In this document: piece after piece, positions 1-40,395 of the stretch
Layout of the letters: each line of letters begins with the position of its first letter
Numbering within the stretch: position 1 is the first letter of the stretch
Translations under genes and position numbers: made by a program
Notes under the pieces: generated by a model
Seen by the model: only the letters and a program-made list of their open reading frames with translations
Databases searched by the model: none
Told to the model about the DNA's origin: nothing
Source of the DNA: a virus
Length of the DNA stretch: 40,395 nt
IMG/VR virus record: IMGVR_UViG_3300033273_000131
Span: 1-40,395 of that record
Direction: 5' to 3' (one strand)

Positions 1-2178
1 GTTACCGATGACTTCCGAGAAGGAAACCCCAGTTCTGGTAGCAACGAAGGTCAGACCAATGAAGTTGATTGATCTGTTTGGTTTAATGTAGATGTCAGCG
101 ACAAACTCATTGTTGTCGATAACAGCAGCAGTGTTATTTGTTTCGTCACAAATAACAACATAGTCAAAGATGCCTCTCTTGGCTTGAACATCGCGGAGGA
201 ATGGTTCAACGATATTGACGAAGTTGGTTCTTGTGATCTCATCGTTGAACTCGAACAGTTGATCTCTGGCGGCAGCAGCGATTGCTTGTTCCAGGTAGAT
301 GAACAGGCGACGAACGTTGATTCTATCGAATGCGGAAGACTTGGCGAAACCAGTCTTATCACCGAATAGAACGATACCATCACCAGGTGAGAAGATAACA
401 GGGTTGATTCTATTAGAATACAACTTATCTCTTTGAACCTTGCTTGGGTTGTAAGTCAACTTAACAGCGTTGAGGATAGCACCTCTAGCAGTTCCAGCAG
501 GTGAGAACCAAGGGAATTGGTTCAGATCGTTTCTAGCACAGAGACCAGCAATATCACCGTTTAGTGGGATATAGCGGAAGGAATCTGAGAATCTGTCGTA
601 GGTGTACTTATAACCACTATCAAATACAGCGTAAGAAGATGAAGTGATAGGAGAATAGAAACTCAGAACGTTATCAGTGATATTGGAGTCTGAGTTAACC
701 GTTACGGAACCAACGGAACTATCATTGAGGAACGCTAGTCTGTATGGTGAGATGAATGCGATAGCATCTTGTCTTGCTTCTGCAACTGCGATGAGTTTGT
801 TAGCAAGAGCTTGTGTAGTCTCCTTAGCATAGTTTGCTGAACCCATCAGCAGGAAGTCGATATCGTAGTTATCGGTGTTCTCGAAGAGACCGTAACCAGA
901 GGATAGTTTAGACAGAGTTGAAGTCAGAGCACCTGAAGAAGTCAGGTCAGTTCCAGCATCATAGTTCTTACCACCACCTAGGGTATAGGTGTTGCTTCCA
1001 GAAGCAGCAAAGTTAACTCCGTCAGCATCTTGGTCCCAACCAATGTCACTAGCAAGAGTGAATCCACTGCTGAATGCTGTTGTTGTAATACCAGCGGGAG
1101 CAGAACCACCGAAGACGTTAGTTGAAACGTTATAGAGATACTTTCTCCAGTATGCGGTAGAACCTACAGAATACTCAGCATCCTTTGCCTTGGAGAGTGC
1201 AACGTGCTTCTCAAGAATGGTTCCAGCGTTTCCACTTACAGTTCCTTTGTCGTCGATAACAACAACGTGAACTTCGTCGAATCTTGAGTTTCTAGCAGCA
1301 GCGTAGGAAGAAGTTCCAGGTCTATCAACCAGAGTGTTCCAGTTGATGGTGCTGTTTGTCAGAGTGATCTTCTGTTGGTCGAACCAGTCTTGTCTTGCGG
1401 TATAAGCAGTGGTTCCTACGGCAGTTGCTTGTCCATTAGTGTGGATAGCGACAGAACCAGAGGAAGAGAAAGCGTAGATACCAGCGGACTGATAATCAAC
1501 TTCAGTTTCCGTTCCACCAGCAGAAACGTGGGACAGAACCTTAACCGATACTGAGTATGGTGAAGATGAAGTTCCAGAACCACTCAGTTTTGTGATGATA
1601 CCCTTGAGGTGTCCATCCAGAGTGGATGTAATACCAACACCAGGTGTGGTCGAACTGATTGCTTGAGTTACACCGTATCCAACAGCGATGGTTGGTACTG
1701 TAGCACTTGTTTGAACACCAGAGATGATCTGGTCAGCAAGTCCATCAATGACTGCTACCTTTACTCCGTTGCCCCAGGAACCAGGGTTTCTAGCAGCAAA
1801 AGTAACACCGCTGATGGTGTTCTCGCTATATCCTAACTGACCGTAGTGCTCAGTGCTCTTGATCTTGATGCTTGTTGCTGAACCAACAAAAGCATTAGTT
1901 AGCTCGTCATCGTCTGCTCTAACAACTTGAAGATTGCCGCCATACGCCAGGTATGAGGAAGCAACCATCCAGTGCTCATAATGCTTGTCGGTATTGTATG
2001 GCTCACCGAAATTCTTCAGTAGGTCGGCTTCATCACCAACAAGAACAGGCACATCGACTGGTCCCTTAGCAAAGGGAGCGACGATAGCGCCAACAGCACC
2101 GCTGGTAGCGTCTACTCTACCAACTGTGAGGTCAACCTCTCTTACTACAATTCCAGGAGATGCTAAATTTAGCGGCAT
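1..2178 (-). CDS. gp18: Tail sheath protein gp18 (3' end cut by window edge)
   Basis: Contractile tail sheath subunit that polymerises around the tail tube and contracts during infection. The start is ATG at 2178, with AAGGAG about 9 bases upstream. The frame stays open for 726 codons to base 1. The N-terminus (MPLNLASPGIVVREVDLT) is typical of T4-like sheaths. The C-terminus reads VATRTGVSFSEVIGN right at the edge, which is the conserved end of this family, so only a few residues and the stop codon are missing. T4 gp18 is 659 residues, so this one is slightly longer. It follows the terminase and a small zinc protein, matching the T4 order 16-17-18. It is probably transcribed from the late promoter at 2214-2221. 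Confidence 0.95.
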   Translation of the reverse strand, partial: MPLNLASPGIVVREVDLTVGRVDATSGAVGAIVAPFAKGPVDVPVLVGDEADLLKNFGEPYNTDKHYEHWMVASSYLAYGGNLQVVRADDDELTNAFVGSATSIKIKSTEHYGQLGYSENTISGVTFAARNPGSWGNGVKVAVIDGLADQIISGVQTSATVPTIAVGYGVTQAISSTTPGVGITSTLDGHLKGIITKLSGSGTSSSPYSVSVKVLSHVSAGGTETEVDYQSAGIYAFSSSGSVAIHTNGQATAVGTTAYTARQDWFDQQKITLTNSTINWNTLVDRPGTSSYAAARNSRFDEVHVVVIDDKGTVSGNAGTILEKHVALSKAKDAEYSVGSTAYWRKYLYNVSTNVFGGSAPAGITTTAFSSGFTLASDIGWDQDADGVNFAASGSNTYTLGGGKNYDAGTDLTSSGALTSTLSKLSSGYGLFENTDNYDIDFLLMGSANYAKETTQALANKLIAVAEARQDAIAFISPYRLAFLNDSSVGSVTVNSDSNITDNVLSFYSPITSSSYAVFDSGYKYTYDRFSDSFRYIPLNGDIAGLCARNDLNQFPWFSPAGTARGAILNAVKLTYNPSKVQRDKLYSNRINPVIFSPGDGIVLFGDKTGFAKSSAFDRINVRRLFIYLEQAIAAAARDQLFEFNDEITRTNFVNIVEPFLRDVQAKRGIFDYVVICDETNNTAAVIDNNEFVADIYIKPNRSINFIGLTFVATRTGVSFSEVIGN

Positions 2179-2196
2179 CTTCTATTCTCCTTAGTC

Positions 2197-2209
2197 CAGA
2201 ATTATTCTG
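2197..2209. promoter_or_regulatory. Perfect 13-base palindrome in the gp18 leader
   Basis: On the transcribed strand it reads CAGAATAATTCTG, with a 6-base arm on each side of one central base. If the late promoter starts transcription near 2208, the hairpin sits at the extreme 5' end of the gp18 mRNA, ahead of the AAGGAG ribosome site. It could protect the transcript end, but it could also be chance in AT-rich sequence. Confidence 0.45.
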
Positions 2210-2213
2210 AAAT

Positions 2214-2221
2214 TATTTATT
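2214..2221 (-). promoter_or_regulatory. T4-type late promoter for gp18
   Basis: AATAAATA on the minus strand, one base from the T4 late consensus TATAAATA. It lies in the only gap of this neighbourhood (2179-2260), with a predicted start near 2208 and a leader of about 30 bases. Late transcription in T4-like phages uses the gp55 sigma with gp33 and the gp45 clamp. Confidence 0.7.
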
Positions 2222-2260
2222 AAAAATTGTAGTTTGAACGGGGAAACCGTGCGTGAACCG

Positions 2261-2491
2261 CTACCAGTCAGGATATTCCCACATTCCTGAGGATAGTGGT
2301 TTCTTTTTATTGGACAAAACTCTCTTTTTAGTACATTCCTTACACTCATAAGAATAAGCAGAAGGTAAAGCACCCCTACCCTTTCTAGTCAGGTAAAAGT
2401 CATCTATCAAGTTCTTAGTCTCACCACAAACTCTACACTTCCTATCAAAAAGAAGAATGTGTTCTAAGTTTATCTGGTCATCTAAGTCCAT
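2261..2491 (-). CDS. Small zinc-binding (two CxxC) protein
   Basis: A 76-residue protein with CRVCG near residue 18 and CKECTK further on. The two CxxC pairs are about 30 residues apart, suggesting a single zinc site of the treble-clef or HNH-like ribbon kind. I see no HNH catalytic histidines, so a nuclease role is not supported. The frame is open from a GTG at 2506. I chose the ATG at 2491 because it overlaps the gp17 stop as TGATG, the junction style of this cluster, and has a weak GGGA 9 bases upstream. It sits between gp17 and gp18, adjacent in T4, so it is an insertion relative to T4. Function unknown; DNA or RNA binding is plausible. Confidence 0.7.
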   Translation of the reverse strand: MDLDDQINLEHILLFDRKCRVCGETKNLIDDFYLTRKGRGALPSAYSYECKECTKKRVLSNKKKPLSSGMWEYPDW

Positions 2492-4134
2492 CAATAGTAG
2501 TCCCACATGTAAGAACGGTCACCATATTCATCAGTATGCCACCTATCACCAGACTCATCAACAAATGTACTTTCATCCAAACCATCTAAGATAAAACCAA
2601 ATGGAGCCATATCTTGTTCTATCTGGTTTTTTTGTTCTTCATAAATTCTCTTACGAATATCATTACTGGTCATCTCCTTGAAATAGTCTTGAGCAACCAA
2701 CCAAGAGAAGATAACAAGACACATTGCTAAGTCATCATTACATCCTTCTTCTGCTTCAAAGGAATTGTGACGCTGGGCAAATGTGGTAAGTTCTGATATA
2801 ATGTCATAGTCAACTGTTAACAACTTATCGTCTTCCAAGAAAGTCTTTAAGTTGGAGCATCCCAACTTTTTCACCGCAGCAGTCATCCTCACACCCATCT
2901 GCGACTTCTTACCTGAGAATCCGTGTCCAACCACCTGACCAGCACGACCTCTCATCGCAGCCATCAACATGTTTTCATATTCTAAGTCGTAGTGTAAGAT
3001 ATTAGCAACTTGTTCACCAATATCATTAACTTCAATCAACAACCAAGCATTATTATATCCCTTTGCTACATCAAGAATAACATTTGGAAATAGCATAGGT
3101 TTGATTTCATTGTTCCTATACTTTGCCACTACCTTGTAAGGAAATTGGGTAATATCGAAAACAATAAACGCAGAATAGTCATTGCCCAACCCACGGGCAA
3201 CGTCTACAGTGATCATATAGTTGTGCTCAGGTTTTGCCTTCTCGTAAATATCGAGACCAGCATTCCTTTGTATCGGGTCCTCATATACTAAGTTTCTTAG
3301 TTTTGCTGGGTTGATGAGTGTATTAACCGAACCCAAGAACTCACACTCAAACTCAACCTTAAACTGTTGTTCTGAAGTGTTGGCAATGGTTTGCTCTTTC
3401 CATGCCTCATCACGACCAGGAACTTCAGACCAGTGAACGTCTGTAGGTAAATATTCATTCTTACCCTTCTCCGCATCATGCCACATGCGGTAGAAGTGAT
3501 TCATACCCCTAGGGGTAGAAACGATAATTACTTTTGTGCTCTGTCCAGAAGAAATAGTAGGATAAACAGAGGCAAAGAAGTCATCAGCAATGTGATTCGG
3601 GATGAACGCGAACTCGTCAAGAAAGATGACATTATAGGATCCGCCTCGGACAGCAGATGAAGAAGTAGAGTTAGACGAAATCTTGGAGCCATTTTCGAGT
3701 TCTAAACTACCTTTGTTCCATGATATAATACCCTGTTGCATCCACTTTGGCAAGTTTTCGTATGCAAGTTGTAACCTTCCGAGAAGGTCTCTAGCAGTGG
3801 ATGCTTTGTTTGCTAGGATGGCGATGTTAACATTATCGTTAAAAACAGCGTAGTGTAGAAGATATGATACACAAGTAGTAGACTTACCAGTCTGACGTGG
3901 CATCTTACAAATATTAAATCTGTTATCATGGAAATTCTGAATTAGTTTTTCCTGAAACGGATACATATTGAAAGGCACTAGACCATGGTCAAGAGACACG
4001 ATCTTGATATAGTTTCTAGCAAAATAAACTGGGTCTTCTTTACACTTGAGGAACTCAATAATTCTATCTTCAGTCCATTCAATAGGAGTATTGGCTTTTT
4101 TGAGCAGAGGATTGCCAAGATATACGTCACTCAT
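2491..4134 (-). CDS. gp17: Large terminase subunit gp17
   Basis: DNA-packaging motor ATPase and headful nuclease (547 residues; T4 gp17 is 610). Visible ATPase motifs are the Walker A segment RQTGKST at residues 80-86, the Walker B segment VIFLDEF at 169-175 with D173 and E174, and the coupling motif STPRG at 206-210. The C-terminal RNase H-like nuclease has its acidic residues at D311 (TVDVARG), E368 (IEVND) and D467/D468 (CNDDLA), spaced as in T4. It docks on the portal and cuts concatemeric DNA. The start is ATG at 4134 with TAGGAG 7 bases upstream, 15 bases after the preceding gene. The stop overlaps the next start. Confidence 0.97.
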   Translation of the reverse strand: MSDVYLGNPLLKKANTPIEWTEDRIIEFLKCKEDPVYFARNYIKIVSLDHGLVPFNMYPFQEKLIQNFHDNRFNICKMPRQTGKSTTCVSYLLHYAVFNDNVNIAILANKASTARDLLGRLQLAYENLPKWMQQGIISWNKGSLELENGSKISSNSTSSSAVRGGSYNVIFLDEFAFIPNHIADDFFASVYPTISSGQSTKVIIVSTPRGMNHFYRMWHDAEKGKNEYLPTDVHWSEVPGRDEAWKEQTIANTSEQQFKVEFECEFLGSVNTLINPAKLRNLVYEDPIQRNAGLDIYEKAKPEHNYMITVDVARGLGNDYSAFIVFDITQFPYKVVAKYRNNEIKPMLFPNVILDVAKGYNNAWLLIEVNDIGEQVANILHYDLEYENMLMAAMRGRAGQVVGHGFSGKKSQMGVRMTAAVKKLGCSNLKTFLEDDKLLTVDYDIISELTTFAQRHNSFEAEEGCNDDLAMCLVIFSWLVAQDYFKEMTSNDIRKRIYEEQKNQIEQDMAPFGFILDGLDESTFVDESGDRWHTDEYGDRSYMWDYY

Positions 4135-4149
4135 AATAAAACTCCTAAA

Positions 4150-6033
4150 TTAGCATTTCCAGCGACGACGGGCTTTGCAGATTGCTTTATCTGGGGTCTT
4201 AGAGCAATCGATGTTGTGCATCTTTCTCTGACCATCAGAGCGAGAGCAGAAAGACTTACGTCTCTTTGCATCCTTACTACCTTTCTTAACTTTACCAGTT
4301 ACGGCAGTCTTAAGTTTGGAACCTGGGTTCTCACGCTTGTAAGCATTAACTGCTTTCTGACTCATACCATCAGTCTTATCTTTTCTGTTGACTCTCTGCC
4401 AGTCTTCAATAAGTTCACCTTCTGGTTCGAAGTGTGCTACCTGAGTGGTTTTCTTAGCAGATGCCTTTTTTACAGGGATAGACTTTCTAATATTTTCAAT
4501 TCTATCATAGAGATAGTTGGGATCTTGAACTGGTCCTGTCTCACGACCGCCATATGGTTTCCATCCAGGCATTCCTTTATCACCAGCACCAGCATATTTC
4601 TCAGATAACTCTTCTCTCCAGTTGGAATGTCCTTCCTTCACACAGTTGGGAACCATCTTCCCACCCTTCTTCTTCATACCAACTTGCTTATAACCAACCC
4701 AACACTTTTCTTCGATCTTTTGAAGTTTTGAAGGTGGAACTTGAATAGGATCGGGAGTAATTAAGTCAGTTGTTTCAAACTCAGTTGGTTGGAAGTCATC
4801 TCTCCAGTTGGAGAACTCATAACCTTCTTTTTTACTCTTATTTCCCCAGTTCTTAGCACCAACTTTACGGCACTTGACTAGAGCACCTGAAGCATAAGCA
4901 CTTGGCCAAACAGAATAGCGTGACTTAACCTTGTAGTAGCAAGCGTCCTTTTTACCTTCTTCTTTAACCAGTTCACCTTCAGGTTCAAATGAATCTTTTG
5001 CAAACTCGGGTCTGGGTCTTCCAAAGAATTTATTATAAGCATCACTTGTTGATGGATTATAAGTTTTTTGTCCAGTTTGTTTGATGTTACCGGTGTATCC
5101 TCCACCTGCTGCGTTGACATCGTTTACGTTTTTTCTGAGTCTTCTGACTTGAATATCGTATGCATCCTGTGCGATGCGGATGGGATTGGGAATACCATAT
5201 CCACCAATTGTGGGTCCAATAAAACCATCACCTGGTTTACCATCTCGGATTTGTTCAACAAGTTCACCTTCAGGTTGATAGTGTGCTAGTTTCAAACCAG
5301 TCAAAGAATCGATACCTGGTTTGTTTCTTGGATCTAAAGGTTTTGGAGGTCTTTGCCCACCAGTAGGAGATGTATCACTATTACGACCCTTCAGATCTTT
5401 ATACTGTGCGTCTGGTTTGTTGTAAACCTCAGCAAGTTCTTGTCTCCAGTTAGAATAAGAGTCGGTTACCATCTTTGCTTTACCTTTTCTGTTGGGGTTT
5501 GGATCTTCTCTGCGTTTTTTATCTGTTCTTCTGTTTCTCTCTTTCTTACTCATTGATGCTCTGTCATCAGCATCACGGCAGAAAGGTTTTGTCTTCTGTC
5601 CAGGTTGTTTAGCACAAGGTTTACCATCATATTTACCACCTGCCTGAACCCATCCGCCACCTTTGAACCAGTCACGGAGAGAGTAACCTTTGTCCTTGGC
5701 AGACTTACCGTCACGCTTGCCTTCTTGAATAGTTTCCTCGTTCACTTTCTTTCTACCTTGACAGTGTGCTCTTTGTGAGAAACCTTTTGGATTCTTACAG
5801 TCGATAGACTTCTTATATTTCTCAGACCAACCTTCGCTTACTGCTCCACCATCCGCATTATCACCATTACCGTTCCCTTTTTTCTTGGATTCGGTATCAC
5901 CATTATCTTCAGACTTTTCTTCTTCCTTCTCTTTACGCAACCAACCACCCAGTCCTACACGGTAACCGCTAGGAATCTTTTTACACTTTTTATCATCGTA
6001 GCAGTAATAATAACCCTGCTTACACTTCTTCAT
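4150..6033 (-). CDS. Modular basic Cys-rich protein between the terminase subunits
   Basis: A 627-residue, very Lys/Arg/Gly-rich protein of unknown function. It is built from Cys-containing modules: CKQGYYYCYDDKKC (4-17), a SIDCKNPKGFSQRAHCQGRKK block (76-96), a WVQAGGKYDGKPC block (128-170), a DACYYKVKSRYSVWPSAYASG block (363-397), a CWVGYKQVGMKKKGGKMVPNC block (444-464), and a C-terminal KRRKSFCSR...RRRWKC block (590-627) resembling DUF6321. Linkers repeat the motifs PEGELVE (254, 351, 537) and SNWR-E-L (194, 408, 470). I recall such modules, singly, in marine phages and giant viruses. No enzymatic motif is visible. The ATG overlaps the gp16 stop as ATGA. Nucleic-acid binding or an internal head protein are guesses from the charge and location. 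Confidence 0.85.
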   Translation of the reverse strand: MKKCKQGYYYCYDDKKCKKIPSGYRVGLGGWLRKEKEEEKSEDNGDTESKKKGNGNGDNADGGAVSEGWSEKYKKSIDCKNPKGFSQRAHCQGRKKVNEETIQEGKRDGKSAKDKGYSLRDWFKGGGWVQAGGKYDGKPCAKQPGQKTKPFCRDADDRASMSKKERNRRTDKKRREDPNPNRKGKAKMVTDSYSNWRQELAEVYNKPDAQYKDLKGRNSDTSPTGGQRPPKPLDPRNKPGIDSLTGLKLAHYQPEGELVEQIRDGKPGDGFIGPTIGGYGIPNPIRIAQDAYDIQVRRLRKNVNDVNAAGGGYTGNIKQTGQKTYNPSTSDAYNKFFGRPRPEFAKDSFEPEGELVKEEGKKDACYYKVKSRYSVWPSAYASGALVKCRKVGAKNWGNKSKKEGYEFSNWRDDFQPTEFETTDLITPDPIQVPPSKLQKIEEKCWVGYKQVGMKKKGGKMVPNCVKEGHSNWREELSEKYAGAGDKGMPGWKPYGGRETGPVQDPNYLYDRIENIRKSIPVKKASAKKTTQVAHFEPEGELIEDWQRVNRKDKTDGMSQKAVNAYKRENPGSKLKTAVTGKVKKGSKDAKRRKSFCSRSDGQRKMHNIDCSKTPDKAICKARRRWKC

Positions 6034-6464
6034 TTATTTGCTTCTGGGTTATTATTATTTAGAAAACCTTGCTTAAGTAGTTTCTGAAGTTCTGTTGTAG
6101 ACCCAACAAATACAGCATTATTGGTGACTGTACTTGGTCCTTTATTGCCAACATCTTCTTCCACATCTTTTAGTTTCTTCTGTAAGTCAATCAACTTATC
6201 TGTGGTATCTGCTACACTCTTGATAAGTTGTCCAGCAACTTCATATGCTCTTGGACTTCCACCTTCACCAGCAAGTTCCATGATTCCATTGATAGCCTCC
6301 TGACCCTTCTCAATCAAAGAATACAAGTTTGCTCTTGTATACTCATAGTCTTTTGAGATGTCAGTCTTTTGTTCAGGTTTTTGAATACTCTTTGGAGCAC
6401 CATCAACCTCAACAATGCTACTCTCAACATTCAGAGCGTCATCAATAGAATCAAATTCAGACAT
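6030..6464 (-). CDS. gp16: Small terminase subunit gp16
   Basis: A 144-residue protein assigned as the DNA-recognition subunit of the terminase, which loads the packaging motor and stimulates the gp17 ATPase. Support comes from position (gp15, then this gene, then gp17 one gene later), length close to T4 gp16 (164), and a central helical, coiled-coil-like segment at about residues 45-105 (for example LIDLQKKLKDVEED). The N-terminus is acidic and low-complexity, and the tail is Asn-rich. The start at 6464 is 6 bases after the gp15 stop. Its stop is shared with the next start as ATGA. Unlike in T4, gp17 does not follow directly. Confidence 0.85.
   Translation of the reverse strand: MSEFDSIDDALNVESSIVEVDGAPKSIQKPEQKTDISKDYEYTRANLYSLIEKGQEAINGIMELAGEGGSPRAYEVAGQLIKSVADTTDKLIDLQKKLKDVEEDVGNKGPSTVTNNAVFVGSTTELQKLLKQGFLNNNNPEANK
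6056..6063 (-). promoter_or_regulatory. Candidate late promoter inside the gp16 3' end
   Basis: TCTAAATA on the minus strand, containing the CTAAATA form I recall for cyanophage late promoters. The predicted start is near 6050, giving a 17-base leader to the ATG at 6033. It lies within gp16 coding sequence, so the match may be coincidental. Confidence 0.35.
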
Positions 6465-6470
6465 AAGTTA

Positions 6471-7274
6471 TCAAATATCAGATTGTTGTGTAGGACTATA
6501 TGACTTGGAATCACCAAAATATTCCCAAGTTTCTGTGAAACCAAAGTCATCGCCTGGGTTAGCGTCGATAGGATCTGGAACTGCTGTGTATCTGACTTCT
6601 CTCTTCGCAGTCGCAGTATTTGTATCTGCGTACATATCAACAATAACCTTACGAATAAGACCTTCTGGGTTATCAGCAACAGGACCGAAGAGATAAGTTT
6701 TTGCAGTAAACTGTAAAGTATATATTAGTGCTCTTCTTGTGGAAAAATCTCCCTCATAGTCATCTTGCATTCCAACACTGTTCAAAACAACTGGAATATC
6801 TCTCTTCTCTCCAATTGAGTCTACTAAGTCTATAGTTAGATTGAATGATGGTTGGAAGTATGGAAGAATCTGCTCAACTATCTGTAGAGCATCATCATTC
6901 AACTTACAGAAGATACTCAGTTCAAAACCGATGTTATACGGAACAGGCATAAACACCTTCTTCATTTTTGAGGTGTTTTCATCAACTGCTCTGAATGTTT
7001 GAGTAATACCAGTCTTTCTAGAAGCATCATACTCAATAGAAGTCATCTCAAATGACATTCTGGGTAGAGTAATCTGAACTGGTTTGTCTAGGTTTGCTTG
7101 TTGTTCAAGTCTTGCTAAGAACTTCTGAGCAGGACCATACGCCAAAGGAACTTTGATGACACTGTTAGTATTTCCACTACCATCCTTGTGATGAATGTCC
7201 AAGTCATTGAACAATGTACCAAAAGCGATAATAGTTTTACGAATAATTTCGTGGTAGTAGTAAGTTCCTAACAT
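6471..7274 (-). CDS. gp15: Tail completion / sheath stabiliser gp15
   Basis: A 267-residue protein matching T4 gp15 (272 residues). That protein forms the terminal hexamer at the head-proximal end of the tail and connects to the neck. The N-terminus MLGTYYYHEIIRKTIIAFG followed by a LFNDLDI segment is characteristic of gp15 in cyanomyoviruses. The protein runs through the expected beta-rich body, with SFEMTSIEYDASRKTG around residues 70-90. The start codon overlaps the gp14 stop as TAATG, so it is probably coupled to gp14 translation. It completes the 13-14-15-16 order. Confidence 0.93.
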   Translation of the reverse strand: MLGTYYYHEIIRKTIIAFGTLFNDLDIHHKDGSGNTNSVIKVPLAYGPAQKFLARLEQQANLDKPVQITLPRMSFEMTSIEYDASRKTGITQTFRAVDENTSKMKKVFMPVPYNIGFELSIFCKLNDDALQIVEQILPYFQPSFNLTIDLVDSIGEKRDIPVVLNSVGMQDDYEGDFSTRRALIYTLQFTAKTYLFGPVADNPEGLIRKVIVDMYADTNTATAKREVRYTAVPDPIDANPGDDFGFTETWEYFGDSKSYSPTQQSDI

Positions 7275-9529
7275 TAGTAAGTACCAAAGGGATTAGATTC
7301 CGAGAAGTCAATAATTCTGTCTGCCTGGACTTCAAACTCTTCGTTTTCTCTGTATTTATCTGTTACTGTGTTCGCAGCAGACACTTTGATTTCATAAGCA
7401 GCACCAGACTTAGCACCAGTAACCACTTCTCCAGAGTAGAAACCACCAGTTGTAATACCAACTCTGAGAATATTAGTATCGGTATCCCATTTCTTGACCC
7501 TGGCAGATGCTCCAGATATGGAACCAGTAACAACTTCGTTGAACCAATATGTTCCAATACCAGTTGTAGCGGCAGCTCCGACTGTAACTGTTGGAGCTCC
7601 TGTATATCCCAAACCAGCGTTTGTTATATTAATGGAGGTTACATTACCAGAAGAATTAATACTGGCAACAGCAGTTGCGGTAGTCAATCCTGTATTATAA
7701 ATCTTATTCGCAATGCTATTTCCTATACTTATTGTCGGTGCGGAAGAATAATTAAGTCCAGGATTAGTTATCGTGATTCCAGTAACGATACCAGCAGAAC
7801 TTACATTTGCTGTTCCAGTTGCAGTTACTCTTTCACCACCATTGAAGAATACTGTATTTGCTAAATTTTCACTTGTAGATGTAGGTAAAGTAGGTTGTGT
7901 AATTGAACCATCACTTGTAAATCTTAATTCATCTACAAATACTTGACCGTCTGAAAAATCGCCATCTGCGTTTAAATTAAATCCATTACCATTGTAAATT
8001 TGAGTGTGGAATGTTTGAGATGAATAAGTTGATTGGAATGTTCCACTTGACCCCATATAATGAATAGCAACTTGATTAAAACCTGAACTTGTTTGTGATA
8101 ATCTAATCCAATTCCATCTATTTAAATCACTAGCAAAAGTTGATGTAATTGTTAACGCTGTTGTTCCAGAAGAAGAATCACTTGATGGTCTATAATAAAA
8201 TAATTGTTGTGAACCACTTAATGTTTGAACATCTATTCTGTATTGTTCATTACCAGCGTCATTTGAACCCCAACGAGCAATTGTTCTACTTGTACCCTCT
8301 GCTGGTGCCTCAGTAACATAGAACCAAAACTCAACTGCACCTTCATCACTAGCACTTAAACCTGTTGTAGATATTAACGTACCAGAGTCACCACCATCAT
8401 AAGCTCTACTACCAAATTTAACCGTATTTGTCTCATTACCACCGCCTGTTGGATCACTAAATGTAACTGATGGTGAAGATGATGGAATATAGAACCTACC
8501 ACCATTTGTTATGGTAGTATCAGTAACTGTTCCTGCTGCACTAACAGTAGCAGTTGCAGCAGCTCCAGGACCTGTAGGAGCACTGAATGTAATCAATGGA
8601 ACAGTTGCATATCCTGAACCATCATCAGAAATAGTAACAGAGTTTACACCACTGAAGGATGTTACAATACCACATGTAGCAGCGGCACCAGTTCCACCTC
8701 CACCACTAATAGTAATAGTTGGTGCTACAGTATACCCAGCACCAGCGTTAACAAGACGTATCTCTTTAATAGAGGTGATGTTATTTCTAGTTGTGGTAAT
8801 AGCAACTGCGCTGGCATTAGTTCCACCAGAAGGTGCTGTTGTAATAGCAACCGTTGGCGTACTTGTAAAACCAGAACCATCATTATTCAATGTGATTGAC
8901 TGGATGAAACCTGATGCAATAGTGGCAGTTGCTGTTGCTCTGGTTCCACTTGAGAACAAGGTTAGGTCAACAATGTAACCCTTATCATCAAGAATCTCAT
9001 CTACCTCATCAATAGAAGTATCGAATACTTCATCCTCATATTCGAAGAGTTCACATTGAAGTTCATAAACATAGTTTTTACCTAACTGGTAAAAGGGTTT
9101 TTCGTGCTCAACAAATTTTACTTCAAAAAGTCTTTTACCTAATGGAAAATAAACTAAGTCTCCTTCTCTTGGTCTATCAAAAATAGTTATTTCATTATCA
9201 TCCTCATCCTCTAGAAAAGGAGAGATAAAGTCTTCAAAACGTTCTCTCGAAACAACTAGCGATAGTTCATCTCTGACGCTAACACCAAACTTGGTCATGA
9301 TGTCGCCAGCACCACTATAACCATCATAGTTATTGACATATGCTTCCAATAAGAAGTTATCATCAAACTTTGATGACTGAAGTTCTTCAAGAATAGTTTG
9401 TACTCTGACAAACTTCCTAGGTATATACAAAACTTCTATGCCATAGATCTTGAGTTGCTCATTAATCAACTCTTGAACTAGGTTTTGCTCTCCAGAAGAG
9501 CCTTGTAGAAAGAAGGGGTTAAGTGCCAT
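7274..9529 (-). CDS. gp14: Neck protein gp14 with a large inserted LamG-like and repeat region
   Basis: The first ~180 residues (MALNPFFLQGSSGEQNLVQE, then PREGDLVYFPLG and YELQCELFEYEDE) and the last ~40 (YRENEEFEVQADRIIDFSES) read as the head-to-tail neck protein gp14, which in T4 is 256 residues. Here the protein has 751. Between the two ends lie repeats of the type DGSG(F/Y)-x-(S/A)-x-P-x-V/I (about residues 215-350 and 585-665). They surround a LamG/concanavalin-like domain (about 366-563: AVEFWFYVTE, RWNWIRLSQTSS, FVDELRFTSDG). The LamG stretch is AT-richer than its flanks. Two GxxSGA-A modules follow near 671 and 700. TAATG junctions join it to gp13 and gp15. The insert may decorate the neck and bind glycans; that is inference. 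Confidence 0.9.
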   Translation of the reverse strand: MALNPFFLQGSSGEQNLVQELINEQLKIYGIEVLYIPRKFVRVQTILEELQSSKFDDNFLLEAYVNNYDGYSGAGDIMTKFGVSVRDELSLVVSRERFEDFISPFLEDEDDNEITIFDRPREGDLVYFPLGKRLFEVKFVEHEKPFYQLGKNYVYELQCELFEYEDEVFDTSIDEVDEILDDKGYIVDLTLFSSGTRATATATIASGFIQSITLNNDGSGFTSTPTVAITTAPSGGTNASAVAITTTRNNITSIKEIRLVNAGAGYTVAPTITISGGGGTGAAATCGIVTSFSGVNSVTISDDGSGYATVPLITFSAPTGPGAAATATVSAAGTVTDTTITNGGRFYIPSSSPSVTFSDPTGGGNETNTVKFGSRAYDGGDSGTLISTTGLSASDEGAVEFWFYVTEAPAEGTSRTIARWGSNDAGNEQYRIDVQTLSGSQQLFYYRPSSDSSSGTTALTITSTFASDLNRWNWIRLSQTSSGFNQVAIHYMGSSGTFQSTYSSQTFHTQIYNGNGFNLNADGDFSDGQVFVDELRFTSDGSITQPTLPTSTSENLANTVFFNGGERVTATGTANVSSAGIVTGITITNPGLNYSSAPTISIGNSIANKIYNTGLTTATAVASINSSGNVTSINITNAGLGYTGAPTVTVGAAATTGIGTYWFNEVVTGSISGASARVKKWDTDTNILRVGITTGGFYSGEVVTGAKSGAAYEIKVSAANTVTDKYRENEEFEVQADRIIDFSESNPFGTY
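7353..7360 (-). promoter_or_regulatory. Candidate late promoter inside the gp14 3' end
   Basis: GATAAATA on the minus strand, predicted to start near 7347 and give a leader of about 73 bases to gp15. It falls in coding sequence (codons for T-D-K-Y), so it is only a motif match. Confidence 0.35.
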
Positions 9530-10386
9530 TATCCAATAAAGTCGAGAGGTGGTAGTTCATAATCAAGAGACATTCTTGCCTGAATCTCATCTATTTCTCT
9601 TTCAGCATCATCGTATAGTTGTCTACCATTGAGTTCAATACCACCAGGAAGTTTTACTCCATTGAACTTAATTAGGTTCTGACCCCACTGACGTTTGATG
9701 AGTGCTGTCAGATATCTCTTTAGGAAACTATCGTTATATACTCCAGTATACGTTGCTGGGTCTAGTATCCTATGACAGTCAATGACAATGTAGTCATTTT
9801 CACTGATAGTTCCCCAGTCAACATCTAGGTATAGTCTATCTTGTCTTTTATTATATCTTACTTGCTTCTCTGGAGTTAGTAGAAAATCAATATCCTCCAA
9901 GTAAGTCTTGGTCATTGAATATTGGAGAAGTTCAACTGAGTTGAAATAGTATAGATCGTTCAAGAACAGTTGGTACTTGATACTAAACATGCTTCCAGAA
10001 ATGGAACTAGTATCAAACTTAAAAATTCTTTCGATTCCAATAACCGAATCTGGAACCTGGATAAAGTTTGAGGTTTCGTAGTAGTTTGAGATTGTTGTCC
10101 CATATCCACTAATAGATGTGGATGTAGCACTCGTGGTTACGATACCTGCTGTATTTGTGCTAGAACTATGATTCTTTGCCGTTCCTCTATCAATATCTGC
10201 CTGAGTAAACCTGTACTTCAAGTACATTCTCTCAACACCATCAAAATGACGCTCTTGGAAATATTGGAGAGCATCATCTACCAGGTCGTCAATTTGATCA
10301 TCATCAACGTTGATCTCCAGAACTGGAGCACCCAAACGCCTCTTACAGTAATCAATAAGTCCTTGGCGTGTTGATGGTTTTGCCAT
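9529..10386 (-). CDS. gp13: Neck protein gp13
   Basis: A 285-residue head-completion/neck protein (T4 gp13 is 309). It forms the ring below the portal that joins head and tail and seals packaged DNA. The N-terminus GLIDYCKRRLGAPVLEINVDDDQIDDLVDDALQ, recognised in pieces, with YFQERHFDGVERMYLKY after it, is the hallmark of gp13 in T4-like cyanophages. A short Ser/Thr-rich insert (about residues 75-100) interrupts the body. GAGGA lies 6 bases before the ATG at 10386, inside the end of the preceding gene, whose stop overlaps this start as TAATG. Confidence 0.95.
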   Translation of the reverse strand: MAKPSTRQGLIDYCKRRLGAPVLEINVDDDQIDDLVDDALQYFQERHFDGVERMYLKYRFTQADIDRGTAKNHSSSTNTAGIVTTSATSTSISGYGTTISNYYETSNFIQVPDSVIGIERIFKFDTSSISGSMFSIKYQLFLNDLYYFNSVELLQYSMTKTYLEDIDFLLTPEKQVRYNKRQDRLYLDVDWGTISENDYIVIDCHRILDPATYTGVYNDSFLKRYLTALIKRQWGQNLIKFNGVKLPGGIELNGRQLYDDAEREIDEIQARMSLDYELPPLDFIG

Positions 10387-10607
10387 TAGAATTCCTCAGC
10401 AGATAAATTATCCGTCTTTTGTGTAGGTTTTTTTCTTGATTTTAATTTACTCAACTCGTTTTCTTGCTCAGCAGTTTTCTTTTTGAGAGCCTCAATAGTT
10501 TGGTTAGCAACCATAACTTTTGCTTCTAAAGCAACAGTCTGAGAAAACAGATCCGATGCCTTTTGTTGATATACAAGAATCAGACTTCTATAATCAGTTT
10601 CATTCAT
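10386..10607 (-). CDS. Small coiled-coil protein upstream of gp13
   Basis: A 73-residue protein starting MNETDYRSLILVYQQK. Residues about 15-55 form a heptad-like helix (VALEAKVMVANQTIEALKKK and on), followed by a basic tail. The frame is open to a GTG at 10640, but that codon lies in the stem of the upstream terminator. I therefore chose the ATG at 10607, just beyond the T-run. No Shine-Dalgarno is evident. It is the first gene after the late promoter at 10644-10651 and is coupled to gp13 by TAATG. No T4 counterpart recognised. A small structural or assembly helper is likely from its place in the operon. Confidence 0.75.
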   Translation of the reverse strand: MNETDYRSLILVYQQKASDLFSQTVALEAKVMVANQTIEALKKKTAEQENELSKLKSRKKPTQKTDNLSAEEF

Positions 10608-10616
10608 AGTTGATAC

Positions 10617-10641
10617 AAAAAAAGGTGGGACAATGCCCACC
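10617..10641 (-). terminator. Intrinsic terminator after the fibre gene
   Basis: Read on the minus strand: GGTGGG, loop CATTGT, CCCACC, then seven T. A perfect 6-base stem plus a T-run 25 bases after the fibre stop codon is a classic rho-independent terminator. It overlaps the next late promoter's start site (see findings). Confidence 0.85.
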
Positions 10642-10643
10642 TG

Positions 10644-10651
10644 TATTTATA
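10644..10651 (-). promoter_or_regulatory. Consensus late promoter for the neck-packaging operon
   Basis: A perfect TATAAATA on the minus strand. With T4 spacing the transcript begins at about 10638, inside the terminator stem. It would serve the coiled-coil gene, gp13, gp14, gp15, gp16, the modular protein and gp17. Confidence 0.85.
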
Positions 10652-10665
10652 ATGTCTAGTTAATA

Positions 10666-12555
10666 CTAGAACGAACCGCCGTCTACGGTTATATTTTCTA
10701 AGGTTCTTGTTGAACCGCTACATGTAATGACCGTTTGACTGTTTCCTTGACAATCGGATACGGTCAATGCTCCAATTTCAAGGTTAGCATATGTGATACT
10801 TCCCATAACGCTGCTGGACTCTGTTACTTCAGAAGCAACAACAATTCTTCCAACACTGTCATCCCAGAACATCGCAGCGGTCTTAGCAGAACCGCTGTAG
10901 TAGTGCATTACGAGACCAACGTCAATGTTGGCGTCGGAAGAAGGAGCAACCAGAGAACCACCAGAGTTGACTAGACCAACTTCAACCAGAGAGTCTTCAA
11001 CTTTCAGGGTCTCAGTGTTAATGATAGACTGAGTTCCAAGAACCGTCAGGGTTCCATTAACTGTCAGGTCATCAGCAACTGTTGTTGTTCCAGAAGTCGA
11101 ATCGAGAGTTAAACCACCAGAAGAGGTTGAAACAGTGTTGCCGTCGATGGTAACATTATCAATAGCGGCGTCACCAGTTACGGTGAGTGTTGTACCATCG
11201 AATGTGAGGTTTCCACTGTCTTCTATAGCACCAGAAGTGCCAGCAAGAACAACACGACCAGAAGTTAGGTCACTAACAGTGGCAGATGAAAGTGTAGTTT
11301 CTCCACCAGAGATATTAGCGCCACCATTGAAGTCAACAGCACCAGTTACAGTCAGACCAGCACTAACAACAGCATCTTTGGTGACTGCGATAGAATCGGT
11401 GATAGTTGCATCACCAGTTACTGTTAGAGTAGAACCATCAAAGGTTAGGTTACCACTGTCTTCTAGAGCACCAGAAGTACCAGCAAGAACAACTCTTCCT
11501 GAGGTCAGGTCGCTAACGGTTGCGGATGATAGGGTTGTTTCTCCACCAGAGATGTCTGCACCACCATTACCGTCTATAGCACCAGTTACGGTGAGAGCAC
11601 TACCTACAGAGGCATCCTTGGTAACTGAGATAGAGTCGGTAACTGATACGTCGCCAGTTACAGTTAGAGTAGAACCATCAAAGGTTAGATTTCCACTGTC
11701 TTCTAGAGCACCACCTGTTCCTGCAAGAACAACTCTTCCAGAAGTAAGATCTTCTACTGTAGCAGAAGCAAGAGAAGCTTCTCCACCAATATCTAAACCA
11801 CTATCAAAAGTACCAATACCAGCAAAGTTAGCGTGTCTCCACTGTTTGGTAGCATCTCCACCAACGTCGTATGTGTTATCGTCGTTTGGAACAAGACTTG
11901 AGACAAACTCACCAGCAACATTGATGTCATCGGTGTTGGCATCACCAAGGTTGATTGTTCCACCCTTGAATGTTACAACACCAACGAACTCAGAATATCC
12001 TTGAACGTTTAGGTTTCCACCAACGGTTACGTTTTTATCAACACCAAGACCACCATCTATTTGGAAAGCGCCAGTGTTGGAATTGCCTAGGGTATTATCT
12101 GTTGTATTTGTTACTGTAGTAACACCAGAAATATTAACATCACTATTGATATCTACAAGTGTTGTATTGAAAGTAGCAATACCAGTGAAGACTGGATCGG
12201 CAGATCCACTTCCCCAACTTAGGTTTCCACTTCCATCGTTTGTTAGAACACTACTTGACGCACCTTGAGTTCCTGGGAAGTAGTATGTTACAATACCAGC
12301 AAGAGATGCTGGAGATGCAAGAGTAATGTAACTTGAACCGTTACTAGTTCCCTCAACAAGGTTAACACCAGAACCTGTTGATGAAGTTTCGACAGTCCAA
12401 AATCTTCCAGAACCTACAAACTGGTTATTTGCAGAAGTAGAGTCAATACCTACGTATAGATCATACTTGTCAGTTGTAAAACCGGGTTCACCTGCCCTCA
12501 ATCCTGGGAGATTGCTAAAAAGACCCCTCTTAAACTGTAATACAGGAGCAGCCAT
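10666..12555 (-). CDS. Tail fibre-like protein with tandem repeats
   Basis: A 629-residue fibre-like structural protein. The N-terminus (LQFKRG...LPGLRAGEPGFTTDKYDLYVG) is the attachment type seen in fibres with a major-tropism-determinant-like N domain. The middle is low-complexity Gly/Ser/Thr/Val beta-repeat sequence. It includes two and a half near-identical 80-residue units (DLTSGRVVLAGT..., LEDSGNLTFDGSTLTVTGD). The C-terminus (about 520-629) is unique and ends TRTLENITVDGGSF. No S74 chaperone domain is seen. The start at 12555 follows AAAAGG about 11 bases upstream and a late promoter at 12579. The gene occupies the T4 gp11/gp12/wac region, so it may be a short fibre or whisker analogue. 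Host receptor binding is inferred. Confidence 0.85.
   Translation of the reverse strand: MAAPVLQFKRGLFSNLPGLRAGEPGFTTDKYDLYVGIDSTSANNQFVGSGRFWTVETSSTGSGVNLVEGTSNGSSYITLASPASLAGIVTYYFPGTQGASSSVLTNDGSGNLSWGSGSADPVFTGIATFNTTLVDINSDVNISGVTTVTNTTDNTLGNSNTGAFQIDGGLGVDKNVTVGGNLNVQGYSEFVGVVTFKGGTINLGDANTDDINVAGEFVSSLVPNDDNTYDVGGDATKQWRHANFAGIGTFDSGLDIGGEASLASATVEDLTSGRVVLAGTGGALEDSGNLTFDGSTLTVTGDVSVTDSISVTKDASVGSALTVTGAIDGNGGADISGGETTLSSATVSDLTSGRVVLAGTSGALEDSGNLTFDGSTLTVTGDATITDSIAVTKDAVVSAGLTVTGAVDFNGGANISGGETTLSSATVSDLTSGRVVLAGTSGAIEDSGNLTFDGTTLTVTGDAAIDNVTIDGNTVSTSSGGLTLDSTSGTTTVADDLTVNGTLTVLGTQSIINTETLKVEDSLVEVGLVNSGGSLVAPSSDANIDVGLVMHYYSGSAKTAAMFWDDSVGRIVVASEVTESSSVMGSITYANLEIGALTVSDCQGNSQTVITCSGSTRTLENITVDGGSF
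11161..11790 (-). repeat. 240-base tandem repeat inside the fibre gene
   Basis: Copies begin at about 11161, 11401 and 11641 (the third partial), exactly 240 bases apart. Shared stretches include the segments at 11221-11280, 11461-11520 and 11701-11760. They encode 80-residue units with motifs VVLAGT, NLTFDGS and TLTVTGD. Such repeats can lengthen or shorten a fibre by recombination. Confidence 0.9.
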
Positions 12556-12578
12556 CTTTTAACGTTACCTTTTTTATC

Positions 12579-12586
12579 TATTTATC
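12579..12586 (-). promoter_or_regulatory. Late promoter for the fibre gene
   Basis: GATAAATA on the minus strand in the 43-base gap between the 88-residue gene and the fibre gene, one base off consensus. It sits in the loop of a short inverted repeat (TATCTA / TAGATA). Confidence 0.7.
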
Positions 12587-12598
12587 GTAGATAGAAGT

Positions 12599-12865
12599 TT
12601 AAAACGCACCGTAATCGATAGCATCATCATCCGTGTTATCTGCCAGGTCTAGTATTTGTGCCGCAGTAACATGAATATATTCTGTTCCATTGAACAACAT
12701 AACTGTATTAGTTCCTCTATCGGTAATATTAACATCACCAACACTAGACATTTGATCGACTGTTCCTACAGCAGCAGACTGGTTAGATGATACAACTTTA
12801 ATAGCATTTTGTTGACCTACTCTTACTGTTGTTGTATTGTTGTTGGTTCTTACTTTAATTGCCAT
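12599..12865 (-). CDS. Small cyanophage structural protein (88 residues)
   Basis: An 88-residue protein beginning MAIKVRTNNNTTTVRVGQQNAIKVV and ending with an acidic segment (NTDDDAIDYGAF). I remember very similar proteins, KVRT..TTTVRVGQ at the start and DDD-IDYG-F at the end, next to fibre genes in marine cyanophages, always unnamed. There are no membrane or enzyme motifs and beta structure is likely. The start overlaps the stop of the preceding gene as TAATG. The context between baseplate and fibre genes suggests a virion component. Confidence 0.8.
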   Translation of the reverse strand: MAIKVRTNNNTTTVRVGQQNAIKVVSSNQSAAVGTVDQMSSVGDVNITDRGTNTVMLFNGTEYIHVTAAQILDLADNTDDDAIDYGAF

Positions 12866-13206
12866 TAGAACTTGGTTACTCCTGCCCTTACTAGTGCCAT
12901 TCCTTCAACAACTCTAGTCATAACAGATGCAGTATCTGTTATGACCACATCATACACATAGCGACCCTCTTTCAATGCTGCTGTTTGTGATGTTGACAGA
13001 CCAATTTTGATCTGACCAGCACTAGCATTAAAAATGGATGATGTAAAAGTAGTCACACCAGTAGCACCTGCGTGCTTTCTCATTTGAGACTTAACGCTAT
13101 AACCAGTCAAACTGAGTACCGAGTTTGTAGTACCATCTTCCAAAGTAAACACTTGACTGAAGTCAGTCCCAGCATTAATTTGAATATTACTGACGTATAC
13201 TGCCAT
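12865..13206 (-). CDS. Small virion protein, BppU/Ig-like fold suggested
   Basis: A 113-residue protein with the pattern INAGTDFSQVFTLED, LTGYSVKSQMRK, TSQTAALKEGRYVYDVVI and VEGMALVRAGVT. This reads like the small beta-sandwich proteins of baseplate upper-protein N-domain type: tethered polymer plus a G-R-Y-x-Y-D-V strand. I recall homologues beside fibre genes in cyanomyoviruses. It is translated as a pair with the 88-residue gene (TAATG). A late-promoter motif precedes it at 13228. A fibre or baseplate accessory role is inferred from position. Confidence 0.8.
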   Translation of the reverse strand: MAVYVSNIQINAGTDFSQVFTLEDGTTNSVLSLTGYSVKSQMRKHAGATGVTTFTSSIFNASAGQIKIGLSTSQTAALKEGRYVYDVVITDTASVMTRVVEGMALVRAGVTKF

Positions 13207-13227
13207 TTTTTAAGTGGTCTTTAGAAG

Positions 13228-13235
13228 TATTTATG
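13228..13235 (-). promoter_or_regulatory. Late promoter overlapping an upstream stop codon
   Basis: CATAAATA on the minus strand. It includes the TAA stop of the 59-residue gene, with a start predicted near 13222 and a leader of about 16 bases to the ATG at 13206. Confidence 0.6.
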
Positions 13236-13410
13236 CTAAACCAGAGATAGCAAAGTTCTTGATAACTTCTTGCTGCTTCAGATAAAGTTTATAATAAGAT
13301 TTTGCACAGTTTCGCAATTCATCAACATTTAGTTCATCAATAAGTCGAGAGTACTTTTCATACTCAAACATTTTATTCATCGACTCTAGTTGGATTTTGT
13401 CTGGGTCCAT
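13231..13410 (-). CDS. Small helical protein (59 residues)
   Basis: A 59-residue, mostly helical protein (MDPDKIQLESMNKMFEYEKYS, then LRNCAKSYYKLYLKQQEVIKN). The frame is open to an upstream ATG at 13443. I chose the ATG at 13410 because GGAG lies exactly 7 bases before it, inside the preceding gene. This makes a 38-base overlap with that gene. I recall small proteins with the core MNKMFEYEK and KLY-KQQE in cyanophages near the baseplate genes, without a known function. A chaperone or accessory role is only a guess. Confidence 0.75.
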   Translation of the reverse strand: MDPDKIQLESMNKMFEYEKYSRLIDELNVDELRNCAKSYYKLYLKQQEVIKNFAISGLA

Positions 13411-13594
13411 TGATGATCTCCATAAGTAGGGATTTGATTTCACTAATATCGTCTTTTATCTGGTCGATTTCCTCTCTTTGTTTTTTTCTCTCTGCTCTCA
13501 ATTTAACATATTGTAAATACTCTGCAGTATCAGTATTTACAATAGCACCCGAGTCTTCACGAAACAGGTGCTTATGACCTTCAACTCTCTTCAT
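13373..13594 (-). CDS. Small coiled-coil protein (73 residues)
   Basis: A 73-residue protein starting MKRVEGHKHLFREDSGAIVNTD. It is followed by a charged coiled-coil helix, about residues 28-60 (KLRAERKKQREEIDQIKDDI and on), and a short tail. The N-terminal H-L-F-R-E/D-x-x-(S)-G-A-I-V-N pattern is one I associate with small cyanophage proteins of unknown role. The start is one base after the stop of the 2347-residue gene (TAATATG). Its last 38 bases overlap the next gene. Probably co-expressed with the baseplate genes. Confidence 0.8.
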   Translation of the reverse strand: MKRVEGHKHLFREDSGAIVNTDTAEYLQYVKLRAERKKQREEIDQIKDDISEIKSLLMEIINGPRQNPTRVDE

Positions 13595-13595
13595 A

Positions 13596-16500
13596 TTATG
13601 CTAGGGCAATAGTTCTCAGATCCTTGAATCTTGGAGCTCTTGCTTCGTTTGTTCCACTCATAACAATCTTGATCCTGAAAGCATTGAACTGTTCAAGTTC
13701 ATCAGCACTAAACTGATACTCAAGGAACTCACCATCGTTGCTGGAGCGTACAAATGCGTCTGCTCTACCATTATTAAGGGTGGAGTCAACAACCTTATCT
13801 CCATATCCGTCACCATTAGTATCGGTGAGGTTATCATATCCAGGGAACAACTCATATGCCTGCTCAACTCCGTTGGAGTCTGCTCTAAAGAGTTGATAAA
13901 GAACTCTGAAGTCAGCAGATGAGTGACGATATGAGGAAACCAGAACCTTGAGTGAAGTTGCTGGTTGCTGTAGTCTTACAATGCTAGTTGCATAAACAGC
14001 ACTGTGAGGATCTTCTTGAACTAGGTTGACTCTACCATCGTAAGCATAGTCACTTACTGGGTTGTTGAGTCTATTTCTACCAAATACTACAGATGCTGTA
14101 GAAACATTAACAGCAGGTGACAGGTTTGGATCTGTCGTTCCCATTGTCATTCCAAGTGTGAATGACTTGTTCTTAGGTAGAGATGAAAGTCTTGTGGTCT
14201 CGTTTATTTGAGATGCTACAAGTCTTGTTGTGGTTAGTTCATTAACATTATTGAGTTCAATAGTCTCATAACCTTGGTCAATGAATGATACTTCAGAACC
14301 ACCAGCACTTGTTCCAGAAACAGTTCTTATCTGAGCAGAAAGTGAAGTGCTTTCGCCAGGAGTCAGAATGCTGAACTGTGGGTCAACTCTGTTGAATTGA
14401 ATGTTCTTGGTTGCTGAAGCACCACTACCACCAACCATGTTCTCGTCGGTGAAGCTCAACTGGTTATCACCAGAAGTTCTGGAACCGCGACTAATTTGTA
14501 GGTGGTAAGTATCAAAGTCTCTCTTGTTCTTGAGAGCGGTGTCAGATGGTAGGTTATGTTGTGTGTTAATTCTGGTCAGTGAAATACCATTCAACTCATA
14601 AGGATAAACCTTATCACTGATATTATGCTTCCTAGTTAAGGAACTGTCAATGCCTCTGGTTCCAATACCCAGAGTTCCAGCACCACCGCCGCCAGCCGTA
14701 ATGGAGTTGTAGAAGATAATTTCGTTATTTACTTTCAAGTAACCTTGTGAAGTTGAAATACCTTCGAATGTTGCGAACAGTGATGTGTTAGCAACTGAGA
14801 TGGTAGTATCACTGATACCAAGATCAGCATTAAGTGTTGTTGGAGTAGTGTTTGGTTGCAAGTCCGCCAAGACAACAACATTATTATCGGCGTGCATACC
14901 GTGGTTTGGTTGTGTAACCTCAATAACTCTTCCATCATAAAGGTTACTGATAACAGAAGAGTTGCGAATATCGGTATTGGCGTATGCAACAGCGGTGTTT
15001 GTATCACTGTAAACAACCAAGTCTTGACCTTCTGTGAATGCTTCACCCTGAACGTTTGTTAGGAACAAAGTATCTTTTCCGCCGATAGAGTTGACGGAGA
15101 TCTGAGCATTCTTACCTTTAACTACACCCGAAGTTGTAATACCAAGGATATCACCAACAACATATCCATTTCCAGCAAGTGTGATTGCTGGGTTTCCAGA
15201 AACAACACCGCTAGAGAAAGTAACAATACCAGTAGCACCAGTGCCATTGCCTGTGATGGAGTAGAATGAAACGTCTGTGAATGTTCCATCACTGTATCCA
15301 GCACCAACTCTATTGGTAAAGGTAGTATCTAACTGACCACCAACCTGCTCAATATATCCAGTGATAGCAGAAGCAGATGTGCTGTCGCTAACCTTTCTAC
15401 CGATACCAAGAATGGTGTCCATTGAAGTGGTGGTTGTAATACCAACTTTCAGTTTTCTAGGTAGAGTCTTGATAGAGTTTTCGTTGAGTTGACCAACGTT
15501 TGTATCTCTGGTTCCAAGTGATGGGTTGTAGAAGTATGCTACACCAGGTGTTGTGGTAAAGTTTGCCTTATAAAGTTTGAACTTAAGATCTTCAAACTGG
15601 TTGGCAGTCCAAATAGTACCATTCTGAGACTTGAAGAGACTTCCTCCAACATACTGCTTGGTAGCAATAACACTTTCAGCATCAGGTAGAGTTGAAGTAT
15701 TGACAGTCTTCTCACCCATTCTAGCGATCCAAACTTCATAGAGGTCTGAATAAGGTGAGAGAAGAACCAGAGCATACTCAGTATCTGCTTCCAGATAAAC
15801 TGGGGATGGGAACTCAATCTTAGTCGCTACAGAAGCATCTCTAGAAGTTGCGATCTCCGATGGGTCAAGAGTAACTCTTGAGTATTCTGTTACCAGGTTC
15901 TTGGTAGGAATACCAAGTTCAACAGTTCTGAGTTCAACAAAGAGTTTTTCACTTTCATCCTTATTAGCGAAGAATACATCTACGCCAGTCATAAAGGCAC
16001 CAGTTTCATCAACAGTGAATGACTGTGCTAGTGGGTCATATCTTTCAACTTCGGTAATTCTTTCGAAGATGTTGATTCTACCAGTAGTTGTGTAGTTTGT
16101 TTCAGCACTACTGATAAGTGTACTTCCTGGTAGTTGCTCTTCGTTAGTAGCACTCGAAGTCAGTCTGAAAGTCTTAGTTCCAGTAGTAAATCTCAGTGGA
16201 GGTGGTGGAGATGCTAGTGGGTTTCTGAAGAACATCGAACCATAAATGTCACCGAATGTATCGGCAACAAGTCTGATATTAGCAACAGATGCTTGAGCAC
16301 CACTTGTTTCTCCGAGAAGAACCATTCCAGTGGTTAAATATCCATTATACTTACCAAGAACTTCTTCTTGAAGTGCCTCAACATCAACGTTTAGGACGGT
16401 TGATGAAGCGGAGTATGAAGCAGGTAAAGTAATGGACTTATTGTATGGGTTTAGACTAAATGTAGTCGTTGGGTTTCCGCCAGGACCAGTCTTGTGATTT

Positions 16501-19500
16501 GGTTGAACGACTCTACAAGTGAATAGGTTTGTTCCTCCAACATATCCTCTTACAGTCTCACCAACCTGGAATACTCCAGAGGTCATAGTGATTTCAACTA
16601 GTTTAGGAACAATGTCAAGACCACTAGTACTATCGAAGAAGTGATAATGTCTCGCCAAAGGTCTTAAACCAATAGCCTTAAACAGAACGTTTCTGGAACG
16701 AATGTGTGGATCTGGTGTAGAAGAAGCAAGAACAGTTCTTGTTCCAACAACCCTTGTAGCACCACCAGAACCACCAACAGTTCTCTGACCCCCATCTCTA
16801 ACAATAGTTCTGGTCCAACTATCAGTCTTTGGACTTAATTCAATAGAACCATTGAACTCGATAACATTGAATGGGTTTACATTCTCAACTCTTGTTGCTA
16901 ATGGTTGTTCAATCCAAGACTTTTCAGTGTACTTGAGAGTAATCAGGTCACCAGTCTTTTGAACATTAGAATCGAGGAGACTTAGGTTCTCACTGAAGTT
17001 GGCAGTTTCCAGGTTAATTGATGGATCAAGTGCTGGTTGTGGGGACAGTGAGTGGAAGTCAACTGGAGTCATAAGTTCATCAATAGCAGTATCAATATCT
17101 GCTGTTGTTTGTGCTCTATCCAGTCTTTGGTTATCTTTGAAGTCATCAACAAAGAAACCAGACTTAAATCTGTCTAATCCATCAACATCTCTGACTTGAA
17201 GAGTCTTAGTGTCGAGTTCGAGAAGTGAAAGTGAGGTTACAGTTTCTAGGTTTTCAACTCTATCCTCAATCTTTCCAATATCTCTCATCGTATATCTTCT
17301 ATTATCAACTACTGTGACTACAGCGTCACTAGTATCGTAGAGATATGCTGGTAGGGAAATGGTTCCAATTTCCATAGCATCATCAGTATTTGATGGTGCT
17401 TTTGGATTTACTGCTGAGGCACCCTTGATAACTCTAAAGGCACCTTCTTTGTTCAAGACTACCTTATCAATTCTTGGTAGATAGAAGTCATAACCAATCA
17501 GTGAACTTTCATTTGGGGCAACAACTAATGTTGGGTTAACACCAGCAGTAGCAAAGGTTCTGCTAGCAAAGTCAAATGGTGATAAAGTAGTAGATGTAAA
17601 CTGAGCAACTCTTGGTCTAAAGTCTAGAGTATCTGTTGCTCTTCTTCCATCACTCATCAATGGAATATCAGTCTTATATCTTTCTGCAGTGTATGAATTT
17701 ACAGTATAAAGGTTTCCAGCATCATTGGATGGGATGCTGTAGTGGTTGAAGATAATCATCAACCTGTGTGAAGGAATATAGTTATCTTTTGCTCTTACAA
17801 TTCTAGCGTAGTCGTAGAATTGATCTCTTACACCCTTATCTAAAGTATACTTATTTGTAATTTCCTGATAGTTTCCTTCATTCACTGCCTGAACAGTGGA
17901 GATGATGTTGGACTCACCGAATGTTGCAACCTCACCAACAACGAACTTGTTGGAGTTTAGGTAAACAATCTCAACCTTAGTAGCAGAAGATCTTGTTACA
18001 ACCTGAGCAATAGCACCACTGGTTGAACCAACAACTCTTTCACCAAGAACTGAGTTAGTGTTGAGTGCTAGACCAGCAGGGAATTCGATGGAGTCTAGAG
18101 TTGGAGCAGAAGTGTCGTAAGACTCATAAACTGCTAGAACTTCTACAACATCTGGGAAGTTCAAACAGATTTCTTTGTCCTGAACTCTTGTTCCATAATA
18201 AGCACTCTCAGTAAGACCACTAATAGCAGTGGATACACCAGAAATAGTCTTAGTAATATTGACTTTCTCACTTCTGGTGAAGTTCTTAGTCTTACTTGTG
18301 ATAGAGTTCTTCTTAACAGTTGTATTAACAGTAACATTAGAAGACTGAGAAGCAGTCAAACCTGTAAATGTAATAGTTTGACCATTAGAACCAAGAGAAA
18401 CTTGGTCTGAAGTCAGGTCTTCGATAGTTCCATCAGAATAGAAGACTCCATATCTTTCAGCATCAAATGTCTCAAAGAAAGCACTACTAATACCAGTAGA
18501 TGAAACACTAATGGTAAGAGAACCAGTAGAACTCGTTGTTTGTTGTTTGAGTTGACTGGATACTAATAGGTTAGAACCAGCAAGATTTACGGAAGCAACA
18601 TTCTCTTCTTCGAGTGGAGCAAATAGACCACCATTATCCTCTACTAATGGAGCAGCAATCGTGAATGTTACATCAGCATTGCTTCCAGGAAGACCACCAG
18701 TACATACACCACTAACATTTTCAACCTGAGCAACAGTCATACTATTGTCTGGGTTGACACTAACAACTCTGTTGAAAGTCTCATCAGAAAAACCAGGTCT
18801 CTGATATCTAATGATAGTATCACTCTTGATACCAACAAAGTTCTTACCTGGGCAGGTTACATTGCCAGCACTAGTAATTCTGATAGTATCAGCGATACCA
18901 AAGTTCTTTGGAGTCTTCTTCTGAAGAACTGAGTCAGCAATAAAGTCTAGACTCATATCAGAGTCAATACTATCAGAGTTCTGATAGATGGACTTAACAT
19001 CTTCAATACCGAAGGTTTGAACAACTCTAATAGATCTTGAGACTTCGCTAGTCCCATTAATTAGAATCTGCTCACCTTCTATAAATGTACCAGATGTTTG
19101 AATCAGGTTTAGGGTTGTGCTACCTCCAGGTGCAGTTTCAACATATCCAGTAGCACCACTACTTACACCTTTGATGTAAGAACTAGCAGGAACCTGGGTA
19201 GTAGTTACAGACTGGTTTAGAGTAATTTTAGTATAGGTTTGAATATCAAACAAATACAAGTCCCACTCAGAAGCAGCGTTAGAGTAGGAGGCATCACTCA
19301 GACTGAATGAATAAACTCTCGCTTTACCAATTTCAGTACCAGTTGCAGCAGTAGAAGAAGAACTTCTTCTTTGATTCTGTAGTCTAACAATATTTGAGTT
19401 ATTATTTACACCAAGAACTGGTGTACCTTGTACATTATTAACTCTTACTAAAGTTCCAAACTCAAATGGAATCAATGCAGATGAAATACTCTTCTTATCT

Positions 19501-20639
19501 CTTGGTTTTTCTACATCTAAGTTAGTTGTAGAAATGGTCTCAATATCATATCCCTTTACATATGCTCTTCCTGGAGAGACTTTAACAGTCATCAACTCTT
19601 CCGAAGGAGTATTTCCTTCATCTGTACTCTGGTCTTCAGAGTATACACCACCGTTAAACAGTCCATCATTCAGGGACTCATTTACTTCTACACCGAACTC
19701 GTCTACAGCATAGTCACCAGACTCTTCAAATGTTCTCTTGGCGAAGTAGTCTCTGATAAGGTTATAACTTGACTTATTCTGTAGTTTTTTGATCTCACCA
19801 TTTTCAATTCTAATGAGTTCTACGAAAGTCTTATCATCGTAGTCAGTTAGAAGTTTTTTGGAGAGAGTTAAAGAAATCTTTAGTCTATCAGCACCAGGTG
19901 CCGCATAGTTTGAATATCCCTTAGCATTATCATAAAGGGAGTTATCATCCTTGGCAGTAATAATTTCTTCAAGGATGGTTAGACCTACTCTATATGAAGA
20001 GTCTGCCCTGTAAGCATCTAGGACAATCTTATCTTTTGATACGTCTACAAAGGTGCCTCTGATGAAATATACACCATTAGCAATACCAACAGCAGTTCCT
20101 ACTGCGGTAGCTTCTTCATCAACAAGAGAAGCAACAGTTTCTCCAGCGTTTACTGTTGTGTTTCCATAAGTGAAACCTTCCTCAGTGATGAGAACCTCAC
20201 CATCACTAAAAGGAACTACTTCACCAGCGTCATTGGCGTCCAGATATCTAACAAACAGAGTCAGGTTAGTGATACCTTCAGACTCAGAAACATCAAGCCA
20301 TTTGTCTACGGTTGCCACAACACCAGACGTTTGACCTCTCAGTTTCTTGCCAACCAGGTTGCTAGCATAGATATTGACATCAATGCCTAGATGGTCAGCA
20401 TTGAGTTTTACTGAGTTGTAATTATCATCAAAGGTTACCCCACCAGGGATAACCATAGAACCTTCCTTAAAGATATGACTTCCAAACGACTCTATCTGAT
20501 TTTGTAAGATGGACTGGAGAGTTGTTAGTTCTCTCGCCTGGATTGGATATCCTGGTTTGAATAAAACCCTATAAAAATTGTCGTCCTTATCAAAGTCGTC
20601 ATAGTAAGGGTTTATATTGAGATTCGTTTTCTGTGGCAT
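13596..20639 (-). CDS. Giant DUF4815-type baseplate/fibre-attachment protein
   Basis: A 2347-residue structural protein in the T4 gp9/gp10 position. The N-terminus (LNINPYYDDFD, YRVLFKPGYPIQARELT, QNQIESFGSHIFKEGSMV) is the signature of the DUF4815 family found in T4-like cyanophages, covering roughly the first 500-600 residues. Downstream are recurring G-x-TSGA-A modules near residues 98, 488, 863, 1360 and 1443. A DDTT-like module with GTRGIDSS lies near 1965-2005. A beta-rich C-terminal region ends with EARAPRFKDLRTIALA. The start at 20639 is 3 bases after gp8. A baseplate periphery or fibre-socket role is inferred from order and size; T4 has no protein of this length here. Confidence 0.88.
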   Translation of the reverse strand: MPQKTNLNINPYYDDFDKDDNFYRVLFKPGYPIQARELTTLQSILQNQIESFGSHIFKEGSMVIPGGVTFDDNYNSVKLNADHLGIDVNIYASNLVGKKLRGQTSGVVATVDKWLDVSESEGITNLTLFVRYLDANDAGEVVPFSDGEVLITEEGFTYGNTTVNAGETVASLVDEEATAVGTAVGIANGVYFIRGTFVDVSKDKIVLDAYRADSSYRVGLTILEEIITAKDDNSLYDNAKGYSNYAAPGADRLKISLTLSKKLLTDYDDKTFVELIRIENGEIKKLQNKSSYNLIRDYFAKRTFEESGDYAVDEFGVEVNESLNDGLFNGGVYSEDQSTDEGNTPSEELMTVKVSPGRAYVKGYDIETISTTNLDVEKPRDKKSISSALIPFEFGTLVRVNNVQGTPVLGVNNNSNIVRLQNQRRSSSSTAATGTEIGKARVYSFSLSDASYSNAASEWDLYLFDIQTYTKITLNQSVTTTQVPASSYIKGVSSGATGYVETAPGGSTTLNLIQTSGTFIEGEQILINGTSEVSRSIRVVQTFGIEDVKSIYQNSDSIDSDMSLDFIADSVLQKKTPKNFGIADTIRITSAGNVTCPGKNFVGIKSDTIIRYQRPGFSDETFNRVVSVNPDNSMTVAQVENVSGVCTGGLPGSNADVTFTIAAPLVEDNGGLFAPLEEENVASVNLAGSNLLVSSQLKQQTTSSTGSLTISVSSTGISSAFFETFDAERYGVFYSDGTIEDLTSDQVSLGSNGQTITFTGLTASQSSNVTVNTTVKKNSITSKTKNFTRSEKVNITKTISGVSTAISGLTESAYYGTRVQDKEICLNFPDVVEVLAVYESYDTSAPTLDSIEFPAGLALNTNSVLGERVVGSTSGAIAQVVTRSSATKVEIVYLNSNKFVVGEVATFGESNIISTVQAVNEGNYQEITNKYTLDKGVRDQFYDYARIVRAKDNYIPSHRLMIIFNHYSIPSNDAGNLYTVNSYTAERYKTDIPLMSDGRRATDTLDFRPRVAQFTSTTLSPFDFASRTFATAGVNPTLVVAPNESSLIGYDFYLPRIDKVVLNKEGAFRVIKGASAVNPKAPSNTDDAMEIGTISLPAYLYDTSDAVVTVVDNRRYTMRDIGKIEDRVENLETVTSLSLLELDTKTLQVRDVDGLDRFKSGFFVDDFKDNQRLDRAQTTADIDTAIDELMTPVDFHSLSPQPALDPSINLETANFSENLSLLDSNVQKTGDLITLKYTEKSWIEQPLATRVENVNPFNVIEFNGSIELSPKTDSWTRTIVRDGGQRTVGGSGGATRVVGTRTVLASSTPDPHIRSRNVLFKAIGLRPLARHYHFFDSTSGLDIVPKLVEITMTSGVFQVGETVRGYVGGTNLFTCRVVQPNHKTGPGGNPTTTFSLNPYNKSITLPASYSASSTVLNVDVEALQEEVLGKYNGYLTTGMVLLGETSGAQASVANIRLVADTFGDIYGSMFFRNPLASPPPPLRFTTGTKTFRLTSSATNEEQLPGSTLISSAETNYTTTGRINIFERITEVERYDPLAQSFTVDETGAFMTGVDVFFANKDESEKLFVELRTVELGIPTKNLVTEYSRVTLDPSEIATSRDASVATKIEFPSPVYLEADTEYALVLLSPYSDLYEVWIARMGEKTVNTSTLPDAESVIATKQYVGGSLFKSQNGTIWTANQFEDLKFKLYKANFTTTPGVAYFYNPSLGTRDTNVGQLNENSIKTLPRKLKVGITTTTSMDTILGIGRKVSDSTSASAITGYIEQVGGQLDTTFTNRVGAGYSDGTFTDVSFYSITGNGTGATGIVTFSSGVVSGNPAITLAGNGYVVGDILGITTSGVVKGKNAQISVNSIGGKDTLFLTNVQGEAFTEGQDLVVYSDTNTAVAYANTDIRNSSVISNLYDGRVIEVTQPNHGMHADNNVVVLADLQPNTTPTTLNADLGISDTTISVANTSLFATFEGISTSQGYLKVNNEIIFYNSITAGGGGAGTLGIGTRGIDSSLTRKHNISDKVYPYELNGISLTRINTQHNLPSDTALKNKRDFDTYHLQISRGSRTSGDNQLSFTDENMVGGSGASATKNIQFNRVDPQFSILTPGESTSLSAQIRTVSGTSAGGSEVSFIDQGYETIELNNVNELTTTRLVASQINETTRLSSLPKNKSFTLGMTMGTTDPNLSPAVNVSTASVVFGRNRLNNPVSDYAYDGRVNLVQEDPHSAVYATSIVRLQQPATSLKVLVSSYRHSSADFRVLYQLFRADSNGVEQAYELFPGYDNLTDTNGDGYGDKVVDSTLNNGRADAFVRSSNDGEFLEYQFSADELEQFNAFRIKIVMSGTNEARAPRFKDLRTIALA

Positions 20640-20642
20640 TTT

Positions 20643-22190
20643 TTAGAATTCCAGGATAATTTTAACGTCTTCTTTTTGTCTAGAATTTCTGGAGATAGCG
20701 GGACGATTGTCAAGATATACAATATCCCCCGACCCTTTATTTATCTCAGGATTGGCAATCCCGTTTGTAAACTGAGTCCCAAGTGAGATAAGTTTCGTTC
20801 CAGTTGGGTTGGTGCTAATACCAGTGAAACCAGTATCAACAGAACCAGAGAAACCGCCAGTTGATGTTACGGCATTTGCGTTTGAGGCAAAGGCATAAAG
20901 TTTGGCGTTAGTTGAAACACCAACGTAGTCAGTAGCATCAAAGTATGTTTGGTTCAGGAAAGAATTTCTGTCTTGGAAATACTTCAGAACCTTGGTTTCT
21001 GTGTCGTATGAAGCAACAAATCCCTTAGCAATGCCACCAGTAACAGACTGACTGATCTTGTCACCAACAGATACAGTTCCAGTAACCGATGTAAACTTGA
21101 TAGCACCCAGTGAAGAATACTGGTTTTCAGTAAATATGTTAGTAGAACCAATAGAAGTTGGGTTCTTGACTATTCCAATCTGAGCAAAAGTGACATCAGT
21201 TGGGAAGTCTCTTGTAGAATCATCAAACCTAGCGTAGACAAGAACCTTATCAGCACCAAGTTCTTTGTAGATATCGTTTCCGTGTCCCTTTCCTGGGGGA
21301 ATGATAGGAATAAGTTTTGCCTTAGTTGATGAACTTGAGTTAATAGAACCCAGGTCAACCATACCGTAGGTATAGTTTTTACCACCAGAAGAAACAACCG
21401 TATCGGTTATCTTTCCGTTAGAATCAACATCTACAATAACTTTTCCACCACTGCCATCTCCAAGGATATTCAGTTCGTGAGAACCTTGAGAGTATCCAAG
21501 TCCTTGAATATCAATATAAACTTTCTTTATCTGGTTCTCGTTTGTGTCAGAGTCTCCGTTATTTCTTACAGCAGATATCTGAGCGTTAGTTGAAGTTGCC
21601 CAGTCACTTGGGAGAGAGATATATTCTGTCGAGTCAAACTTGATGATATCGCTTGGAGATACGGTATACAGATACTTCCAAAGATATCCGTCACCGCTAA
21701 CACCAGGTTTAGATGGTTCTAAGTCTGTGAATGTTGGTTCATCAAGAGAAGCATTACCAGCGGTATTGATACCAGAAGAACCATTATCAACGCAGATATA
21801 AACCTTATACTCACTATTCATTACATAATAGTTCGCATCATAAAGTCTTGAAGACTTTGTTGTAGGAGAAAGGTTCGTCAGACTGTAGTCATGACGGTAC
21901 ATTTCATATTTTGTTCCTCTCGTCCAGTCAATTCTTCTAACAAGTCTTCTTACATTGGCAGAAGTTACCTTCTTACCAAAGGACATATTATCACCAACGA
22001 AACTCTGATAGTCAAAGTTATCAGTTGGATTGGGAGTGTTGGTGTCCCAATCCGTTGTTCTACCATACCCAACAACCGCTGGGTTAGAAAGACCTACGAA
22101 GACATAATATGAGTTAGAAGAACTGGTGACGGAATCTACAAAATTTCCCGCATTTAATATTCTAAACTGATCTGTTACAATTGCCGCCAT
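20643..22190 (-). CDS. gp8: Baseplate wedge protein gp8
   Basis: A 515-residue protein in the gp8 position (T4 gp8 is 334). The N-terminus MAAIVTDQFRILNAGNFVDSV, with SYYVFVGLSNP and WDTNTPNPTDNFD, is the familiar start of cyanophage gp8. There is also a conserved DGYLWKYLYTV segment near residue 160. gp8 dimers join gp7 and gp10 in the wedge. The C-terminal half carries extra repeat modules: GLGYSQGSHELNILGDG near 230, GKNYTYG near 265, and VGDKISQ-TGG near 375. These may account for the extra length. The last residues (DNRPAISR, KEDVKIILEF) are also typical. A perfect late promoter lies just upstream. Confidence 0.93.
   Translation of the reverse strand: MAAIVTDQFRILNAGNFVDSVTSSSNSYYVFVGLSNPAVVGYGRTTDWDTNTPNPTDNFDYQSFVGDNMSFGKKVTSANVRRLVRRIDWTRGTKYEMYRHDYSLTNLSPTTKSSRLYDANYYVMNSEYKVYICVDNGSSGINTAGNASLDEPTFTDLEPSKPGVSGDGYLWKYLYTVSPSDIIKFDSTEYISLPSDWATSTNAQISAVRNNGDSDTNENQIKKVYIDIQGLGYSQGSHELNILGDGSGGKVIVDVDSNGKITDTVVSSGGKNYTYGMVDLGSINSSSSTKAKLIPIIPPGKGHGNDIYKELGADKVLVYARFDDSTRDFPTDVTFAQIGIVKNPTSIGSTNIFTENQYSSLGAIKFTSVTGTVSVGDKISQSVTGGIAKGFVASYDTETKVLKYFQDRNSFLNQTYFDATDYVGVSTNAKLYAFASNANAVTSTGGFSGSVDTGFTGISTNPTGTKLISLGTQFTNGIANPEINKGSGDIVYLDNRPAISRNSRQKEDVKIILEF
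20738..20745 (-). promoter_or_regulatory. Candidate late promoter inside the gp8 3' end
   Basis: GATAAATA on the minus strand, within codons for E-I-N-K of gp8. The predicted start is about 93 bases upstream of the 2347-residue gene. Confidence 0.4.
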
Positions 22191-22208
22191 CGTAATAGCT
22201 TTTTTCTA

Positions 22209-22216
22209 TATTTATA
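22209..22216 (-). promoter_or_regulatory. Consensus late promoter for gp8
   Basis: A perfect TATAAATA on the minus strand, beginning one base after the stop of the giant gp7-position gene. The predicted start near 22203 leaves a leader of only about 13 bases (AAAAGCTATTACG) with no Shine-Dalgarno. Confidence 0.85.
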
Positions 22217-22217
22217 A

Positions 22218-25200
22218 CTATCCTAGATCCTTTCTCAAGGCACCTCCGTCTCTCAAACCATAACCACGTCTCTGGATAGTTGGGAATGTTGACAGTCCAG
22301 AGTCAACTGTGAGACCTGTAACACCGATAGAGATCGGTGAAGATGCTCTAGAGAACCCAGAAAGTCTACCCCAGGAGAAGTATCCTCGTGGGTCGGTTGC
22401 CCCACCAGAAGTTGATAGACCAGTTACTGAGGTCGTAGATAGAATATTACAAGTGGCAACACCTGTTGTGGATGATGAGTGGAAGGAGTTAATGATGTAA
22501 ACGTTATCTAGGAATGTAGTTCCGACACCTACTACTGAAGAATCGGATCCGTTAATAGAAGTAACGCCATTACCAATGCTAGTATTGAAGACGTAGATTG
22601 GATATCCTTCTTGTAGACCAGCAAAAGAAGAAGCATTCAGAGTGAACTTGAGTGCGAGAGAGTTGCTTCCCGTTCCAACTGTTGTTCCAATTCCAGTAAC
22701 CGTTCCTGCGAAACCAGCAACAGCACTAATACCAGACAGAGTTTCAAATGAAACTGATGGGAATGAAGTTAGAACTTGTGGTGGAGCAGTGTGAGTGTAA
22801 CCGAAACCAGCATTTGTGATAGAAACGGCAGTGATAGCACCGTTTGTTACAGTTGCGGTAGCAACAGCAGTTGTTCCAACACCAACACCAACTGCCTTAG
22901 GAGCAGATATCTTAACGTCGGTGGAAGAACCAACATATCCAGAACCACCATCAGTAATGGTGAAAGAACTGATAGTTCCAGCAGCAGATACAACTGCGGT
23001 TATCGCAGCAGCGACGGGATCTGATGTTGTACCAACAATGAGACCATTTACGCTTGTGATGTTGATAGCGGACTCATTTTCTTCGTAGTTGAAGAACTGA
23101 GCATCATCAACGAAGATCTCCGTAGCAGAAGTAGAAAGGTCGCCAATGATCTTAGCAGTTGGGTAGACTTGACCTTCGATGGAATCTCTTGACTTGTAAA
23201 TGAGTTCTCCACCAAGATTCTTATCAGTCTTCTGCTTGATCCAACTAAATGGTTTGAAGTTGGTATCATCAATTCCAAGACCGCCGTAGATGTTAGTTTC
23301 TACTTTGTCAGAAGCGTTAATGTTGTAGATTGTTCTTGGATCTTGTACAGCACTGTTTTCAGTCTTCTGTAGTTGTAGAATGTCACCAACCTTGATAGTT
23401 TCAGTGGTATCTACGCTAACACTATCAGTGTCACGAGTTCCCATGTAGAAGAAGATATCAATGTTATCATTGGTTGTTGGTGCGGTAGTGAATACAATAG
23501 ACGTACCACCCTCAAATCTGTAGTGAACGTTTGGATCCTGGAGGACGCCATTGACATAGATGAGGAGCAGTGCTTCAAGATCAATGTCAGCGGAGTCAAC
23601 ATTATCTCTATCAACTTCGAAACTTAGTAGTTCACCATTGTAGTAGAGTGGGAATCTTGTTCTGATACCATTCTGTAGACTTGAGATAGAGTCAATGTAG
23701 TCCAGTTCACCAAACTGCCAAGCAGAGAAGTTATCACTGAATACGTCAAGAACTTCTAGTTCGAAGTCATTGATAGGTGCGGAAAGATGTCTAGCGGTAA
23801 CCAGACCAACAGGCTTGAACTTGTCCCCCTTCTGGAATCCCCATCCTGCTCTTGAGATCTTGAAGTTCTTGACTTCAAACAGGGTAGAACCAATGCCAAC
23901 GTTGGTTACAGCAGCACCAACCTCAACATTCAGAAGAAGACCACTTCCAGTATCAGTTGTGTTACCAATACCAAGGCGAGAAACGCCAGTTATAGACAGG
24001 TTCTCATAACTTGGTTGTGGTATTTGAATAACGGGGTTGTAACTGTATCCAGTTCCACCATCACTAACAGTGAATGAAAGTGTTCCGCCAGCACCGACTG
24101 TAGCAGTGATGGTTGCTGCGTCTCCGTTATGGTTTGGATCGGTAACACCAATGGAAACGGTTCCACGGTATCCAGAACCAACAATGTCGGTAGAACCAAG
24201 TCCAACAGACTGAATAACACCACCAGCAACAAATGCCGTTACAGAAGCACCAACCAGAGGAGCGAAACCAAGACCTTGAGTTGAACCCAGGGAAACAATC
24301 AAACCACCTCTAGGTAGTTGATTCTGGTTTACATCGTAGTCGGAGATGGTAGTAGCGTTATTGACACCAGTGAATACTACACTTGAAATGCCTGCGTTTT
24401 CAATGAAACTATAGTTTCCGCCAGCATTGTTAGCAGTTGTTGGTGTCTGGAACATATTGTTGATGAAGACCAGACCACTACCAGTTTCAATACCAGTTGT
24501 GTTTGCTCCACCAACAGTCAGTCTGTAAGTAGCACCAATACCAGTGAACTGTCTTGTGATGTTATCATAAATTTGGTTCGTAGAGTAGTCTTGTCTGAGA
24601 TAGACTCTTCCGCCAAACGTAGACTTAGTATAAGGAATGTTACTTTCATCGACCAACTCTTGAGTATTACCTCTAGGTGCCTCAGTGAAGTGAATCTTAC
24701 TTCTAGTCATGTTGAAGGAACCTTGATACACTCTGACGGTTGTTCCATCAGTGTGGGTGGTTGCTAGGGTTCCAACGAACCCTCTTTCACTCTTGATAAC
24801 GTTGAATGAACCAGAACCTGTAATAGGACCGATGGTTGTTGTTCCAAGACCAACTGCGTTAACCTTGACATATTCATCATCAATTCTGAGGACATCTCCA
24901 GGAAGTATGGATGAAATGCCAGATACGCCGAAGTATGTTGAACCAACAGCAATAGAACCGCCATTATCAGACAGAGTGTGGTTAATTGGTGTGAATGCCA
25001 GAGGTGCTCTTGATACACCGTCGATGGTGATGAGAGACTTCTCCATCTTCTTGGTCATTTCAAGAGTGTGAGCATTACCACTTCCAGCAGAACTAAATGT
25101 TACCGCTGTTCCAGCATTGGCATTGGACTTACTTGTAGCAAGTTTGAACTGGTTATTGTTAACCTTGATAGCAAAGACTTCCGATGGAAGAACATTGGTA

Positions 25201-28200
25201 TCGGACATAACCATGGACGTATGTGCTCCGCCAACGAACGAAGATCTTGGTGTGTAAGTTAGTCTTTCACCAGTGCTGAAGTAATGGTTGTTGATAGTGA
25301 AGATGCCAGTTCCAAGACTTACAACGGTCGAAATACCAGGGTTGAACTCTTTCTCAAAGATAGGAGTGCCATTGTGCTTCAGATCGAAGTCAACTTTGTT
25401 TGTTCTATCTCCATTGATAGAGTCAAACTGTGCTGTTACCAGTTTCTGGTTGACAGTTCCATAAGAAAGAACGGCAGGAACATTTAGAAGATCCTTTTCA
25501 GTTTGAATGATCTCATTGTAGGTTTGAACCAGAATATCATCATTGATACTGGCATCGGGATAGAATATCAGGTTGAAGTTATCGCCAGAGATCTCAGAAC
25601 CGAATGTACCAATACCAGTTGTGGAGTCAATAGACAGATAAGGTGACTGAACTACAAATGTGTTATTATTGTTGTGGTTGAATACAACTTGGTGTAGTGC
25701 TGAGGTGTTTCCATAAGAAACCTTAGCAGTTGTCTTAACTGTGGTTACATCTGCTCTAGTGTATGAAAGAACTGTGGAAATACCACTTCCAGAGAAGATG
25801 GAATATCCAGTCTCTAGTCTACCTTCCTTAACCGAACTGTCTGGTTGACCAGATGCCTTGAAGATATGAGTTCCAATACCAGTTGCGGTAGTACCGAAAC
25901 CAACGATAGAAGATCTAACAAGAACATCGTTTGACTCAGTGTTCTCAAACTTGAGTGAAAGGACACCAGAGTTGATGCTGGAAGTAAAGGTTCCAATGAA
26001 GTTATTGGATATTTGTGAACCAGAGTTGTTATCAAAGAAGAAGTCAGACTTATAGGTGTTAGTTCCATCGTGGTCGATGAACATATCAACAACTGTCTTG
26101 TCTTTTGTTGTAGTATCAGTAAGTTCAACAACGGCAAAGAGTGCTTCTGTAGTTGAGGTTGTTCTTTCAAAGACTGTAGCAGTAGAACCAGAACCAACAG
26201 TTACGTTACCTCCAACTAGGTTAACGAAACCAACAGATTGAGTATTGATGCCTGCCAGAGTTGTGTTGAAGTTCGTTTTGATGAACTTAACATCATAGTC
26301 ATCGTTGTATGGGTCTGCTGGAGTAAATCTAAGTTTGGAGTTACCAACAGTATCCTTAATTGCTTGAATATCGGCAAGTCTGAACTGGCTATTGTGAATA
26401 GAGTTCTTTTCAACGGTGATCAACTTATCACTAGGAGTATTCAGTACAACAATTTCGGTTGCCTGCCTATCATTATTAGCAGGGTTGATTATCTGAACAA
26501 AGTATCTACTATATCCATCGTTAGCGATGAAACTATCAATATCCTTATACAGGGTTGTGTTAGCATCCTCTGCGTTAGAGAACAGGTTATTGAAGTTATC
26601 AATGGTTAGAACTCTATTGGTTCTACACTCAATGTAGTCACTCAGTTTCTTGTTTTGTAGTTTGATGAACTTAGACTTGTTAGAAGTTACGTCAACATCA
26701 ATACCAAAGTCGAAGAAGTTGATAGCATCAACTCTCATTGTTGTTCCATCAGCATTAACGTTGATGATATCAACTAGAGCGGTGCTTGTTGAACTCTCAC
26801 TGGTTGCTACAGACACTTTACCCTCACTCGTGATACCAGTGTCAGCAAAGTTCTTCAGACCAGAAGAGTGAAGCAGTCTATTTACAGAGTCTACCCAGTC
26901 CTCATATTCAATAGGACTCTTGATAGAGTATGAGAGGTTTTGATAGTAGTCATTATCAGGGAGAACCTGGAAGTCCTCATCCAACTTGCCAGTATCATTT
27001 GACCAACCATAGTCAGTTTCTAGACCATAGTTGACCTTGAAAATACCCTTGTTCTCAGTGATGGACTTGATAGTTGCGATAGCACCCGAGTCCTTTCCAA
27101 CTACAACTTCACCAGCACTCAGGGTGTAGGTTCCGTATACCTTGATAGAGTCATTCAGGTTATCTGTAATAATGAGATCTCTTTCAGTATAAGTGGTTCC
27201 AGACTTGGTAAATAGGGTTTCACCAATAATGAATGCGTCAGGTGTCTGAGTTACTTCAAAAGTTGGATAGTTATTCTTATTGACTAGGAATGCGAAAGAG
27301 TTTTGGGCAGTATCAGCAACTCCAGCGTTGGTAGCATATGGTGAAATATCAAACTCAACTTCCGCTGGGTTAGTATTTCTGTAAGCAGTTACCTTGAAGA
27401 AGTTGTAACTGTAGTCTGCTGAGTTGAAACCAGTTCCAGTTGTGGATGCTAGGGATACGCCCTCAGAGAATACAAAGTCGCCAACGGCGAATGGTGCTGT
27501 AGCAGTTGTGAATCCATTTACTGGTGTAGAAAGGACGCAAGTAACAACACCTGCCTGGGAAGAGAAGATGCTGTTAACACCAACACCATTGCTATTGTTA
27601 ACTGAGAAGATCTTAGACTCTACTTCAGAAATGCCTTTTGGAGACTCAACAATCTCAACAGATGAGATGGATGAACCTTGAACTTTTGCTATTACTAGAC
27701 CAGTTTCATAAGCAGTTCCAGTTGATGGGTTGACAATAACTAAGTCGGGAACTGAAGTATATCCAGAACCACCGGAAGTAACTTCAATGTCAGAAATAGA
27801 GTTTCTATTTGTTACTGTGATATTTGGTGAGATGTAAACTTCTGGGTTCAGAGTTTTGTCTGCCGAGAAGTCAAAACCAGGGTCTTGAATAGTGACTTGG
27901 TTGATTCTTCCCAGAGTCGTTGACGTTGGGATGATATCAGCATTTTGTCCAATGGAAGAAGCAATGCTTACAAACTTAGGAAGTTTCTTATAGTTTGCTC
28001 CACCAAAAGTGATTCTCATTGAGTCTACACCACCAAGTGCTCTTGGTGAGGATGTAGAATACTTGAGAACGCTTGTATCTGACTGGTTGTACTGAAGATC
28101 CTCAGGAACACCCTTCAGAGATACATCAAATGTCGTTTCTCCAATGCCAGCAACAGTGTAGGTTCCGTTGTATCTACTATCAGAAAATAGTATCTCATTA

Positions 28201-31200
28201 TAGTTCTTGACATCAACATCAGCAGTGCTAATGAAACCTGCTCTATCTAACTGATAGTAGACTTTGGAAGGTAGGTCCTTGTGGTAGTTGAGAGTAAATG
28301 TTGCTGTAGTAGTAACACCAACGGTTCCAACACCAGAAGTGCTGAAGGTGGTTGAAGAACCAATGGAGATCAACTCATTCTTGAACTCTTTGTCGTAGAA
28401 GAGTTTCAGAGTGTATCCACTCAGAGATGTGTCTGATACATTGAATACCAGGTTGTTATCTCTGACAACATTGAGTTGTGGGTTAATTCTTGACAACTCT
28501 TGACTCGAACCACCTGTAGAACCAAGGCTTACAATAGTTGGTGGTGTAGAAATGGAGTCATAATGAGTTGGTGACAGGTTGATAGTGTCATCATCAATTC
28601 GATAAACGAAGTATGATCCAGTTGACAGACCAGAAGCAACCAAGTCTGAAGCATTGTAGAATACTTTATCACCAGTCTTAAGACCATGATCAGTCAGAGT
28701 CAACTCATCAGTGGAAGCATTAACTGCTGTTGAGTTGAAACCAATTGGGTTTACAAGCAGTCTATCGTAGGTTGAGTTATACTTGAGGTAGACAGAAACT
28801 GAAGTTCCAACACCTACAGACTGTTCAGAGTTGAGACTCAACTTAATAGTATCACCATTAGCAAGACCATGGGCAGTAGAAACTGAAACTCTTGCTTTAA
28901 TCTTCTCTGCTCTTGCTGTTACTTGAACTTTATTTGATGTCAGTGAGTATCTGTAGTCTCTGCTATCGCTGTTAGATGTAATATTTCTGAAGTACAGACC
29001 TTCAGTGTTAGTTGTGAGACCAACTTGAGTACAGAGACCAATAAAGTCGGGAGACTTCTTGATAACAAACAGAGTTTCTGTATTTCCGCTCTGAGGAATG
29101 GAGAACGTAGCGGTATCTTCTGCTGTAGAAACAGTGAAACCTTGGGAACCAGATACTCTTTCAAATGTTACTTGCTGACCAGTCTTGAATGGGTGGTTAG
29201 GAAGATAGACACTCTGAATAGGTACAGATACCGTTCTATGTCTATCGCCAACAAAGTAACCTCTTGAGGAGGATGAACCAGTTGTTGTTCCGATACCAAC
29301 AGACTGGATAGAGTTGAAGAATAACTTGTCATCAACACTAGAATCGAAGTAAGGTGCCTTGACTGGTAGTGTGAAACTGCTTGGTGAGAGGAATACATCA
29401 GTAAATGCTGTATGAGCAGAACCAGTAATACCTCTAAGGACTCTAATAACTTTATTCTCTGGATAGGTTCTGAGAACAGAGAGTCTTTCAGTTCCGATGG
29501 CAACTGTTGTTCCAGCAGCAACTGAAGAAGGAATATTAACAACAAAGATATCAGTTACGAAACCAACGGTAGAGTTAGCAGCAACTTCGCCAACCAACTT
29601 AGTTGACTCGGAAGTAACGCCAATCTTGTGGAGTTTTGTTAGACCAGAAACATAAGTTGAGAGACCTGAGATGACAATCTGATCATTCTCAAGGAATGTG
29701 TGTGATGGATCAACATGTACGGATACCTGGTTAGCGTTATCCCAAACAAGAACATTAGACTGATAAGTCTGAACGGTCGTTGTAACATCAGTGATGGGTT
29801 TACCAGTTACTCTTTCAACGTAAGCAGCAAGACCACCACCATTAGTTTCGGTATTGTCGAAGGAGGCAACGTCATTTACTCTGTAGTCGCTTCCTGCCTC
29901 ATTGACAGTGAAACCATCAACAGACCCCTTAGTGATAGAATCAATAACAGCACTCTGTACTAGAGTCTCATAAGACTCAGTGATGAAGTCGTTATTAGCA
30001 TAAGTATCACCAACTTTGTATGGGAAGGTGTTTCTGGTCAGAGTTGAGTTATTGAAGTCATATCCTTGGTCAAGGTTCTGAACAACAGGAACTGAACGAT
30101 AAGTGTGTCCAATGAAATATGGGAACTGTGAGTTCTTACCATCGCTAGTAATACCAACGTGATAAGCATAAACACCGTTGGGGAACTCCGGAGTTTTGGC
30201 ATATCTGCCGTTGTGCTCATCCAAGTCTCCTGATGAAGTGAACTTATAGTCTTCAACGAAGAAACCAGCAGCAAAACCTGTGGGTCTGTCTACAATATCG
30301 CCAGTAGATTGTTGATAACCGCTGGTTAGAACCTTGATACCAGAGTTAATATCTGAAGCATCGGTGTAAGCATAGGCACCATATATGGGGTTTCCGTCAT
30401 ATGCCCACCCAACAATTGGTGAGTGTGACGTGCCATCATCACCAAACTCAGAGTCTCCAACACTAGTTGTGTATCCAACTACACCATATTCAAGTTCTCC
30501 ATTGTTGTCAAGAAGAATTTCATCACCGAAACGATGATGGTTGTTCAGTGTAAGTGCTCTAACAGAGGCGTCAACACTACCGTTTATACCAGCAGGTGTC
30601 ACAGTAACACTAGTAGTATTTTGAGTGTATCCTACGCCCGAATTGAGTACAACGACATTGGTGACTTTGCCACCAGAAACCATTGCTCTCAGTCTGGCAC
30701 CAACACCATCACCATTAACTTCTAGGTCTGGTGCTGAGGTGTACTCACTACCACCGTTAGTAACCTGGACAGAAACGATAGAACCACCAGAGATAAGAGG
30801 CTTCAGTTCAGCATTCTTACCATTCTTGATCTTAATATCTGGTCTCTTGTGGAAATTGAGGATAGTTGTGCCGTATCCAGTTCCAGTTTCATACAGATAG
30901 AGGTCAACAATTTCACCTCTAACCACAGGAGTTGCTGTAATGACACCGGTTACGCCAGCAAACTCGGCATTGACTGAGACGGAAATATCTGGATAAGCAA
31001 AGTTTTGGAAACCAGTTCCAACTCCAGTGATACTAACTGGCAGTCTCTTGGTGTAATTTGTGAGGTTTGTGGCACCAACACCAGCATTTGCTAGTTTAAA
31101 TGTATCATCGGATACTTTAAGAACCTTATATCTTACTGAAGTTGTAAGACCAGTGACCGCAGAACCGTCAGTTGTGTATACTACAACGTCACCATCGGCA

Positions 31201-34097
31201 AAACCGTGGTTCTTGAAGGTGATAGAATCTTCAACGGTTGAGATATTTTCTGATTTGACTTTGAGTTGTCTGTTCTGATATCCGCTACCAGGGTTGATAA
31301 CCTTAACAGACTTGAGGTTCTTTCTTCCCTCAAACATTCTGAACTTATGAATACCCTGAGAAGTGGTTGTAAAACCTACTGTACTGATACCACTAGAGTA
31401 GTTCTCAAAGGTTTCGTATAGTTTGATAGTGGTGGTATTGACAATCTGAGCATAGTAGACCGAACCACTGTTCAGTTGTAGGTCTTGGTGAGCATTACTT
31501 CCACCAAAAGTACCTACTCCAAGAGCGTTATTGCCATTTCTGTTGTAAACAATAGCATCACCATTTCTCAGATTATGTGGTTTTAAGAAGGTAATGGTAT
31601 CGTCAGAGTTACTGATACCACCGCCACCTGCGGTTAGTCTGGCATCAAACTCTATTTCACGATATCTTGTCTCTAAAACTGGTTCTAGGATAGCACCAGA
31701 ACCATTACCACCATCAATAGTTACAGAAAGAACATTGACAAGATCAAAGTCTTGTGGGTCTACCTTTACTTCTTTGACGTTACCTTCAACAACAGCTCTG
31801 ACTAGAGCAGTAGTATATGCTGCTCCAGGGGAGGCAATCTCAATGTCTGGTGGAGAGATAACATCATAGTTCGTGCCACCATTGTAAAGACGTACACTTT
31901 CAACTGGACCATAGTAAATTTTGTCAGTTGACTTATAGTTGATGACCTCAACACCATTGACCAACATACCAGTTGCTGCTGGAAGTGTTGGAGAGTCGTT
32001 ACCATTCTCAACATTTCTGCTCAGTGGGAACTTCCTAAGAAGTTTTTGTGGGTAAATATAACCACTCTTCTGTGCTGACAGAGTGAAAGTGTGGGAACCA
32101 GTAGCACTGCTTGAAGTAAACTCAATGGGGTTATCACTTACAATGAGTGATCTTGAAGCATAAAGTTTAATCTGGTTTGCTAGAGGAAGAACCTTGACGT
32201 AATAATATCCCTCAACCAGTCCATTCAGAGCGTCTCCTGAATGTGTGTAGTAAACCTCATCTCCAGTGATGAATGGGACATTACTACCGAAAGAGAGAAT
32301 AGAATACTTCTCAGTGCTGCTACTATAACCCTGTAAGGCACTTCCACTGGCAGATGCTAGTGTTGACCTTAGAACAGTTTCAGTGATGTCATAGGAGGGT
32401 AGAGAGTTTGCTGCGACGTATGCGTTGCCACTACGGTCAGTGTAAACATTCTGAACATCACTAGTTACAGTGTCATTTCCATAGAAAATGTCAGTTCCGC
32501 TACTAGATGCGGTTTCTACCTTTCTTCTGATAGTATAGATGACTGTAGAACTTGCGCTGAAACCAGAAAGGTTGTTTAGGGTTATCTGCTTGTTTGACGC
32601 ATTCAAACTAGCAACAACAGCGTCGCTATGAAGAACAGTCTCAGTAGTTCCGTTGAGAATGTCTACAGTGTCTCCAACCTTGAGACTTGACTTGTCCAGT
32701 TCACTCTTCAACTGGAAAGTGGAACCATTGATGCTCTCAACTTCAAATCTTGAGCTTGTATTATAGATCCAACTGTTTGCGAATATTTCTTTATCAGTCT
32801 TATCAGTCTCTGGGTTTAGGATCTTCTCACCAACGTTCTTGGTATAGATCTTTTCACCTTCTGTAGTCAGAAGAATATCGTGTATAGGTTCAAACTCAGA
32901 CAGTACACCTGTGATACGGAGTTCTACTTTCTTAGAAGTATCACCATTTTCATATCCGACAAAGACCTCATCAGTCCTAAGGTCAGTTTTGGTTGCGATT
33001 GCGGTTCCAATACCAGTACAACCAAGGAACTGGTTTACAGTTTTACCTTTGTACTCGATGGTATTTCTACCAGAGATGACTTTACCAGTGTCAGCAAAAC
33101 CAACTGTAGAGTCAACAGTAACAACTGATGAACCAACAGATACAGCACTAACAACTTTGGTTGATGGTTGAATCTCAAAAGTACCTTCAATAAGGTCTCT
33201 GTCATCAAAACCAACAAACAGACCCATCTTGTAATAGGTGCTGATACCAGATCTGGTGAATATTTCTACTTCAGATACAGATGCTTTCGTCTCTGAGTCG
33301 GTAGACTTGACAATAGTCTGACCAACTAGGTTGTTTGGATTGCCAGAAACTCTTTCGGCAATGATAACTTCTCTTCTTCTGAACTCAGCAGAGGAAGGTT
33401 TTACCAAATAGTCTTCTAGGTCAATGACTTGTGAGTCAACACCATACAGAACTTTGAAGAGGATCTTGTATGAGTCTTCAGTTCCCTTTGCTTCATAAAG
33501 ACTTCTTGCCTCTTTGATGAAGTTGTTGACATCAAGGTCAGATACAAAGTCAACGTTCTCAAGACCAGGGGTGAAAGAATACTTGAGTTTGTTGTAAAAT
33601 TCTTTGAGGAAACGGGTGCTGAGGTTCTCAACTGTAGTACCAACAGCGTGTGCTTCTGCTGATGAGTTTTCGAACAGGAGTTCTTCAGCGTCTAAGTCAG
33701 TTCTATATGAGGTAATACCACAAAAACCTCTAATACAACCAGTAAAAGAGTTCGTAGTGATACCAGTATAGGTGATAATTTCATCACCAATCTGGAAAAG
33801 ACCGTATTCTGCGGGGAAACCTTTAGTAGTTGCTACTTGAACGGTGTCTGCTGTAGAGGAAATACCAGCAGAAAGAGTCGTCTCGCCAACAATTACTTCA
33901 GGAGTCAGGTTATCTAACTTCAGATACTGATCAAGGTTATCAGAGAGGTCTGATGGACCACCCTGATATTCCTGAGAGATATAATATTGTTTTAGAAAAT
34001 CTACTGTTTTTGGACTTTCTGAAAGTATGAATTCTGGTAGTTGACTCTCAATTATTTGCTGAACTTTTACCCTCTTCTCAAAGCCCGTTTGTATCAT
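22218..34097 (-). CDS. Giant baseplate wedge protein in the gp7 position (3959 residues)
   Basis: One uninterrupted frame of 11.9 kb between gp6 and gp8, where T4 has gp7 (1032 residues). The first ~270 residues (MIQTGFEKRVKVQQIIESQLPEF in part, TVDFLKQYYISQEYQGGPSD, FLKEFYNKLKYSFTPGLENVDF in part) read as a conserved wedge core typical of cyanomyovirus gp7-like proteins. The rest is strung with beta modules. They include RG-x-x-G-T-A-x-x-H units near residues 110-160, 1540-1565 and 3072-3115, and GSGY-type repeats at many points. There is a YHYH domain at about 1224-1330 (HSPIVGWAYDGNPIYG, then DEHNGRY, FPNGVYAYHVG, FPYFIGH), and a G-KDSGAIA module near 2329. Start ATG at 34097, one base after gp6. 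Role in wedge assembly by order; the modules may contact fibres or the host surface. Confidence 0.9.
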   Translation of the reverse strand: MIQTGFEKRVKVQQIIESQLPEFILSESPKTVDFLKQYYISQEYQGGPSDLSDNLDQYLKLDNLTPEVIVGETTLSAGISSTADTVQVATTKGFPAEYGLFQIGDEIITYTGITTNSFTGCIRGFCGITSYRTDLDAEELLFENSSAEAHAVGTTVENLSTRFLKEFYNKLKYSFTPGLENVDFVSDLDVNNFIKEARSLYEAKGTEDSYKILFKVLYGVDSQVIDLEDYLVKPSSAEFRRREVIIAERVSGNPNNLVGQTIVKSTDSETKASVSEVEIFTRSGISTYYKMGLFVGFDDRDLIEGTFEIQPSTKVVSAVSVGSSVVTVDSTVGFADTGKVISGRNTIEYKGKTVNQFLGCTGIGTAIATKTDLRTDEVFVGYENGDTSKKVELRITGVLSEFEPIHDILLTTEGEKIYTKNVGEKILNPETDKTDKEIFANSWIYNTSSRFEVESINGSTFQLKSELDKSSLKVGDTVDILNGTTETVLHSDAVVASLNASNKQITLNNLSGFSASSTVIYTIRRKVETASSSGTDIFYGNDTVTSDVQNVYTDRSGNAYVAANSLPSYDITETVLRSTLASASGSALQGYSSSTEKYSILSFGSNVPFITGDEVYYTHSGDALNGLVEGYYYVKVLPLANQIKLYASRSLIVSDNPIEFTSSSATGSHTFTLSAQKSGYIYPQKLLRKFPLSRNVENGNDSPTLPAATGMLVNGVEVINYKSTDKIYYGPVESVRLYNGGTNYDVISPPDIEIASPGAAYTTALVRAVVEGNVKEVKVDPQDFDLVNVLSVTIDGGNGSGAILEPVLETRYREIEFDARLTAGGGGISNSDDTITFLKPHNLRNGDAIVYNRNGNNALGVGTFGGSNAHQDLQLNSGSVYYAQIVNTTTIKLYETFENYSSGISTVGFTTTSQGIHKFRMFEGRKNLKSVKVINPGSGYQNRQLKVKSENISTVEDSITFKNHGFADGDVVVYTTDGSAVTGLTTSVRYKVLKVSDDTFKLANAGVGATNLTNYTKRLPVSITGVGTGFQNFAYPDISVSVNAEFAGVTGVITATPVVRGEIVDLYLYETGTGYGTTILNFHKRPDIKIKNGKNAELKPLISGGSIVSVQVTNGGSEYTSAPDLEVNGDGVGARLRAMVSGGKVTNVVVLNSGVGYTQNTTSVTVTPAGINGSVDASVRALTLNNHHRFGDEILLDNNGELEYGVVGYTTSVGDSEFGDDGTSHSPIVGWAYDGNPIYGAYAYTDASDINSGIKVLTSGYQQSTGDIVDRPTGFAAGFFVEDYKFTSSGDLDEHNGRYAKTPEFPNGVYAYHVGITSDGKNSQFPYFIGHTYRSVPVVQNLDQGYDFNNSTLTRNTFPYKVGDTYANNDFITESYETLVQSAVIDSITKGSVDGFTVNEAGSDYRVNDVASFDNTETNGGGLAAYVERVTGKPITDVTTTVQTYQSNVLVWDNANQVSVHVDPSHTFLENDQIVISGLSTYVSGLTKLHKIGVTSESTKLVGEVAANSTVGFVTDIFVVNIPSSVAAGTTVAIGTERLSVLRTYPENKVIRVLRGITGSAHTAFTDVFLSPSSFTLPVKAPYFDSSVDDKLFFNSIQSVGIGTTTGSSSSRGYFVGDRHRTVSVPIQSVYLPNHPFKTGQQVTFERVSGSQGFTVSTAEDTATFSIPQSGNTETLFVIKKSPDFIGLCTQVGLTTNTEGLYFRNITSNSDSRDYRYSLTSNKVQVTARAEKIKARVSVSTAHGLANGDTIKLSLNSEQSVGVGTSVSVYLKYNSTYDRLLVNPIGFNSTAVNASTDELTLTDHGLKTGDKVFYNASDLVASGLSTGSYFVYRIDDDTINLSPTHYDSISTPPTIVSLGSTGGSSQELSRINPQLNVVRDNNLVFNVSDTSLSGYTLKLFYDKEFKNELISIGSSTTFSTSGVGTVGVTTTATFTLNYHKDLPSKVYYQLDRAGFISTADVDVKNYNEILFSDSRYNGTYTVAGIGETTFDVSLKGVPEDLQYNQSDTSVLKYSTSSPRALGGVDSMRITFGGANYKKLPKFVSIASSIGQNADIIPTSTTLGRINQVTIQDPGFDFSADKTLNPEVYISPNITVTNRNSISDIEVTSGGSGYTSVPDLVIVNPSTGTAYETGLVIAKVQGSSISSVEIVESPKGISEVESKIFSVNNSNGVGVNSIFSSQAGVVTCVLSTPVNGFTTATAPFAVGDFVFSEGVSLASTTGTGFNSADYSYNFFKVTAYRNTNPAEVEFDISPYATNAGVADTAQNSFAFLVNKNNYPTFEVTQTPDAFIIGETLFTKSGTTYTERDLIITDNLNDSIKVYGTYTLSAGEVVVGKDSGAIATIKSITENKGIFKVNYGLETDYGWSNDTGKLDEDFQVLPDNDYYQNLSYSIKSPIEYEDWVDSVNRLLHSSGLKNFADTGITSEGKVSVATSESSTSTALVDIINVNADGTTMRVDAINFFDFGIDVDVTSNKSKFIKLQNKKLSDYIECRTNRVLTIDNFNNLFSNAEDANTTLYKDIDSFIANDGYSRYFVQIINPANNDRQATEIVVLNTPSDKLITVEKNSIHNSQFRLADIQAIKDTVGNSKLRFTPADPYNDDYDVKFIKTNFNTTLAGINTQSVGFVNLVGGNVTVGSGSTATVFERTTSTTEALFAVVELTDTTTKDKTVVDMFIDHDGTNTYKSDFFFDNNSGSQISNNFIGTFTSSINSGVLSLKFENTESNDVLVRSSIVGFGTTATGIGTHIFKASGQPDSSVKEGRLETGYSIFSGSGISTVLSYTRADVTTVKTTAKVSYGNTSALHQVVFNHNNNNTFVVQSPYLSIDSTTGIGTFGSEISGDNFNLIFYPDASINDDILVQTYNEIIQTEKDLLNVPAVLSYGTVNQKLVTAQFDSINGDRTNKVDFDLKHNGTPIFEKEFNPGISTVVSLGTGIFTINNHYFSTGERLTYTPRSSFVGGAHTSMVMSDTNVLPSEVFAIKVNNNQFKLATSKSNANAGTAVTFSSAGSGNAHTLEMTKKMEKSLITIDGVSRAPLAFTPINHTLSDNGGSIAVGSTYFGVSGISSILPGDVLRIDDEYVKVNAVGLGTTTIGPITGSGSFNVIKSERGFVGTLATTHTDGTTVRVYQGSFNMTRSKIHFTEAPRGNTQELVDESNIPYTKSTFGGRVYLRQDYSTNQIYDNITRQFTGIGATYRLTVGGANTTGIETGSGLVFINNMFQTPTTANNAGGNYSFIENAGISSVVFTGVNNATTISDYDVNQNQLPRGGLIVSLGSTQGLGFAPLVGASVTAFVAGGVIQSVGLGSTDIVGSGYRGTVSIGVTDPNHNGDAATITATVGAGGTLSFTVSDGGTGYSYNPVIQIPQPSYENLSITGVSRLGIGNTTDTGSGLLLNVEVGAAVTNVGIGSTLFEVKNFKISRAGWGFQKGDKFKPVGLVTARHLSAPINDFELEVLDVFSDNFSAWQFGELDYIDSISSLQNGIRTRFPLYYNGELLSFEVDRDNVDSADIDLEALLLIYVNGVLQDPNVHYRFEGGTSIVFTTAPTTNDNIDIFFYMGTRDTDSVSVDTTETIKVGDILQLQKTENSAVQDPRTIYNINASDKVETNIYGGLGIDDTNFKPFSWIKQKTDKNLGGELIYKSRDSIEGQVYPTAKIIGDLSTSATEIFVDDAQFFNYEENESAINITSVNGLIVGTTSDPVAAAITAVVSAAGTISSFTITDGGSGYVGSSTDVKISAPKAVGVGVGTTAVATATVTNGAITAVSITNAGFGYTHTAPPQVLTSFPSVSFETLSGISAVAGFAGTVTGIGTTVGTGSNSLALKFTLNASSFAGLQEGYPIYVFNTSIGNGVTSINGSDSSVVGVGTTFLDNVYIINSFHSSSTTGVATCNILSTTSVTGLSTSGGATDPRGYFSWGRLSGFSRASSPISIGVTGLTVDSGLSTFPTIQRRGYGLRDGGALRKDLG

Positions 34098-34098
34098 T

Positions 34099-35979
34099 TT
34101 ATCCTCTCTTAAGTTCTCCGTTTAAGTAACTAGAAGTAACCTTATAACCGACGCCAGAGATCTGTTCGCCAGATGTTATAGTATCTTTAACCATATTTAT
34201 GGTGCTATCAGCAACAGAAAAGGACAGATACAAGTCCTTCAAACCGATGATATCATTGGACTCTGGGAATGCCTGAATCTCAACAATATTGTTGGCAACT
34301 GCCGTTGATGTAATGTTCAAAGTGTTCAGAATTATCTCACCTTTCGTGTAGTCTACGGTGCCTGCGGACTTCACTACGACCTCATACTTACCAGTCTCGT
34401 TAATGTCCTTAACGATAGAGATAACGCCCTTCCCGTCACTTCCAGGCACGTCTGTGAAGTAGAATGTACCCGTTCTTCCTGCTAGAGTGAACCCAGTGCT
34501 TTTAATATTGAAACCATCTTTGTTGATATGGAACTTATTGCCATAGCACAACTCATATTGTGCTGATTGGTTGATAAGTGCTTTCAGGTTTCTGCGAATG
34601 ACAACTCTAGTGATGTTTGAAGTAATAGCGTTGTCAGCATTATCAATAGTTTGGCAAAGTTTGCTATACTTGAACCTACCACCAAACTGATTGATGTTCG
34701 CTTTCGCAAAAGTATTGAGAACTGAAGAAACCTTGGTCTTCAGAGCATTGACATTAGTAACCTGAGAGGCGTTGTAGTAGACTCCAGAGTCAATTTCAAC
34801 AAAAAGGACCTTCAGGTCAGTAATTCTTTGGTTGATACCCGACAGAGCATAGTCCTTCAGTTTTGTAAGGATGGTTTGCTTGTCAAAATCAGAAACAAAG
34901 TCACCATTCTTGGGTTTGATGCTAATAACAACGTTTCCAAATTCTGGTGGGTCCAGTTCTTCACCACCAACGACCGAAACAGACTCCGTATTTGGGTAAA
35001 TCTGCTGAATTATCGCTTCATAGTCACGAGTCGTCACTGCTCTGTGCTGTGAAGCGTAAATTCTTGGCGCAAAATACTTAATTGAGTCAACACTTTCAAT
35101 AGCACTGCCGTTTGCTGCCGAATTTACGGTAGTAACGCTAATGGTATTGGTTGGAATGACTGTATTTGAGAGAGAATCTAAGAATCTTCCTGAGAAAGAG
35201 AAGTTAGCAGCGCCATTTCCATCTTCACCATCAGTAATAATGTAAGAAACAGTGATGATCGCTCCATTTTCAAGTTTTTTGCCAAAATATCCATCTCCAA
35301 ATAGAAGTTCGTACTTTTCATCTTGAACTTCTTGAATCAAATAGATCTCAGAGTTCTTATTGATGTTTAAAATGTTGTCAGAACGGGAATATTCTCTTCC
35401 TTCACCACTATCAGCAGTTCCCTTGACCTTTACGACGATAGTTGAAGTGTCAATGAAGGAATTATCGAGCAAGAAGCGTTGATCAAGTGAACCATCAACG
35501 ACAAATTGCTTCTTCAGGTACGTTCCCTGGTAAATCGTGATATTATTGAAATTAGCAGTACCAGAGTTAATAGTTGTTGTAATACTTTCTGGGACTGAGA
35601 AGACATAATTGCTGTTATCTGCCGTTCCTACGCACACTAGACCCGCCTGTAAGGTCAGTGTATCCGATGAAGAGGTAGTTGATGCGCTCAAACTTACCGT
35701 TGCCTTAGCGGCGTTCCTAGATCGTGGCACATAACCGATGTTTCTGGCGAGAGAAACGACATTTTCCCTCAAAGTTGCCGAATCCAAGAAGGATTCGTTG
35801 ACTACCATATTCGCATTGAACGCATTAATGTAGGTATTATATGCTAACGTATCGATTAAGACAGAAAAGTTAGACCCCTCAAAGTCAAAATCCGAGAAAG
35901 TTGAGTTTGCTCGGAGATATTCTTTGATCGAGGTCCTTATTTGGTCAAAATCTAGGTTGGTAAATTTTGTAAAAGGCAT
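34099..35979 (-). CDS. gp6: Baseplate wedge protein gp6
   Basis: A 626-residue protein matching T4 gp6 (660 residues). gp6 forms the inner ring of the baseplate and belongs to the gp6/J-like family of contractile tail baseplates. Features include an N-terminus FTNLDFDQIRTSIKEYLRANSTFSDFDFEGSNFSVLID (read in pieces), then AYNTYINAFNANMVVNESFLD and RENVVSLARNIGYVPRSR. Near residue 315 comes HRAVTTRDYEAIIQQIYP. All are family hallmarks. It follows gp25 with a 4-base gap and lies one base ahead of the gp7-position gene, in T4 order. Expressed with gp25 from the late promoter at 36408. Confidence 0.96.
   Translation of the reverse strand: MPFTKFTNLDFDQIRTSIKEYLRANSTFSDFDFEGSNFSVLIDTLAYNTYINAFNANMVVNESFLDSATLRENVVSLARNIGYVPRSRNAAKATVSLSASTTSSSDTLTLQAGLVCVGTADNSNYVFSVPESITTTINSGTANFNNITIYQGTYLKKQFVVDGSLDQRFLLDNSFIDTSTIVVKVKGTADSGEGREYSRSDNILNINKNSEIYLIQEVQDEKYELLFGDGYFGKKLENGAIITVSYIITDGEDGNGAANFSFSGRFLDSLSNTVIPTNTISVTTVNSAANGSAIESVDSIKYFAPRIYASQHRAVTTRDYEAIIQQIYPNTESVSVVGGEELDPPEFGNVVISIKPKNGDFVSDFDKQTILTKLKDYALSGINQRITDLKVLFVEIDSGVYYNASQVTNVNALKTKVSSVLNTFAKANINQFGGRFKYSKLCQTIDNADNAITSNITRVVIRRNLKALINQSAQYELCYGNKFHINKDGFNIKSTGFTLAGRTGTFYFTDVPGSDGKGVISIVKDINETGKYEVVVKSAGTVDYTKGEIILNTLNITSTAVANNIVEIQAFPESNDIIGLKDLYLSFSVADSTINMVKDTITSGEQISGVGYKVTSSYLNGELKRG
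34194..34201 (-). promoter_or_regulatory. Candidate late promoter inside the gp6 3' end
   Basis: CATAAATA on the minus strand, within codons for T-I-N-M of gp6 and inside the short inverted repeat CCATAAATATGG. The predicted start is about 91 bases upstream of the giant gene. Confidence 0.4.
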
Positions 35980-35983
35980 CTTT

Positions 35984-36385
35984 TTATCTGGTAGCCTCTA
36001 ATATGAATGTAAACTGCTGAACAGGAACGTCTTGACCAATAATATTATACAAAACAGTGACCTCAAACGTGTTATTATCGGGGTCAGGGTCAACATCTAC
36101 CTTTACATTATTGACTCTTGGTTCAAAATTATCAATAGTCGTCAATATTTGCTCTTGAATAACGGTGGCAGTACCAAAATCAACGAAATCAAACAGACTA
36201 GAACGCACATCAGACCCTAGGAGGGGTTGAAAAAAGCGTTCATTTGGAATTGTCTGGACCAAATTACGTATTGAACGGGTAATTGCCGCCGCATTTTTGA
36301 GCACAGGCAGGTCTTTTGTCACAGGATGGGGCTCAAAAGACAAACTAATGTCCTTAAATGCTCTTGATATCCTTGTGACTGCCAT
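35984..36385 (-). CDS. gp25: Baseplate wedge protein gp25
   Basis: A 133-residue protein of the gpW/gp25 family (T4 gp25 is 132), the sheath-initiating component of the inner baseplate. It carries the family's NFEPRV motif near residue 88, where the E-P-R triplet is conserved. It also has the typical body: ISRAFKDISLSFEPHPVTKDL, ITRSIRNLVQTIPNERFF, LLGSDVRSSLFDFVD. It ends with a beta segment (TVLYNIIGQDVPVQQFTFIL). It is the first gene after a perfect late promoter, with a leader of about 17 bases that can form a small hairpin. Confidence 0.97.
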   Translation of the reverse strand: MAVTRISRAFKDISLSFEPHPVTKDLPVLKNAAAITRSIRNLVQTIPNERFFQPLLGSDVRSSLFDFVDFGTATVIQEQILTTIDNFEPRVNNVKVDVDPDPDNNTFEVTVLYNIIGQDVPVQQFTFILEATR

Positions 36386-36389
36386 TTGT

Positions 36390-36404
36390 CAAGAAGTTTT
36401 CTTG
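36390..36404. promoter_or_regulatory. Inverted repeat in the gp25 leader
   Basis: On the minus strand CAAGAA, loop AAC, TTCTTG: a perfect 6-base stem between the late promoter and the gp25 start. With T4 spacing the transcript would begin at the AGAA part of the first arm, so the hairpin would be at the very 5' end. Confidence 0.45.
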
Positions 36405-36407
36405 CTT

Positions 36408-36415
36408 TATTTATA
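36408..36415 (-). promoter_or_regulatory. Consensus late promoter for gp25-gp6
   Basis: A perfect TATAAATA on the minus strand, starting two bases after the stop codon of the 83-residue gene. The predicted start is near 36402. Confidence 0.88.
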
Positions 36416-36416
36416 T

Positions 36417-36668
36417 TTACACCCAAGGATTACCGTATGTTGGCTCAGTACCGTAGTCCCAGTCATCGTAATCTTCGTCATTACGAATCTTTTCATGCAG
36501 TTCAGTCTGCTTTTTAAGGTCATGACGAGGGGCTGTGTCGTTCATTACCTCTGTCAATACTCTTTTTTGAGGTAAATTCTGCATTGAACCATAATCTGAG
36601 GCGAGTTTTGTGGTTCCCCACATCTCCCTCATGTATTCTCTGTTTCTATCGACAGGTGATTGTCCCAT
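36417..36668 (-). CDS. Small conserved cyanophage-type protein (83 residues)
   Basis: An 83-residue hydrophilic protein: MGQSPVDRNREYMREMW, then KRVLTEVMNDTAPRHDL, and an acidic Trp/Tyr-rich tail (EDYDDWDYGTEPTYGNPWV). The start is preceded by AGGAG 7 bases upstream, which ends a perfect 7-base hairpin at 36677-36695. It has its own late-type promoter motif at 36727. The position just ahead of gp25 is one where cyanophages carry small unnamed genes. I considered a gp33-like late co-activator, but no motif I can name supports it. Function unknown. Confidence 0.8.
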   Translation of the reverse strand: MGQSPVDRNREYMREMWGTTKLASDYGSMQNLPQKRVLTEVMNDTAPRHDLKKQTELHEKIRNDEDYDDWDYGTEPTYGNPWV

Positions 36669-36676
36669 TTTAGCTC

Positions 36677-36695
36677 CTGATTTATGAAAAATCAG
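36677..36695. promoter_or_regulatory. Hairpin touching the ribosome site of the 83-residue gene
   Basis: Minus strand CTGATTT, loop TTCAT, AAATCAG: a perfect 7-base stem. Its last bases begin the AGGAG ribosome site, 7 bases before the ATG at 36668. It could modulate initiation. Confidence 0.5.
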
Positions 36696-36725
36696 AACTT
36701 TTAGAGGGGTTGCTATCCCTTAACG

Positions 36726-37229
36726 CTATTTATTTTCCCACTTCCAATGATTATTTGGTTGTTCCCACCAGAAATGAAGGTCTTCTATATCGTCATTGTA
36801 GTATAACGAAACAAAATCGCTCTTAAAACGACTATTAATATTCTCGCAAAGTGCCACAGTATAATACTGACAGTCCATTAGGTTTGTAATCCAAGTGTAA
36901 TTACCACCTCGAATTACACCTGCTTCTATTAGAACAAACTTTTCCCATTTCTTAGACCATCTAGAGAAGTTGTGAATAAATTCTTCCTTGTATTCTTTAA
37001 CATCCTCATCAGGAAATGGCACATTTACTGATTCTATATGAAAAATCTCCCGACCCATAGACAATGAGTGCGAGAGATGTTGTGTAACAATACCAGAATA
37101 ATCAGGAGATACCATTAAAAAACAAGTGTCGGATGGATTAATTTCTATATCCGACATTTTGATCTTATAAGACATCTCCTGTATGAGTGCCTTTTCCTTA
37201 TCTTCCGAGATAAAGAGAAGTGTTTTCAT
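36726..37229 (-). CDS. Conserved protein of unknown function (167 residues)
   Basis: A 167-residue soluble protein, MKTLLFISEDKEKALIQEM at the start and a Trp-rich tail (HFWWEQPNNHWKWENK). The centre has FVLIEAGVIRGGNYTWITN near residue 97, where a hydrophobic strand is followed by a G-rich turn. The overall pattern (LMVSPDYSGIVTQHLSHSL, then V-LIEAGVIRGGNYTW) faintly recalls a phosphoribosyltransferase-like fold, but the catalytic acidic pair before the loop is missing, so I do not claim it. The start overlaps the stop of the 45-residue gene as ATGA. Probably co-transcribed from the promoter at 38323-38351. Confidence 0.8.
   Translation of the reverse strand: MKTLLFISEDKEKALIQEMSYKIKMSDIEINPSDTCFLMVSPDYSGIVTQHLSHSLSMGREIFHIESVNVPFPDEDVKEYKEEFIHNFSRWSKKWEKFVLIEAGVIRGGNYTWITNLMDCQYYTVALCENINSRFKSDFVSLYYNDDIEDLHFWWEQPNNHWKWENK
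36727..36734 (-). promoter_or_regulatory. Late-type promoter overlapping a stop codon
   Basis: AATAAATA on the minus strand, sharing bases with the TAG stop of the 167-residue gene. The predicted start is near 36721, leaving a leader of about 52 bases containing the hairpin at 36677-36695. Confidence 0.6.
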
Positions 37230-37363
37230 CCTTTTCCTTGACCGCGATACTTCTTTTTCGCTTTATTGCGAGAGGACGCGGCGTACTTTGTATTCATCCC
37301 TCGCCCTTGACGAGTTTTCTTCGGAGTACCTTCAACATAACCGCCACCTTTACGCATAGCCAT
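37226..37363 (-). CDS. Very small basic protein (45 residues)
   Basis: Codons from ATG at 37363 give MAMRKGGGYVEGTPKKTRQG and then MNTKYAASSRNKAKKKYRGQGKG, 45 residues with about a third Lys/Arg. AAGAGG lies 8 bases before the start, within the end of the upstream gene (2-base gap). The stop overlaps the next start as ATGA, so it is an integral operon member. I recall nearly identical tiny basic proteins in many marine cyanomyoviruses, always unnamed. Nucleic-acid binding is suggested by charge only. Confidence 0.8.
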   Translation of the reverse strand: MAMRKGGGYVEGTPKKTRQGRGMNTKYAASSRNKAKKKYRGQGKG

Positions 37364-37365
37364 AC

Positions 37366-37545
37366 TCAATACCTCTTAGTAATTTTAGTCTCAAGATCAG
37401 AAGGTCTTGGAGAGCCTGTCTGATAAAACTCTATCGACAGGTCCTCCATAATATCAAAGTACTCCTCCTCTGTCAAGTTGGAGTACAGTTTCTCCCCTTT
37501 ACACAGTATCGTATAAAGTTCGCCTCGCGGCGGTACGCTAGCCAC
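37366..37545 (-). CDS. Small acidic protein (59 residues, GTG start)
   Basis: A 59-residue protein with PPRGELYTILCKGEKLYSN, LTEEEYFDIMEDLSIEFYQTG and a C-terminus SDLETKITKRY. The frame is open upstream to 37623, well inside the glycosyltransferase gene. I chose the GTG at 37545 because it comes one base after that gene's TGA (TGACGTG) with AAGGA 9 bases upstream. A TTG start a little further upstream is the alternative. The Y-x-x-LTEEEY-x-x-MEDL pattern resembles small proteins I recall in cyanophages. Function unknown; likely helical in the second half. Confidence 0.7.
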   Translation of the reverse strand: MASVPPRGELYTILCKGEKLYSNLTEEEYFDIMEDLSIEFYQTGSPRPSDLETKITKRY

Positions 37546-37546
37546 G

Positions 37547-38299
37547 TCAAATAATCCTTGACTTTTCGTGACCAACTCTGATACGAGGATCGCACCAGAT
37601 TTCAAAGCCTGCTTCCTTTGCATCCAAGCAGAAACTTACATCCTCTCCACACATGTCCTGAACCTCTCCAGACTCAAAGACTTGCATCTTAGGAGCAAAC
37701 CATGGATACTTCATCTCATTGTGTTCAAACACTCCGTGTTTGATAAGCAACCATCCGAAACCTGCATAGTCAACAGTGAATGGCTTCTTACGCTTCTGCA
37801 TCGTTTCAAGAGTCTCATGGTTCATGACACCACCATTACCACGGAAGTCTTCTTCATCCATCCAGTGTGCAACAGAAGTCGTCATACCATCTTCAGTACA
37901 ATACCAACCAGAAGCAATGTCCTGGTCCATTAAGACCAACTGAAGAAACTTCTCAGTATTAAACACAATGTCACTATCAATCCACAACTGATAGTCATAC
38001 TTCAACTTGCCGTCCCAGGGAATCTGGTCAGGTCCACGCAGGACGTTCGCTCCAAGACACTTGCATCTTGCAAAGTTTACCATGGAACTATAGTCCTGGG
38101 AGATCTGAATACTCCCTCCCATCTGCACAATATCAAAACAAAGTTGTACAAAGTTTTTCAAATATGTGTAAGATACACCTCTACCAGGCAAACAGAATAC
38201 GACAGACTTCCCACGGACCATCTCCCGTGCTTTGTCATAATCAAACTCCTGAGCAGCCGTGGTGGGTGCCTTCGCTTTAACAGTAAATCCTTTAGCCAT
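37547..38299 (-). CDS. Glycosyltransferase-like protein (GT-A fold)
   Basis: A 250-residue protein with features of a GT-A glycosyltransferase. A first strand VVFCLPGRGVSYTYLKNF (33-50) would be the nucleotide-sugar entry loop. The D-x-D metal motif is at 108-110 (LWIDSDIVF). GWYCTEDG lies at 131-138, FGWLLIKHGVF at 181-191, GEDVSFCLDAKEAGFEIW at 218-235 carries a likely catalytic E/D pair, and RVGHEK at 241-246 offers a metal-binding His. It could modify phage surface proteins or a host polysaccharide; the acceptor is unknown. The start at 38299 is about 17 bases below a strong sigma70-type promoter, unlike the late promoters of the neighbouring structural genes. No Shine-Dalgarno is evident. 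Confidence 0.8.
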   Translation of the reverse strand: MAKGFTVKAKAPTTAAQEFDYDKAREMVRGKSVVFCLPGRGVSYTYLKNFVQLCFDIVQMGGSIQISQDYSSMVNFARCKCLGANVLRGPDQIPWDGKLKYDYQLWIDSDIVFNTEKFLQLVLMDQDIASGWYCTEDGMTTSVAHWMDEEDFRGNGGVMNHETLETMQKRKKPFTVDYAGFGWLLIKHGVFEHNEMKYPWFAPKMQVFESGEVQDMCGEDVSFCLDAKEAGFEIWCDPRIRVGHEKSRII

Positions 38300-38300
38300 A

Positions 38301-38313
38301 AGAAAGTGTTTCT
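38301..38313. promoter_or_regulatory. Inverted repeat directly before the glycosyltransferase start
   Basis: Minus strand AGAAA, loop CAC, TTTCT, ending 2 bases before the ATG (TATG). It resembles the AGAA/TTCT hairpins of the gp18 and gp25 leaders. Confidence 0.4.
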
Positions 38314-38322
38314 ACATCAGTA

Positions 38323-38351
38323 ATCATACAGTATTATCTAGGTTAAGTCAA
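38323..38351 (-). promoter_or_regulatory. Sigma70-type promoter for the glycosyltransferase operon
   Basis: Minus strand TTGACT (38351-38346), a 17-base spacer, and TATGAT (38328-38323), each one base from consensus. A second TTGACT sits 11 bases further upstream (GTTGACTCTGGTTGACT). Host RNA polymerase should read this early in infection. Confidence 0.85.
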
Positions 38352-38372
38352 CCAGAGTCAACTTCGCTACGC

Positions 38373-38546
38373 TCAGTCTGCGACCTCAGTAATTATGATA
38401 GCCTCTCCATCGACTTCCATATTTACTACGGTGCCCTCATACCACCCAAACTCACTCAATACCCACTCGGGAATATTAATATAATACTCCCCAGTTATTG
38501 GATCGACCTCTACAGTCGTAAAATTTTCTCCCGGATTTTTTAACAT
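38373..38546 (-). CDS. AbrB/MazE-like small DNA-binding protein
   Basis: ATG at 38546 opens 57 codons: MLKNPGENFTTVEVDPITGE, then YYINIPEWVLSEFGWYEGT and VVNMEVDGEAIIITEV. The layout of strand, I-P-x-x-(V/I)-L-x-x-x-G-W-x-x-G-(T/D)-x-V and a closing beta hairpin matches the swapped-hairpin AbrB/MazE fold used by small transcription factors and antitoxins. No toxin gene lies next to it, so a lone regulator is more likely. An AT-rich stretch (TATATAAA) some 30 bases upstream may be its -10. It ends 22 bases before the promoter region of the glycosyltransferase operon, which it could regulate; this is inference. Confidence 0.75.
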   Translation of the reverse strand: MLKNPGENFTTVEVDPITGEYYINIPEWVLSEFGWYEGTVVNMEVDGEAIIITEVAD

Positions 38547-38650
38547 CTAAGGTTTTTGTGATCGACTTTTAGTTTTATATAGAGCTCGTGAGCGTAACAC
38601 TTTATAGCTTATGGGGACCCAGAGCATTATAAACGCGCCCCGACGGCGAC

Positions 38651-38667
38651 GCCCCCACAAGGGGGGC
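38651..38667. other. GC hairpin after the 116-residue gene
   Basis: GCCCCC, loop ACAAG, GGGGGC, in the 150-base gap between the AbrB-like gene and the 116-residue gene. There is no T-run on either side, so it is at best a processing or rho-assisted end. A TATAAT (38631-38626, minus) follows but has no convincing -35. Confidence 0.4.
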
Positions 38668-38697
38668 ACTGCCGGAGCACGAACTCAGAGACTGGGG

Positions 38698-39048
38698 TCA
38701 GAGACCCATGAGGCGGTCGCGGGCAGCGGCGCGACGGTCGGCGGCGTACTGAGAGGCAGCACGGGCGGCGTTGGCGTCCTTATCACCCAACCACTGACGA
38801 CCAAGGGAGTTGACGGGGTTGAGCGTACCCATACGACCAGCACCAATGGCGATATCACCCTTGGCGACGTATGAACCCTTGGAGGTGTCGTGAGAACCCA
38901 GACCAGAACGACCGGAGGAGTTGGTCTTAGTCAGAGCAGAACGACGGCGACGGGTGGCGGCAGACTTGAGAACGGTCACCTTCACTTCTTTACCAGCGGC
39001 GTTGAGGTCGGCAGCGATGGCGGAGAGGTTGGAGATGGAAGCGGTCAT
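38698..39048 (-). CDS. Basic Ala-rich protein of unknown function (116 residues)
   Basis: A 116-residue protein: MTASISNLSAIAADLNAAGK, a basic patch SAATRRRRSAL (29-39), a Gly/Ser middle, then AARAASQYAADRRAAARDRL. It is Ala- and Arg-rich with two predicted helices at the ends, and no known domain is recognised. The start is at 39048, with a TTGACC/TATCTT promoter (17-base spacer) about 25-50 bases upstream and no Shine-Dalgarno. The first 15 residues resemble those of the 61-residue protein at 39714-39899 (NLSAI-AD). Codon use is GC-rich. The charge suggests nucleic-acid binding, but that is a guess. Confidence 0.7.
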   Translation of the reverse strand: MTASISNLSAIAADLNAAGKEVKVTVLKSAATRRRRSALTKTNSSGRSGLGSHDTSKGSYVAKGDIAIGAGRMGTLNPVNSLGRQWLGDKDANAARAASQYAADRRAAARDRLMGL

Positions 39049-39072
39049 GTGTCGGATGTCTTTGACTCTTAT

Positions 39073-39101
39073 AAGATACAGGAGTTTGGGGGTCAGGTCA
39101 A
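39073..39101 (-). promoter_or_regulatory. Sigma70-type promoter of the 116-residue gene
   Basis: Minus strand TTGACC (39101-39096), 17 bases, TATCTT (39078-39073). An overlapping TATAAG (39073-39068) is an alternative -10. The leader would be about 18 bases. Confidence 0.65.
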
Positions 39102-39106
39102 GCGTT

Positions 39107-39158
39107 TGAACCAGTCCCCCAACTGTCCCCAGTTCCCCAGCATCCAGGCGCTGGTTCA
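39107..39158. repeat. Nested inverted repeats between two GC-block genes
   Basis: Outer arms TGAACCAG (39107-39114) and CTGGTTCA (39151-39158) are perfect 8-base complements. Inside lies a second perfect hairpin, AACTG-TCCC-CAGTT (39121-39134). It lies between the DUF7249-like stop and the next promoter. With no T-run it is not a standard terminator. Confidence 0.6.
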
Positions 39159-39187
39159 GAAGCGCCCACCAGGGAAAGGCGATGAGG

Positions 39188-39415
39188 TCAGAGGTCGCCC
39201 ATCATGTCGTTGATCTCCAGTCCGTCGATCGCGGGGTCATCCCAGCGGCAACCGTCGGGGGTCTCTTTGCTGCCACACTCCCAGAGCATCGCCACCAGGT
39301 CCTGATAGGTGCGGCAGGTCTTAGCGGCATCGTAGAGGGACTCATCGTTCTGAATCCAGAGGGAAACGTTCCAGGTCTCCCAGTTTGCCCAACCGTTGAA
39401 AGTGGAAGCGGTCAT
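39188..39415 (-). CDS. DUF7249-like small protein
   Basis: A 75-residue protein with the core FNGWANWETWNVSLWIQNDE (residues 6-25), then SLYDAAKTCRTYQDLVAML and an acidic end (AIDGLEINDMMGDL). The N/W-x-E-T-W-N-V-x-L-W-I-x-N-(D/E)-E pattern is that of the small family I know as DUF7249, found in cyanobacteria and phages; its function is unknown. Start at 39415 with a TACAAT box 23 bases upstream and an A/C-rich leader without Shine-Dalgarno. The bases around its start (TGACCGCTTCCA) recur at the start of the 116-residue gene. Confidence 0.85.
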   Translation of the reverse strand: MTASTFNGWANWETWNVSLWIQNDESLYDAAKTCRTYQDLVAMLWECGSKETPDGCRWDDPAIDGLEINDMMGDL

Positions 39416-39438
39416 GTCGTTTCGTTTGAACTGTGTTT

Positions 39439-39444
39439 ATTGTA
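39439..39444 (-). promoter_or_regulatory. -10 box of the DUF7249-like gene
   Basis: Minus strand TACAAT (39444-39439), predicted start near 39432 and a leader of about 17 bases. No good -35 is visible, so an activator or weak promoter is possible. Confidence 0.5.
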
Positions 39445-39459
39445 AGGGGTCAGAGGGGG

Positions 39460-39672
39460 TCAGGATGCCAGGCAGTGACAGTTTACCCACTGTCCTTTGG
39501 AGGTGTCTCCACTGAACCAGAGCATCTTAAGGATGGCACGACGCGACACCCCAGTGTGGCGATACTCTACCAGGGGATTGCTGAACCAACGGACGCGGGC
39601 GGTTCCCGTGATGGGGTTGAGTCGCAGGGTCCAAACGCTGGTGGAGTCGTTGCAGTTGATGGGGTAACGCAT
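39460..39672 (-). CDS. Small protein, possibly KTSC-like
   Basis: A 70-residue protein: MRYPINCNDSTSVWTLRLNP, then GTARVRWFSNPLVEYRHTGV and SRRAILKMLWFSGDTSKGQW. The layout S-x-S-V, a beta strand ending in the (V/L)-x-(V/W)-x-F position, Y-x-(Y/H)-x-x-V, and a closing S-x-G-x-(Y/W)-x-N resembles KTSC domains, but the match is loose. It has its own TAGAAT box 21 bases before the ATG and no Shine-Dalgarno. GC-rich codon use like its neighbours. If not KTSC, it is an unknown small beta protein. Confidence 0.65.
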   Translation of the reverse strand: MRYPINCNDSTSVWTLRLNPITGTARVRWFSNPLVEYRHTGVSRRAILKMLWFSGDTSKGQWVNCHCLAS

Positions 39673-39693
39673 CGGTCGTTTGCTGTTGTGGTT

Positions 39694-39699
39694 ATTCTA
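39694..39699 (-). promoter_or_regulatory. -10 box of the KTSC-like gene
   Basis: Minus strand TAGAAT (39699-39694), with a leader of about 15 bases rich in A and C (ACAACAGCAAACGACCG). The same AAACGAC string precedes the DUF7249-like start. Confidence 0.5.
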
Positions 39700-39713
39700 C
39701 AGGGTCGCCCCAC

Positions 39714-39899
39714 TCAGTCGCGGTCGGAGATGTGCCAGCGTCCCCACTGTCCCTGTGGGCGGGTTGCCTCCCACTTAGCGAACCATTCTTGGGTGCCAGC
39801 GGCGGTAGCATTGCGGACCGCCTGCCGACGCTTTTCCTCAGCACGGACCTGGGCGGTGTAGTCTGCCATAATGGCGGAGAGGTTAGGTGTTTTGTTCAT
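39714..39899 (-). CDS. Small helical basic protein (61 residues)
   Basis: A 61-residue protein: MNKTPNLSAIMADYTAQVRA, then a charged helix (EEKRRQAVRNATAAG) and a Trp-rich end (EWFAKWEATRPQGQWGRW). No domain recognised. The residues NLSAIMAD match NLSAIAAD at the start of the 116-residue protein, suggesting a shared N-terminal element. A TATAAT box ends only 6 bases before the ATG at 39899, so the mRNA would be leaderless. A second ATG at 39869 would give a 30-base leader but lose the shared motif. Its stop is close to the next gene's -10 region. Confidence 0.65.
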   Translation of the reverse strand: MNKTPNLSAIMADYTAQVRAEEKRRQAVRNATAAGTQEWFAKWEATRPQGQWGRWHISDRD

Positions 39900-39905
39900 G
39901 TCCCT

Positions 39906-39911
39906 ATTATA
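39906..39911 (-). promoter_or_regulatory. -10 box adjacent to the start of the 61-residue gene
   Basis: A perfect TATAAT on the minus strand (39911-39906) followed by AGGGAC and then ATG. The predicted start coincides with the ATG. Further upstream, 39912-40088 has no gene; it holds a small CAGGG-TCG-CCCTG hairpin (40023-40035) and little else. Confidence 0.55.
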
Positions 39912-40088
39912 AGCACAGGGTCCGCCGCTTTGGGACAGATGGTGGACAGTTTGATTACTGGCACAAGGTGGGTTGTGAGGGGTCGCTGAGGTCCTATACT
40001 AAGGTCACAAGCGAAGGAGGGGCAGGGTCGCCCTGATGACGAAAAAGGTCGCCACGCCCCCTGCTTTCCGGTAATAATAAAAAAGTAT

Positions 40089-40113
40089 AAAAAAAGGGAG
40101 GTTATTTCCTCCC
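40089..40113 (-). terminator. Intrinsic terminator after the right-end gene
   Basis: Minus strand GGGAGG, loop AAATAA, CCTCCC, then seven T and a further T-rich stretch. It is a perfect 6-base stem located 6 bases after the stop codon, and it insulates the GC-rich block from the upstream gene. Confidence 0.92.
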
Positions 40114-40119
40114 ATTTCT

Positions 40120-40395
40120 TTATGCGAACATGAACCCATTTTGGAATTCAAACTGATTAAACACAGGGGAAGTTCCTGCCTGTCCGATGAACTTATGAAC
40201 GAACCAATTGAAGTTCTTTTGAAATACACATTCACCCGCAATTCCATGCTCAGAGAGAATAGCATTCAGGCGGGACTTGGTGGTCTTTGACTGATAACCA
40301 CCGTCGAAGATCTGAACGAAGTCATCACCAACTACGGCAATAGTGTTGCCGTGAAGACGAACAATAGACTCGTTAGTTTCGGGGTCGTAAGTAAC
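40120..40395 (-). CDS. Cyanophage-type hypothetical protein (5' end cut by window edge)
   Basis: The last 91 codons of a gene entering from the right edge. Visible sequence: VTYDPETNESIVRLHGNTIAV, VGDDFVQIFDGGYQSKTTKS, RLNAILSEHGIAGECVFQKN and a tail ending FEFQNGFMFA. I recall small proteins with the GN-IA-V-DD-(F/Y)-(V/I)-Q-(I/L)-(F/Y)-D-GG-(Y/W) and KTTKSRLNAIL pattern in many marine cyanophages, function unknown. The start is outside the window. AT-rich codon use contrasts with the block downstream. A strong terminator follows. Confidence 0.85.
   Translation of the reverse strand, partial: VTYDPETNESIVRLHGNTIAVVGDDFVQIFDGGYQSKTTKSRLNAILSEHGIAGECVFQKNFNWFVHKFIGQAGTSPVFNQFEFQNGFMFA

Follow-up and report, generated by a model that had tools for sequence, protein, structure and literature searches.

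The window analysed here is a virus record of 40,395 nucleotides (IMG/VR record IMGVR_UViG_3300033273_000131), a 40-kb record by itself rather than a whole genome, and its closest cultured relatives are T4-like cyanophages. The genes for which coordinates are given here lie on the minus strand. Upstream of the junction under study is a gene for a 629-residue structural, fibre-like protein (10666–12555), which matches phrog_697. A preliminary description called it the fibre gene, and its counterpart at the same position in the cultured phage S-B05 is indeed annotated as tail fiber-like; the name is not firm, however, as the match is to a structural-protein PHROG. Downstream, the unit opens with a 73-aa ORF (MNETDYRSLI...; 10386–10607), whose start codon is conserved in relatives and which has no match in PHROG. 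There follow genes for a gp13-like neck protein of the head-tail adaptor Ad2 type (9529–10386; phrog_211), a gp14-like head closure protein with a long C-terminal extension (7274–9529; phrog_460), a gp15-like tail sheath stabilizer (6471–7274) and the small terminase (6030–6464). Past the small terminase, the order is a 627-aa protein without assignment, the gp17-like large terminase (2491–4134; phrog_2) and the tail sheath. The gp14-like protein is 751 residues long, and in its C-terminal part it has matches to fibre, baseplate and virion-structural families, as though further structural domains were added to it.

Read along the minus strand, the junction is organized as follows. The sequence TATAAATA at 10644–10651 is an exact match to the T4-type late promoter box, for which the consensus in T4-like cyanophages is NATAAATA (PMC2984593) and which in T4 occupies positions −13 to −6 (PMC1524935). 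A single base, C10643, separates the box from a hairpin with the 5′ arm AGGTGGG (10636–10642), the loop CATTGT (10630–10635) and the 3′ arm CCCACCT (10623–10629). The hairpin runs into seven Ts (10617–10623), which would serve both as the tail of an intrinsic terminator and as the U-rich part of the late leader; the first of these Ts also pairs with A10642. The preliminary description had placed the box correctly and had reported a perfect 6-base stem plus T7 directly after it. The hairpin and the T7 run are there, one base after the box, but the stem has 7 bp when the A10642–T10623 pair is counted, and 6 bp without it.

With the T4 box at −13 to −6, the predicted late +1 is G10638, inside the 5′ arm, with T10639 at −1; the arithmetic that had put the start near 10638 is thus right. 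The rule was worked out for T4 and E. coli polymerase and may differ for a cyanobacterial polymerase with cyanophage gp55. The consequences for folding are large. The whole hairpin, from 10642, has a ΔG of −11.0 kcal/mol (z = −3.1), and none of 200 shuffled sequences was equally stable. RNA beginning at 10638 retains 3 pairs and −3.4 kcal/mol, the 3-base stem that had been foreseen, and RNA beginning at 10637 has no pairs and a ΔG of 0. Median values over the relatives follow the same pattern: −12.3 kcal/mol for the whole hairpin and −4.2 kcal/mol for RNA started at +6 at the 73-aa ORF junction, and −12.7 and −1.8 kcal/mol, respectively, at the other junctions described below. The folding energies of the junction and of its relatives thus agree with the earlier claim that read-through RNA forms the full hairpin and late RNA a crippled one.

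Some mRNAs are protected by 5′ hairpins, and the structure could be imagined as a 5′ stabiliser of the late mRNA, with the start lying before the stem; a start 3 nt past the box would keep 6 of the 7 pairs. That arrangement would halve the box-to-start distance known from T4, its RNA would bear a full terminator about 25 nt from its own start, and a stabiliser does not need the T-run. We give this reading hardly any credence.

The junction has the features of both signals. As in an intrinsic (rho-independent) terminator, a perfect GC-rich stem with a short loop (within the usual 3–8 nt) and a T-run lies at the end of a co-oriented gene, and by number of G–C pairs this hairpin ranks first among the terminator-like structures in positions 1–20000 of the window. 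Unlike an ordinary terminator, its 5′ arm doubles as the start region of the next promoter. Bidirectional termination was considered and rejected, because on the plus strand the stem is not immediately followed by a T-run. Another strong intrinsic terminator is present on the minus strand at 40113–40096 (GGGAGG, loop AAATAA, CCTCCC and T7), just past an ORF ending at 40120; it has no late box and offers an ordinary terminator for comparison.

The box, its orientation and its position before late genes likewise match the cyanophage late promoter, with an 8-bp box on the coding strand. The window contains three copies of TATAAATA, where chance would give 1.24; the count is weak by itself, three or more being found in 17 of 100 shuffles. 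All three boxes are on the coding strand and immediately 5′ of an ORF. The other two (22216–22209 and 36415–36408) differ from the junction in having no hairpin downstream. The junction has no AT-rich segment downstream of the box and carries AGGTGGG there instead. This does not disqualify it as a late promoter, since the AT-rich start segment, although usual in T4, is a statistical preponderance rather than a strict need (PMC2988020).

A nucleotide search with the junction against cultured phages gave one weak match only, to an Aeromonas phage (E = 1), and we therefore turned to protein searches to find relatives. The 73-aa protein retrieved 22 loci, by protein alone and with neither box nor stem imposed on the search, and the element is present in all 19 that have upstream sequence. 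These 19 keep the box, the 1-nt gap, AGGTGGG...CCCACCT and the T7 run, and vary in loop and flanks. Loci found through gp13 together with the ORF contain 20 hairpin/box pairs no more than 150 nt apart; in 19 the stem begins 2–3 nt past the last A of the box, and the twentieth is the same hairpin scored against a second box. In the same loci, 18 of 22 strict terminators have a late box 1–2 nt before the stem. A pattern scan of IMG/VR, combined with the loci in hand, raises the number of distinct copies to at least about 95–98, a lower bound from a pattern that fixed the box and part of the stem and so biases the spacing. Where the downstream ORF of these copies can be read, it is nearly always a homologue of the 73-aa ORF, and the ORFs fall into at least 21 clusters, or lineages, with 27–73% identity between representatives.

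Among 45 distinct modules, the gap between box and stem is 1 nt in 36, 2 nt in 8 and 0 in one. The conservation of promoter–hairpin spacing, for which the preliminary description had proposed looking in relatives, is therefore found, in 19 of 19 loci and, at 1–2 nt, in 44 of 45 modules. The T-run is T5–T7 in nearly all relatives, the predicted +1 remains a purine (G or A), and in 33 of 33 copies the gene upstream runs in the same direction, with a median of 16 nt between its end and the promoter box. The flanks drift: over the 45 nt upstream of the element, the mean majority fraction across 21 lineages is 0.57. Kept in 19 of 19 protein-fetched relatives and in about 95 copies, the layout at this junction is, on these alignments, more than chance and no local accident. 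In diverged lineages, AACT (often ATAACT) is strongly conserved just 5′ of TATAAATA, perhaps as an extended promoter element.

The stem itself changes on both sides at once. Across the 45 modules, the pair at +2 is A–T or G–C, and those at +6 and +8 are each G–C or A–T, with one G–T cell overall. Because the +2 pair precedes the predicted start, it could as RNA structure be selected only through read-through RNA. Its upkeep speaks for selection on RNA arriving from upstream.

The element is not universal. A further 36 matches to the 73-aa ORF lack the exact pattern; three are near variants (L005, L010 and L071), a few are incomplete or split, and most of the rest have no box, no hairpin and an upstream stop codon close to the ORF start. 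In more distant relatives, promoter and terminator are both missing and the two genes run together. L076 has a box without a hairpin, and DSL-LC02 has no consensus box and a hairpin at a longer distance from a CTAAATA sequence. In the cultured phages S-B05 and S-B43, AATAAATA precedes a hairpin made up of AGAGGGTA, GCAA and TACCCTCT, with a T-run behind it; the layout is the same, the stem is a different one, and the gene pair lies away from gp13. In both, the fibre-like gene, the 73-aa-type ORF and the hairpin promoter are found between the ORFs on the small-terminase side and structural genes; on gene order, this cassette seems to have moved as a unit.

Two observations complicate the picture. 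In several relatives, a second GATAAATA lies about 20 nt upstream of the element and overlaps the stop codon of the preceding gene. RNA from such a box would include the entire hairpin, which counts against a start switch. The second late-box match arises at the stop codon of the gene upstream, where the sequence is often TGATAAATA (L005, L010, L018, L027, L159 and others). In L338, L343, L416 and P-SSM2, a stem of at least 5 bp remains after truncation at +6.

The preliminary description dealt with one site, and the layout recurs at many other junctions. Two more pattern scans with other stems, and clustering of the copies by downstream protein, gave at least 24 downstream families seen in two or more contigs, the 73-aa ORF family and at least 23 others; these scans fixed part of the stem and the spacing, so that the counts are lower bounds and the offsets are not free evidence. 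The families include endolysin, a tail tube protein, a gp25-like baseplate wedge protein, a homing endonuclease and a thioredoxin-domain protein. Within one family the stem sequences differ and the gap stays at 0–4 nt; the gp25-like family has 7 different hairpins in 8 contigs. The endolysin genes of L393 and nine other contigs are preceded by ATAAATA, CAGGAGG...CCTCCT, a T-run and the start codon, an arrangement that recalls the late control of T4 lysozyme. In L264 (16893–16860, minus strand) and its homologues L472 and L518, the element lies between a gp23-like capsid gene and a homing endonuclease gene; the L264 ORF ending in ...YYRRVKVANLM, before the endonuclease copy, is the one we take to be gp23. 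Here the element may travel with the inserted gene or insulate it.

Thirteen whole or near-whole records were also scanned: ten cultured phages including T4, a 174,830-bp contig and the IMG/VR contigs G007 and G015, the last three chosen because they carry the element. They contain 129 strict terminators, and in 7 of these a box lies at offset −4 to 0; the 20 permuted 7-mers used as controls, which are in part phase shifts of that motif, average 0.9. Genomes that were not picked for carrying the element have few copies of it (0–1 each). The T4 genome, scanned for the terminator form, has none, and Syn9 has only an unrelated box/hairpin pair, 22 nt apart.

It might be held that terminator and promoter are merely packed together in a compact genome, the in-arm start being without any separate function. 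The window has little intergenic space anywhere, and both signals fit in about 35 bp. Homologues without the element, however, save more space by letting the genes abut, and the GC-rich start segment departs from the AT-rich norm of T4 late promoters (PMC2988020). Moreover, in the energy scan the strict terminators near a box begin 0–4 nt past it, where the promoter's own RNA would escape; the exceptions are second boxes upstream of the same hairpin, L330 and Syn9 (−22), and the L330 box at −6 belongs to a AATAAATAAATA repeat that also gives −2. Mere packing is in our judgment unlikely.

Late starts inside hairpins, the nearest known counterpart of the present layout, have been described for T4 gene e (lysozyme), I-TevI, segB and mobE of Aeh1, for which RNA from upstream forms the full hairpin, and start sites are also sequestered in T4 soc and 49 (PMC3014915; PMC2988022). 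The junction resembles them in its TATAAATA-type late promoter, whose position would leave the 5′ part of the hairpin out of the late RNA, a geometry that at the junction holds by the T4 spacing rule only. A translational switch as in gene e, soc and I-TevI, the read-through hairpin hiding a ribosome binding site that late RNA frees, could thus be supposed here as well. The start-inside-arm geometry is documented in T4 (PMC3014915; PMC2988022), and the gene e sequence shows its late boxes. In addition, about 15 nt separate the end of the junction hairpin from the start codon, and some copies precede endolysin and homing endonuclease genes, classes so controlled in T4. The polarity is nonetheless reversed: the purine-rich, Shine-Dalgarno-like arm is the 5′ one, and the 3′ arm is pyrimidine-rich (purine fraction 0.09–0.14). 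Between the 3′ arm and the start codon, a Shine-Dalgarno-like sequence occurs in 0 of 32 junction copies and in 15 of 77 copies of the other set, and the T-run would be needless in a sequestering hairpin. Since no Shine-Dalgarno site is sequestered in the 32 junction copies, the hairpin is not of the T4 lysozyme translational type; sequestering was rejected as its main role, and we regard a translational switch as very improbable. Where the T4 hairpins hide a ribosome binding site, the junction's is terminator-like, with a T-run and no hidden site. The parallel lies in the geometry rather than in the regulated step, and the element looks like a transcriptional version of that scheme. Our literature searches on T4-like phages turned up no precedent for a promoter whose start lies within a terminator, although earlier mention is possible.

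We propose, with a probability of about 0.7, that the site is a fused terminator and late promoter, for which the insulator and start switch envisaged in the preliminary description, and partly supported here, is the best reading. The scheme would operate as follows. Polymerase coming from the upstream structural gene would copy the whole hairpin and the T-run and be released, ending that transcript. A gp55-type late sigma factor would recruit polymerase to TATAAATA, and transcription would start about 6 bases past the box, within the 5′ arm. The late RNA, without the outer half of that arm, would form no hairpin, pass the T-run and express the 73-aa ORF, gp13, gp14, gp15 and the terminase genes. 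The box–stem gap of 0–4 bases would let one short element stop foreign transcripts and spare its own. The efficiency of termination and the insulating role are, like the start point, what we infer from this arrangement.

It is tempting to go further and imagine a terminate-and-restart relay: after release at the T-run, the polymerase would not leave the DNA, and the late box would be the preferred place for its recapture. E. coli polymerase that has terminated at an intrinsic site in vitro is often retained on the template and is able to start again at a promoter close by (PMC6978380; PMC11347151); such retention makes recapture at the overlapping box possible, the predicted start being about 20 bp from the release point. 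Each late unit would then be reset to a fresh start, beyond mere separation, and the 0–4 nt gap in dozens of gene contexts would mark a dedicated cyanophage late-transcription element. The recycling on which this draws is an in vitro E. coli finding, and we think the relay rather unlikely.

If the fused terminator and late promoter functions as proposed, one short element would end one late unit and start the next without terminating itself, a transcriptional counterpart of the in-hairpin late starts of T4 that would be widespread among marine T4-like phages. It would account for separate expression levels among late genes that are tightly packed and co-oriented, and it would give a simple sequence rule for annotating the borders of late units in metagenomic phages.

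Follow-up and report, generated by a model that had tools for sequence, protein, structure and literature searches.

A conserved GC-rich island of small genes in T4-like cyanophages carries promoter cassettes in which a dyad precedes the -10 box at a constant distance

A GC-rich block near the right-hand end of the window (the whole stretch of DNA analyzed, which covers an IMG/VR contig in full, 40,395 bp) is best explained as a native, conserved island whose dyad/-10 promoter cassettes are probably run jointly by a putative phage-encoded regulator. Judged by its relatives, the block is a lineage-conserved, hypervariable island of tiny genes, old rather than freshly imported. Each island gene is, as predicted from sequence, a stand-alone cassette comprising a dyad, a -10 box at 37 to 40 nt, a leader lacking a Shine-Dalgarno (SD) motif or no leader at all, and a short ORF. 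By the matches found, this cassette module recurs family-wide, in GC-rich islands and in AT-rich regions, upstream of unrelated gene families. The control of early and middle transcription in T4-like cyanophages, which lack MotA, AsiA, and Alt, has been called unclear (PMC2984593). A family-wide dyad at a fixed spacing from the -10 box defines a class of promoter that can be tested directly. It also predicts which small uncharacterized genes are co-regulated and implies a putative DNA-binding regulator.

The source of the window is identified by homology as a T4-like cyanophage (Kyanoviridae): its gp96 matches the Kyanoviridae model, and every relative of the block region found at the DNA level is a cyanophage. 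An initial annotation of this DNA had noted that the block contrasts in GC with both flanks and had proposed a windowed profile. Run across the whole contig, the sliding profile bears this out, with 59.1% GC at positions 38611-40075 compared with 40.9% in the contig to the left and 41.6% to the right; none of the remaining 1,465-bp windows exceeds 47.0% GC (mean 40.7, sd 1.9). Two-state GC segmentation placed the limits of the island at 38634-40071, with 59.5% GC in a 41% GC contig. The block is located between gp96 and the gp25-side genes. Its upstream border gene is the partial gp96 (40120-40395, minus strand; Kyano_Gp96, PHROG 554), the first gene beyond the island encodes a small MazE/AbrB-like protein (38373-38546, minus strand; PHROG 661), and the downstream border gene encodes a weakly glycosyltransferase-like PHROG 1574 protein (37547-38299, minus strand).

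Four consecutive small genes on the minus strand fill the block, as originally described, with 61, 70, 75, and 116 codons (genes 4 to 1). Gene 4 (39899-39714) is predicted to be leaderless and encodes a PHROG 14769/10986-like protein of 61 aa, gene 3 (39672-39460) a 70-aa protein of PHROG 7365, gene 2 (39415-39188) a 75-aa DUF7249 protein of PHROG 871, and gene 1 (39048-38698) a 116-aa protein with a conserved N terminus, MTxSxxNLxAIAADLNAAGKEVKV, and a variable basic tail. Gene 2 was assigned to DUF7249 (Pfam PF23907) by a score of 78.1 bits, where the cut-off is 27; its AlphaFold2 model is a four-helix structure with a pLDDT of 92.5, for which a structure search returned no PDB match. The gene 1 model is poor (pLDDT 54). 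PADLOC detected nothing. Elsewhere in the family, one island gene family (L123:421-645 and relatives) bears a weak similarity to the toxin HicA, with a Pfam E value of 0.0014 that falls short of the cut-off. Two otherwise unrelated small-gene families have a WxISDR[D/H] C-terminal tail in common.

One -10 box close to each ATG had been proposed, and all four were recovered on the minus strand, 6 to 24 nt before the ATG: TATAAT of gene 4 (39906-39911), TAGAAT of gene 3 (39694-39699), TACAAT of gene 2 (39439-39444), and TATCTT of gene 1 (39073-39078). The gap is 6 nt for gene 4 and 21 to 24 nt for genes 1 to 3. A clear -35 is present only at gene 1 and none is conserved in relatives; an alignment of 124-125 promoters gives no peak of information at that position. 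Two features had been overlooked: each -10 box is preceded by a dyad element, and there is a fifth promoter, located on the plus strand (-10 TATACT, 39995-40000).

The resulting composite promoter contains a 22-bp dyad, GTGMCASTT-N4-AASTGKCAC, with its 3' half-site starting 37 to 40 nt before the -10 box, the offset being counted from the ACTG of that half-site. Minus-strand dyads are found for gene 1 at 39108-39129 (offset 37), for gene 2 at 39475-39496 (offset 38), and for gene 3 at 39732-39753 (offset 40), the last of these inside the final part of the gene 4 coding sequence. A single dyad at 39943-39964 is common to two divergent promoters, that of gene 4 on the minus strand (offset 39) and that of a predicted small RNA on the plus strand (offset 38). 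The window's own dyads have 3 to 4 mismatches to the consensus. The block contains five dyad/-10 pairs (four genes plus the divergent promoter), compared with none in 300 dinucleotide shuffles; the window outside the block contains none. The codons for the C-terminal WHISDRD of gene 4 hold a half-site of the next promoter's dyad.

The spacing is maintained across the phage family. Among 89 dyads from 16 isolate loci, a TANNNT hexamer occurs at offset 38 in 36 cases, at 37 in 16, at 40 in 12, and at 39 in 11; an average offset has 3.5. In a set of 895 orientations, picked regardless of the presence of a -10 box, offset 38 accounts for 176 and offset 39 for 116, the median per offset being 6; IMG/VR contigs are redundant, and these counts were made after non-redundancy filters that leave residual relatedness. 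When all loci are taken together, the distance from dyad to -10 box shows a further, lesser peak at 43-44 nt. In complete genomes, 17 dyad/-10 pairs were counted in S-PM2d (0.3 in shuffled sequence) and 8 in S-RSM4 (0.7 in shuffled sequence). Dyads are present in 16 of 16 isolate genomes, most far above the reversed-pattern control; Syn19, S-CAM8, and S-H25 have few, not clearly above that control. The dyad is not specific to the island, since in S-PM2d it also precedes cobS, a helicase annotated as T4-GC 36, which we take to be Dda-like, and small uncharacterized genes. By these positions, dyad promoters are densely clustered in the island but also occur in AT-rich regions. Within the literature searched, no description of the dyad promoter was found, and an earlier description outside that scope is possible. 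On the minus strand of S-RSM4, at 14.8-25.8 kb (L208-L209) and away from the island, there is a dense run of matches to the half-site (ACTGKYMM).

Downstream of the -10 boxes, genes 1 to 3 have A/C-rich leaders without an SD motif (39049-39072, 39416-39438, and 39673-39693, minus strand), and the form of the gene 2 leader, CAGTTCAAACGAAACGAC, is repeated in relatives. The lack of a ribosome site, already noted for this block, extends to island genes as a group: SD-like 4-mers precede only 5% of 260 non-redundant island starts, whereas among the large ORFs of S-PM2d and S-RSM4 the share is 28-30%. The promoter alignment consisted of 260 non-redundant upstream regions from 40 families, with gene starts in relatives being predictions and some families, notably that of gene 1, poorly start-called. 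In this alignment the -10 box stands either 27-33 nt ahead of the ATG or, in a leaderless class, 12 nt ahead of it, and both positions are well above internal ATGs. The type A consensus comprises a C-rich stretch, TGACCC, TATAAT, then CTCAGTTCAAACGAACC and the ATG, and near-identical promoter modules are found in one island upstream of unrelated genes. An earlier promoter-leader regular expression was too loose, giving genome-wide hits at about the shuffled number, and was replaced by the dyad.

Two corrections of existing annotation follow from this promoter module. The TATAATG formed by a -10 box and a following G gives a false start codon, with ORFs starting MTSVQTK or MTEVQ, as at L018:1421, L031:2363, L037:7356, L176:2002, and similar positions, and island genes are likely misannotated because the -10 supplies such starts. 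In addition, a predicted Pho box, CCTATACT GAT CTCAGTTC, has been listed for S-PM2d250 (PMC10976474, Table 2); this published site (L194:7239, upstream) is the -10 box plus leader of an island promoter module.

We propose that the -10 box would be recognized by the host's RNA polymerase carrying its principal sigma factor, and that a putative dimeric, phage-encoded DNA-binding protein would occupy the dyad (roughly -65 to -44) and so regulate all dyad promoters together. A phage-encoded dimer would be the simplest reader of the dyad, and an activator role is favored because no -35 is conserved. That the reader is the neighboring MazE/AbrB-like protein is only a guess. The island genes may act early and modify the host: a host-directed role is suggested by their position and by analogy with early T4 genes, and the early timing by genome position, by the one dyad-preceded helicase, and by the general understanding that early transcription in cyanophages depends on the sigma-70 of the host (PMC2984593). 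The repeated modules also suggest that recurring cassette ends could allow gene swapping by recombination.

It is rather unlikely that a host transcription factor binds the dyad and that the phage has hijacked an existing cyanobacterial regulon. Genes active at the start of infection need factors that are already present, and dyads with at most one mismatch are in excess across 291 cyanobacterial genomes (27 versus 2 in the control). However, all 27 are in larger genomes, and none was found in the sampled genomes of up to 2.6 Mb, the size range of most marine picocyanobacteria. The same result tells against the original view of the block as host-like, as its promoters carry the phage-family dyad. 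Exact dyads occur in 31 stretches from 84,980 GTDB genomes, none in a record titled Synechococcus, Prochlorococcus, or Cyanobium, and a -10 box at the proper spacing accompanies just 3 of the 62 orientations. Some larger cyanobacterial genomes (L218, L219, L229, L241, L242, and L246) have exact dyads, above control, without the -10 spacing.

Also unlikely is a role of the dyad as a transcribed stem-loop that terminates the upstream gene, which would turn the unit into a cassette of the PeSL type, a terminator followed by an early promoter. The dyad does sit where upstream genes end, and PeSLs of T4-type phages are cited in PMC4503421. In addition, 40% of type A promoters, versus 8% of shuffles, have a separate GC-rich hairpin (stem of at least 6) in the interval from dyad to -10. 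Against this, the rigid spacing between dyad and -10 is superfluous for a terminator, one dyad serves two divergent promoters, and the consensus has no T-run following the dyad. Furthermore, in 550 non-redundant sites the pairing agreement between half-sites equals the expectation for independent halves and mutual information is near zero, and sites of Prochlorococcus phages retain a conserved mismatch, GTGACAGTT-N4-TAGTGTCAC. Because the half-sites vary independently and conserved mismatches are kept, the dyad looks like a protein operator and not an RNA hairpin.

With the dyad read as an operator, the island promoters can be compared with systems already described. In T4-type phages, PeSL regulatory cassettes were reportedly described by Arbiol in 2010 and Comeau in 2014. 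These cassettes are small, carry a promoter, separate short genes of hyperplastic regions, frequently include a GC-rich hairpin, and are plausible sites of gene shuffling, all of which resembles the island, where about 60 families of small proteins form a variable gene pool. The island promoters differ in having the 22-bp dyad at fixed spacing and a -10 box without a conserved -35, in lacking support for a stem-loop role of the dyad, in their location in a GC-rich island, and in the reuse of an SD-less A/C-rich leader together with the promoter. The separate GC-rich hairpin is enriched, in fewer than half of promoters. PeSLs have been discussed for S-PM2, with a low density reported in its neighboring ORFanage (PMC4503421). 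The island promoters are similar to T4 middle promoters in that a -10 box without a -35 is accompanied by a phage element upstream instead. The MotA box of T4 lies at about -30, whereas the conserved island element is a dyad about 38 nt upstream of the -10 box, which would span roughly -65 to -44. Cyanomyoviruses lack motA and asiA (PMC2984593).

The SAS/ESAS sequences of cluster K mycobacteriophages likewise recur in front of numerous unrelated genes, and in about half of the cases a 17-bp inverted repeat is present (PMC3203893). SAS itself is an asymmetric 13-bp sequence, GGGATAGGAGCCC, directly at the start codon (PMC3203893), unlike the island combination of dyad, fixed-spacing -10, and SD-less leader; the aligned island upstream regions show the C-rich stretch, -10, and A/C leader, not GGGATAGGAGCCC. 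Variable blocks of small genes are known from the same phage family, in the S-PM2 ORFanage and the g15-g18 hyperplastic region (PMC4503421, PMC2984593), but the island locus differs from both, and S-PM2d has lost the ORFanage and keeps the island.

To examine the locus in relatives, contigs were gathered with two anchors, gp96 at the right border and the PHROG 1574 protein at the left. A GC-high segment of at least 600 bp lies between the anchors in 43 of 63 related two-anchor contigs, with a mean GC of 58%. From the GC drop of the island to the PHROG 1574 gene, the median distance in these 43 contigs is 365 bp (IQR 343-401), compared with 334 bp in the window. Six isolates, S-PM2d, S-WAM2, S-H9-1, S-RIM32, S-RSM4, and Sf-CH1b, have a GC-rich island at the same locus, and in S-PM2d it is the sole region above 50% GC in 1-kb windows. 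The island is lineage-specific, because among the isolate loci compared it is absent from Syn19, S-SSM5, Bellamy, QB2, P-RSM4, and P-TIM40, and Syn1 shows a weaker GC rise, to about 50%. Tracking of host GC was rejected as its cause, as Syn19, S-SSM5, Bellamy, and QB2 infect Synechococcus yet lack the island. Gene content is variable, with genes 1 to 4 present in 14, 30, 11, and 9 of the 43 islands, respectively. The GC-high state would be something kept up within the lineage and not newly imported.

The initial annotation's own idea, that the block is recently captured host or foreign DNA, is very improbable. Its 59% GC is similar to that of marine Synechococcus hosts and several other cyanophages lack the island, but the same locus, edge, and GC jump recur in six isolates and in diverged contigs numbering in the tens, and the promoters are phage-type throughout. 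The gene families are present in cyanophages and scarcely in sampled cyanobacteria: a profile search without a positive control gave no match to the gene 1 family in 117 cyanobacterial genomes, DUF7249 matched in 1 of the 117, and no host source of the island was found among the cyanobacterial genomes sampled. The same block with the same GC in relatives had been named in advance as the mark of a native region, and this is what the relatives show. The conserved island refutes a recent origin; an ancient foreign origin of single genes is possible. An assembly chimera, for which the abrupt shift of composition at both edges might speak, is not needed and is very improbable, because an independent contig (L010) runs through the left border at 88% identity, and at the right border the convergent small RNA is paired with gp96, 112-119 nt from its end, in 49 of 71 loci.

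On the right side of the native island, the terminator reported earlier is present as a GGGAGG/CCUCCC hairpin (40096-40113) with T-runs on both strands, part of a bidirectional terminator (40085-40120) common to gp96 on the minus strand and the predicted small RNA on the plus strand. The divergent plus-strand promoter (-10 at 39995) faces this gp96 terminator and would produce the small RNA (40007-40118), which has a core, CGAAGGAGG, at 40012-40020 and a hairpin, GGGGC-RGGGUM-GCCCU. The sequence is conserved in 100 IMG/VR loci, 35 of them non-redundant. A blastn search found no match in isolate phages, and a covariance-model search assigned no Rfam family, the sole hit being by chance and on another stretch. 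The core is SD-like and was already conserved in relatives collected before the core-based search, although its invariance is partly built in by the design of that search. One compensatory pair in 2 of 20 sequences gives modest support to the 5-bp hairpin.

The small RNA might act as a decoy for the 30S subunit, its AAGGAGG, up to AAGGAGGUG, pairing with the 16S anti-Shine-Dalgarno while the SD-less, co-regulated island genes escape; we regard this as a speculative and improbable idea. If true, the island would be a coupled takeover unit, with a divergent dyad promoter making the small RNA. In any case, SD-less leaders next to a divergent small RNA raise the question of translational control in abundant aquatic viruses. 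Other readings of the plus-strand RNA were rejected. A hammerhead ribozyme (CUGAUGA...GAAA) has no stem II and no Rfam match, and a coding role is contradicted by an ATG that is not conserved and by a stop in another frame in a relative, leaving no conserved frame. An outer helix has several mismatches among the 35 sequences, and the inner hairpin alone is retained.
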